IMG/VR virus record: IMGVR_UViG_3300032297_000062
Span: 1-46,865 of that record
DNA from: a virus
DNA: 46,865 nt
Direction: 5' to 3' (one strand)
In this document: one piece after another, positions 1 through 46,865 of the stretch
Position numbering within the stretch: position 1 is the first letter of the stretch
How the letters are laid out: every line of letters starts with the position of its first letter
Program-made: the position numbers and the translations under genes
Notes under the pieces: model-generated
What the model saw: only the letters and a program-made list of their open reading frames with translations
What the model was told of the DNA's origin: nothing
The model's database searches: none

Positions 1-94
1 GGCGCCCCGAAGCTATGTTGGTAATGCAATATACAAAACCAACACAGTCCTCGGGTAATTCATTTACAACTTGTCCTTGATAAGTCCAGGTCAT
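1..94 (-). CDS. Partial protein, possible GIY-YIG-type N-terminus (cut by window edge)
   Basis: An ATG at 94 opens an uninterrupted frame of 31 codons running off the left edge. The visible peptide begins MTWTYQGQVVNELPEDC and continues GFVYCITNIASGR. The pattern GFVYxITNxxxGR resembles the start of GIY-YIG nuclease-superfamily proteins in T4-like phages, where a beta strand of the form VYxITN is followed by NGxxYVGxT. The Tyr/Arg/Glu catalytic part lies outside the window, so nuclease activity cannot be judged. The start sits three bases after the stop of the upstream histone-like gene, which suggests translational coupling; no strong ribosome site is seen. It is the last visible gene of the gp55-gp47-gp46 transcription unit. 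Confidence 0.5.
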   Translation of the reverse strand, partial: MTWTYQGQVVNELPEDCVGFVYCITNIASGR

Positions 95-97
95 TAA

Positions 98-292
98 TTA
101 CTTTGCTGCTTTTTCTTCCTTGCGAGCGTTCTTAGTTTCAGTAATTTCGTTACGGCGAACCTTAACAGCCTTACCAATTTCAGCTAATGCTTTGCGAGCA
201 CGAGTACCGGCAGCACTGTTACCGCCTTCAAATTTTGCATTTTCTGCCATGTATGCTTCAAATGCGGCTTGTAATTCTTGTTGTGAGTTCAT
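98..292 (-). CDS. Small basic Hc1-like (histone H1-like) DNA-binding protein
   Basis: This 64-residue protein is rich in Lys, Arg, Ala and Glu, with a basic C-terminal half (KVRRNEITETKNARKEEKAAK). Its central pattern, small residues then TRARKALAEIGKAVKVRRNEI, resembles the Chlamydia Hc1 histone-like family, in which a helical repeat AAxRVRxxxxxLEKxxKxxRKExI binds DNA. I infer a nucleoid-type or DNA-condensing role on phage or host DNA. The start is supported by AAGGAAAC about 10 bases upstream, inside the end of the preceding gene. The neighbour at 294-584 is also small and basic, so the two may work together. Family assignment is from pattern memory, not a search. Confidence 0.6.
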   Translation of the reverse strand: MNSQQELQAAFEAYMAENAKFEGGNSAAGTRARKALAEIGKAVKVRRNEITETKNARKEEKAAK

Positions 293-293
293 T

Positions 294-584
294 TTAGTTT
301 CCTTGATTTAATTTTTTAGCAGCTTTTTCTGCTTTCTTTTGTTCCCGTACACGCTTTTCTTCAGCTTGTATGCGAATAATCTCTTTCTTTGTTGCATCTA
401 GACTAGCTTTCATTGGTGTACATGCGTTCTTAACAGCATTGATTGCAAATTTTAACCTTTTAGATCTAACTCGATTTGGTGATTCGAGGTAGTACATATG
501 GGCATTATGCACTTCGCACACTTTAGAAATATAGTCTTTATACATCTCTTTGTACTTGTTTAGCAGTTCTTCTTTTGTGGCCAT
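294..584 (-). CDS. Small basic, helical protein of unknown function
   Basis: I place the start at the internal Met of MATKEELLNKYKEM (584), giving 96 residues. A longer frame from 611 would overlap the previous gene and adds a nine-residue leader (MDCLLIKIC) with no ribosome site. The protein is predicted to be mostly helical. It has a basic middle (NRVRSKRLKFAINAVKNAC) and a Lys/Ala/Glu-rich tail (EKRVREQKKAEKAAKK). The basic middle is loosely like the Hc1-type helix of the next gene downstream, but I do not recognise the family. The Shine-Dalgarno sequence of the next gene lies within its last codons, so the pair is probably co-translated. Confidence 0.6.
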   Translation of the reverse strand: MATKEELLNKYKEMYKDYISKVCEVHNAHMYYLESPNRVRSKRLKFAINAVKNACTPMKASLDATKKEIIRIQAEEKRVREQKKAEKAAKKLNQGN

Positions 585-595
585 ACAGATCTTGA

Positions 596-1450
596 TTAGT
601 AAACAGTCCAATCAACAATCCGATCGCAAGATCTTACTAAAGTATTAGTAACTGATCTAGTCCAAGGTTGTTGATCTACATATTCTAACTTACCTAAATT
701 GATATATCCTACAGCTAATCTTGGATCTTGTAGCTCATATGGCCAAATTAGTCCACTAGAGTTATAAAAATTTTCAAATTCCTGACTTGAAATTCTAATA
801 TCGAAGAATCTCAAAGTATGAAACGGAGATATACTATGCTGAGGAAGTATTTGGTCTTCAGGACATTCTGCGTCCTTGCTAATATATAGTTCAAGCGGGT
901 GTCTTCCAACATGCGGATAATGAAGTACTAAATCTCCAAAACTTACATTAGGGCTAAACAGCTCATAGTCTTCATCTTGGATTTCATTCCAACTTGATTT
1001 AGGACTATTAGGACATAATAACAGATACATAAATTCTCTTTGCTGTTGCTTTACAGTATAAAGGAATTGTAGTTCATGAATCAAGTCATTATACACAGTT
1101 AGTTGCTTTCTTCTAACAATATCTGTTTCTATTTTTTCTTGATTAGGAAAATGTACATGTAATCTGTTTAAACTTTCGGCCGGATCTGAATTGTTCCAAT
1201 ATCCGTTAATCTTTTCAGGAAGCCACAAATTAAGATCAGTAATTAAATTATCTAATTCTAATACTTTTAAATCCCAATTTTGAATAATACCTCTCCAAGG
1301 ATTTAAGCTATCTCTCAGGTGACTTGGACTACATTGATTTATTTGTTCTGCCCATTGCTGTGCAACCCTGTGAGACTCTAAGCGATATGTTAAAACACAT
1401 TGCTTAGATTCTGATGCAATAGTAATTTCGTAAAAGTTATGCTTCGACAT
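596..1450 (-). CDS. Conserved phage protein of unknown function (gp46-adjacent)
   Basis: This is a 284-residue protein starting MSKHNFYEITIASESKQC. An in-frame ATG at 1468 would add MPLTPT. Neither start has a clear ribosome site, and I prefer 1450 because it shortens the overlap with the end of the gp46 gene to 14 bases. No transmembrane segment or known catalytic motif is visible. It is rich in Trp, Tyr, Leu and Asn; the N-terminal part looks like alternating beta and helix, and the middle is mostly helical (residues about 80-140). Its position directly downstream of gp46, with overlapping codons, places it in the recombination transcription unit, but that does not prove a shared function. 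Confidence 0.7.
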   Translation of the reverse strand: MSKHNFYEITIASESKQCVLTYRLESHRVAQQWAEQINQCSPSHLRDSLNPWRGIIQNWDLKVLELDNLITDLNLWLPEKINGYWNNSDPAESLNRLHVHFPNQEKIETDIVRRKQLTVYNDLIHELQFLYTVKQQQREFMYLLLCPNSPKSSWNEIQDEDYELFSPNVSFGDLVLHYPHVGRHPLELYISKDAECPEDQILPQHSISPFHTLRFFDIRISSQEFENFYNSSGLIWPYELQDPRLAVGYINLGKLEYVDQQPWTRSVTNTLVRSCDRIVDWTVY

Positions 1451-3215
1451 AGTCGGTGTCAGTGGCATAGCTAGTGAATCCGTTTTCTTTAACTACTTTT
1501 AACACATTGTTGACTCGTCCGATAAGTTCATCTTTATGACTAATCAAATAAATGTTCTTATTTCGTTCACGACCCATCTTTTTAAGCACTGCTAACCCTG
1601 CTTCTACACCGGCAGCATCCATACCTGCATCAATTAACTCGTCAATAAACAACAAATTAATGTGTTGATACAAGTTTTCCCACACATCTCGGAATGCCCA
1701 AGATAAACTTAAGATTAATCTGTTCCGTTCACCTCTAGAAAGATTATCAAAATCTAAGTCTTGTCCTAATTGGGTAATCTCAACATTTAAATCGTTTAAG
1801 AAAACTACCTGATGCGGCAAGCCAATTTTAGTGATATAGTATCCTAGTCGCTTGTTTAGATAGTTTAAATTCTGATCAATAATCTTTTTACGGATAAAAC
1901 TATCTTTGTTTGTTAGCAGTTTAAGTAAGAATTCTTGGTGATCCTTAATTTTTGTTAAGTTATTCACAACATCCCATTTAATTTCTTGAAGGGCTGTCTT
2001 TTTTAGTTCTTCTATCTGTTCTTCGTAGGGATTAAATTCAATAGCTTTAGCTTCTAAACTGTTTTCTAAGCTCTTTAAATTGTTTTTATGACCTAAGGCT
2101 TCTGCTTCTCGCTCATAAAAAGTAATAGGTTTACGAAGTTGTACTCCTGTTCCTAGTTCTTCTACAATTTGTTTAAGTTGTGCCCGCATCTTTTGCCAAT
2201 ACTCAAATGCTTCATCATAATGCTGTGTAGCAGTAGAAGTCATTTCTTCGTGCTTATGATCATGTAATGCTTGTTCGCAAGCATGACATGTTTTATTTGC
2301 TAGGCTGTCTAGTTCTTTTTTATATTTGTTTAGAGTCTTTTCTGCTTGAATGACCGCAGATTCTACAGTAGCTTTTTGTTTATTTAGATTTCGAATCTTT
2401 GTATCGTTTTCTTCCCAAGCCTTTAGATCGATATGTGCCTGTAATTCAGCTTCAATATCAACTGCTTCTAAACTAACAATAGCTTTACCTAAGTTTTCAA
2501 GTTCAGTTTGTTGTTTACTATCCCAGGCCTTGCTTTTAAATTGTAAACTATCAATGCTTTTCTGTACATTTTCATTAGCTGCCTTAATAGCTTCAATTTT
2601 AGCTGCCTCTTGTTGAATAGCATCTTTACTTTCTTTAACCTGAGCCTTTAGAGATTCTGCTTTTTCGGAAAGTAATGTAATTCCTAGTAACTGCTCAATA
2701 ACTTCTCGTTGTTCAGCTGCTTTGAGACTTAAAAAAGGCTCCGTATATGTGTTCAACGCAACTAGATGCTTGAACATAGTATGACTCATACCTAACAAGT
2801 GCTCAATAGTTTTCTGAGTTTCTCGACTATCGCCTTGAGCATCATCTTCATCTTTAGCTTTTACCTGCTCGTTATCAACATAAAATTTAAGAACATTAGG
2901 TTTGCGACCTCGTTCAATCTTGTAAGATCTACCTTGAACTTCAAATTCAACAGTTACTAACATAGCTTTGCCGTTAGTTTTGTTGATTAAGTTTTCTTTC
3001 TTAATGTTTGTTAATGCGTTGCCATACAAAGCATAGCTCAAAGCGTTGACAATAGTAGTTTTTCCAGTCCCGTTCCTTGAACCGCTATCATCTCCGCCCA
3101 TGTCTAAGTTTTCACCTAGAACTAGAGTTAGTTGATGCTTGTCGAAATCAACAGCCTGTGTTTGATTACCTACACTTAAAAAGTTTTTAACAGTTATATT
3201 CTTGAGTTTAAACAT
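1437..3215 (-). CDS. 46: gp46-like recombination endonuclease subunit (SbcC/Rad50-type ATPase)
   Basis: At 592 residues it is close to T4 gp46 (about 560). It shows the full SMC/Rad50 plan: Walker A (GSRNGTGKTT, residues about 45-54), two long coiled-coil arms, a zinc-hook CHAC at about 309-312 in the middle, an ABC signature (LSRGERNRL, about 491-499), and Walker B (LLFIDELIDAG, about 521). With gp47 it forms the nuclease-ATPase that resects DNA ends for recombination-dependent replication and degrades host DNA in T4. The start overlaps the gp47 stop by one base (TAATG) and has no Shine-Dalgarno sequence, so it is probably translated by ribosomes finishing gp47. Family identity is very secure. 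Confidence 0.96.
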   Translation of the reverse strand: MFKLKNITVKNFLSVGNQTQAVDFDKHQLTLVLGENLDMGGDDSGSRNGTGKTTIVNALSYALYGNALTNIKKENLINKTNGKAMLVTVEFEVQGRSYKIERGRKPNVLKFYVDNEQVKAKDEDDAQGDSRETQKTIEHLLGMSHTMFKHLVALNTYTEPFLSLKAAEQREVIEQLLGITLLSEKAESLKAQVKESKDAIQQEAAKIEAIKAANENVQKSIDSLQFKSKAWDSKQQTELENLGKAIVSLEAVDIEAELQAHIDLKAWEENDTKIRNLNKQKATVESAVIQAEKTLNKYKKELDSLANKTCHACEQALHDHKHEEMTSTATQHYDEAFEYWQKMRAQLKQIVEELGTGVQLRKPITFYEREAEALGHKNNLKSLENSLEAKAIEFNPYEEQIEELKKTALQEIKWDVVNNLTKIKDHQEFLLKLLTNKDSFIRKKIIDQNLNYLNKRLGYYITKIGLPHQVVFLNDLNVEITQLGQDLDFDNLSRGERNRLILSLSWAFRDVWENLYQHINLLFIDELIDAGMDAAGVEAGLAVLKKMGRERNKNIYLISHKDELIGRVNNVLKVVKENGFTSYATDTDYVEA

Positions 3216-4228
3216 TATAGATTATTATAAATTTCTAACAACAGCTTTTTATCAAACTGCTCGGATTCTATGTTAATTAACTGTTCAGTAACAATCTGAT
3301 CAACTGATTCAAATTTAGCATCAGTAGCATCTTCTACTACTCCTTCTAAATTATCTTTTTCTTGTATTAGACTAATCTCTCTAATATCGTGTTCGTTAAT
3401 AAATGTTTCTTTTAAGAAGTTTGCTTCTTCGAAACTAATATCGATATCTAAATGTACCTTTAAGTACATTTTAGATTTCATTAAATCATCTTTTTCGTCA
3501 ATTAACCTGCTAAGTTTAATAGTTCTAAACTTGGGAGCATCGGGCCAGGCTCGGAATTGGGGCTCCCCACCCCAGTCCATAAACATCATTCCGCGCTCAT
3601 CGTCCCATGTATCTGCATAGTTGTGCGGGAACGAATTACCAATGTACCAAATCTTACCTTGATTTTGTCGTTTGTGGAAGTGCCCACTAAACACATAATC
3701 TGGCCCGTTAAAAGAATCACTTTTTAATTCACCGTGATCAGGCATCTGTACCATGGCGTTCATGTAAAATAGCGGAAGTTCAAAATGACCAAAAACATAT
3801 TTGCTTTTAATTTCTTTCATTTTCTTCCACTCGTCTCCAACTAACCACGGTACAAGGGTGACATCTCCTAGAGTGGTGACAGAGTCTACGACAGTTACGC
3901 CAGGGATATGGCGTCCGAACGCACTACTATGGATGTCTCGCTTGTCCTTGTAGAATAAATCGTGGTTACCTGGAAACCAAAAGAACTGCTCAAAAGCAGC
4001 TCCTAGTTTTTCTAAGCACCGCATTGAGGTATCTAAAGTAATTAGATTAATAGAGTTGCGGTTATGATGCCAGTCGCCAAGAAAGATACAAGTATCGCAC
4101 CCTTCTTTCTTAGCTTCGTCTATAAACCAATCTACAAAATCCTCACAATCTTGATTATGAGTTGAGCTATTTGACTTTAGCCCAAAGTGAATGTCTGTGA
4201 AACATGCTACTTTTTTAAATAGTGACAT
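3215..4228 (-). CDS. 47: gp47-like recombination endonuclease subunit (SbcD/Mre11-type nuclease)
   Basis: This 337-residue protein is almost the same length as T4 gp47 (339). It carries the metallophosphoesterase motifs in order: FTDIHFG with D12 and H14, GDWHHN with D52, PGNHD with N88, H89 and D90, a GHFELP segment, and SGHFHKRQ near residue 186. These residues bind the two metal ions of Mre11-type nucleases. It pairs with gp46, encoded immediately downstream with a one-base overlap, to process double-strand ends. The ATG is preceded by AAAGGA. A sigma-70-like promoter lies in the 48-base gap after gp55. No key residue is missing. Confidence 0.96.
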   Translation of the reverse strand: MSLFKKVACFTDIHFGLKSNSSTHNQDCEDFVDWFIDEAKKEGCDTCIFLGDWHHNRNSINLITLDTSMRCLEKLGAAFEQFFWFPGNHDLFYKDKRDIHSSAFGRHIPGVTVVDSVTTLGDVTLVPWLVGDEWKKMKEIKSKYVFGHFELPLFYMNAMVQMPDHGELKSDSFNGPDYVFSGHFHKRQNQGKIWYIGNSFPHNYADTWDDERGMMFMDWGGEPQFRAWPDAPKFRTIKLSRLIDEKDDLMKSKMYLKVHLDIDISFEEANFLKETFINEHDIREISLIQEKDNLEGVVEDATDAKFESVDQIVTEQLINIESEQFDKKLLLEIYNNL

Positions 4229-4250
4229 TAATTAGAATCCTTTACAGAAC

Positions 4251-4280
4251 AGTTTAACAGGTAAACTGGGCAAAGGTCAA
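4251..4280 (-). promoter_or_regulatory. Possible sigma-70-like promoter for gp47-gp46
   Basis: On the minus strand, TTGACC (4275-4280) overlaps the gp55 stop codon and is followed after 18 bases by TAAACT (4251-4256), a 4/6 match to the -10. The geometry is the same as the gp55 promoter. It would allow gp47/gp46 expression independent of gp55. Confidence 0.4.
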
Positions 4281-5179
4281 GCCTCTTCTTCTTCAATATC
4301 TGGCTCTTCAGATTTAGGCATCCTAAAGTTTTTATACAGTTCGGCTTGTCGTGCAATTTCAGTAGCAAACTCTGCTTGGTATTGTCTAGTTGAACTAGGT
4401 GTTAATCCGTTTTCTTGCAACATATCGTCACGAATATTTTGCATTTTCTTTTCAATATTAAGAATTCGAGTAAAACTATTAGTAACTGCGGCAGTATAAT
4501 AGGCAAACGGGTTCTCAGATTTACTTTCGTCAAACTGTAAACCAATTTGACTTAACTGTAAAATTGCTTGCCCTTTCATTTCTTCTACATAAGTGTATCC
4601 GCGCCAGTTACTGCGTTGTGCATATCTTTCGCTTAGTTTAATATACATCTTACCTAAATTTTCAGTAATGCGTCCGTGATCTTTGCTGAAATGACCTGTA
4701 TCTAACGGACCTTTCCAATGACTCTTACCTACGCAAATTAGTTCATCTTCCTCGTTAAATTTCCAATGCTGGAACGGAGGAAAGTTTACTTTATCATGTC
4801 CGTCTGCGGTGCTCTTTACAGTCTTTTTACGACCCGGAGCAAGTGGAATATGATCAAATGTCATAATACGGATAACAACATCTGTTTTAGCAACTGTAGT
4901 GTAGTCTGGAGTACACTCCGCTAGTTTAATCTTCTTATCGCCTGATAGTCTAGCTGCTACAAATGCTTCTAAGCCTATTCTTTTTGCACGATTTCTTTTT
5001 GCTTCTGCAATAGTTCGAATATTGACTTTGTCTAAATTTGTTAAAATAACATCATGTTGACTGTATTCTGGCTTGGCAAAACTAGAAAAAGTATTTTTTG
5101 ATTTGTGGATTTCTGCTAGTAAGTCCTTGTTATTCAAGTACCGAACTTTGCGCCCGGTTGGGGAAATAGTTGTGGCCAT
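4277..5179 (-). CDS. 55: gp55-like late-transcription sigma factor (long form)
   Basis: The region around residues 180-260 matches the sigma region-2-like core of T4-type gp55: a helix with YTYVEEMKGQAILQL, then SENPFAYYTAAVTNSFTRIL and a basic helix. This core recruits host RNA polymerase to TATAAATA late promoters, helped in T4 by gp33 and the gp45 clamp. At 300 residues it is much longer than T4 gp55 (185). The extra N-terminal part (residues 1-170) is basic, and its C-terminal tail is acidic (EEPDIEEEEA). The start is secure: AAAGGAG lies just upstream. A sigma-70-like promoter precedes it, as expected for an early or middle gene that switches on late transcription. Its place next to genes 47 and 46 matches T4. 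Confidence 0.88.
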   Translation of the reverse strand: MATTISPTGRKVRYLNNKDLLAEIHKSKNTFSSFAKPEYSQHDVILTNLDKVNIRTIAEAKRNRAKRIGLEAFVAARLSGDKKIKLAECTPDYTTVAKTDVVIRIMTFDHIPLAPGRKKTVKSTADGHDKVNFPPFQHWKFNEEDELICVGKSHWKGPLDTGHFSKDHGRITENLGKMYIKLSERYAQRSNWRGYTYVEEMKGQAILQLSQIGLQFDESKSENPFAYYTAAVTNSFTRILNIEKKMQNIRDDMLQENGLTPSSTRQYQAEFATEIARQAELYKNFRMPKSEEPDIEEEEA

Positions 5180-5203
5180 CTGTCGTGGTCTCCTTTATTA
5201 AAC

Positions 5204-5233
5204 AGTGTAACATTTTTGTATTATCTGTGTCAA
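5204..5233 (-). promoter_or_regulatory. Sigma-70-like promoter for the gp55 gene
   Basis: On the minus strand, a perfect -35 TTGACA (plus-strand 5228-5233) is followed after 18 bases by TACACT (5204-5209), a 4/6 match to TATAAT that is preceded by TG. The strong ribosome site AAAGGAG (5190-5196) and the gp55 start follow. This fits transcription of the late sigma gene by unmodified host polymerase. Confidence 0.6.
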
Positions 5234-5261
5234 CCGATTAAATGAGCATATATTTACCCGG

Positions 5262-5268
5262 TTAAATA
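5262..5268 (+). promoter_or_regulatory. Late-type promoter element (TTAAATA) for the baseplate module
   Basis: TTAAATA lies 22 bases before the first structural start codon, in the divergent intergenic region. It matches seven of the eight positions of the T4 late consensus TATAAATA, apart from the second T. AAGGAA (5276-5281) follows as the ribosome site. It is the only candidate promoter at the head of the 33-kb plus-strand module. Confidence 0.5.
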
Positions 5269-5290
5269 AGCTATAAGGAATATTAAGAAC

Positions 5291-7198
5291 ATGCCATTCA
5301 TTATAGAAAACGGTGTAACACGAGAAGTAACTGACGAAGAGTATGATGCATTTCGCGCAGCTAATAATATGCCAATTCCTAAATTTGGAACGGCAACTGC
5401 GCCAACCTTGTCTAATGCTAGCGGACTAGATATTAATTTAGTTAATAGCCCAATGACTAAAGTCAATACTAATATATTCACAGTCAATACGGAGCTGCAA
5501 AGCGAAAAAAGATATTTAGATGACCAAAAATCTAAGCTAGCCGACAGACAATCAAGATTAGTTGAATATCAGGAGCAATTAGCAGCCGCTAAAGCTAGCG
5601 GAGCAAGTGAAAGTGAAATAGCCGCAATACAATCTAAAACTGATACACTAACCGCTAGGATTGAAAACACTCAAGCTAATATTGCTGATTCGGAAAGTCA
5701 TGTTTCTTATCTTAATAATAAAGTAGGCGCCTCCGATCTTCCACCAAGGGCTGAAGTGTTCACCAATGAACAAAATTTTGAGTATAATACACTTGCAGAA
5801 GATCAACAAGGAATAGTAGAAAATAATATTAATTCTGATCCAATAGAAACAAATCGATCTCTTACAGACGGAAATACAACAATTCAAACATTTGATGACG
5901 GTTCTACTTTGCAAACATTTGATGACGGTTCTACTCTTGCAACAGATACCGACGGTAATACAAGTTCAAGTCCTGCAACAGATGGGGATCCAGCATCAGA
6001 TCCGTCTGCTCGAAGAGAAGCTGCCAAAGCCGAGCTTGATGCCGCAAAGGCTGATTTAGTTGCTAAACAACAAGCATCCGCAGATGCACAAGAAAGAGTA
6101 GTTGATGCTCAATTAGCACTTGATGAAAAACAATCAGAGTTAGTAACAAAGCAAATTGCTCTGTCTGACGCAGAAACAGCAGTAGAAGAAAAACAAGAAG
6201 CATTAGATGCTTTAGAAAATGACCCAAATTCTACAATAGAAGAAATAGAAGCAGCACAAGCAGAACTAGATGCAGCCATTGACGAAGTACTAACTGCTAC
6301 CGCAGAAGAAAGTGATGCTCAGCAAGCAGTTGATGATGCTCAATCAGAGTTAGAAGCTGCTAACGAAGAAGCAGCTATTGCTGCATCAGATGTTGATGAC
6401 GCTCAGGGGGTAGTTGACGACGCCCAAGCAGCATATGACGAAACAGGATACTCGTCTGATCAAGAAGAAGATCCTACAAATCCAAATCCCGACTTTGGAA
6501 ATCCTGGAGATGGTAACGGTCCTGACCCTTCAAACGACGGTAGCGAAGTAGTATCTACTGGCCCTAATAGAGGAGGAGGTACTCCTGATAGAACTTCGGC
6601 AAGGTGGTCAGGTTCAAATGATATGAGAGTTATCTTACGGATTCCTGATTTATATTTAAAAAGTGCTTTAACAGAACCGTTAAGAAATAATGGCGGAATT
6701 TTATTCCCTTACACACCTACCTTAAGTTATGATACTAGTGCTTCTTATGGAAATGTAAACCCTACTCATTCTAACTACACACAATACTTTTTTAAAAATA
6801 GTGCTGTTGGTCAAATTAGCCTAAGTGGTAAGTTTACTGTACAAAACGAAACAGAGGCAAAAATTTGGCTGTCAGCGGTACACCTTGGCAGGATGTTAAC
6901 AAAGATGAGGTTTGGTTCTGATCAGTATGCAGGTTCAGCACCACCTGTATGCAGACTTGACGGATACGGCGATATGGTCATTTCAAACGCCCCTGTCTCA
7001 GTTACTAACTTTAAATTTGATTTACCTGAAGGAGTTGACTATATTTCAGTTAAAGGATCGCCGTTTGGTAATTCTATGGTACCTACAGTATCGACTATAT
7101 CCTTTACATTGATACCAATGTATAGTCGAGATGAAATTAGAAAATTCTCTGTCGACGGATTCCTAAAAGGATCACTAAGAGGAGCAGGATACTTATAA
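5291..7198 (+). CDS. gp48-like baseplate tail-tube cap protein with long coiled-coil insertion
   Basis: The C-terminal domain (residues about 437-635) looks like the tail-tube cap/initiator protein gp48 of T4-like phages. It has an ordered beta-rich fold with GSAPPVCRL, a segment near IKFDLPEGVDYISV, and a closing VPTVSTISFTLIPMYS, similar in arrangement to the end of T4 gp48. Ahead of it are two coiled-coil stretches (about 68-140 and 241-384; the second is acidic, Ala/Glu/Asp-rich) and a low-complexity linker with a tandem QTFDDGSTL repeat. At 635 residues it is far longer than T4 gp48 (about 364). The start has AAGGAA upstream, and the gene overlaps gp53 by one base (TAATG). The gp48 call rests on pattern and position; a gp54-like role is the alternative. 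Confidence 0.55.
   Translation: MPFIIENGVTREVTDEEYDAFRAANNMPIPKFGTATAPTLSNASGLDINLVNSPMTKVNTNIFTVNTELQSEKRYLDDQKSKLADRQSRLVEYQEQLAAAKASGASESEIAAIQSKTDTLTARIENTQANIADSESHVSYLNNKVGASDLPPRAEVFTNEQNFEYNTLAEDQQGIVENNINSDPIETNRSLTDGNTTIQTFDDGSTLQTFDDGSTLATDTDGNTSSSPATDGDPASDPSARREAAKAELDAAKADLVAKQQASADAQERVVDAQLALDEKQSELVTKQIALSDAETAVEEKQEALDALENDPNSTIEEIEAAQAELDAAIDEVLTATAEESDAQQAVDDAQSELEAANEEAAIAASDVDDAQGVVDDAQAAYDETGYSSDQEEDPTNPNPDFGNPGDGNGPDPSNDGSEVVSTGPNRGGGTPDRTSARWSGSNDMRVILRIPDLYLKSALTEPLRNNGGILFPYTPTLSYDTSASYGNVNPTHSNYTQYFFKNSAVGQISLSGKFTVQNETEAKIWLSAVHLGRMLTKMRFGSDQYAGSAPPVCRLDGYGDMVISNAPVSVTNFKFDLPEGVDYISVKGSPFGNSMVPTVSTISFTLIPMYSRDEIRKFSVDGFLKGSLRGAGYL
5885..5938 (+). repeat. Tandem 27-base repeat (two copies) coding QTFDDGSTL
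   Basis: Two back-to-back 27-base units (5885-5911 and 5912-5938) differ at two bases near their ends. They code two copies of the nonapeptide QTFDDGSTL in the linker between the coiled coils of the gp48-like protein. It looks like a recent in-frame duplication in a flexible linker. Confidence 0.9.
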
Positions 7199-7500
7199 TG
7201 TCTACAAATTATTCAAAAACAAGTCCTTATTATACAACATCGTTTAGCTATGGCTACTTAGATACATTAAATCTAAGAGATATACCTGCTAATTCAGATG
7301 ATGTATTGTACATAGTAACCCAACAATATTCTATGCGGCCAGATTTACTGGCATACGATTTATATGGAGATCCAGGACTATGGTGGGTATTCGCAGTACG
7401 AAATAGATCAGTCCTTAAAGATCCAGTATACGATATGCTAGCAGGGCAACGAATTTACATTCCAAATTTAACCACTATCCAAAACGAGTTAGGCATATAA
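7198..7500 (+). CDS. 53: gp53-like baseplate wedge subunit
   Basis: A 100-residue protein with the hallmark of the gp53 family: after RPDLLAYDLYGDPGLWWVF (about residues 48-66) it has a short linker and a GQRIYIP segment, a LysM-like arrangement. T4 gp53 (196 residues) has the same core, DLLAxxxYGxxxxWWII, and joins neighbouring wedges into the baseplate ring. The protein is about half the T4 length and retains essentially only that core. Its ATG overlaps the previous stop (TAATG), implying coupled translation, and it sits just before the hub genes as in other T4-like structural modules. Confidence 0.85.
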   Translation: MSTNYSKTSPYYTTSFSYGYLDTLNLRDIPANSDDVLYIVTQQYSMRPDLLAYDLYGDPGLWWVFAVRNRSVLKDPVYDMLAGQRIYIPNLTTIQNELGI

Positions 7501-7501
7501 T

Positions 7502-10500
7502 ATGGCAGCAGGTGATACAGCAAATATTTTAAACGGGTATAGGTCTATTACCTATAACTTCACACTGGCAGCAGTTACACCTGCTAATTTAAAAAATCCT
7601 GAATCTTACAGAAATAAAAAATTACCTTTTGTAATTGCTAGGTCTGCTGGAAAAGGAGTTAATGCCTTAAAGTCGTCAGCAGTTATTCCGACACAGTCGT
7701 CTTCTAGTGAGCAAGCTGAAGACGACACCGCAAAGAAAAAAGCAGAAGTGGACGCATTCAATAAAGAAAGTCCCGGCGCTTTTGATTTGTTTATTGATAA
7801 TGTTGAATTAGATACTATTATTGCTCCTAACGAGCAAACAGGAGCTGCTCTAGGAACTAAAGTTAAATTTGAAATTTATGAACCCTTTAGCATTAACGGA
7901 TTTATTGAAGCTTTACATGTTGCCGCAAGAGCAGCAGGATGGCCTGGATATATTAATGCTTCATTCTTGTTAAAAATTGAATTTTGGGGATATGCTGATA
8001 GCGATTCTGGTCCATCTGCCACACCTCAAAAGATACCAGCAGACAAGTATGTTATCATTAAATTAACCGGCGCTGAAATTGAAGTAACCGAACAGGGTAC
8101 TCGATACAGATGTACAGGTATTCCAGTAAATGAAACTGCGTATAGTAACGCTAACAAATTAACTGCTCAACGACAGATGACAGGTAATACTGTACAAAAA
8201 GTTATTAAGGATTTGTTTGACGGCCTTAATGAAGGTGAAGCTGATAAAGCAGAAAATGCTACAGGTAAAAAACGAGATAGAGATCGTTATACTGTTTTCT
8301 TTCCTAAAGAGCCGGATGCTGGAGAAGCATTAAAATTAGATGAAAATATAATTAGTAAAATTGGTTTAGCTAAAATAAATGAAGTGCTAAAAGAAAATAC
8401 CGTTTATAAATTTCCTCCTCTAAAAGATAAGGAAACAAAACCTAATGCATCGTATAATCCTTCAGAAAATTCAATACAATTTGCGGCAGGGTCAGATATA
8501 CTTGATATCATCACAGCAGTTATTCGTGATAGTCACTACATGAAAAGTGTGTTAGAAAACTTAGATAAAGAAGCTAAGTCTGGTGACGGAATGATTGATT
8601 ATTTTCAGGTAACTGTTAATACCATTCCTCTTAAAGTAGACTCGTCAACTAATAAACAATTATATGAGTTTCAATACATTATAACACCTTATAAGGTACA
8701 TTTTAGTAAATTACCCGATCAACAATTTAATAGATTTGATCCAGCAAGACTAAAAGCATTTGTTAAAAGATCATACGATTATCTCTATGGCGGAAAGAAT
8801 ATTGATATTATAAATTTTAAATTAAATTTTAATAATTTATTTTTTCAGGCTGCAAACCCAAACATGGGCAATAAACCTACTAGCGAAAAAGTAAATGCTG
8901 CCGCACCATCGGGCGGTGTTGAAGTTACTAGATCTCCTAATGCAGCCGCAGAAGCATCGAGTCAAGATACTGAAGCAAGCCCGTCAGTAGTTATACCGGA
9001 AGCTAGCAGTCAGGCAGGTCGAGCAAGTCCAGGCAGGACTGATCCGTACTATCAAATTTCATATAACGCACACCAAGCAATTTTAGAAAGTGTTAATATG
9101 ATATCAGGAGACCTAGAGCTACTAGGAGATCCGTTCTTTTTATGTACTAGCGGAATGAGCAATTACCTTGCTAAAACTAAAGATTCTGCTACTACTGCTG
9201 ACGGTGAAGCAAACTTTACTCAAGGTCCTGTCATTGTAAAATTAAATTTTAGAAATCCAATCGACATAGATTCAGATCCTAACAGCCCAACTTACGGCCT
9301 TTTAAAATTTAAAGATTTAGCACCATTTAGCGGACTATATCAAGTACTTAAATGCCATAGTACATTTAGAGACGGAGTGTTTAAGCAAAACATTAAGCTA
9401 CTCCGTTATCAAGGGCAAATAGATGCAGGATCAAACGAGAAAGAAAAATTTTCAGAAGCTTTTAACGAGAAGCCAGATTCTGATAATAGCATAACAACTG
9501 ATACTGCAAGGCCCGATATTCAAAAATACGGAGCTAAAGCAAATGATATTAATCTACTTAATTTAATTAATAAAGGGTTACCTACAAACGGGTTACCGGG
9601 ACAGTTACTGAATATTGCAGGTACTTCAATCGCAGGAGTTAGTGGAGCACTTTCTCAAGTAAATGGTATAGTATCTCAAGGAGTTAATTTATTAAATCAA
9701 GTTGCTGGTCCTGGTGGTGCAATTAATATAGGCAGTGCTCTTCCTGCAATAAACGCTTTATCTGCAGGTCTAAGAGCAAATACTGCCGCTTTGGCAAATA
9801 TATCAAATGTTACTGGAGGACTGTCTGCCGTGGCAAATAAATTTACAGTTGGAGGCGCAACTGAAAATCTTAATAATCCTTTCTCTGGTCAACTCACTTC
9901 GCTAGCAAGTAAACTAACTTCAGAAGCTTCTAATATAGGGGTCAATCCAGGAGTGCTATCTGCAGAAAGAACAACAGCTATCACAAGAGATGCAATTGAA
10001 CGAGGATTAGATGTTAACAAAGCACTAGCAAATGCTAGTGTATATACAGGTGCACCTGTTAATCCAGAATCATTAACTGCCTTGGCTAATAATCTAGATA
10101 TAACTAAAGTTGTAGGAGCCAGTGATTCAGGGTTTATTGGACCAGCAGCAGACAAAATAGATAAACTATTTTCAACAGATCCTACAGGATTAACTGCTAA
10201 TCAAAAATCTGCTGTTATTGCAGATGCAATGTCAAAGGGAATTCCTGTAGATCAAGCATTAAGAAATGCTAGTGTATTTGGAGTTAATCTTCCAGGAGTA
10301 TCTGAAATTAATGCAACCTCGGCCATGGCTAAACTAGGATTTTCCTCAGCCCAACTAAGTGGAGTGTCTAACTTAGACAGTAAAGTGTTTAATCAAATAG
10401 AAGAAATTACAAAGTCCATTCCTAAGAATGTAAATCTTGCAGCAGTAAAAGAGCAAGGTATTATTCTTGGAGGATTAACCGCCGATACTTTACAAAACTT

Positions 10501-11491
10501 ACCAGCAACTGAACCAAGAGCAGTAGCGCCAAGAGCAGACTTACCTGATCAACCTCTAAGTCCTGCAGAAGAAAAATCATTAATGGCCGCCTTAGCCGCT
10601 AGTGTTTTAAGTCCTTCTGTTAAGAGTAAATTACCTAAAGCAGTTGTAGGTAGTCCAGCAAGCCTTGATCCGGGTATTGCCAAGCTAAACAATCTAGTTG
10701 CTTCTGGTTATAAAAAACCAAAAACTCCAGCATGGAACTCTACTCCCGGAGGCGGAGGCACAGGCGGAGGAGGAGGTGTTGAAGGAGGCGGTGGAAATGT
10801 AGTAGTCGGACCGTTTGTTGCAGGACCAGGCGGCGGCGGAAAAGTTGCTAGAGATCCTTCTTGGGATTATGCAGCTCATTCATTCTTTGAAAATCAAGCA
10901 CACGATAGACAATATTTTGCTATTGAATATGCCGGAATGGATTATCTCCCTAAAACTGGTGTAGCAGCACTGCCTAATGAAAATGCTAGACAACTAATGC
11001 GTGACTATGCAGTAAATGTATTAGGATGGCAATCTGATGCAGCTATTCCTACAGGCCCTGACGGAGAAGTAACCTTTTTAGATCCTAACTATAAACCAGC
11101 AAGAAGTTTACAAGAATATATGCTAACAAATGCAACACAAAACGGCTGGCTAGACAGCAATGGTCAAAGTACCCTACCTCCAGATTTTCAACAACAATAC
11201 GATGCTGCTCAACTAGCATCACTTAACCCACACATTCAAGCACAGTTAGAAAGGATTAACGCCGGACAACAACAAATAGTAAATCCTAATATATCGTCGG
11301 CAGCTGATATAGCGGCTGCATCTGCAGCCGCTATTGACTATGTTTCTGGCTACCCTATAGCTAGTGATCCAAACTTAATTGGCGGTCCAATACAACAGTT
11401 TACACAAACTGGTCCTGCTAGTTCGTCTTCTGGAGCAACAGGACCAGCAGAGCCAGAACCGATATATGACAATAGTTGGGGAGGTGCATAA
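7502..11491 (+). CDS. Large hub-like virion structural protein with helical repeats
   Basis: This is a 1329-residue protein. Residues about 90-460 are beta-rich (FDLFIDNVELDTIIAPN, then KFEIYEPFSINGFIEAL) and resemble large baseplate-hub or VrlC-like proteins encoded just before gp5 in marine T4-like phages. I infer a gp27-like hub role. Residues about 690-1000 are Ala/Asn/Ser-rich and helical, with two copies of a roughly 32-residue repeat near 819 and 898 (ending ALANASV and ALRNASV). A Gly-rich linker (about 1082-1116) leads to a separate C-terminal domain (about 1117-1329) beginning DPSWDYAAHSFF. It ends in TAATG with gp5. Hub assignment is by position and fold impression; no catalytic site is seen. 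Confidence 0.6.
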   Translation: MAAGDTANILNGYRSITYNFTLAAVTPANLKNPESYRNKKLPFVIARSAGKGVNALKSSAVIPTQSSSSEQAEDDTAKKKAEVDAFNKESPGAFDLFIDNVELDTIIAPNEQTGAALGTKVKFEIYEPFSINGFIEALHVAARAAGWPGYINASFLLKIEFWGYADSDSGPSATPQKIPADKYVIIKLTGAEIEVTEQGTRYRCTGIPVNETAYSNANKLTAQRQMTGNTVQKVIKDLFDGLNEGEADKAENATGKKRDRDRYTVFFPKEPDAGEALKLDENIISKIGLAKINEVLKENTVYKFPPLKDKETKPNASYNPSENSIQFAAGSDILDIITAVIRDSHYMKSVLENLDKEAKSGDGMIDYFQVTVNTIPLKVDSSTNKQLYEFQYIITPYKVHFSKLPDQQFNRFDPARLKAFVKRSYDYLYGGKNIDIINFKLNFNNLFFQAANPNMGNKPTSEKVNAAAPSGGVEVTRSPNAAAEASSQDTEASPSVVIPEASSQAGRASPGRTDPYYQISYNAHQAILESVNMISGDLELLGDPFFLCTSGMSNYLAKTKDSATTADGEANFTQGPVIVKLNFRNPIDIDSDPNSPTYGLLKFKDLAPFSGLYQVLKCHSTFRDGVFKQNIKLLRYQGQIDAGSNEKEKFSEAFNEKPDSDNSITTDTARPDIQKYGAKANDINLLNLINKGLPTNGLPGQLLNIAGTSIAGVSGALSQVNGIVSQGVNLLNQVAGPGGAINIGSALPAINALSAGLRANTAALANISNVTGGLSAVANKFTVGGATENLNNPFSGQLTSLASKLTSEASNIGVNPGVLSAERTTAITRDAIERGLDVNKALANASVYTGAPVNPESLTALANNLDITKVVGASDSGFIGPAADKIDKLFSTDPTGLTANQKSAVIADAMSKGIPVDQALRNASVFGVNLPGVSEINATSAMAKLGFSSAQLSGVSNLDSKVFNQIEEITKSIPKNVNLAAVKEQGIILGGLTADTLQNLPATEPRAVAPRADLPDQPLSPAEEKSLMAALAASVLSPSVKSKLPKAVVGSPASLDPGIAKLNNLVASGYKKPKTPAWNSTPGGGGTGGGGGVEGGGGNVVVGPFVAGPGGGGKVARDPSWDYAAHSFFENQAHDRQYFAIEYAGMDYLPKTGVAALPNENARQLMRDYAVNVLGWQSDAAIPTGPDGEVTFLDPNYKPARSLQEYMLTNATQNGWLDSNGQSTLPPDFQQQYDAAQLASLNPHIQAQLERINAGQQQIVNPNISSAADIAAASAAAIDYVSGYPIASDPNLIGGPIQQFTQTGPASSSSGATGPAEPEPIYDNSWGGA

Positions 11492-13722
11492 TGCCAGATT
11501 TATCCAGACAAGCCAAGGGCATATACGGAAAAAGTAATACAAAATTACCATCTCCCGGGCCATGGCTAGGGATTGTTACTAATCACCTTGACCCTACATA
11601 TATGGGTGCTTTAGAAGTTAGTCTAATACAAGCTGCCCAAGGCACAACGGATCTACAAAGTCAAACTTTTGTTGTTAACTATGTGTCTCCATTTGCAGGA
11701 ACTACCTCAATTGAGTTCGAAGGCACTAACTCTGCAAAATTTCAAGACTCCCAACAAAGCTACGGATTTTGGGCGGTGCCTCCAGATATTGGTGCAACTG
11801 TTATGGTTATCTTTATCGACGGAGATCCTAATTCCGGATTCTGGTTTGGTTGCGTACCTGATAGATTTCAAAATCATATGATACCAGGCATTGCTGCTAG
11901 TAAGAATGTAGCAATAGATCCTTCCCAGGAAAGGAAGTACGGCACCCGTTACTTGCCTGTCGGCGAATTCAATAAATCCACGAGAAAAGATACTAACGGT
12001 ACAGGCGGACAAAGTATACGATTAGTAAACGAATTTAACAAACCTGTACACCCATTTGCTGATAGATTATTGGCTCAGGGCTTGTTACTAGATAAAGTTC
12101 GGGGTGTTACAAGCTCTGGCGCACGACGAGAAGTTCCTAGTAGCGTATTTGGTATATCTACTCCTGGACCTTTAGATAATGGTCCTAATGGAAAAAAGAG
12201 GCAAGTGGGATACACTAATGATAAAACTGGTCCTATACCTGTAACTAGATTAGGCGGTTCTTCTTTTGTAATGGACGACGGTGACAAAGAAGGCCAAAAC
12301 GAGCTTGTTAGGATTCGCACAAGAACAGGCCATCAGATTTTAATGCATAATAGTAGTGACTTAATTTACATAGGAAACAGTAAAGGTACTGCCTGGATTG
12401 AATTAACTAGCAACGGAAAAATTGATATATATGCAGAAGACAGTGTTAGTATTCATACAGAAAATGATTTTAACTTTAAAGCAGGTAGAGATATTAATTT
12501 AGAAGCTGGTAGAGATATGAACTTTAAAGTAAACGGGTCTTACCAAATGGATGTCACTGGTGACTATACTTTACTTGTACAACAGTCTGGAATGATAACT
12601 TTTTCTGAATATTACGACCATAGTGTTGGAAAAGATCTCAAATTAACAGTTGGCGAAGACGGCCACATTGCTGCCGGCGGCAAGATGTATACTACTTCAA
12701 TAGGCGCTATGCACATTCGTACTGGTAATGCAATGCATCAAACTTCTGCAGGAACTTTTAATGTTCTTTCGGGTGACAAATATATTGAAACTGCTACAGA
12801 AATACATATGAACGGACCAGCAGCAACATCTGCTACAGCGGCAGCGGCAGCTGAAATTCCAGAAGCATTACCTTTATTCTTATTGCCTAATCGAGCTAAA
12901 GATGCAGGCTGGGAAAACGGACAGTTCTACAAAGCAGCAGACATAGAATCAATTATGAAACGGGTTCCAACTCACGAACCCTGGGACCACCACGAAAGTT
13001 TAAATCCTGGACAGTTTACTCCTTCTCAGACTGATATAGGTAAGGCTGTACCTACTAAGACAGGTTCTAAAGATCCTAATACTCCACCGACTCCAGGCAC
13101 TACACAGGATCCACCACCTAATCTTAATAGGGGAGATACACCATCTGATTGGACACAAGATGTTGAGTTCATTAAAAAAGTTAAATCAGTTGCTGCCTCG
13201 CTAGGATGTTCACATATTGACTTATTATGCTGCATGGCCTTTGAAACTGGAAGAACATTTAATCCTGCTCTACGAAACAGTATTGGCGCTACTGGATTAA
13301 TACAGTTTATTAGACCTACTGCAATTGCGTTAGGAACAACAACTGATGCCCTTGCTGCTATGAGTAGAACAGAACAAATGGATTGGGTATTAAAGTACTT
13401 TAAAGCTGGACCGGTATCAAAGATTGCAGCCCCCTCGCTTGAAGACCTATACATGCAGATTTTATGGCCTAGGGCAGTTGGTAAACCACTAGATTATATT
13501 TTATTCACTGCAGGCGAAAAAGCGTATGCACAAAATCCCTTAGATAAAGATAAGAAAGGATATGTTACTAAAGCCGATGCAGCTTCAAAAGTAAGAGATC
13601 AATTAAATTATGTTAGAACACAATTGTTAAAAGTTCCAGATTCTGGAGGAGGTGTAACTGACAGTGGCGGTAACCCAATTACAGACGGTAGTGGTAATCC
13701 AGTTAGATACGGCGGCGGGTAA
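11491..13722 (+). CDS. 5: gp5-like baseplate spike/hub with C-terminal transglycosylase-like domain
   Basis: I start at ATG 11491, which overlaps the previous stop as TAATG; a TTG at 11476 would only extend into the upstream gene. The protein has 743 residues. Residues about 20-150 form a gp5/VgrG-like OB-fold domain (PGPWLGIVTNHLDP; PPDIGATVMVIFIDGDPNSG). Residues about 311-430 are a spike beta-helix of short repeats (AGRDINLEAGRDMNFKV). Residues about 558-680 look like a soluble lytic transglycosylase: MAFETGRTFNPA with probable catalytic E585, then GATGLIQFIRPTA. T4 gp5 has a lysozyme domain between OB-fold and helix; here a cell-wall enzyme sits at the C-terminus after a Pro-rich linker. 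Role: puncture and local peptidoglycan cutting. Confidence 0.87.
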   Translation: MPDLSRQAKGIYGKSNTKLPSPGPWLGIVTNHLDPTYMGALEVSLIQAAQGTTDLQSQTFVVNYVSPFAGTTSIEFEGTNSAKFQDSQQSYGFWAVPPDIGATVMVIFIDGDPNSGFWFGCVPDRFQNHMIPGIAASKNVAIDPSQERKYGTRYLPVGEFNKSTRKDTNGTGGQSIRLVNEFNKPVHPFADRLLAQGLLLDKVRGVTSSGARREVPSSVFGISTPGPLDNGPNGKKRQVGYTNDKTGPIPVTRLGGSSFVMDDGDKEGQNELVRIRTRTGHQILMHNSSDLIYIGNSKGTAWIELTSNGKIDIYAEDSVSIHTENDFNFKAGRDINLEAGRDMNFKVNGSYQMDVTGDYTLLVQQSGMITFSEYYDHSVGKDLKLTVGEDGHIAAGGKMYTTSIGAMHIRTGNAMHQTSAGTFNVLSGDKYIETATEIHMNGPAATSATAAAAAEIPEALPLFLLPNRAKDAGWENGQFYKAADIESIMKRVPTHEPWDHHESLNPGQFTPSQTDIGKAVPTKTGSKDPNTPPTPGTTQDPPPNLNRGDTPSDWTQDVEFIKKVKSVAASLGCSHIDLLCCMAFETGRTFNPALRNSIGATGLIQFIRPTAIALGTTTDALAAMSRTEQMDWVLKYFKAGPVSKIAAPSLEDLYMQILWPRAVGKPLDYILFTAGEKAYAQNPLDKDKKGYVTKADAASKVRDQLNYVRTQLLKVPDSGGGVTDSGGNPITDGSGNPVRYGGG

Positions 13723-13730
13723 ATAGTATT

Positions 13731-14165
13731 ATGGCCTATAAAAATATCGTTGTTAAATCAAATAATATCAAAGCACAGACTACAGTAAAGAGTAGCCAGT
13801 TTTACAAAGGATTCAGCACGGTTGACGAATCGTCTTTTACTACTAAGATATACGACTATGAATTAGTTAAGCAAGATCTGTTAAATCAATTTAATACACG
13901 AAAAGGCGAACGAGTAATGAATCCAACTTTTGGTACTATTATTTGGGATTTGCTGTACGAACCGCTAACGCCATCGATAAAACAACAAATTGCTGACGAT
14001 ATTGATAAGATTTTGTCTAGAGAACCTAGGGTAATTCCTACCCAAGTTAACATCATAGAACAAGATTACGGCTTTTATTTAGAGCTAACACTAACCTATT
14101 CTGGAACTGATGTCAGTGACCAGATAAGACTGGCATTTGATCGTGAAGTTGGCCTAATGGGCTAA
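13731..14165 (+). CDS. 25: gp25-like baseplate wedge subunit
   Basis: At 144 residues it is close to T4 gp25 (132). It belongs to the GPW/gp25 family, recognisable by RKGERVMNPTFGTIIWDLLYEP (residues about 57-78), then the acidic and aliphatic helix QQIADDIDKIL and a beta strand EPRVIPTQVNI. gp25 is part of the wedge core with gp6, gp7 and gp53, and helps trigger sheath contraction. The gene follows gp5 with an 8-base gap, and gp6 follows after 54 bases. Gene order 5-25-6 matches cyanophage-type T4-like structural modules. Confidence 0.93.
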   Translation: MAYKNIVVKSNNIKAQTTVKSSQFYKGFSTVDESSFTTKIYDYELVKQDLLNQFNTRKGERVMNPTFGTIIWDLLYEPLTPSIKQQIADDIDKILSREPRVIPTQVNIIEQDYGFYLELTLTYSGTDVSDQIRLAFDREVGLMG

Positions 14166-14188
14166 TAATATACCAGGTTTATGTTAGC

Positions 14189-14196
14189 TATAAATA
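14189..14196 (+). promoter_or_regulatory. Perfect late promoter TATAAATA for gp6
   Basis: TATAAATA at 14189-14196 is identical to the T4 late consensus read by gp55-containing polymerase. It lies 24 bases before the gp6 ATG, in the only gap of meaningful size in the baseplate cluster. Transcription is expected to begin about 14202, from spacing known in T4. It drives gp6, the giant gp7-position gene and probably the fibre genes. Confidence 0.75.
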
Positions 14197-14221
14197 TGCT
14201 ATAATTGGGCAATTAGCATAT
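14194..14221 (+). promoter_or_regulatory. Hairpin covering the gp6 start codon
   Basis: The arms ATATGCTA-T-AATT (14194-14206) and AATTAGCATAT (14211-14221) pair as 11 base pairs with one bulged T and loop GGGC. The right arm contains the first two bases of the gp6 ATG (14220-14222). The left arm starts inside the late promoter. Transcripts reading through from upstream would carry both arms and could hide the start; transcripts from the late promoter (start about 14202) would lose most of the left arm. T4 genes such as e and soc are known to be regulated this way. Confidence 0.6.
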
Positions 14222-17200
14222 GATTCCATCGACAAATAATAAACTTCTTGTTGCAGAAGACTGGAAAAAGATATACCAGTCTTTTAATAATTCAGATTTT
14301 AAATCGTACGACTTTGAAACACTTCGTCGTACTATGATCACATACCTTCGTGAAAATTACCCCGAAGATTTTAACGACTACATTGATTCTAGCGAGTATG
14401 TTGCGTTAATCGACCTTATTGCCTACCTGGGACAAAATCTAAGTTTCCGTGTCGATTTAAATGCCCGAGAAAATTTTCTAGAAACAGCACAACGCCGAGA
14501 AAGTATTTTAAGACTTGCCCAGCTAATAAATTACAATCCAAAAAGAAATACTCCTGCTAACGGATTTTTAAAAATTACCAGCATTAGCACCACAGAGAAT
14601 ATTACAGACGCTAATGGTGTTAATCTATCAAACACTCCTATTGCTTGGAATGACCCAAGCAATAATAATTGGTATCAACAATTTTTAACTGTAATTAACA
14701 ATGCCATGCCAGCTGATGTTACTTTTGGAAAACCATACGATAGAAAATCTATCAGCGGTATTCCAACTGAACAATATAAAATTAATTCAGCTATAACAGA
14801 TGTACCGTTGTTTACATTTTCAAAATCCGTCAGCGGCATAGCTATGGAATTTGAAATTGTTAGCAGTACATTTGCTGAATCGAGTTATATAAAAGAATCT
14901 ACTCCTTTGCCAGGTTCTAATTTTAGTTTTATATTTAGAAATGATTCTAGAGGAAGTGCTAGTGCAAATACTGGATTTTTTGTACATTTCCGTCAAGGTA
15001 CTTTAGGAGTTAGTTCGTTTAGTGTAGATACTCCAGTTGCTAACGAAGTAGTAGGCATCGACATTGCAAATATCAATGACACTGATGTATGGTTATGGCA
15101 ACTTGACGGTAATGGAAATTATGGCACAGAGTGGACTAAAGTTTCAAACATTACTGGAAACAACATCATTTATAACAGTTTAGATATTTCTAAAAGGAAC
15201 ATCTATGCAGTAACATCTCGAGATCAAGATCAAATTGACTTAGCATTTGCCGACGGCGCCTTTGGAAACCTACCTAAAGGTAATTTTAAATTATTCTATA
15301 GACAAAGTAACGGTTTACAGTATTCCATTAAACCTGATCAGATGAATGGTATTCAAATTCAGATACCTTATTTTAATAAGAGTGGTCAACGAAACACTAT
15401 CACTTTTACTTTAAGTTTGCAATATACAGTAAACAATTCTTCTGCTCCTGAGACTAATGACACTATTAAATTAAAAGCTCCTCAAGCATATTATACACAA
15501 AACCGTATGATTACTGCTGAAGACTATAATATTGCTCCGTTAACGGCTGGTACCGATATTCTTAAAGTTAAAAGCGTTAATAGAATTAGCAGCGGCATTA
15601 GTAAGTATTTTGAGCTTAGTGATGTAAGCGGAAAGTATTCTACAACAAATATATACGGTAATGACGGTGCTCTGTACAAAGATGTAAAACAATCAACAAT
15701 TGAGTTTAGTTTCAATAATAGGAACGACATATATTCTGTGATTCAAAATCAAATAATTCCAATTGTTGAATCTGATATGCTGAGAGATTTTTACTTTGAT
15801 AACTATCCAAGACCAGATTTGCAATCTCAAAGTGCATTGTGGCAACAATTAACTAGCACTACAAATCAATCTACTGGTTATTTTAAAGATAGAATTTTAG
15901 GAACTCCTTTGCAAACAGGATTTTTTAGTGGTAATAATCTATCGTATGTTGACACAGGTGCGTTAGTAAAATATCTTCCTGGCGATGGATATGTGTTTGC
16001 TAAGAACGGAAAACGAATTCCTGTAGCTAATGCTGACTCTACTACTTCAAAATATATGTGGAGTAAGATTGCATTAGTTATAGGTGACGGCGCAAATGCC
16101 GGAGCCGGCGCTTTAGCAAACGGAACCGGTCCTATTGTAACTACAGGATATGTTCCAACTGATGCAGTAGCTAACTCTGTTATTCCTAATTTTAGTACAG
16201 TTTTTAGTTATTCTTTACAAAACGAAATTATTAACTTGTGCCTAGCTACAAGAAACTTTGGTATTGCTTTTTCTGCAGACACTCGTTCTTGGTATATTAT
16301 TAACGATACTAATCTAAACACAGCAGATCCTTTTACACTAGTGTACCAAAAAGATGTATCTAATTCTAATAGAGATACAGGCTGGATGTTTGCATTTTTA
16401 TGGAACGGTACTGGGTATGAAGTAGTGTATAGGACTTCTGATTACATATTTGAAAGTAAAGCTGAGACTGCGTTCTTCTATGATGGAACTGATAAGAATT
16501 ATGATTTTGTTACAAATACAGTAGTTAAAGATAAAATTTCTGTTCTAGGAATAAACACAGTTTCTACATCTTCTTTTTATAGTTTAGGAAAAGATTATCA
16601 CTGGCAAGTCAATGGAAATATTGTCGAAGCAGATGGATACATCGAACCTAAAAAAGTTAAAGTATCATTTTTTGATGCACAAGATGACGGACAAATTGAT
16701 AATCCTGACAGTTTTGAAGAAATTGTAATTTCTAATTCTACTAGTTCATATACAACTTATAAAGATAAGTTTGTATATTTTAAAACTAGTGCAGATGAAT
16801 TAACTTATAGTCTAGTCGATTCATCTAATTTCTTAGCATATCCAATTCCTGATAATATTCCTTCAGAGATGAAAATAGAAGGCCAACTTTATTATTTTTA
16901 TGATTACGGTCTTGACTATGTTGCTAGTTATTCTACAGCTACTTCAACGCCTTTTACATTAGAGCCTAGTTACTATGCTAAACCTGGAAGGCATTCTCTT
17001 AAATTCCATTATGTACATAATAGCGGAGATAGTAAACGATTAGATCCTAGCAAAACTAATTTAATTGATGTTTTTATTTTATCAGCATCGTATGATACTT
17101 CTTTTAGAGCGTGGTTATCTTCTGGAACTGGCACAGCTCCTCTACCTCCTACTAGTTCTAGTCTTGAAACTAATTATAGTTCAGCATTGGAGCCAATAAA

Positions 17201-17639
17201 AGCGATTAGCGATTCAATCGTTTATCAACCTGCAATCTATAAAGTTTTATTTGGAACAAATGCTAATAAAAATTTACAAGCAACATTTAAAGCAGTTAGA
17301 AATTCAGCAAGGTCTATATCTGATAACGATATTAAATCTAGGATTTTAGCAGCAATCAATGAATTCTTTAGTTTAGATAATTGGGACTTCGGACAATCAT
17401 TTTATTTTAGTGAACTGTCTACTTATGTTATGAACATAATGTCTCCTGATATAACAAACTTTATTTTAGTACCTAAAGCAGATGTACCTTTTGGTAGCTT
17501 ATATGAAATTGCATGCCAACAAAATGAAATCTTTGTAAGCGGTGTTACCGCATCTGATATTGAAGTAATTGATACTATTACTTCTAGTCAAATTAAAACA
17601 ACTTCAACAATTATTAACAGTTCAGTAGGAGCAGCCTAA
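14220..17639 (+). CDS. 6: gp6-like baseplate wedge subunit (Baseplate J family)
   Basis: This 1139-residue protein has the conserved gp6 N-terminus: FETLRRTMITYLRENYPEDFNDY, then SSEYVALIDLIAYLGQNLSFR and LDxxARENFLETAQRRESI (residues about 35-95). It continues with the long beta-rich Baseplate J-type body and a C-terminal domain that includes DIKSRILAAINEFF and NWDFGQSFYFSEL (about 1040-1065). gp6 dimers form the inner ring of the baseplate and hold the wedges together with gp53 and gp25. T4 gp6 is 660 residues, so this protein carries about 480 extra residues, mainly in the middle. It ends in TAATG with the giant gene. Late promoter and hairpin precede it. No good Shine-Dalgarno sequence is visible. 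Confidence 0.9.
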   Translation: MIPSTNNKLLVAEDWKKIYQSFNNSDFKSYDFETLRRTMITYLRENYPEDFNDYIDSSEYVALIDLIAYLGQNLSFRVDLNARENFLETAQRRESILRLAQLINYNPKRNTPANGFLKITSISTTENITDANGVNLSNTPIAWNDPSNNNWYQQFLTVINNAMPADVTFGKPYDRKSISGIPTEQYKINSAITDVPLFTFSKSVSGIAMEFEIVSSTFAESSYIKESTPLPGSNFSFIFRNDSRGSASANTGFFVHFRQGTLGVSSFSVDTPVANEVVGIDIANINDTDVWLWQLDGNGNYGTEWTKVSNITGNNIIYNSLDISKRNIYAVTSRDQDQIDLAFADGAFGNLPKGNFKLFYRQSNGLQYSIKPDQMNGIQIQIPYFNKSGQRNTITFTLSLQYTVNNSSAPETNDTIKLKAPQAYYTQNRMITAEDYNIAPLTAGTDILKVKSVNRISSGISKYFELSDVSGKYSTTNIYGNDGALYKDVKQSTIEFSFNNRNDIYSVIQNQIIPIVESDMLRDFYFDNYPRPDLQSQSALWQQLTSTTNQSTGYFKDRILGTPLQTGFFSGNNLSYVDTGALVKYLPGDGYVFAKNGKRIPVANADSTTSKYMWSKIALVIGDGANAGAGALANGTGPIVTTGYVPTDAVANSVIPNFSTVFSYSLQNEIINLCLATRNFGIAFSADTRSWYIINDTNLNTADPFTLVYQKDVSNSNRDTGWMFAFLWNGTGYEVVYRTSDYIFESKAETAFFYDGTDKNYDFVTNTVVKDKISVLGINTVSTSSFYSLGKDYHWQVNGNIVEADGYIEPKKVKVSFFDAQDDGQIDNPDSFEEIVISNSTSSYTTYKDKFVYFKTSADELTYSLVDSSNFLAYPIPDNIPSEMKIEGQLYYFYDYGLDYVASYSTATSTPFTLEPSYYAKPGRHSLKFHYVHNSGDSKRLDPSKTNLIDVFILSASYDTSFRAWLSSGTGTAPLPPTSSSLETNYSSALEPIKAISDSIVYQPAIYKVLFGTNANKNLQATFKAVRNSARSISDNDIKSRILAAINEFFSLDNWDFGQSFYFSELSTYVMNIMSPDITNFILVPKADVPFGSLYEIACQQNEIFVSGVTASDIEVIDTITSSQIKTTSTIINSSVGAA

Positions 17640-20600
17640 TGGCAAATAGCATTTCTCAAGTAGTCGATATTAGTAGTCCAGGAACTACTAGAAGGTCAGT
17701 TGATTTATTACCTGCTCTTTTTAGAACTGATAAAAATGCTAAATTTTTAGCAGGAACATTAGATCAGTTTATTCAACCTGCCCAATTAGAAAGACTTAAT
17801 GGATGGGTCGGTAGTAGAGCTACCCCTACTTATAATCCTGCCAAAGACAACTATATTACCTCTAATTCTAAATTAAGAAATGCATATCAGGTAGCACCTG
17901 CATTGGTAGTTAAAGATAAAAATTTAAGTATTTCAAAAGTTTTAAATTATGACGATTTAATTAATCAATTAGAATTTCAAGGAGCGTCTGTTAAAAAATT
18001 AGACAGACTTGTTGATCCTCAATTGTATTCTTACAATCCTCATATTGACTGGGATAAATTTGTTAATTTTGATCAATACTACTGGATGCCTAACGGACCT
18101 GATGTAGTATCAGTAGCCGGTGAAAATAATTTGTCAGTTAGTACCTATACTGTTAGCGATAGCGAAGACGGTCAATATTTTATTTTTACTCCTGACGGAT
18201 TAACACAAAATCCCTTACTAACACTATATAGAGGTGTTACCTATATTTTTAATATTCAATCTTCTAAGAAATTTTGGTTTAAGAATGTTCGAATTGCAGG
18301 AACTGAAGGACAATATCGAGGTGTTGATACTAACGGAATTAGTAATGGTAAGATAATTTTTAAAGTAGATGAGAACACTCCTGCTAATTTATTTTATGTA
18401 GCAGAAGACTCTGTTATCAATGGCGGCGAGATTCTAATTAAATCATTAGTTGACGATAGTAAAATAGATGTTGATGCAAATATTATAGGCAAAAAAACTT
18501 ACACTTCTGGTAACGGAGTTGTATTCACTAATGGTCTACGAATTACTTTTGCTGGTAATGTTTTTCCAGATACTTATGCTGACAAAGAATTTTTTGTTGA
18601 AGGTGTTGGAGACAAAATTAAACTAATTGATGTTGCAACTTTAGAAACTCCTGAAAAATTTGTTAGTGTATTAGATGAAAATTTTGATGGAACTGGGTTT
18701 GATGATTACGGATTTGATACATTTAAAAATACTCCATTAATACCTGAGTACATTACTATTAATCGTGCCAGTATTGATCGCAATCCGTGGTCAAGATACA
18801 ATAGATGGTTTCATGAAGATGTAATTATTGCATCGGCAGGATATAATAATAGACCTCCTGTACTACCTGTTGAAAACAGAGGTAAACGCCCTATTGTTGA
18901 ATTTGAACCTAACCTTCAGCTGTTTAACTTTGGATCTGCTGCCATTACCAATGTTCAACACATTGATACAATTACCACAGATGCATTTTCTGATATTGAA
19001 GGCCAATTAGGATATTATGTTAATGGTATAGAAATAACACAGGGCGATAGGATTGTGTTTACATCAGATACTGATCCGTATGTAAACTCTAAAATTTTTG
19101 TTGTAAATTTTGTAAGAATCGACGGAATTTTAAAAATTGCATTAGAAGAAGCAAGTGATTCGCCACCGTTTATTGGAGCTTCTATTATTGTTACTAAAGG
19201 TGTTGATAATGCTGGAACCAATTGGTGGTTTAACGGTACAACCTGGCAATTTGGGCAACAGAAAGAAGTATATAATCAAGCTCCGTTATTTGACATATTC
19301 GATAAAGACGAACATAGCTACGGTGATAGTACATATTATCAAAGTTATTTCTTAGGTTCAAAAGTATTTGGATATTCTATAGGAACAGGAAGTAATGATT
19401 CTATACTTGGATTTCCTTTAAAATATAAAAATATTGCAGACCAAGCATTTTATTTGTTTGAGAATTATTTTGTAACAGATTTAAGTAGGGTTGTAGACTT
19501 TGATACAACTTATTATTTGCCAATAAGCAAAGGGTTTATTAGAAAAAATATTTCAGCTGAAACTAATTTCTACATTAATGTTTGGGAAGAATCTCCTCAT
19601 TATACAGTTCCTATTTTACAATATGAAGTAATTCAGAATAACACTTCACAGGTTGAAATTACATCTATTAATAACCCAGCTTATCAAGATGTTAAAATAG
19701 AAGTATTTCTAAATAATAACAAAGTATTTTTAGAAACTGATTATACTTTATATGCACAAGGTTCGAGATATTTTGTATCTTTTATAAACCAATTAAAAGC
19801 ACAAGACACTGTTTTGATTAAAGTTTATGGAAATGTTGTTCCGAGCGAAACCGGATATTATGATATTTCTATTGGCTGGTCTAACAATCCACTTAACGGA
19901 CCAATTGAAGAATTTACATTATCTGAATTAACAGACCATGCTAAGTCTATGGCAGATAGCCATCCAGATTTTGTAGGAAAATTTTTAGGAAAAAATAATT
20001 CTAGAGACATTGTTAATCTTTCTAGATACGGTAGTAGGCTAGTTAGAAATAAAAACCCGCTATCAATGGCTGGATATTTTATTGCTGATAAAGAACACAA
20101 TATTATTAATGCAGTTAATCAAGTATGTTTACAATATAATCAATTTAAATTACGATTCTTAGAACAAGTTACAAATTTAAAAGGCAATTATGATACTATA
20201 ACTTCAGTTGACTTAGCACTACACAATATGAACATTGCTAGAGATGCTTCATCTGCGTATGCGTATGCAGATATGTTACCTTACGGTAACGATGTAACTT
20301 CTAGACAAGTTACAGTAACTGATTCTAGAAATGTAACATACGGTATTAACAGTGTATATCAATTAGTACAAACTGATCCTAGATCAGTACTAGTGTATCA
20401 CACTCCTGTATCAACCGGGATACGAACTCAATTACTTGTTGAACGAGATTATTATTTTGATCCTTATGATTCGACAGTAATTATTAAAGCTCCTTTGACT
20501 AAAGGAGATGTCCTTCTTATAAATGATTATGCTAGTACAGATGGATCCTTTGTTCCTCCGACTCCAACAAAGCTAGGATTGTATCCAAAATTTTATCCAG

Positions 20601-23600
20601 AAATTTTTGTAGATAACACTTATGCAACTCCACAAAAAGTTATCCAAGGACATGACGGAAGTATTATAGTTGCATTTGATGACTACCGAGACGATATTAT
20701 ATTAGAACTAGAACGAAGAATTTATAATAATATTAAAGTTAATTATAATTCCAATCTCTTAGATTTTAACGACATTGTTCCTGGTGCATTTAGAAAGACT
20801 GAGTATGGTCGTCAGGAAATAACTAATTTAATTAGAGCAGAGTTTTTAAGATGGAATAATTTTTATGGATTTGATTACGAAAATAATAATCTATACAATG
20901 ACAATCCTAAAACCTGGAATTTTAAATCTGGTAGCTCGCTAACTAGTCCTGCCCCATTATTAGGAAATCAGAGAGCAATATACAAATATTTTTACGACAC
21001 TGATCGTCCACATACCCATCCTTGGGAAATGTTAGGATTTAGTATAGAGCCTTCATGGTGGAAGTCCATCTATGGTCCTGCACCGTATACATCTGGTAAC
21101 CTTATATTGTGGGACGATCTTGAAGCAGGTCTAATCAGAGACCCTAACGGTAGAAAAATTGATCCTAAGTATGCAAGACCTGGTTTGCTTGATATAATTC
21201 CTGTAGATAGCAACGGCAACCTACTAGACCCAGCTAAATCACAAATTGTTCATAATTTAAATTATGAAGATATTTCTAACAATTGGGAGTTCGGCGATTG
21301 GGGCCCAGTTGAAACAGCATGGAGAAGAAGCAGTTATTGGCCGTTTGTTGCTCAAATTATGGCAATACTTGCTAAACCTGCTACATACTCTAGCTTATTG
21401 TTTGATACAAGTAGAGTCAGTCTTAACAATGCTGGTCAAGTAGTATATTCTCCTACATACGATTTTGTAACTCCGTCTGATTTGTTATTATATACTGATA
21501 CTATCTCTGGTAACATTGTACGATCTGCAGGCTATTCTGTAATGTTAATTGAAACAGGCAACCAAAAAAGTAGAACTTATGTAGCTGATATTAAATCAGA
21601 ACTATCAGAATTGTCGATGAATCTAACTCATAAAGTTGGCGGGTTTGTCAGCAAAGATAAGTTAAGTATTGTAATTGATTCAGTTAATCCTGCAACTGCA
21701 AATCCAGGAACAGCTTTATCTAATGAAGATTATAACATATTCTTAGATCAAAGTACTCCTGTCTCATCGTTAGCTATATCAGGTATTATAGTGCAACGAA
21801 CGCTTGCTGGATATGTATTAAGAGGGTATGACAAATCTTATCCATTCTTTACCTGCCTTCTTCCTGAAGAATCTGCAAAGAACCCAGATTTTACTGTTGG
21901 CGGCAAAAGTGAACAATTTGTTACATGGGAGCCTAGTTCTTCTCATGATACAGGTTTAAGTACTGCTGAACTAACTACTGCGGTATCTTCTAATGACGGC
22001 TATAAATTTTATAGAGTTGGACAAGTTGTAAAATATAATGAACTATATTACAGAGTAGTTGTTAGTCATACCAGCGGCAGCTTTTTTAACTTTAAATATT
22101 TTAAACAACTTCCAGGTATTCCAAGTGTAGGCGGCATTACAGTATCTAAACCTACAAAATTTGCAACTACCGAAACTCTAATTCCTTATGGTAGAACTTA
22201 TAAAACTGAACAAGAAGTTTTTAATATTATAATGGGCTACGGTGCCTGGTTAGAAAGCCAAGGGGCTATATTCGACGAGTTCCAGCCAGATCTTGAAGAA
22301 GTGTTAAATTGGTTATATACCGGAAAAGAATTTTTATATTGGGCAAGTCAAGGTTGGGGACAGAATACTGTTATTACTCTAAGTCCGTTTGCAAATAGCG
22401 TAAAATATAAAAATAATAACGGAGCTATTGATAATTTAGGTAGCGCATTTTACGAATACAGTGTTACAAAAGCTGACGGCACTTCTTTAAATCAACGATT
22501 TTTAAATGTTAATCGTCAAGACGGTGTTATTACAGTTACTACTACTAATACAACTGACGGCATTTTCTTTATTAGATTTAATTGTGTACAAAAAGAACAC
22601 ACTCTTGTTTTTAACAATTATAGTTTGTTTAACGATACAATATACGATGTTGGAACAGGTTACAGGCAGCGTCGCCTTCAACTAAATGGTTTTAGGACTG
22701 CTAACTGGAACGGAGATTTGTTCAGTCCGGGATTTTTGTATGACGAAGCTAACATAACTGAATGGGCAAAGAATAGTATCTATCAAGCAGGTGCTGTTGT
22801 TAGATTTGCTGGAAATTACTATTCCGCAATTAAAACTATTAATTCTATTGACACATTTGATTACAATGAATGGAGATTATTAGGAGAAAAACCTATATCT
22901 CAATTGCTACCTAATTTTGATTACAAAATTAATCAATTCGAAGATTTCTATAGTCTTGACATTGATAACTTTGATTCTAGTCAACAAAAACTAGCACAAC
23001 ATCTAGTTGGGTATACTCCTCGACCATATCTTGATAACATCTTTAATAATCCTATAAGTCAATATAAATTTTATCAAGGATTTATTAAAGAAAAGGGAAC
23101 TAGAAATACAATTTCTAAATTAGGAAAGGCTAGCTCTCAAAATATTGGTAGCTATGTTGACTATTTTGAAGAGTGGGCATTTAGAATAGGAGATTACGGA
23201 TCATATACTACTGACAAGTCTATAGAAATCACTTTAGACGAAAGCAAGTTTAAAGAAAATCCACAAATTGTAAAATTTGTAGAATCTGCTCCTATTAATC
23301 CTAACGAAACTTATATATTCCAAACTGAAAATGATGTTGTCATTAAGCCTACTACTTATGACAACAAACCTTTTGCAACTACATCAAGTATCTACGCAGA
23401 CAATATTTTTCAATTACCTGTTGCTGGATATGTTAGGATAGATGATGTTACAGGAACTGCATTTAACAAATCTAGCCTACTAGATATTTCAGGAAGTTTA
23501 AATGACGGAGATGTAGTCTGGATTGCTTATAAAGACAATGGAGATTGGGATGTTTATAGATATACTAGTATAACTACTAGAGTTGTTGATGCATCTATTC

Positions 23601-26600
23601 GTGTACCTGGAAATTATGTAACACTTACAACTGATTACTATCATGGATTATCTGTAGGAGATTTAATTAGTGTACAGCAATTTGATACTCAACTTGACGG
23701 AGTTCATCAGATACTAGCTGTTCCTGAGTTAGATCAATTAGTTATATCAAGTACATTAACTACTTTAAGCACACCTTTTTCTCCAGCAGTTGGTATGATG
23801 TTTAAGTTTGTAAGTTCTAGATTTAGTAATCCTGATGCAATATCATATCTTGACAGTATTAATCGTTTACAATTTGGAGAAAAAGTATGGGTCGATGATG
23901 ACGGCACAGGCCGCTGGGCAGTATATGAAAAAACAGATGCTTATACTTCTGATAGCTATACACCTGGCACATCTGGCATTACATTTAATCAACGATTTTC
24001 TTTTAAGGTTGTTACAAATAATGCCGGTACTAAAGTAGTCTCTAGCGCCCCAGAATATTATAATAGTTCAGCAGGAATTTATGGAAGAGTATATGCCTAT
24101 TATAAATCTAGTACAGGCACTAACAATCTTGTTAATTCTGCCGGAATACTTTTAAATATTTCTAGTAACCAAACTTACTATAACTCAACTGATAATCCTA
24201 GTTTTGGTGCTGCGTTGGCATTAGACGATACAAATAATTTTATTGCAATAGGCGCTCCAACAACTAGCTATGTTAAATTTACAACTTCAACTGACAAGTT
24301 AAACACAGTGTCAGTGTCTGGTACAACATCTACATATACCCAACAAGGTATGGTAAAAATGTATCAGCTAAACATTGCTAGGTCAGAAACATTACAGGAA
24401 TTTGCTGTATCTAGCCCTCAACCACAAACAGGCGCATTATTTGGATCTGAGATATTTATTGCTGAATCTTCTACAGGTACTAAGCTGTTAATGGTAGCCA
24501 GTCCAGGCCAAGATAACGAATCTGGAGCTGTTCACTATTCAAGATATACAGTAAGTACCAGCAATGTTGTAACTATTTCTACTAGTTCTCAAGTTCGATT
24601 ACCATATACAGTAACAACCGATACATGGGGAGATAAATTTGGTACTAGCATAGCCGGTTCATCTAATGGTACATCAATTGCTGTAGCAGCACCTGGATAT
24701 GCAAACGGTGAAGGTGCAGTATATGTATATGCCGCTACTAATACAGGTACTTTTGTAAACACACAACTTATTACAATTTCTTCGCCTGGCATGGCTGGAA
24801 ATATAGTAAAAGCTGACGGATTTGCCTCTAAAGTGTTGATGGATTCGACAGGAAAGTATCTGTTTGTATCAGCACCTAAGAGCTCAGACAATCTATTCAA
24901 ATCAGGAAAAGTTTTTGTATTTTCTAAAAATGAATCTGGAACATATTTGTTAAATCAAATTATTGTAAATCCTTATTCTAATAACGGATCTGACTTTGGA
25001 TCAACTATGAGTCTTACACCTGACGATAAATCGTTAGTGATAGCCAGCGTTGGATCTAATCATCGTCCATATGTAACATTTGACACATATACAAAACCAC
25101 TAAGTGGTGCAATACAATATGTATTAGATCCTGAGAGCAAAGAAAGAGAATCAGCTACTACATTTGATTCTGGTACAGTTAATTTCTTCACTACCGTAAA
25201 AAATTCTGGATCTGTCTTTACTTTCACAAGGCTTGTTGATAGATATTTTTATTCACAAGAGTTGTTTGACAATTCAATAGTTTCTAATCAAATTTATGGA
25301 CGAAGCATTGCTGCCTCTTCAAATTGTATATTTGTAGGAGCACCAGGCTTAACTACTGATATTGGTCAAACTGGCAATATGTTCCTGTTTGACTATTCTT
25401 TAGATACATGGAATAAGAAAAGGTACGAGGCTGACTTAGTTGATATTTCTAAAATTAAATCTATTAAACTAATTAACACTGAACAAGAATCTATTGTTAG
25501 CTATCTTCAGTTTATAGATCCTATCAAAGGAAAAATTCCAGGTACTGCTGATAGCGAATTAAAATACAAGACAGTATTTGATCCTGCTGTTTATAGCATA
25601 GGTTTGCCTGGAACTACTGTTGACTCTTCATCAAGCTGGATTGATGATCATGTTGGAGAGCTATGGTGGGATCTTGGCAGCGTGAAATATGTATGGTATG
25701 AACAAGGCGAATTAGATTTTAGAAAAAATAATTGGGCAACTGTTTTCCCGGGTTCTACCATTGATGTATACGAGTGGGTAGGTAGTAGATATTTGCCTAG
25801 CCAATGGAGTTCTATTGCTGGTACTAACGAGGGTCTTTCTCAAGGAATTAGCGGCCAACCTAAATTTCCTAACAATTCAGTTATGAGTGTTAAACAAGTA
25901 TGGGATCCGATTACAAATACAATGTCTAACATTTATTATTATTGGGTAAAGAATAAAATTACAATTCCTAGTACAGGTAATAGAAAACTGAGTAGTAACA
26001 GTGTAGCTAATTCTATTGCTAATCCTCGTGCCCAAGGTTTACCGTTTATTGCTCCTATTTCAGAAGATGCAATTATATTAACAAATATTAAACCTTATGT
26101 ATCGGGAGCTAATATCAATCTATCTATTGATATAGATGATATTGATAATACTATTAACAAACATACTGAATGGTTATTATTGCAAGAAGGAAATAAAGAT
26201 AGCGTACCTAATGCAATGCTAAAGAAGAAAGTTAAAGATAGTATTTTAGGCAGAGATGTATTAGGTAATATTATACCCGATCCATCATTACCTGATAGAT
26301 TAAAGTATGGTGTTAAGATTAGACCAAGACAGAGCATATTTAAAGATAGACTTGCAGCTTTACGAGTTTTAGTTGAATATGCTAACTATGTTTTAAAAGA
26401 TCAGAATATTGTTGATTCAACAAATTTAGATTTTTTTAATAAGAAAGAAGAATTTCCTGTTGTAAGCACTGGTTTGTACGATTATCAAGCTGAAGATGTA
26501 TTAACACGAGATACAACTATTCCTACTAGAAAATTAACTAGAGGTGTAATAACTGCATCTGTAGCTAACGGAAAAATTAATACTGTAGTAATCGAAAATC

Positions 26601-29600
26601 CAGGATTTGGGTATGGAAATCAATTTGCAGTTGAATATGATATTGATAATAATCCAATATTATGGGCTGGCCCCACATTAACAATTACCGGAACTGGAAC
26701 AGGTGCTGAAATTATTACATCGGTTAACAGATTAGGAGAAATTGTTCGAGCAACAATTAAAAATCCAGGAACCGGATTTATTACTGCTCCTATCATTGAA
26801 GTTAGACCTTTTACTGTACTAGTACTAGCTGATGAAACTGTAGCAAATCGCTGGAGTTTATACCAGTGGGATTATCAGGCATATCAATATATTAGGGCTA
26901 AGACTCAGAGTTATAATACTCAAATGTATTGGACTTATGTAGACTGGTCTGCTACTAATTTTAACACTGCTCAGGACATGTATATTACTTTAGAGTCTCC
27001 TTATCAATTGCCATCTGTTCGAAATATAACAGCAGGTAATTATATTAAGATTAAAAATGCAGGCGATGGCAGATATATTATTATTAGAAAAACTAATAAT
27101 TCAATAGGAACTTATAGTAATTCCTACGATCTAGTCTACCAAGAAAAAGGAACTATACAGATATCTGACGAATTGTGGAAAATTACTACAGGCTTTGATT
27201 ACAATGCAGGATATGATCAACTTTTATATGATCAAATTCCAGGTGTTGAAGTTGAAAATATTATAGATGGATTAGATGTAATATTCTCAAACAATTTAAA
27301 AGTTTATTCTAATTTATTATTCTTTAGATTAATAAAATATGCATTTGCAGAACAAAAATTCTTAGACTGGGCATTTAAGACTAGTTTTATTTCTGTTATA
27401 AATTATGCAGGATCATTAGATCAACGACCTACATACAAACTAAACAACGAAACTTACTACGAGTCGTATATTAACGAAACTAAACCTTATCATACAAAGG
27501 TAAGAAATTTCTCTGTTAATTATACTGCTACTGATGTAACTTCTGCTGTATTAACAGATTTCGATTGCCCTCCTACATTTAGTACAGCAATTAATAATTT
27601 TGTTCCAGTTACATTTGGTTCTTCGTTATTGAACACATATCCTTGGAAAAGTTGGTCTGACAATTATGCTTTCCACTTAGATAGTATAGAAATCTATGAC
27701 GGGGGCTCTGGTTACGAAGTTCCTCCAATTGTTGTATTTTCAAATCAAGCAGGAGATCAAGGTTCAGGAGCCGAAGCGGTTGCATATATTTCTCTAGGAA
27801 AAGTAACTAAAATTGTTGTTACTAAACCTGGTAGTGGGTACACCGCTACTCCTGTAGTAACACTATTAGGCGGTGGCCCAACAACTTTAACTCCTGCTAA
27901 AGTGGGTATTAGAATGACAAACGGATTGGTTAGGTCTAGTCTAATTAAGATGAAGTTTGATCGAGTTTCAGGTTACAATGAAATTGATACAGTTTTAGCA
28001 GAAGATAATTTTACAACTGACGGCTATACAAACACCTACAAATTAACTTGGGCTCCTAATGCAGATAAGAATAACATCACTGTAAAATTAGATGGTATTA
28101 AAGTTTTATCAGACAGTTATTCTGTTAAAACATGGACTGAAAAATTTGCAGGATACTCTAAGAAATATGGTAGTATTACATTATCAACAGTTCCTAACAT
28201 TAAATCTGTTGTAACAGTAATATATGAAAAAGATATTAGTTTGTTTAATGCTGTTGATAGAATTGTAAATTTCTATCAACCAGAAGTAGATATGCCAGGT
28301 AATACTGCTACTATTTTAATGGCAGGTTTAGAGTATCCCGGAGTAACAATTGATACATTGCCATTAGAATCGTCAACTGGTTTTGATTCTACTCCGTTTG
28401 CTACTAATAATTGGGATGACTTTTCTCCTGAAGAAGGGTTATACGAGACAGTTGGATCTGCGTCTACAACAATGTTTACATTAGGGTACATTCCGGCGAT
28501 CACATCTACCCTAACTGTATATAAAAATAATATTCGATTATACGGTTCTACTGTTACAAATACATTATCCAATGTATTGCAACTAGTAAACGGATTAGTA
28601 ATACCTGACGGTACAAAAAATAGAGTTAACATTTTTACAACATCTAGTTCTACTGATGTTATTTCTTTTAGACTTGAAACTAGTGACGGTTCGTTAAATG
28701 TAATCGACCTAGATCTAGATATGTATTTGTCAGGTGGCGATCCTTTAGCAGACAAGTCGTTGGGATACGGGTACGACCGTACCATTCCAACAGGTCCAGA
28801 CGATTTAGAAGATATTGTAATCGACGGTGACAGTCTAGTATCAACTTGGAATAGTTACGGCCCTGAAGAAAATTTACCAGGTCGAGTCTCTGATACTGTA
28901 GGCATTAGTGTATATACTATGCCACCTACAGGATCAGCAATGGCAACTGTTAGAAAGTATATTACTCAATCTGGGCAAACTCGATATTCAATGGGAGCAA
29001 CTCCTCCAACTTCTGAGTATGTAGAAGTTTTATATAACGGACAATTGTTATCTAACTATACTATTGATTATACAACTAATGAAATTGTTTTTGGCTATTC
29101 TCTAAGTTCAGGTGTGTTATCAATTAGAGTACTTAGCGTTGGCGGAACTAATTTAATTGAAAAGAAAGCAATTACAATAACTACTGCAACCACTAAGATT
29201 GAAACATCTGTATTGTTATCTGATATTAGAGATTCTTATATAACAGTTAACGGAATAAAGAAAACTTTAACTACACATTATACTGTTACAGGAAAACTTA
29301 AATCTGGCACAGCAGGCCGCGGAATAATTACATTTACAACTCCATTATCTGTAGGGGATGTAGTACAAATTTGGTTATTTGCATCTGCTATAAAATCCTA
29401 TAGCGAAGTAAGGAGACAGACTACTAGTACAATTGTAGGACAAACTGTTATTTCTTTAGACTATCCTCCTACTAATATACAACCTTATCATAATCAAGTC
29501 ATTGTCGAAAAAGACGGAAAACGATTATCTCCACCCGATACACAATATTATACTGTAATGGGCAATGAGACAAGTTTCTTGTTTAATGGGAATTACGACT

Positions 29601-30892
29601 ATCCTATCGGATATCCCGATAGAAGAACAGTTGAAGTATATGTTAATGGAAGACCAAAACAATTTGCTCAAGATTTTGAATTTATACAATCTGAAAATAG
29701 GATTAATTTTGTCCCCGGTGTTTTAAATTCTGGAGATGTAGTTGCAATTTCTATATTGATCGGAAACGATTACATTGTTTCTGGTAACAAGTTAATATTC
29801 AGTAGTTCAGTAAACACAGCAATAACTAGTACAGTTAATGTTTATACATTTAGTAATCATGATGCTAGTTTAATTAGAAAGGAAAGATTCCCAGGAAATC
29901 CGGGAAATACTTTTACCCTAAGTCGACCAGCTCTTGATACAGAGTATTTGTGGGTAGAATTAAACGGAAACCCGTTAATGAGAGAACTTGACTATGTTCT
30001 TTTAAATGACCATACAACCATTCAAATTAGCGATAATATAATACTAGCTAGTACCGATACCTTAACAATAACAAGTGTTGTAGATGTTGTACAGAGTACT
30101 GAAATTATTGGATATAGAATGTTTATGGACAATCTAGGAAGAACTCATTATAAGAGATTAAGTAAAGATTTTTCTACTTCATTAGCACAACCTTTAACTT
30201 CTACAGCTACAACTATTCAAGTAACTGATTCGACCGTATTAACTCCGCCAAATCCTGAAAAATACTTACCAGGGATTATTTTAATTAACGGCGAACGAAT
30301 TGAGTTCTATAAAATTACGGGAAATACATTATCTGCAATTAAACGAGGAACACTAGGTACTGGAGTTGGTTCATATACAGCCGGAACCACAGTAATTGAT
30401 CAAGGCACTGCACAGACTATGACTGTTAGTGATCGTGATCAAACTCAGAGGTTTAAAGTTATTTCCAGTACAACAACTTGGAAATTATCTCAGCTAACAT
30501 TTAATTCTAGTATTCCAGTACATGAACAAATAGATGTATATTACAGAGGTAAGTTACTCCGCAAACCTACAACTGCTACATACATTATCACAGATGGTAC
30601 TATTGCATATGACTCTAACGAGATTAATTCTACAGGAATTTCTAGTAATACAATACTATCTGCTGAATTTACAGCAACAAATACAGGAACTTTAGTGCTT
30701 GGATTTAGTCCAGCAGTGGGTTCAGAACTTAAAGTTGTAAGAAGAATTAGTGATAGCTGGTTTGACACACTTAACACTGGTACTGTTCATGAAGTTTCTA
30801 GCAAATACATGCATGAGAACACAACTGAACAGGTGAAATTCCTATTAGAAAGGCCATCTGCGCTGCCAGATAAATATTACTATGGAAAATAA
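17639..30892 (+). CDS. Giant gp7-position baseplate protein (4417 residues)
   Basis: At 13.25 kb this is the largest gene in the window. Its place between gp6 and the fibres, and N-terminal segments such as YNPHIDWDKFVNFDQYYWMP (about residues 130-150), match the large gp7-like wedge proteins of marine T4-like phages; T4 gp7 is 1032 residues. Visible regions: a beta-rich N-terminal 1300 residues; a middle with many aromatic/Asn motifs; five FG-GAP-like beta-propeller blades (about 2187-2590) with AIGAP, VAAPG and VGAPG; GSGY repeats around 2970-3040 and 3360-3430; and at least eight related beta modules with a V-NG or V-DG core from about 3480 to 4360. A GGAG site lies upstream. I infer wedge scaffold plus surface-exposed extensions. 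No frameshift is seen. Confidence 0.75.
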   Translation: MANSISQVVDISSPGTTRRSVDLLPALFRTDKNAKFLAGTLDQFIQPAQLERLNGWVGSRATPTYNPAKDNYITSNSKLRNAYQVAPALVVKDKNLSISKVLNYDDLINQLEFQGASVKKLDRLVDPQLYSYNPHIDWDKFVNFDQYYWMPNGPDVVSVAGENNLSVSTYTVSDSEDGQYFIFTPDGLTQNPLLTLYRGVTYIFNIQSSKKFWFKNVRIAGTEGQYRGVDTNGISNGKIIFKVDENTPANLFYVAEDSVINGGEILIKSLVDDSKIDVDANIIGKKTYTSGNGVVFTNGLRITFAGNVFPDTYADKEFFVEGVGDKIKLIDVATLETPEKFVSVLDENFDGTGFDDYGFDTFKNTPLIPEYITINRASIDRNPWSRYNRWFHEDVIIASAGYNNRPPVLPVENRGKRPIVEFEPNLQLFNFGSAAITNVQHIDTITTDAFSDIEGQLGYYVNGIEITQGDRIVFTSDTDPYVNSKIFVVNFVRIDGILKIALEEASDSPPFIGASIIVTKGVDNAGTNWWFNGTTWQFGQQKEVYNQAPLFDIFDKDEHSYGDSTYYQSYFLGSKVFGYSIGTGSNDSILGFPLKYKNIADQAFYLFENYFVTDLSRVVDFDTTYYLPISKGFIRKNISAETNFYINVWEESPHYTVPILQYEVIQNNTSQVEITSINNPAYQDVKIEVFLNNNKVFLETDYTLYAQGSRYFVSFINQLKAQDTVLIKVYGNVVPSETGYYDISIGWSNNPLNGPIEEFTLSELTDHAKSMADSHPDFVGKFLGKNNSRDIVNLSRYGSRLVRNKNPLSMAGYFIADKEHNIINAVNQVCLQYNQFKLRFLEQVTNLKGNYDTITSVDLALHNMNIARDASSAYAYADMLPYGNDVTSRQVTVTDSRNVTYGINSVYQLVQTDPRSVLVYHTPVSTGIRTQLLVERDYYFDPYDSTVIIKAPLTKGDVLLINDYASTDGSFVPPTPTKLGLYPKFYPEIFVDNTYATPQKVIQGHDGSIIVAFDDYRDDIILELERRIYNNIKVNYNSNLLDFNDIVPGAFRKTEYGRQEITNLIRAEFLRWNNFYGFDYENNNLYNDNPKTWNFKSGSSLTSPAPLLGNQRAIYKYFYDTDRPHTHPWEMLGFSIEPSWWKSIYGPAPYTSGNLILWDDLEAGLIRDPNGRKIDPKYARPGLLDIIPVDSNGNLLDPAKSQIVHNLNYEDISNNWEFGDWGPVETAWRRSSYWPFVAQIMAILAKPATYSSLLFDTSRVSLNNAGQVVYSPTYDFVTPSDLLLYTDTISGNIVRSAGYSVMLIETGNQKSRTYVADIKSELSELSMNLTHKVGGFVSKDKLSIVIDSVNPATANPGTALSNEDYNIFLDQSTPVSSLAISGIIVQRTLAGYVLRGYDKSYPFFTCLLPEESAKNPDFTVGGKSEQFVTWEPSSSHDTGLSTAELTTAVSSNDGYKFYRVGQVVKYNELYYRVVVSHTSGSFFNFKYFKQLPGIPSVGGITVSKPTKFATTETLIPYGRTYKTEQEVFNIIMGYGAWLESQGAIFDEFQPDLEEVLNWLYTGKEFLYWASQGWGQNTVITLSPFANSVKYKNNNGAIDNLGSAFYEYSVTKADGTSLNQRFLNVNRQDGVITVTTTNTTDGIFFIRFNCVQKEHTLVFNNYSLFNDTIYDVGTGYRQRRLQLNGFRTANWNGDLFSPGFLYDEANITEWAKNSIYQAGAVVRFAGNYYSAIKTINSIDTFDYNEWRLLGEKPISQLLPNFDYKINQFEDFYSLDIDNFDSSQQKLAQHLVGYTPRPYLDNIFNNPISQYKFYQGFIKEKGTRNTISKLGKASSQNIGSYVDYFEEWAFRIGDYGSYTTDKSIEITLDESKFKENPQIVKFVESAPINPNETYIFQTENDVVIKPTTYDNKPFATTSSIYADNIFQLPVAGYVRIDDVTGTAFNKSSLLDISGSLNDGDVVWIAYKDNGDWDVYRYTSITTRVVDASIRVPGNYVTLTTDYYHGLSVGDLISVQQFDTQLDGVHQILAVPELDQLVISSTLTTLSTPFSPAVGMMFKFVSSRFSNPDAISYLDSINRLQFGEKVWVDDDGTGRWAVYEKTDAYTSDSYTPGTSGITFNQRFSFKVVTNNAGTKVVSSAPEYYNSSAGIYGRVYAYYKSSTGTNNLVNSAGILLNISSNQTYYNSTDNPSFGAALALDDTNNFIAIGAPTTSYVKFTTSTDKLNTVSVSGTTSTYTQQGMVKMYQLNIARSETLQEFAVSSPQPQTGALFGSEIFIAESSTGTKLLMVASPGQDNESGAVHYSRYTVSTSNVVTISTSSQVRLPYTVTTDTWGDKFGTSIAGSSNGTSIAVAAPGYANGEGAVYVYAATNTGTFVNTQLITISSPGMAGNIVKADGFASKVLMDSTGKYLFVSAPKSSDNLFKSGKVFVFSKNESGTYLLNQIIVNPYSNNGSDFGSTMSLTPDDKSLVIASVGSNHRPYVTFDTYTKPLSGAIQYVLDPESKERESATTFDSGTVNFFTTVKNSGSVFTFTRLVDRYFYSQELFDNSIVSNQIYGRSIAASSNCIFVGAPGLTTDIGQTGNMFLFDYSLDTWNKKRYEADLVDISKIKSIKLINTEQESIVSYLQFIDPIKGKIPGTADSELKYKTVFDPAVYSIGLPGTTVDSSSSWIDDHVGELWWDLGSVKYVWYEQGELDFRKNNWATVFPGSTIDVYEWVGSRYLPSQWSSIAGTNEGLSQGISGQPKFPNNSVMSVKQVWDPITNTMSNIYYYWVKNKITIPSTGNRKLSSNSVANSIANPRAQGLPFIAPISEDAIILTNIKPYVSGANINLSIDIDDIDNTINKHTEWLLLQEGNKDSVPNAMLKKKVKDSILGRDVLGNIIPDPSLPDRLKYGVKIRPRQSIFKDRLAALRVLVEYANYVLKDQNIVDSTNLDFFNKKEEFPVVSTGLYDYQAEDVLTRDTTIPTRKLTRGVITASVANGKINTVVIENPGFGYGNQFAVEYDIDNNPILWAGPTLTITGTGTGAEIITSVNRLGEIVRATIKNPGTGFITAPIIEVRPFTVLVLADETVANRWSLYQWDYQAYQYIRAKTQSYNTQMYWTYVDWSATNFNTAQDMYITLESPYQLPSVRNITAGNYIKIKNAGDGRYIIIRKTNNSIGTYSNSYDLVYQEKGTIQISDELWKITTGFDYNAGYDQLLYDQIPGVEVENIIDGLDVIFSNNLKVYSNLLFFRLIKYAFAEQKFLDWAFKTSFISVINYAGSLDQRPTYKLNNETYYESYINETKPYHTKVRNFSVNYTATDVTSAVLTDFDCPPTFSTAINNFVPVTFGSSLLNTYPWKSWSDNYAFHLDSIEIYDGGSGYEVPPIVVFSNQAGDQGSGAEAVAYISLGKVTKIVVTKPGSGYTATPVVTLLGGGPTTLTPAKVGIRMTNGLVRSSLIKMKFDRVSGYNEIDTVLAEDNFTTDGYTNTYKLTWAPNADKNNITVKLDGIKVLSDSYSVKTWTEKFAGYSKKYGSITLSTVPNIKSVVTVIYEKDISLFNAVDRIVNFYQPEVDMPGNTATILMAGLEYPGVTIDTLPLESSTGFDSTPFATNNWDDFSPEEGLYETVGSASTTMFTLGYIPAITSTLTVYKNNIRLYGSTVTNTLSNVLQLVNGLVIPDGTKNRVNIFTTSSSTDVISFRLETSDGSLNVIDLDLDMYLSGGDPLADKSLGYGYDRTIPTGPDDLEDIVIDGDSLVSTWNSYGPEENLPGRVSDTVGISVYTMPPTGSAMATVRKYITQSGQTRYSMGATPPTSEYVEVLYNGQLLSNYTIDYTTNEIVFGYSLSSGVLSIRVLSVGGTNLIEKKAITITTATTKIETSVLLSDIRDSYITVNGIKKTLTTHYTVTGKLKSGTAGRGIITFTTPLSVGDVVQIWLFASAIKSYSEVRRQTTSTIVGQTVISLDYPPTNIQPYHNQVIVEKDGKRLSPPDTQYYTVMGNETSFLFNGNYDYPIGYPDRRTVEVYVNGRPKQFAQDFEFIQSENRINFVPGVLNSGDVVAISILIGNDYIVSGNKLIFSSSVNTAITSTVNVYTFSNHDASLIRKERFPGNPGNTFTLSRPALDTEYLWVELNGNPLMRELDYVLLNDHTTIQISDNIILASTDTLTITSVVDVVQSTEIIGYRMFMDNLGRTHYKRLSKDFSTSLAQPLTSTATTIQVTDSTVLTPPNPEKYLPGIILINGERIEFYKITGNTLSAIKRGTLGTGVGSYTAGTTVIDQGTAQTMTVSDRDQTQRFKVISSTTTWKLSQLTFNSSIPVHEQIDVYYRGKLLRKPTTATYIITDGTIAYDSNEINSTGISSNTILSAEFTATNTGTLVLGFSPAVGSELKVVRRISDSWFDTLNTGTVHEVSSKYMHENTTEQVKFLLERPSALPDKYYYGK

Positions 30893-31550
30893 TGAGAACA
30901 CAAACATGCCCGTAAATCCACCAAATACCCCTAATGTAGAAGATACAGGCCTCCACGATACCGGAGGAGTTAAATTACAGGGTCATATTAAGATCTTTGA
31001 TCCCGAAACCAATGAAGTTTTTGTTAACAAACGAAATGCTATTCATTATGAAAATTTTAGCTTGGCATTAGTAAACAGCATTGGCAATCAAGGATACGGT
31101 TGGGTCAGTAAAATGTCATTTGGTAATGGCGGAAGTCGTGTTGATCCTACAGGTATTATCACATATTTGACTCCAAATACTGTTGGTCAAAATGCCTCAT
31201 TATATAATGAAACTTATTCTAAAGTAATCGATGCAAGATCAACCACTAATTTAGATCCTACAAGAAATTTTATGGAAAGCAGACACCTTTTAGGAGCTAC
31301 CTATAGTGATTTACTAGTTAGTTGTTTGTTAGACTTTGGCGAGCCTAGCGGTCAGAATGCGTTTGATAACAGTTCTAATCTAGATGGAAAATATGTTTTT
31401 GACGAACTAGGTTTAAAAGGGTATGATATTAGTGGCAACGAAGTGTTATTAACTCATGTTATCTTTCATCCTGTACAAAAATCGTTAAACAGAATGATTC
31501 AAATTGATTATACAGTAAGAGTTCAGAGTATTAGTGGAACTGGAGCATAA
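30882..31550 (+). CDS. Baseplate structural protein at the gp8 position
   Basis: A 222-residue protein overlapping the end of the giant gene by 11 bases. It has an Asn/Pro-rich leader (about 1-22), a beta strand VKLQGHIKIFDPETNEVFVNKRNAIHYENF (pieces of residues 29-58), then SKMSFGNGGSRVDP near 81-94. The C-terminal half contains beta strands ending in IQIDYTVRVQS. I recognise it as a conserved structural-type protein of marine T4-like phages. Its position after gp7 suggests gp8, but sequence similarity to T4 gp8 (334 residues) is not evident, so I leave the symbol blank. No Shine-Dalgarno is visible; coupling to the upstream gene is likely. Confidence 0.6.
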   Translation: MENNENTNMPVNPPNTPNVEDTGLHDTGGVKLQGHIKIFDPETNEVFVNKRNAIHYENFSLALVNSIGNQGYGWVSKMSFGNGGSRVDPTGIITYLTPNTVGQNASLYNETYSKVIDARSTTNLDPTRNFMESRHLLGATYSDLLVSCLLDFGEPSGQNAFDNSSNLDGKYVFDELGLKGYDISGNEVLLTHVIFHPVQKSLNRMIQIDYTVRVQSISGTGA

Positions 31551-31553
31551 TAG

Positions 31554-33488
31554 ATGTCTACAACAATTAACTATTCAGATCCAAATAAATTAGGCAATAT
31601 TGTAATTGAAGACGCTAGTCCCTCTAATTCTTCTGGCCTTACTACTAATGTTGCAGATGTAACTTTTATAGGTAAAAATGCTTCTAACTATGCCGCAGCT
31701 ATTAATGGCAATTTCTTACATCTAGCAGAAAACTTTGCTAGTCCTGACGCTCCTACTAATCCTATACAAGGTCAATTATGGTATAATAACGATAATCAAA
31801 AGTTATTGGTTAGAGATATTGCATGGCGCCCCGTTAATGGAGTTTGGCAACAACCGGGACCCGATAAACCAACCGGAGCGTTAACTGGAGATGTTTGGGT
31901 TGACACTGCAAAAGGTCAGTTATTTTTAACTAACGACGGAACTAATTGGAATTTAGTGGGCCCTAGTTATAGCAGTACATTGAAAACTGGTAGTTACCCT
32001 GACACTATTAAAGATAACTTTGGAGAATTCCATAGTATTATTAAAAACTACATTGATGATAAAGTAATTGAAATTATTAGTAATGATACCTTTATACCTC
32101 AACAAAAAATTGACGGGTTTGATAATATCCTTGCTGGATTAAATTTAACTTCTAATAATAATGCTTTAGTAAATGCTACAGCATATGGTGCTAGAACTTT
32201 GTATGTTACTACACCAGTTAGATCTTACATTACAGGAAATAGTTTTGCAAGGAACGATATTGACAATAATATTAATGCTGTTCTTACAGTTAGAGATGGC
32301 TTATTAATTGGAGCGGATCCTAGTTTTTCTATTAAAAAAGAAGATTCTAACAAAAATATTTTTATTAATTCTGTTGATGGCGGCAGATTTGCTTTTAGAA
32401 TTTTTAAAACATCAGACGGTAAAAACAATGAAGTTGTAGTAATTGACGGTAATCAAAAAAGTCTCGGTATTAATTTGCCAGCTGGAAGGGTTCCTGCACC
32501 TAATCAAACACTAGAAATTGGCGGAAATTTATTAGTCAATGGGATTGTAGAAATTAAAACAACTGCCTCTCAGGCACTTATAATAGACGGTAAAGCAGTA
32601 TTTGGAAACACTATTGATGTTACAAGTACAGCTACATTTAATAATAGTGTTGCAATGGTCAAAGGTATTACACTTGGACAAGCTAGCACAACAACTGTTA
32701 CTGCAATCCTTACACCTCTAACTGATGCAAAATACGACATAGGCACTGACACACTAGGGTTTCGTAATATCTATGCTAACAAAGTATGGGCAAATTTAGA
32801 AGGTACTTCTAACGCTGCAAATAGTTTAACTAATAGTAGTGTTTTTAAAGTTGACGGGCAAGTTCAAAGTACAGGTTTTGTTTATAAAGGTGTACCTAAC
32901 ACTTATACATTCACTACAGTACTTGGAACAACTGCTATATCTGCACAATCTACAGCAACTTATGCAGAAACTACTGCAACTTTATTGGTGCTTACTACAG
33001 CAACCGGATCTGCTAATCCAGAATTAGCAAAAATTACTAAGGCAGATTTTTTAGCAGATATTTACAAATACTTAATTCCTGCTGGAACAATAATTCCTTA
33101 TGCAGGATTTAGCCTGCCCCCTGAGTACGGCAACGAATGGTTATTTTGTGACGGTGCAACTGTAAGCAGTACTACATATCCTAGATTATATCAAGCTATC
33201 GGATTCAAGTACGGAAAAACATCAATATCTGGACAGTTTAAATTGCCTGACATGCGAGGCCGAGTTCCAATGGGTTATGTTGATATGACCAATGGATTCT
33301 TTAGTAGTCTTTCACCTGCAAATGATAGAATTGTTGCACCCACACCTGATGCAGGACAATCAGCTTTAGGTGTTATAGAAAATGCCAGTTACGGAGGAAC
33401 TACATCTACGCTAATTACAGGTACTGTTAACGGAACTAGTGGAAATGCAGGCCCGTTTGCCTCTATGAATTTTATTATTAAGGTGTAA
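31554..33488 (+). CDS. Tail fibre protein with C-terminal tail-collar domain
   Basis: First of four adjacent paralogues. Residues about 40-140 form the module shared by all four (AINGNFLHLAENFASP, PIQGQLWYN, then a second GDVWVDTAKGQLFL). The middle is beta-rich, with Thr/Asn/Gly repeats typical of trimeric fibres. Residues about 508-644 match the phage Tail Collar family: IPAGTIIPYAGF, EWLFCDGATVSSTTYPRLY and GQFKLPDMRGRVPMG. In T4 gp12 and related fibres this domain ends a receptor-binding trimer. I infer a host-surface-binding fibre or short tail fibre anchored to the baseplate by the N-terminal module. The start lies three bases after the previous stop. Confidence 0.82.
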   Translation: MSTTINYSDPNKLGNIVIEDASPSNSSGLTTNVADVTFIGKNASNYAAAINGNFLHLAENFASPDAPTNPIQGQLWYNNDNQKLLVRDIAWRPVNGVWQQPGPDKPTGALTGDVWVDTAKGQLFLTNDGTNWNLVGPSYSSTLKTGSYPDTIKDNFGEFHSIIKNYIDDKVIEIISNDTFIPQQKIDGFDNILAGLNLTSNNNALVNATAYGARTLYVTTPVRSYITGNSFARNDIDNNINAVLTVRDGLLIGADPSFSIKKEDSNKNIFINSVDGGRFAFRIFKTSDGKNNEVVVIDGNQKSLGINLPAGRVPAPNQTLEIGGNLLVNGIVEIKTTASQALIIDGKAVFGNTIDVTSTATFNNSVAMVKGITLGQASTTTVTAILTPLTDAKYDIGTDTLGFRNIYANKVWANLEGTSNAANSLTNSSVFKVDGQVQSTGFVYKGVPNTYTFTTVLGTTAISAQSTATYAETTATLLVLTTATGSANPELAKITKADFLADIYKYLIPAGTIIPYAGFSLPPEYGNEWLFCDGATVSSTTYPRLYQAIGFKYGKTSISGQFKLPDMRGRVPMGYVDMTNGFFSSLSPANDRIVAPTPDAGQSALGVIENASYGGTTSTLITGTVNGTSGNAGPFASMNFIIKV

Positions 33489-33493
33489 GAGAG

Positions 33494-35380
33494 ATGTCAT
33501 ATACAATATCATTAACTAACGGTAGAACCTTAGTAGTATTAGCAGATCAAAGTTTTGATAAAGTGTCTACCAGTATTACACTTATTGGTAAGAATGTAAA
33601 CGCATATGGACAAGAAATTAACAATAATTTTGTTCACATGTTAGAAAATTTTGCAGGATTAATTGAACCGGATAGCCCTGTACAAGGTCAACTATGGTTT
33701 GATACTGCTGAAGGCCGAATGAAAGTATATAGTACTACCTCTTTCAAACCAGTCGGTGGACCAGTAGTTTCTATTAGTCAACCAAGCGGTTCTGTCACTG
33801 GCGACCTATGGATTAATTCAGCTGAAAAACAGTTATTTTGGTATGATGGTAAAGACTATGTCTCTGTTGGAAACACTACTACAAATGCATCTGGCTGGGT
33901 AGTTGAAACAATACAAGATTTTTCAAATAATGATTGTATTGTAGCAAATTTATATAGTAATGAAACTATTATTGCATCTGCCACTGACATTGATATTACA
34001 TTAAATCCAAGTGTTCCCTTTCTTGGAACAACTACATTAAAAAGAGGAATTACTTTAGCTCCTGGATTTCCGATTCACGGAACTGCAACTAATGCCTTGG
34101 CAGTAGCAGGACTTGTACCAACTGATTATATTAAAAAAGGTATCTATCAGGTCACTACTGGAACAGTATCATTTGAAAGTACTGGCGGTATACATATAGG
34201 TACTAGTTCAGATATACAAATTTTATCTAAAAATAATGTTGCCTACATTTACAATTCGTTAGCAGGACAGAATTTTGAATTAAGATATAATACATCGACT
34301 AATTCAATGGCTCCTGCATTAGCAATTGATGTAGTCAATAACAGAATGGGTATTTTTACAAATACCGCAGTTACTACACTTGATGTTAATGGCGATGTAA
34401 CTATTCGTGGTGCATTAGATGTTATAGGTGCAACAACATTTTTAGAATCAGCTACATTACAAATTACTGATAAAAATATTGAAATAGGAAAAGTTACAAC
34501 TCCTTCGGAAGTTACAGCAGACGGCGGCGGCATAACTTTAAAAGGATCTCCTGATCACACAATTACATATAGTTCTCCAAGTACTAGATGGGATGTTAGT
34601 GATACATGGAACATTGCCGCAGGTAAGACTCTTCAAATTAACGGATTTAATGTTGTTACAGGTAATAGTTTAGGTGCAGTTATTACTGGTTCTAGTTTAA
34701 CTACAGTTGGCACATTAACTAACTTAGTAGTTGATAAAAAGATTACAGTTGGTACAATTGCAATATCCAATACTTCAACTAGTTCTAAACTTGAGACAAC
34801 TAATGGTAGTGCTATCATTGTCAATACTGAACTTGATATGGTAGGGTTTACGGTTAAAAACTTGGCGGCACCGGTACTAAACGCAGATGCTGCAACTAAA
34901 GAATATGTAGATGATAACATTCTTCAAGCAGGTGGCGGAAACGGATTTAGAAAAACTCATACAATGAGTGTAGACATTACACCAGTATGGGGGCAAGCAG
35001 ATAATGATATACATAGTTACATTGTATCTTATCTAAGCAAGATGCTGCCAATTAATGGTTACAATGGTGTTTCTGTAGATTCAACTTATGCAATACCTAA
35101 AGGTGCAAGAGCCAATGTAATGTGTTCCTATTTTACTTCTACTGCATATGACTTTGCTTTAAATTTAGGAAAGAGTTATGTAACAGTTAACAAAGGCACA
35201 GGTACAAATAATCAACCTGTGTTATTTGATGTAGGATCAACTGGAACTGTAACTACTGCTACTGTTTCTGCGGTATTCCTTCCTAGAGTTAACCACTTAG
35301 TAAAATCATTCGTTGTAGCAGATTGGACAGATCCACTTTCTGCTGTAGGAACATGGACCTTTGTGGCCAATATATTATAA
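33494..35380 (+). CDS. Tail fibre paralogue with unique C-terminus
   Basis: Second paralogue, 628 residues. It has the common N-terminal module at about 36-140 (YGQEINNNFVHMLENFAG, PVQGQLWFD, GDLWINSAEKQLFWYDG). The middle includes GDVTIRGALDVIGATTF followed by repeated beta strands and an AATKEYVDD motif near residue 466, common at the end of phage fibre shafts. The last 150 residues differ from the other three copies and are presumably its own receptor-contacting or trimerising head. AGAGAG precedes the ATG. It lacks both the tail-collar domain of the first copy and the YADLAE domain of the last two. Confidence 0.78.
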   Translation: MSYTISLTNGRTLVVLADQSFDKVSTSITLIGKNVNAYGQEINNNFVHMLENFAGLIEPDSPVQGQLWFDTAEGRMKVYSTTSFKPVGGPVVSISQPSGSVTGDLWINSAEKQLFWYDGKDYVSVGNTTTNASGWVVETIQDFSNNDCIVANLYSNETIIASATDIDITLNPSVPFLGTTTLKRGITLAPGFPIHGTATNALAVAGLVPTDYIKKGIYQVTTGTVSFESTGGIHIGTSSDIQILSKNNVAYIYNSLAGQNFELRYNTSTNSMAPALAIDVVNNRMGIFTNTAVTTLDVNGDVTIRGALDVIGATTFLESATLQITDKNIEIGKVTTPSEVTADGGGITLKGSPDHTITYSSPSTRWDVSDTWNIAAGKTLQINGFNVVTGNSLGAVITGSSLTTVGTLTNLVVDKKITVGTIAISNTSTSSKLETTNGSAIIVNTELDMVGFTVKNLAAPVLNADAATKEYVDDNILQAGGGNGFRKTHTMSVDITPVWGQADNDIHSYIVSYLSKMLPINGYNGVSVDSTYAIPKGARANVMCSYFTSTAYDFALNLGKSYVTVNKGTGTNNQPVLFDVGSTGTVTTATVSAVFLPRVNHLVKSFVVADWTDPLSAVGTWTFVANIL

Positions 35381-35394
35381 TCGGAGAAAGATAG

Positions 35395-36828
35395 ATGCCA
35401 TATACACTAAAGAACTATGACGGTACAACACTTACCATAGTCGACGACGGTACTATCGATAGGCAGTTTTCGAGCAGTCTGTATTTGTTAGGTAAGAATG
35501 TCACCGGTTACGGCGTCTATCAAAACGATAACTTTTTATGGCTACTACAAAATTTTGCAGGATCAATAGAACCAATTAACAAAATTCAAGGTCAAACATG
35601 GTTTGATCGATCAGAAGGCGTACTGAAATTAAAAGTGTATGACGGAACAAATTGGAGATCTTTGACAACATTAGATAAGTCAGTGAGTACACCGACTGCA
35701 TCTACAGTTGGAGATTTATGGTTTAAGACTGATACTAGCCAGCTATATGTAAAAGATACGACATCGACTTATGCATTAATTGGCCCTCCGGCAGTTCCTA
35801 ATTACCCAGATACACAACTAATTGCTGACGGAATATTAGATACTTCAAATAACATTCATCCTGTACTTGAATTTGTTGTAAACGGTAATATCATAGGAGT
35901 TATTAGTTCTTCTACATTCGATGTAAAATCTAACGAAGCGGTTTATTCAGCAGGTATTCCTGCTTTAGTAAATGGTATGACTTTTAATAATAAGTCAGCA
36001 CTGGTAGCAACTTCAGCAACAATTGCAAATTTAAAAGTCACTGATAGTAAATTTAGATCTCAATATGGCGGAATATTCGGTGATGGCTTGTATTTTGATA
36101 ATAATTGGGCTACATCAACTTTAGAAAACAACGGTATTACTCCTGTTATTGCTTATGTTGATCAAAATGATTTAGTAGGATATGTTGACGGAATACAATT
36201 AGAAGCTCAGAGAGATCTAAGAATTACTGGACCAAATGTATACATTAATCGTAACAATAATCCTTGCCTAACAGTTGATATTAGAACAGATGATTTATAC
36301 ATTGTTTCTGGAAACACCACTATCACAGGCGGCAATGTTGAAGTTGATACCTTAGTTACTACTAGTATAAGTGCTGGATCAACTACTACACAGGGTACTA
36401 TAACTGGTAAATGGTCATTGGCACCTGGTTCTACACTATCTTCAACTTACGCTGACTTGGCAGAAAATTATGAAGCTGACGATACTTATGCATCTGGGAT
36501 GGTATTAGATTTTGGCGGGTCTGCCGAAGTTACCCTATGCCAAGGAGATATGAGTACAAAAGTTGCTGGAATTATTTCTACGAATCCTGCGTATGTAATG
36601 AATGCTCATCATCAGCGTGAGGGTTATGTTTATTCAATTGCACTTGCTGGTAGAATTCCATGCAATGTAAAAGGTAAGATCAATAAAGGTGATTTATTAG
36701 TCGCTGGCGCCGGAGGATTTGCTAGAGCTGAAAAGACACCTAAAATCGGATCAGTTATTGCTAAAGCAATGGAGGATTATGATTCAACTGAAATTGGACA
36801 AATTGAAGTTATGGTTTGGCGAGGATAA
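35395..36828 (+). CDS. Tail fibre paralogue with Peptidase_G2-like C-terminal domain
   Basis: Third paralogue, 477 residues. The N-terminal module lies at about 36-145 (NDNFLWLLQNFAGSIEP, IQGQTWFDRSEG, GDLWFKTDTSQLYVKD). A short beta-rich middle leads to a C-terminal domain from about residue 350 (SSTYADLAENYEADDTY; then VAGIISTNPAYVMN; GRIPCNVKGKINKGDLLV). This domain is shared with the next gene and resembles Peptidase_G2 or intramolecular-chaperone ends of phage fibres and spikes, which can fold the trimer and cut themselves off. No catalytic residue is established here. A TCGGAGAAAG site precedes the ATG. Confidence 0.78.
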   Translation: MPYTLKNYDGTTLTIVDDGTIDRQFSSSLYLLGKNVTGYGVYQNDNFLWLLQNFAGSIEPINKIQGQTWFDRSEGVLKLKVYDGTNWRSLTTLDKSVSTPTASTVGDLWFKTDTSQLYVKDTTSTYALIGPPAVPNYPDTQLIADGILDTSNNIHPVLEFVVNGNIIGVISSSTFDVKSNEAVYSAGIPALVNGMTFNNKSALVATSATIANLKVTDSKFRSQYGGIFGDGLYFDNNWATSTLENNGITPVIAYVDQNDLVGYVDGIQLEAQRDLRITGPNVYINRNNNPCLTVDIRTDDLYIVSGNTTITGGNVEVDTLVTTSISAGSTTTQGTITGKWSLAPGSTLSSTYADLAENYEADDTYASGMVLDFGGSAEVTLCQGDMSTKVAGIISTNPAYVMNAHHQREGYVYSIALAGRIPCNVKGKINKGDLLVAGAGGFARAEKTPKIGSVIAKAMEDYDSTEIGQIEVMVWRG

Positions 36829-36831
36829 AAA

Positions 36832-38328
36832 ATGTCATATGTAATATATAAAAATAACGGTGAGAAATTAACAGTTGTAGATGATGGTACAATTAACCAA
36901 TCAACTGATTTAACTCTAATAGGACGAAATTATCCTAGCTACGGTCAAGTACTTGATCAAAACTTTATTAAATTGTTGGAAAATTTTGCAGGATCTAAAA
37001 CTCCTGCAAAGCCAATGATTGGTCAGCTATGGTATGACACTGCTAGTAAAAAGATGAGATTTTATAACGGAGTTGGCTTTAAATCAGTTCCTCAAATTGT
37101 TAGTCAAGATGTGCAGCCTACTGATCAAGCAGAAGGAGATATGTGGTTCTTTAAACAAGAACAGAAATTATACTTTTTTGACGGTAGTACATATTCCTTA
37201 ATAGGTCCGCAGTTTAGTGGACGAAGTGCTCTTAATGCAATGGTACCAGCTTTAGTGTATGATATTGATAATTATCAACATTATGTATTGAAGCATAATG
37301 TGGAAAATATAGCAACTGGTGTAGTAGATTGTGTAGCAATTACTTCTACCGATGAATTTGAATTAAACACTACTACTATTCCGGGTTTTAGATTTATTAA
37401 AAAAGGTATTAATTTAATTAATACCACTAACGGTATATCTGCTACTAGCGATACTGGCGGTGCAATGATCTGGGGATCATCGTCGAATTCTCTAAGATTA
37501 GGAGGAACTTTAGCTACATCTTATGTAACAAAAGATGCTCCTAATTTTACAGCAGCTTTAACTATATCTGGAGTAAGTGCCGGTTCAGCAATCGACATTA
37601 ATTCCGGAGGATTAAAAGTACAAGTTAGTGCAGCCTCAACAGCAACAATTGTAGCAGGCGGAAATAGAGTTACACTATCTGTAAATGGATCAGGAACACC
37701 ACTTGATGCAATTAACATTGATGGTAGTAGCGGATTAAAAGTGTTGCCTAGCCTTTCAGCGGGACAAGCTGTTGATCTAGGATCAATTCAGTATGCATTT
37801 AACGAACTACATGTAACCGACATTTACTCTGACACATTTGTTGGAACATCTGTTCGATCTGGAACAGTTATTACTGGATCATTAAGCACTAGTACTAACG
37901 GCACAATTACAGGAAACTGGAGTCTAGCAACTGGATCTAAATTGAATGCTTCTTACGCTGACTTGGCAGAAAAATATAAATCAGATGCAGATTACGAGCC
38001 TGGCACAGTTTTAAGAATCGGCGGAAAAGAAGAAGTTACTATCTGTAATATGTATCAAGATGAGCAAGTAGCAGGTATTGTATCTACTAATCCAGCTTAC
38101 ACTATGAATGAAGATTTAGCAGGCGGAGTACTAATTGCACTTAAAGGTCGAGTACCTTGTAAAGTAAAAGGCAATGTAAAGAAAGGACAAATACTAGTAA
38201 CTAGTGATTTTCCAGGACATGCTGAAGTTAGACGAGAACAATTAAGACCAAATGAGTTAGGAGTAGTTGGAAAGGCACTCCAAGATTTTACTGGAGACTT
38301 CGGAGTAATTGAAGTAATGGTATATTAA
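36832..38328 (+). CDS. Tail fibre paralogue with Peptidase_G2-like C-terminal domain
   Basis: Fourth and last paralogue, 498 residues, separated from the third by three bases with GAGG as ribosome site. The N-terminal module lies at about 30-135 (LDQNFIKLLENFAGSKTP, PMIGQLWYD, GDMWFFKQEQKLYFFDG). The C-terminal domain from about residue 374 (ASYADLAEKYKSDADYE; VAGIVSTNPAYTMN; GRVPCKVKGNVKKGQILV) is clearly homologous to that of the third copy, while the middles have diverged. This suggests duplication followed by exchange of the receptor-facing part. The gene stop is followed directly by the bidirectional terminator. Confidence 0.8.
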   Translation: MSYVIYKNNGEKLTVVDDGTINQSTDLTLIGRNYPSYGQVLDQNFIKLLENFAGSKTPAKPMIGQLWYDTASKKMRFYNGVGFKSVPQIVSQDVQPTDQAEGDMWFFKQEQKLYFFDGSTYSLIGPQFSGRSALNAMVPALVYDIDNYQHYVLKHNVENIATGVVDCVAITSTDEFELNTTTIPGFRFIKKGINLINTTNGISATSDTGGAMIWGSSSNSLRLGGTLATSYVTKDAPNFTAALTISGVSAGSAIDINSGGLKVQVSAASTATIVAGGNRVTLSVNGSGTPLDAINIDGSSGLKVLPSLSAGQAVDLGSIQYAFNELHVTDIYSDTFVGTSVRSGTVITGSLSTSTNGTITGNWSLATGSKLNASYADLAEKYKSDADYEPGTVLRIGGKEEVTICNMYQDEQVAGIVSTNPAYTMNEDLAGGVLIALKGRVPCKVKGNVKKGQILVTSDFPGHAEVRREQLRPNELGVVGKALQDFTGDFGVIEVMVY

Positions 38329-38354
38329 AAAAGGACCCCAGGGGTCCTTTTTTT
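38327..38354. terminator. Bidirectional rho-independent terminator
   Basis: The inverted repeat GGACCCC-A-GGGGTCC (38333-38347) is flanked by six A (38327-38332) and seven T (38348-38354). It therefore gives a GC-rich hairpin plus U-tract on both strands. It begins at the stop codon of the last fibre gene and overlaps the stop codon of the convergent 38353-38988 gene, ending both transcription units. Confidence 0.92.
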
Positions 38355-38988
38355 ATGCTTCAGCTTTTGTTTTCTTTTTAGTAGGAGCAAGCTCTTCAGC
38401 TTTCCTACGCATTTCGGCAGCTTCTTTTGCAAGACGATCTGCTTCACTTCTAAACTTTTTAGCTTGATCTTCTGGACTTAACTCAGCTTGCGGAAGTGCT
38501 TCGAGATCAGCTAACGCCTTAGCGGCAGCTTTTTCATCACGAGCTTTATCCCATTTGCTCTTATATTCAGCCGGTGGTTCTTTCTTTTGACTAGGAACTC
38601 GTTCGCCCTCTGGAACTACTGCAAGTTCTTCTAAGCTAACACCCTTTTGATCTGCAATCAATTGGTTTAGTTCATCTAACGGCATGTTAGTGGTAGTGTT
38701 AGGAGTAACAATAACCATTTTAGTAGGAACCTTCTTAAGGTGCCCAAAGTTATGTAGATACTCTAACATATTGCTACCGTCTGGGAATTTACGAACAGCC
38801 AACACATCGGCAAGTTCATTCGCCTGTTGACCGCTGTCACTCTCAATACAGCTAATTAACGAATCGTGATACGAGTCGGTTAGGCCTGTTGTTCCAACGA
38901 CCAATGCGCTAGAAGCGTCACCAGGTAAAGTTCTATAGACAATAGCGAGCCTAGCACTATTGTTTTTCATCTTGCCTACATGTTTCAT
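38353..38988 (-). CDS. Conserved phage protein of unknown function with charged helical tail
   Basis: I choose the ATG at 38988 (MKHVGKMKNNSARLAIVYRTLPG, 211 residues) because AAGGAAAA lies just upstream and this start clears the preceding gene; a frame from 39039 would overlap it. Residues 1-110 look like a compact alpha/beta domain with LAIVYRTLPGDASSALVV and a YHDSLISCIESDSGQ helix. The C-terminal 90 residues are a Lys/Glu/Ala-rich helix ending PTKKKTKAEA. I recall similar proteins in marine T4-like phages, always unnamed. It is the last gene of a short operon behind a late promoter, so a virion or assembly role is possible, but nothing identifies it. Confidence 0.72.
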   Translation of the reverse strand: MKHVGKMKNNSARLAIVYRTLPGDASSALVVGTTGLTDSYHDSLISCIESDSGQQANELADVLAVRKFPDGSNMLEYLHNFGHLKKVPTKMVIVTPNTTTNMPLDELNQLIADQKGVSLEELAVVPEGERVPSQKKEPPAEYKSKWDKARDEKAAAKALADLEALPQAELSPEDQAKKFRSEADRLAKEAAEMRRKAEELAPTKKKTKAEA

Positions 38989-38998
38989 AATATTTTCC

Positions 38999-39202
38999 TT
39001 ATTGTGCGGGTGCTTGTTCAGCAGCCTGCGCTGGTACAACGGCGATTAGAAATTTATCTAACTTGTTGAATACTGCACCAACACCTGCCATCTCTGCGGC
39101 TTTAAAGGCACCACGAGTTGCGGCAATATCAATGATTGCTCGCAAATTTTGCAAGTCTGTAACTGTAAGTTCCGGACTCTTTTGTTCTTGTTCTTCTGCC
39201 AT
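38999..39202 (-). CDS. Small conserved phage protein of unknown function
   Basis: A 67-residue acidic-to-neutral helical protein: MAEEQEQKSPELTVTDLQN, then AIIDIAATRGAFKAAEMAGVG and an Ala/Gln/Pro-rich end. The pattern IDIxxxRGAFxxAEMxxVGxxxxKL recurs, in my memory, in T4-like cyanophage proteins of the same size found beside the protein encoded at 38353-38988. AGGAGAT precedes the ATG. Middle gene of the three-gene late unit. No function can be assigned. Confidence 0.7.
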   Translation of the reverse strand: MAEEQEQKSPELTVTDLQNLRAIIDIAATRGAFKAAEMAGVGAVFNKLDKFLIAVVPAQAAEQAPAQ

Positions 39203-39211
39203 TTTAATCTC

Positions 39212-39490
39212 CTATTTGTGTAAGTATGGGCAACTCAAAGTAAACATTGTCAGTTCCTTTGGATCTTCGAATCCTACTTCAATTCGAGTAACCATTTTTC
39301 CTTGGCTATCTAATCCTGTAGTTTTACGAATGCTATAACGCTGATCCAAAAACTGGTATATCCACCGATCAATCATTTTAGAATCTACCATTTCTGCAAT
39401 AGTAAATTTTGTAAAGTTGGGAGGCATTCTTTCTAACTTTCTCAATCCAAGAAAGTTTAACGGATTTGCCTTCCCCCTTGTTAACGACAT
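39212..39490 (-). CDS. Small conserved phage protein of unknown function (first gene of late unit)
   Basis: A 92-residue protein with a basic N-terminus (MSLTRGKANPLNFLGLRKL), a helical centre (MIDRWIYQFLDQRYSIRK) and an ending that includes VGFEDPKELTMFTLSCPYL. The motif FEDPKELTxFxLxCPxL is, from memory, conserved among T4-like marine phage proteins with no assigned function. AGTAGG lies upstream of the ATG and a perfect late promoter TATAAATA lies 13 bases before the start, so this is probably expressed late. Confidence 0.7.
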   Translation of the reverse strand: MSLTRGKANPLNFLGLRKLERMPPNFTKFTIAEMVDSKMIDRWIYQFLDQRYSIRKTTGLDSQGKMVTRIEVGFEDPKELTMFTLSCPYLHK

Positions 39491-39502
39491 AATATACCTA
39501 CT

Positions 39503-40768
39503 TTATTTATAATAAGCATATTGCCCGAATGGAGATTTGATATTCTCGTTTCCGTGAATAACAAACAGCGTATCGCAATAGTTTTCGTCACCCCAGCTAC
39601 CGCAAGGATAACCGTCTGTAAACATAATGAACTTTTTAGGTTCAATACCTTGTTCTTTCATGAACTCAAAGTTAACATCAAAATCAGTGCCACCGCCACC
39701 TTTAACTTTGTATTCCATAATTTCGTCAGCATTATCGCTACCAAATTTAGCATAGTTATATACACTAGTGTCAAAGCACCACAGATCTAATTTAAAATCT
39801 TGATACTCGTCCATAATGCCTTTAACTTCACTAATAAAGTCATTTGCCATTTTGTCTGAAATACTACCAGACATATCAATTGCTACTGACACATCTACAG
39901 TTTCTTCGTTCATCATACCTGGCAATACTGCACCACAATGCTGTGACTTACGGTTAGGACGCGAAAAGCTAAAATTGCTTTTAAGAATACTTTGAATATT
40001 CATACGCAACAATTCACGCCAGTCCATCTTAGGCTCGGTAAAGTCGCTAATCAATCGAGCAACGCCTGCTGGAGTTCGCCCGGCACCTGCTGCCTGATAG
40101 GCACTAATCATTGCTTCTTTGATTTCGTCACGAATTTGTTTCTTTTCTTCGGCGGTTAATTTGGGACGACCTTTGCCACTGCCGTCTACTTCTTCACCGT
40201 CTTTTCCGCTACCTTCACCTTCTCCGTCTTCGCCATCTAAGTGTTCGTCCAACAATTCGCCAAGAGATTTAAAATCAATCTTGTCTGCTTTGTCATACAG
40301 TTCTTGATAGATTTGTTCATAGCTCATTCCACGATATTTGTTATCTTGGAAGATTTTAATACAGCTAGGCACTGCACCAATTTTCTCATCTTTAAGAATT
40401 TGGTTAGTAGCATAGTCTGCGGCAATGTTTGACAATTGGGGATCTCGTCCATCGCGTCGACCCATATGATCAAACACATTATGTAGGACTTCGTGTGCAA
40501 AGCCAAACTCACATTCTTTAGGATTGAGCTTGTCTACAAATTCGTTATTATAATAAAAATTACGGCCGTCAGTCGCAAGTGTTTGACACCATTCACTGGC
40601 TTCAACAATTTTCATTCGGGTAGCCATATTACCAAAGAACGGATGGCGAAGCAACAAACCCACACGGGCTGTAATCAACTTATCCAAAATTTTATTCTTT
40701 TCGTTCTCGCTAAACACGCGAGCGGGCTTGTCTTTTTTAATCTTTTCTTGCTTCATTACTGCTGACAT
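39503..40768 (-). CDS. VWA-like and metallopeptidase-like protein (DUF2201 type), MoxR partner
   Basis: I start at ATG 40768 (MSAVMKQEKIKKDKPAR, 421 residues), backed by AAGGAG a few bases upstream; a frame from 40807 has no such site and would begin within the promoter. Two parts are visible. Residues about 35-150 include HEVLH (about 91-95), an HExxH zinc-peptidase motif, in the context FGFAHEVLHNVFDHMGRR. Residues about 285-421 form a von Willebrand A-like domain with the MIDAS motif DMSGS (about 297-301), GGGGTDF and FTDGYP. A Gly/Glu/Asp-rich linker lies near 180. This is the predicted-metallopeptidase plus VWA architecture usually encoded beside MoxR ATPases, as here. The substrate is unknown. 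Confidence 0.82.
   Translation of the reverse strand: MSAVMKQEKIKKDKPARVFSENEKNKILDKLITARVGLLLRHPFFGNMATRMKIVEASEWCQTLATDGRNFYYNNEFVDKLNPKECEFGFAHEVLHNVFDHMGRRDGRDPQLSNIAADYATNQILKDEKIGAVPSCIKIFQDNKYRGMSYEQIYQELYDKADKIDFKSLGELLDEHLDGEDGEGEGSGKDGEEVDGSGKGRPKLTAEEKKQIRDEIKEAMISAYQAAGAGRTPAGVARLISDFTEPKMDWRELLRMNIQSILKSNFSFSRPNRKSQHCGAVLPGMMNEETVDVSVAIDMSGSISDKMANDFISEVKGIMDEYQDFKLDLWCFDTSVYNYAKFGSDNADEIMEYKVKGGGGTDFDVNFEFMKEQGIEPKKFIMFTDGYPCGSWGDENYCDTLFVIHGNENIKSPFGQYAYYK
39504..39511 (-). promoter_or_regulatory. Perfect late promoter TATAAATA on the minus strand
   Basis: The plus strand reads TATTTATA at 39504-39511, giving TATAAATA on the minus strand, 13 bases before the ATG at 39490. It overlaps the stop codon of the VWA gene. 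It would direct gp55-dependent transcription of the three small genes down to the terminator at 38327-38354. The short distance leaves only a brief leader. Confidence 0.65.
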
Positions 40769-40798
40769 AAAGGCTCTCCTTGTTACTGTATATATACA

Positions 40799-40827
40799 AT
40801 TATACACTCAAATTAGAAAAAATGCAA
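40799..40827 (-). promoter_or_regulatory. Sigma-70 promoter for the VWA gene, with palindrome over the start site
   Basis: On the minus strand, TTGCAT (40822-40827) is followed after 17 bases by a perfect TATAAT (40799-40804). Immediately downstream lies the perfect palindrome TGTATATATACA (40787-40798), which covers the expected start of transcription and could be a repressor site. AAGGAG and the ATG follow. The promoter lies between the MoxR terminator and the VWA gene. Confidence 0.72.
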
Positions 40828-40829
40828 GT

Positions 40830-40851
40830 AAAAAAGGACCCCGCAGGGTCC
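40830..40851 (-). terminator. Rho-independent terminator after the MoxR gene
   Basis: On the minus strand the hairpin GGACCC-TGCG-GGGTCC (40836-40851) starts four bases after the MoxR stop codon and is followed by a run of six T (plus-strand A 40830-40835). Stem sequence is nearly the same as the terminator at 38327-38354. Confidence 0.85.
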
Positions 40852-40855
40852 AATT

Positions 40856-41938
40856 TTAGCCTTCCATTGCTGTGATAATGTACTTACCGTATTTGTCATG
40901 GAACTTGTCAAAGTTCTTCAATTTGCTAGCATCAAACGGCAAGTTGTAGCTAGTCAACGCAACCTTAGCACCCATAACAACCAATTCAGTTGGGAAATTA
41001 TCCATCATAAAGCCAAAGAAGTTGTCTGCCATAGAATCCCAATTCTTAGACTTCTTCAAGTCTGCTTCCTGGAGTTCATAGCACAAGCTAATTGCCAAAG
41101 AGTACATCGCAGAAATTTCTTTAATGTTAACTTTGGTAACCTTGCCAGACAGAATGTCTTCGGGCTTAGGCATTTGTTTTGCAACCTTGCGGTGAGCCAT
41201 AAACTTAACAGCAAGGCCTTCACCAACTGCACCTGCAACCAAATCAGTCAAAGTGTTTTCTGGCAAGTCGTCATCCATCAACAATTCAGAAACGAAACTC
41301 CAAGAGCGAGGAGTAGCAAACGAGCGTGAGCTAGACTTTGGATCGAAGTCGTACAAGTCTTGTTTGGCAAAGCCGATGTAGCCAACAACCTGTTCGTGAA
41401 CCTTGTTTTTAACAGCCCACTGATTCCAGTCTTCGTAATCTGTACGAAGTTCGATGTGCAAGAAACGATTAGCCAATGGACTAGGCATACGATAAGTAAC
41501 ACCCTTGTCAGTTTCACGGTTACCAGCGGCAACAATGCTAACGCCTTTTGGCAATTTGTATGTACCAACTTGTCGGTTCAAAACCAATTGATAAGCCGCT
41601 GCCTGTGTAGCAGGCGCCGCACTGTTCAATTCATCCAAGAACAGGATAGCAGTAGATTCTGGATCTGTAGGCAATTCTGCAGGAGGTGCCCAAGTCATTG
41701 TATTCTCGTTTGCATTGTAATACGGAATACCTTTAATGTCAGTAGGTTCCCAAAGTGACAAACGGACATCAATAACCTCGCGGCCTTGTTCCTCGCCAAT
41801 TTGTTTAACAATATCGGACTTGCCGATACCTGGTGCGCCCCACATAAAAATTGGACGCTGAATCTTAATGCCCTTACGGACAGCCGCTTTGGCTTCGTTA
41901 GGAGAGCAAGTACGGTTTGCGGAGATTTTTTCTGCCAT
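40856..41938 (-). CDS. MoxR-family AAA+ ATPase
   Basis: At 360 residues it shows Walker A GAPGIGKS (34-41), a WEPTDIKGIP loop (63-72), Walker B AILFLDE (97-103), sensor-1 IVAAGNRETD, and an arginine-finger region SPLANRF. These place it in the MoxR/RavA group of AAA+ ATPases. Such ATPases act as chaperones or remodelers together with VWA-domain partners, and the next gene is exactly such a partner. In T4-like marine phages this pair recurs without a known role. A perfect sigma-70 promoter drives it, its leader has a hairpin with a T run, and a terminator follows. No GAGG-type ribosome site is obvious; AGAAAG lies 9 bases before the ATG. Confidence 0.9.
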   Translation of the reverse strand: MAEKISANRTCSPNEAKAAVRKGIKIQRPIFMWGAPGIGKSDIVKQIGEEQGREVIDVRLSLWEPTDIKGIPYYNANENTMTWAPPAELPTDPESTAILFLDELNSAAPATQAAAYQLVLNRQVGTYKLPKGVSIVAAGNRETDKGVTYRMPSPLANRFLHIELRTDYEDWNQWAVKNKVHEQVVGYIGFAKQDLYDFDPKSSSRSFATPRSWSFVSELLMDDDLPENTLTDLVAGAVGEGLAVKFMAHRKVAKQMPKPEDILSGKVTKVNIKEISAMYSLAISLCYELQEADLKKSKNWDSMADNFFGFMMDNFPTELVVMGAKVALTSYNLPFDASKLKNFDKFHDKYGKYIITAMEG

Positions 41939-41955
41939 GTTACACTTTCTAGAGT

Positions 41956-41986
41956 AAAAAAATTGGTACAGTTTGTTTCGCTGTAC
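41956..41986 (-). promoter_or_regulatory. Leader hairpin/dyad with T run, upstream of MoxR gene
   Basis: On the minus strand GTACAG (41981-41986), a nine-base loop and CTGTAC (41966-41971) are followed by CCAA and seven T (41956-41962). It sits at the expected transcription start of the MoxR gene. It could be a transcription attenuator, an mRNA-stabilising hairpin or an operator; the six-pair stem is modest. Confidence 0.45.
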
Positions 41987-41990
41987 ATTA

Positions 41991-42019
41991 ATTATACGCT
42001 ATTTCTGTGTATGTGTCAA
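41991..42019 (-). promoter_or_regulatory. Perfect consensus sigma-70 promoter for the MoxR gene
   Basis: On the minus strand TTGACA (42014-42019), exactly 17 bases (41997-42013), then TATAAT (41991-41996). Both hexamers and spacing are ideal for host sigma-70 polymerase. It lies in the last codons of the upstream 130-residue gene. Strong early expression is expected. Confidence 0.88.
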
Positions 42020-42391
42020 GCGAAATTTCTCTCTAGAAGTGCCGTATTTTTGGATGTCGCCAGAAAACAACACCAATTGGACAGCCATTTTTTCGCCAAA
42101 AACCATGATAGATTTGTTACCCAAAAAGAATGGACAATCAATAAAGTTGTCCAATTGGATAATAAGTTTATTTGATAAAAACGGGTTCTTTTCTGGATAG
42201 CTAACTTCGTAGGATTTTATTCCTGCTTTAGTTAGTATATCAAATCCAAATTCTGTAAGTCTATAACCACCTTGTGCCTTTTGGCGAGGATTTTGCCAAA
42301 TTGCAATATTGTAATCCCTTACTTGTTTTTCTCCTCGAGGGAGGTCAAGTGTTTCGAGTACATATTTTGTGATTTCAAGCCTTCGGCTCAT
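41999..42391 (-). CDS. Conserved phage protein of unknown function
   Basis: A 130-residue protein beginning MSRRLEITKYVLETLDLPRG. It contains IWQNPRQKAQGGYRLTEFGF (about 31-50), LDNFIDCPFFLGN (about 80-92) and VFGEKMAVQLVLFSGDI (about 97-113). I recall this arrangement as a conserved, unnamed family in T4-like marine phages. The GYRLTEFGFDxLTKAGI part looks like a small DNA- or RNA-contacting helical motif, but this is only impression. Its start overlaps the end of the gene at 42375 by 17 bases, and its 3' end houses the MoxR promoter. Confidence 0.7.
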   Translation of the reverse strand: MSRRLEITKYVLETLDLPRGEKQVRDYNIAIWQNPRQKAQGGYRLTEFGFDILTKAGIKSYEVSYPEKNPFLSNKLIIQLDNFIDCPFFLGNKSIMVFGEKMAVQLVLFSGDIQKYGTSREKFRLTHTQK

Positions 42392-42674
42392 TGGTTAATT
42401 TCTCGCCAGTTGTTAATTTATAAACAGAAAAATCCTGGCAATTAAAGGTCTTGTTTAGCTTTTCTGCTAAGTTAATAGCATGTCCGGCATTTGAAAAACT
42501 AACCTTTTTATACTTTGGTCCGACATCTTGTGCAATAATGCTACTAAGTTTTAAGTTAACTGGCTTGTCTTTGTAAAAAACTGCCCAGATTGCTTCGGCT
42601 TCCAGTACTTGTTCTGTTTTGTAATTTTTTTTGTTAGTGATTTCTAATAATACGGTTGGCTTAGGCCTACTCAT
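42375..42674 (-). CDS. Conserved phage protein of unknown function
   Basis: I take ATG 42674 (MSRPKPTVLLEITNKKNYKT, 99 residues) with GGAG upstream; a TTG at 42686 would add only MERT. The protein has EQVLEAEAIWAVFYKDKPVNL, VGPKYKKVSFSNAGHAINLAEKLNK and FSVYKLTTGE segments. It is recalled as conserved among cyanophage and pelagiphage genomes, always hypothetical. It is basic and probably a small alpha/beta fold. It sits between a GTG-start gene and the 130-residue protein in a dense minus-strand cluster. Confidence 0.7.
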   Translation of the reverse strand: MSRPKPTVLLEITNKKNYKTEQVLEAEAIWAVFYKDKPVNLKLSSIIAQDVGPKYKKVSFSNAGHAINLAEKLNKTFNCQDFSVYKLTTGEKLTNEPKA

Positions 42675-42709
42675 GGTGCGCTCCAAATATACGCACTTAT
42701 TTATTTTAA

Positions 42710-42937
42710 TTAGCGCAAACCACCACCGTCCATACTAATTTGGATAACTTCTTCTGCCGGCGTCTTAGCGGCCTCTACTTCTGCATTTCCTACTAATCTA
42801 GTCATTACTAGTGCTAGTGCATCCGCTAAACTTACGGCATCTTTTATGTCTAAAACCAAAGTCTTTTGACCGGATTTGTTAGCAATCCTAGCCTTTTCTA
42901 GGAAGTTTTCCACTGGAATTGTGTTAATTGGTTTCAC
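42710..42937 (-). CDS. Small protein of unknown function with GTG start
   Basis: A 75-residue protein that appears to start with GTG at 42937, overlapping the end of the previous gene by 14 bases; no ATG occurs near the N-terminus, and GGGAAG lies about 10 bases upstream. The sequence has helical Ala/Val/Leu-rich stretches (DAVSLADALALVMTRLVG) and ends ISMDGGGLR. No known motif is found. The start codon is the least certain in this cluster. Confidence 0.58.
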   Translation of the reverse strand: MKPINTIPVENFLEKARIANKSGQKTLVLDIKDAVSLADALALVMTRLVGNAEVEAAKTPAEEVIQISMDGGGLR

Positions 42938-43415
42938 TGTCTTTCTTCCCTACAGTATTGAGCATTGTACGCATTTCAGTTTCTGTCTTAAATGGACCTT
43001 GAAACGGATATCGCTCAAGTGTAATTAACTTAGGACAAAAGCTCTTAACCCAACCTTTGCGGAATTGAATTACATAGTAACCTGCACAGTATTGACTTTT
43101 GCTCTTTGTACTTTTGGCGTAGATGGGCAATTTCTTTCGAACATTATACAACGGATTGTAAGGTTTTGAACTGCACGGATAGTCGTATACTGTATGCTCA
43201 TCTGTTCCTACTTTAACAGTAGTTTTAGGATATTGTTCAAATCGAATGCCTAATTCTTCAACTACCTTATCTAGGCTTCCAACTTCGAATTTCTGACCGT
43301 GTTTATTAAAAGAGTATGTTTTCTTTTCTTTTGAAAGGGTTCCAATTTTCTTTCCGTCTTTTTCAAGCAACCAAGATTTACCTGCAATTAATGGTTTAGC
43401 ATTGATTTCTGTCAT
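42924..43415 (-). CDS. Conserved phage protein of unknown function
   Basis: A 163-residue protein overlapping the nuclease gene by four bases (ATGA), with AAAGGAG upstream. The N-terminal third is an SH3- or Tudor-like beta region (KSWLLEKDGKKIGTLSKEKK). The centre has YDYPCSSKPYNPLYNVRKKLPI and QYCAGYYVIQFRKGWVKSFCP, a set of conserved Cys, Pro and Tyr residues that I recall from T4-like marine phages. Cys at about 101, 130 and 144 could be structural, but no metal site is evident. It is probably co-translated with the FEN nuclease, suggesting a DNA-metabolism role by association only. Confidence 0.72.
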   Translation of the reverse strand: MTEINAKPLIAGKSWLLEKDGKKIGTLSKEKKTYSFNKHGQKFEVGSLDKVVEELGIRFEQYPKTTVKVGTDEHTVYDYPCSSKPYNPLYNVRKKLPIYAKSTKSKSQYCAGYYVIQFRKGWVKSFCPKLITLERYPFQGPFKTETEMRTMLNTVGKKDSETN

Positions 43416-44407
43416 ACCAACTCCTTTGCATATCTAGCATTTAACGGTTCTGCATAGCTCTGGGCTTGCTCACTGACTTTTACTAAATCGTACTCTGCAC
43501 AAAACTTCATAAGTCTAATACCCACTTGCGGAATACTTTTATCTTTGTTAATTTCAGTTTCTATTGTAGATGTAATTATCTGTTTAATCTCATCTGGCTG
43601 TGCTTTTAGGTCACAGAGTAGTTTGTTACGATTGTAGTCGTCTAACACACGATGTTCGACACCTTCGTGGTCGGTCCACTTTTGGAGCATCATGTTGTTC
43701 CAATTATACCCTTTGCTACTGCGGTCTGCAAATGCTTCACGCAATCCAACTTTATTTTTAGTGCCTTTCTCACGCACACCTGGATAAGCACTAAAGACAT
43801 TGTCACTAGTATCGCCACGCATACACTTCTCAAACAACAACCATTCTGGCTCGGGAGGAGCCTTAGGCAAGTTAGTTTTCTTATCAACTACATATTTGCC
43901 TTTCTCGTCAAAGTATCCTTCGTGTGTAGTTGTAATTTGAGTTACTCCGTTATACTGTTTCACATTCGGTGCAATCAACTGTGCGAAGTCTCCATCTGTA
44001 CTAATAATAACATGGCTATCATTTGGATGGTGAGCAATCCAACCTGCAATCAAATCATCTGCTTCAAGTTGAGGATGTTGCAAAACAGTACAGTTAGTTT
44101 TTTCTGTGACAAAATCTTTAAACTGATCAAATGTTTCCCAGAATAGCTTTTCTTCCTCAGCTTCGCGAGGGCTGTGAGCTGCCCGAGCGTCGGTGCGGTT
44201 GCGTTTGTAAGGAGCATAATGATCCTTACGCCAGCTTCTTCCCTCTAGTGCAAATACAACATGGGTCCCGTCGAATTCTCTCCATGCTTTGCGAACTGAG
44301 TTTAAAATAATTTGCATAGCCATACCAACCTTTTCGCCGGCATCGCCACGCACTACATGTCGCGCACGAAAGAATGTGTTTGCTGTATCTACAATAATAT
44401 ATGACAT
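43412..44407 (-). CDS. FEN-type 5'-3' exonuclease / T4 RNase H-like
   Basis: A 331-residue protein with the acidic motifs of the structure-specific 5' nuclease family: VDTAN (D7), EADDLIAGW (115-123), STDGDFAQL (136-144) and RGDTSDN (197-203), followed by a Lys/Gly-rich helix-hairpin-helix-like stretch (GVREKGTKNKVGLREAF). These are the metal ligands and DNA-binding part of T4 RNase H and of the pol I 5' nuclease. T4 RNase H (305 residues) removes lagging-strand RNA primers, and I infer the same here. The start and previous stop share one base (TAATG). All catalytic residues I can see are intact. Confidence 0.88.
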   Translation of the reverse strand: MSYIIVDTANTFFRARHVVRGDAGEKVGMAMQIILNSVRKAWREFDGTHVVFALEGRSWRKDHYAPYKRNRTDARAAHSPREAEEEKLFWETFDQFKDFVTEKTNCTVLQHPQLEADDLIAGWIAHHPNDSHVIISTDGDFAQLIAPNVKQYNGVTQITTTHEGYFDEKGKYVVDKKTNLPKAPPEPEWLLFEKCMRGDTSDNVFSAYPGVREKGTKNKVGLREAFADRSSKGYNWNNMMLQKWTDHEGVEHRVLDDYNRNKLLCDLKAQPDEIKQIITSTIETEINKDKSIPQVGIRLMKFCAEYDLVKVSEQAQSYAEPLNARYAKELV

Positions 44408-44832
44408 TAACTAATTTCCGATTTACCGTCTTGCAACGGTTTTACATTAATATAACCAGTACCTCTTCGTTCCATATTGACACCTTCTTCGGCACCAATA
44501 TTTCTGCAAAGGTCCTGGAACCATTGGTCTACAATAGCTTCTTCTGTTTCACCACCGTAACCGCTCTGTTTTAATTGTAACACAAAATACTCGTTCCAGT
44601 CAAGATCAAAGAATCCATTACGGGGATTATCTGAGTTAACATGCGTTTCCAAAACAGCTACCCACGGTTCTTTCTTTTCAGTCGCTAGTTGTTTTGGCGT
44701 AAGTGCGGCAATTCGAGCAGCCTCAGTTGCTTCTTTGGCAGCATGTTCAGCTTCTACTTTTAATCGAGTAGCTTCTGCAACATCAGCTTCAATCTTGTCT
44801 ATGCCAAATAGTTTCTTAACAAATTGTTTCAT
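44407..44832 (-). CDS. Conserved phage protein of unknown function with N-terminal helix
   Basis: I start at ATG 44832 (MKQFVKKLFGIDKIEADV, 141 residues) because AGAGAG lies upstream; a longer frame from 44892 would run into QueE. Residues about 10-45 are an Ala/Glu-rich coiled-coil-like helix (VAEATRLKVEAEHAAKEATEAA). Residues about 60-141 form a globular part with GFFDLDWNEYFVLQLKQSGY, GETEEAIVDQWFQDLCRNIG and VNMERRGTGYINVKPL. I recall similar unnamed proteins in T4-like marine phages. A TATAAATG element in the gap above suggests late expression. Confidence 0.68.
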   Translation of the reverse strand: MKQFVKKLFGIDKIEADVAEATRLKVEAEHAAKEATEAARIAALTPKQLATEKKEPWVAVLETHVNSDNPRNGFFDLDWNEYFVLQLKQSGYGGETEEAIVDQWFQDLCRNIGAEEGVNMERRGTGYINVKPLQDGKSEIS

Positions 44833-44849
44833 TTTATTCTCTCTAGGTA

Positions 44850-44857
44850 CATTTATA
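44850..44857 (-). promoter_or_regulatory. Possible late promoter TATAAATG
   Basis: On the minus strand TATAAATG lies 17 bases before the ATG at 44832, matching seven of eight bases of the TATAAATA consensus. An 11-base palindrome CTTGGACCAAG (44862-44872) sits just upstream. It is in the 47-base gap after QueE. Weak evidence by itself. Confidence 0.33.
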
Positions 44858-44879
44858 ACAGCTTGGTCCAAGATACCCA

Positions 44880-45719
44880 TTAGGTGCCCCATTCGTTTTT
44901 AAACAATGGAACTTGTAATCTATCACTGTAGCGAAGACCGTGTTTCATCGCTGCCAGTGCTACGGCTTTATTATTCAATGCATAAACACTCTCTACACCG
45001 CCTACAGGCATCAAATATACAGGGCCTTGAAATCCGGCTGCTCTGTATTCTTGTGTTGCCGTTAAGGCATCCTGGATATCATCTTCTGTGGCAACTACAA
45101 ATTTCAAATATGCGTGTCCGTAGTTTTCATAGTCAACAACTACCTTAGGCTTAATAGCGTCCTTCCAGGGTTCGCCTGATGCCGGAAGTTTAGCACTTAC
45201 ACTAAATGTAAATTCTGTATGACCACTACGCATTGACAAATACTCTTTAAATTTTTCTGTCAAACGCATAGTACCATTAGTTTCGAATGTAATGTCTTTA
45301 CATCCACGCATTTCTGGCTGCTCTAATAAATCTGGATAACTCTTTTGCCAACCTAGCAACGGTTCGCCGCCTGTGATAACAAGATGCTCATCACGCCACT
45401 CGCCGAATGGCAATGTAGCAACAATATCTTTAGCCAGGCCTTCGACTTCAATCATTGGGCTTAGATCTTTAAAAGCAGGATGCCAACTAGCATAACTGTC
45501 GCAGCCTGTACTAACTAACGGCAGTGATTTATACTCTGTAAATTCAATTGCTTTGGCAGCAATAGTATCTGCTTCTGTGCTTAGTTCTCCCCGTGGCATA
45601 CCAAAGCCTTGGCAGGTAAAGTTACATCCGTATGTGCGTAAAAATACAGAAGGAACGCCCATAAAGCGTCCTTCACCTTGTATGCTATAAAATAATTCCG
45701 AGACTTTAAGTTTACTCAT
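44880..45719 (-). CDS. queE: 7-carboxy-7-deazaguanine synthase (QueE), radical SAM
   Basis: At 279 residues, with the QueE N-terminus SELFYSIQGEGRFMGVPSVFLR, then GCNFTC and the SAM-binding VITGGEPLLGW segment, and a FETNGT motif. QueE converts 6-carboxy-tetrahydropterin to 7-carboxy-7-deazaguanine, the second common step toward queuosine and toward 7-deazaguanine DNA modification in phages. The three iron-sulphur Cys appear to be C32, C36 and C73 (STGCDSYASW), a CX3C-X36-C spacing instead of the usual CX3CX2C or CX14CX2C. The protein overlaps MazG by eight bases. Other que genes are not in this window. Host queuosine supply or phage DNA modification are both possible. Confidence 0.9.
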   Translation of the reverse strand: MSKLKVSELFYSIQGEGRFMGVPSVFLRTYGCNFTCQGFGMPRGELSTEADTIAAKAIEFTEYKSLPLVSTGCDSYASWHPAFKDLSPMIEVEGLAKDIVATLPFGEWRDEHLVITGGEPLLGWQKSYPDLLEQPEMRGCKDITFETNGTMRLTEKFKEYLSMRSGHTEFTFSVSAKLPASGEPWKDAIKPKVVVDYENYGHAYLKFVVATEDDIQDALTATQEYRAAGFQGPVYLMPVGGVESVYALNNKAVALAAMKHGLRYSDRLQVPLFKNEWGT

Positions 45720-45984
45720 ATATGTTTGACCACTTCTTTAATTTTTCAATTTTTGCTGATTTAGCAATTTCTAGTTTATCTAACGATATTAACTTCTTTT
45801 CTAGTAAGATGTCAATCATTGCGAGCATATCGCCTAATTCTTCTTCAAGGTGTTCTCGATTAGTTTTGGGTTTTCCTGGCTTAAAGTTATCAATACCAAA
45901 ACGACTAATTTTACTAACTGCTTGAATTACCTCTGCACATTCCTCTTGAAGAATGTCCATTACTTCTTTTTCTATTGGGTTCAT
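45712..45984 (-). CDS. MazG-like nucleotide pyrophosphohydrolase
   Basis: A 90-residue, all-helical protein with the MazG/all-alpha NTP pyrophosphatase core: EECAEVIQAVSKISRFG (14-30) containing E14, E15 and E18, and HLEEELGDML (45-54) with E49 and D52. These acids bind the magnesium ions that cut NTPs to NMP and pyrophosphate. Small MazG proteins are frequent in marine phages and have been proposed to affect nucleotide pools or alarmones; substrate here is unknown. It is encoded immediately before QueE with an eight-base overlap, so both are probably made together. Confidence 0.85.
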   Translation of the reverse strand: MNPIEKEVMDILQEECAEVIQAVSKISRFGIDNFKPGKPKTNREHLEEELGDMLAMIDILLEKKLISLDKLEIAKSAKIEKLKKWSNIYE

Positions 45985-46175
45985 TTTGGTGTTTCTCTAA
46001 ATCGTGCTAAAAATGCCTCAACTAGGCAAGTATATTCACTGCCGTGTTCTTCTTTGTTATAGGTAATCCAAGTTCCACTTTCTTTAGTTTCGATTGCGGT
46101 TACTGTAAATTTAACGCCATTACCGCCGTCCCATACACTACCTAAATCAACTATATCTTCCATTCTTGCTGCCAT
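45981..46175 (-). CDS. Small conserved phage protein of unknown function
   Basis: A 64-residue protein of beta strands: DLGSVWDGGNGVKFTVTAIE, then GTWITYNKEEHGSEYTCLVEAF and LARFRETPK. It resembles a short SH3-like or beta-barrel fold, common among tiny T4-like phage proteins. Its ATG shares a base with the upstream stop (TAATG) and its stop overlaps the MazG start by four bases. An internal Met at residue 5 is an alternative start. Confidence 0.65.
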   Translation of the reverse strand: MAARMEDIVDLGSVWDGGNGVKFTVTAIETKESGTWITYNKEEHGSEYTCLVEAFLARFRETPK

Positions 46176-46639
46176 TATTTTACTCCTGCGGCTCTATCAG
46201 CCAAATATTTTTCTTGGTGTACCCATTTATTATTAACTAAGAATCCCCACTCTCGTTTTTGTGGACCTGGCATAAACAATGTCCAAGCTGTTATATTAGG
46301 GTCGAGCTCAATGCGGTGATAACTGTTAGCACTACAAGTACGAAAGTGACCAGGTCCCCGCCAGGTACAGGTTTCTGCAATTTTCTTTCCTCTTCCGTCG
46401 AAAACAGGAGTCCATTCATAATAACCGCCTTTTAAAATTAAAGTAGCGTAAGGCCATGGATGATCATGCACATCATCGGGATCTGATTTAAGGAACTTGT
46501 GTAGAAACACATTAAAGGGGAAACGCTTTCTATCCTTAAGAAAAAGGTAGTAGCGTTCGAGATAAGGTTCATCATTAATCCTGTCCATTACAACTCGTTT
46601 GCGATCGAGTTTTTCTAATAACTTTAAAAACCATGTCAT
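46175..46639 (-). CDS. Cupin-like protein, possible metal-binding
   Basis: A 154-residue protein with a single-domain jelly-roll pattern: a HDHPW motif (58-62), YATLILKGGYYEW, then SYHRIEL (H108) and AWTLFMPGPQKREWGFL. The HxH plus later His pattern (H58, H60, H108) and the Gly/Trp-rich strands are typical of cupins and cysteine-dioxygenase-like folds. A single conserved domain with no partner suggests a small enzyme or sugar-binding protein, but substrate and metal are unknown. It overlaps its upstream neighbour by four bases and its downstream one by one base. Confidence 0.62.
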   Translation of the reverse strand: MTWFLKLLEKLDRKRVVMDRINDEPYLERYYLFLKDRKRFPFNVFLHKFLKSDPDDVHDHPWPYATLILKGGYYEWTPVFDGRGKKIAETCTWRGPGHFRTCSANSYHRIELDPNITAWTLFMPGPQKREWGFLVNNKWVHQEKYLADRAAGVK

Positions 46640-46857
46640 TCATTTACTCCACTAAAAGGCCATGCATTACTTGGCTTTGGCCGAGTTTTCAGTTTTACAT
46701 TTTCTTCAATAACAATACCGTTATCTTCACATAAGCTAACTTGATAAGGACCGTAGATATGAACAGCAGTATCTTCTTCCATCCAATCGTGTTCAGCATC
46801 ATATAACCAACCAGCGCCACCTTCGTAGTAGAGTTCTTTGATTTCTTGTTGTTCCAT
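46636..46857 (-). CDS. Small acidic protein of unknown function
   Basis: A 73-residue protein beginning MEQQEIKELYYEGGAGWLYD, with many acidic and aromatic residues (AEHDWMEEDTAVHIYGPYQV) and a C-terminal beta-rich part (GIVIEENVKLKTRP). I recognise no family. Its ATG is preceded at the window edge by the end of another frame (TTGACGAA), suggesting that an upstream gene continues beyond the window. Confidence 0.6.
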   Translation of the reverse strand: MEQQEIKELYYEGGAGWLYDAEHDWMEEDTAVHIYGPYQVSLCEDNGIVIEENVKLKTRPKPSNAWPFSGVNE

Positions 46858-46865
46858 TTCGTCAA

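Follow-up and report, generated by a model that had tools for sequence, protein, structure and literature searches.

A predicted hairpin at the gp6 start codon shares its left arm with a candidate late promoter in an uncultivated T4-like phage

Introduction

Does an RNA hairpin that reaches from a late promoter into the start codon of a baseplate gene control translation of that gene, and, if so, against which transcripts? The question is raised by the 54 nt between the end of gp25 and the start of gp6 in a 46,865-base virus record from an uncultivated T4-like phage. This whole stretch of DNA is referred to here as the window. In T4, inhibitory helices have been described at the starts of e, soc, 49 and I-TevI (PMC3014915; PMC2988022). 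The late promoters of e are located a short way upstream of its ribosome site, and the transcripts made from them are missing the 5' part of the helix (PMC3014915). I-TevI has a similar late-promoter arrangement (PMC2988022). A first-pass annotation of the window cited e, soc and 49 as precedents for a switch at gp6, and that mechanism is indeed documented for them (PMC3014915).

Results

We placed the candidate promoter, the hairpin and the surrounding genes on the window (Table 1). The gp6 stop codon and the ATG of the giant gene overlap at 17637-17641, an arrangement that makes translational coupling of the giant gene to gp6 plausible. Named phages are distant from this one. The best gp6 matches were ~33-35% identical (phages of Sinorhizobium, Agrobacterium and Salicola, and other large phages), and a search of a phage collection for nearly matching DNA with the window gave no match. 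Several of the IMG/VR contigs with relatives are longer than 300 kb. Between gp55 and the divergently oriented structural operon (5179-5291), relatives have a conserved TTTATTTAttggTTAAATA..TATA..AGGA element that is probably a variant late promoter.

Table 1. Positions of the genes, promoter boxes and hairpins in the window.
Feature	Position	Strand	Remarks
gp55, late sigma factor, 300 aa	4277-5179	-	PHROG 12791, E 2.2e-83
TTAAATA box before first gene of structural operon	5262-5268	+	kept in most relatives reaching that far
Baseplate hub/lysozyme	11476-13722		
Variant late box GTAAATA	13719-13725	+	5 nt before gp25 ATG; likely source of read-through RNA
gp25, baseplate wedge	13731-14165	+	Pfam GPW_gp25 above cut-off; PHROGs 261 and 43
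Candidate late promoter box TATAAATA	14189-14196	+	T4 late type, -13 to -6; NTAAATA in nearly all of ~260 gp6 relatives
gp6 hairpin, left arm	14194-14206	+	outer 8 pairs 14194-14201; inner AATT 14203-14206; bulge within 14200-14202
Predicted late transcript start	14202	+	last A of box + 6; from T4 numbering and box-to-ATG spacing
gp6 hairpin, loop GGGC	14207-14210	+	
gp6 hairpin, right arm	14211-14221	+	ends with two bases (AT) of the gp6 start codon
gp6, baseplate wedge subunit, 1139 aa	14220-17639	+	PHROG 10646, E 1.7e-288; tblastn to annotated baseplate wedge proteins
4417-aa virion protein	17639-30892	+	ATG overlaps gp6 stop codon (TAATG)
Second-hairpin gene, 99 aa	42375-42674	-	function unassigned
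Second start-site hairpin, GTGCGT/GCGCAC	42676-42696	-	-7.7 kcal/mol
Late promoter box ATAAATA of the 99-aa gene	42698-42704	-	predicted

We confirmed that the box and the hairpin exist largely as first described. The window has two exact copies of TATAAATA (8.9 are expected by chance), and the copy claimed at 14189-14196 is the only one of the two directly before a gene start. The hairpin (14194-14221) has the 11 pairs, the loop and the two paired bases of the ATG (14220-14221 of 14220-14222) that had been reported. It does not have the reported single bulged T: the left arm is 13 nt and the right arm 11, leaving a bulge of two bases. RNAfold retained the outer 8 pairs (14194-14201 with 14214-14221, ATATGCTA/TAGCATAT), closing a 12-nt loop at -7.5 kcal/mol (z -1.9; 8 of 200 shuffled sequences were equally good). 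In a 101-nt context the hairpin persisted in both the minimum-energy and the centroid structures; that region as a whole was not unusually stable (z -0.39). An anchored stem of at least 8 pairs arose on shuffling of the window sequence with P ~0.024, and the ATAT/ATAT outer pairs are partly supplied free by the promoter and the ATG. With 8 pairs, the stem seen in the window is a modest one and by itself only suggestive; the evidential weight comes from relatives. The gp6 leader is short and has little or no Shine-Dalgarno sequence.

The promoter box is nearly universal before gp6 in relatives, and the hairpin is found in a minority of them. Protein scans yielded 287 sequences carrying gp25 or gp6. 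A usable promoter box was present in 264 of them, and the distinct leaders numbered 124. The box before gp6 was ATAAATA in 123 of the 124; [ATC]TAAATA was absent at 23 loci, most of which carry GTAAATA. Stems of at least 8 pairs running from the promoter edge to the ATG were present in 19 of the 124 distinct leaders. When right halves were exchanged between leaders (arm swapping), the mean was 3.6 and the maximum 10, and none of 400 trials reached 19, a comparison that corrects only partly for shared ancestry. At other box-to-gene junctions of the same loci, where leaders are shorter (median 9 vs 20 nt), such stems occurred in 1 of 124, and at TTAAATA junctions, with a median leader of 18 nt, in none of 67. 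Two candidates, L017 and L159, were rejected as the same hairpin; each has local folds, none of them between promoter and ATG. In two large relatives, few of the ATAAATA sites surveyed had a start-site hairpin (those at gp6, at a second gene described below and at L486), indicating that the feature is selective and not general to late genes. The case at L486, in a 331-kb relative, is a third gene with a promoter-edge stem, which pairs with the AGGA region of that gene.

The leaders and boxes of relatives had other features. In the region corresponding to 14166-14196, most relatives that do not have the hairpin have an inverted pair that flanks the box, TATACC on its upstream side and GGTATA just after it. 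A Shine-Dalgarno-like motif was present in 41 of 44 late leaders of outgroup gp6 genes and in only 22 of 80 late leaders of the gp6 group whose proteins start MIP or MTIP. Opposite-strand ATAAATA boxes ~26-30 bp apart recur in related genomes (L487, L492, L465, L474), each box leading to the start of an ORF beyond the other box.

We found that the two arms covary, the kind of compensatory change that the first-pass annotation had proposed looking for in related phages. The commonest stem among relatives is GTTAT/ATAAC. Alternative paired stems include GTAATCC/GGATTAC (L103), GCTATC/GATAGC (L018 and L265) and GGGATC/GATCCC (L277), and in L257, L247 and L234 changes in the right arm give G-U wobble pairs. 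The GCTA/TAGC stem of the window is unlike the commonest stem on both sides. In an alignment of 21 hairpin leaders (A1), 92.5% of cells pair; A1 consists of hairpin-bearing leaders only, so it shows how pairing persists and not how frequent the hairpin is. The covariation score of A1 was 0.230. Shuffled versions gave 0.143, none of 500 reaching the score of A1, in a test that corrects only partly for shared ancestry; slid versions did not exceed 0.173. Inexact pairs in gp6 were G-U rather than A-C by only 7 to 4.

A gp6 tree with 124 rows shows the hairpin mostly in a few neighbouring clades. The window is among these and does not fall in any strongly supported small set. Called by folding energy, hairpin presence changed 8 times on the tree. 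The nearest sister clade (the L002-L017 group) has kept the promoter and is missing the hairpin, as are most gp6 relatives, and the hairpin is therefore dispensable. Loss of pairing without compensation in close relatives had been named as evidence against the proposed switch. The sister clade, with a gp25 identity of ~69%, shows such loss. The closest relative does not: its DNA is 91.4% identical across 6.2 kb and has no difference from the window at 14145-14344, the whole spacer and hairpin included. When viral contigs were scanned for the stem pattern of the window, only this known relative and unrelated short ORFs came up, and thus no further close relatives could be used.

The position of the hairpin relative to the expected transcript start indicates how the two kinds of RNA would differ. 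A T4 late box spans about -13 to -6 (PMC2988020), which would place the late start at ~14202. The outer left arm would occupy about -8 to -1 relative to it, and late RNA would keep none of that arm. In these phages the spacing between ATAAATA and the ATG has its peak at 4-5 nt (69 of 239 distinct starts, of which many belong to gp25); two large relatives and one close relative have this spacing at about a dozen sites. This spacing suggests that many late mRNAs of these phages may be leaderless, starting at the ATG. Spacing of 4-5 nt is common, occurring at 13719-13730, L453, L470, L505 and many other loci.

Folding the leader with and without the left arm, as had been suggested, gave the predicted difference. 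We took openness to be that predicted for the last six leader bases and the ATG. For the window's start region it came to 0.10 when read-through RNA was folded and to 0.58 for RNA begun at the predicted late start. The 22 hairpin leaders gave 0.24 and 0.66, compared with 0.66 and 0.73 for the 100 other leaders.

The transcripts that the hairpin would act on are probably late themselves. Same-strand genes and promoter-like boxes lie upstream of gp6. In 85 of the 92 distinct gp25 contexts, NTAAATA precedes the ATG by 4-7 nt, and the first gene of the operon has a conserved TTAAATA box in relatives, followed by an AGGA-like ribosome site. Because of these two boxes, read-through RNA into gp6 is probably late; from the gp25 box it would likely be leaderless for gp25. 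These late-type boxes of upstream virion genes speak against the proposal that the hairpin limits gp6 to late time. It is more likely that the hairpin uncouples the dosage and translation of gp6 from the gp25 message.

A second start-site hairpin lies before a gene whose 99-aa product matched nothing in PHROG or Pfam. It overlaps the last G of a GGAG and ends 1 nt before the ATG at 42674. Since a MAFFT alignment of these leaders places the arms poorly, we used arm swapping. Stems of at least 8 pairs were present in 36 of 42 distinct leaders of relatives, compared with 11.1 after swapping, and the mean stem energy was -9.8 compared with -4.8. Inexact pairs were 15 G-U and 2 A-C, an excess that favours sense-strand RNA over a DNA palindrome. 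Judged by its retention in most relatives and its strong covariation, this predicted hairpin is a better case than that of gp6. The genes upstream on the same strand include those for an exonuclease and a QueE-like protein, and the 99-aa gene may come closer than gp6 to the classic T4 situation of a late gene within an earlier transcription unit.

Discussion

Based on these results we infer a start site, an effect on translation and a purpose for the gp6 hairpin. The 3' edge of the gp6 late promoter would double as the 5' arm of an RNA hairpin. Transcripts entering from the gp25 late box or from the operon box near 5262 would carry both arms and fold, burying the gp6 start codon, and gp6 would be poorly translated from them. 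A transcript made by gp55-polymerase from ~14202 would be missing the outer left arm, and its gp6 start would be open. In this way gp6, and the giant gene that overlaps its stop, would be made mainly from the gp6 promoter, whatever the amount of upstream read-through. We consider it probable that the promoter edge serves as the hairpin arm, that the start is hidden on read-through RNA and open on RNA from the gene's own promoter, and that the purpose is uncoupling. The mechanism put forward in the first-pass annotation is supported (gp55 is encoded, the box is kept, the arms covary and predicted openness differs); its restriction of gp6 to late time is not.

More tentatively, promoter-encoded hairpins in these large uncultivated T4-like phages might distinguish one late transcript from another, and not late messages from early ones. 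Upstream late messages, often leaderless, would be silenced for the downstream gene, and each late promoter would control the translation of its own gene only.

One alternative is that the hairpin silences early read-through and keeps gp6 and the giant gene off early in infection. Such a role is documented for T4 e and I-TevI, and some early read-through into gp6 is possible, but the upstream virion genes have late-type boxes (gp25 in 85 of 92 contexts, and the first gene of the operon); we regard early silencing as unlikely. It is also unlikely that the window's stem is functionless and only results from the sequences of promoter and start codon, a reading under which the hairpin could still work in other clades. 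The single-sequence P of ~0.024, the absence of the hairpin from the sister clade and the partly built-in outer ATAT pairs would fit such an origin. However, 14145-14344 is identical in a relative that is 8.6% diverged, the window is among the hairpin-bearing clades, and GCTA/TAGC differs from the commonest stem on both sides.

The sequence is palindromic and overlaps the promoter, and it might instead act as DNA, either as the operator of a dimeric protein or as some other double-strand element; I-TevI, for example, uses an operator that overlaps its own late promoter to repress it (PMC2988022). Yet pairing holds while loop length and stem sequence vary, inexact pairs in the two genes together are 22 G-U to 6 A-C, as expected for sense-strand RNA, and in both genes the hairpin ends at or beside the ATG. 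A DNA site is quite improbable in light of this evidence. Finally, the late start is a predicted one, and a start upstream of 14194 would place the hairpin within the late RNA, where it might serve stability or control. T4 numbering, which sets the box at -13 to -6, and the many genes with an ATG 4-5 nt after the box, a spacing that fits a start at that distance, make this very improbable.

The preferred reading, a hairpin that uncouples gp6 from upstream messages, would carry a classic control device of T4 over to uncultivated phages, where it would serve a core baseplate gene as well as a small gene of unassigned function. In the open-access literature, we found T4 reviews and unrelated papers and no description of such a hairpin for these phages. 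The comparative support, from covariation and strand-specific wobble pairs, spans phages far more divergent than the close T4 relatives of the T4 review. The locus is also a testable case of a single stretch of DNA serving both promoter recognition and RNA folding, where the upstream transcripts are probably late too.

The gp6 hairpin has the anatomy of those of T4 e, soc and 49: a late-type box directly upstream and a start codon in a predicted helix. As in e, the late promoter is within the DNA encoding the 5' strand of the hairpin, and long transcripts would form the helix over the start, which late ones would be unable to do (PMC3014915). Unlike e, gene 6 does not encode lysozyme, its leader has little or no Shine-Dalgarno sequence, and the phages with the hairpin are distant from named ones (gp6 ~33-35% identical). 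Also unlike e, timing is a poor explanation for the gp6 hairpin, because the upstream virion genes have late-type boxes. Sequestration of a start or ribosome-binding site is likewise seen in T4 I-TevI, Aeh1 mobE, T4 soc and gene 49, and for I-TevI it is relieved by initiation at an adjacent late promoter, as we propose for gp6. Those are homing-endonuclease or other T4 genes, and the likeness to gp6 is architectural. T4 gene 25 is another baseplate gene with a structured start. Its stem improves initiation where the spacing between Shine-Dalgarno sequence and AUG is too long (PMC3014915), whereas the gp6 hairpin covers the AUG. In its arrangement, the proposed gp6 switch, with its predicted effects on transcript and translation, matches the known mechanism of T4 lysozyme.
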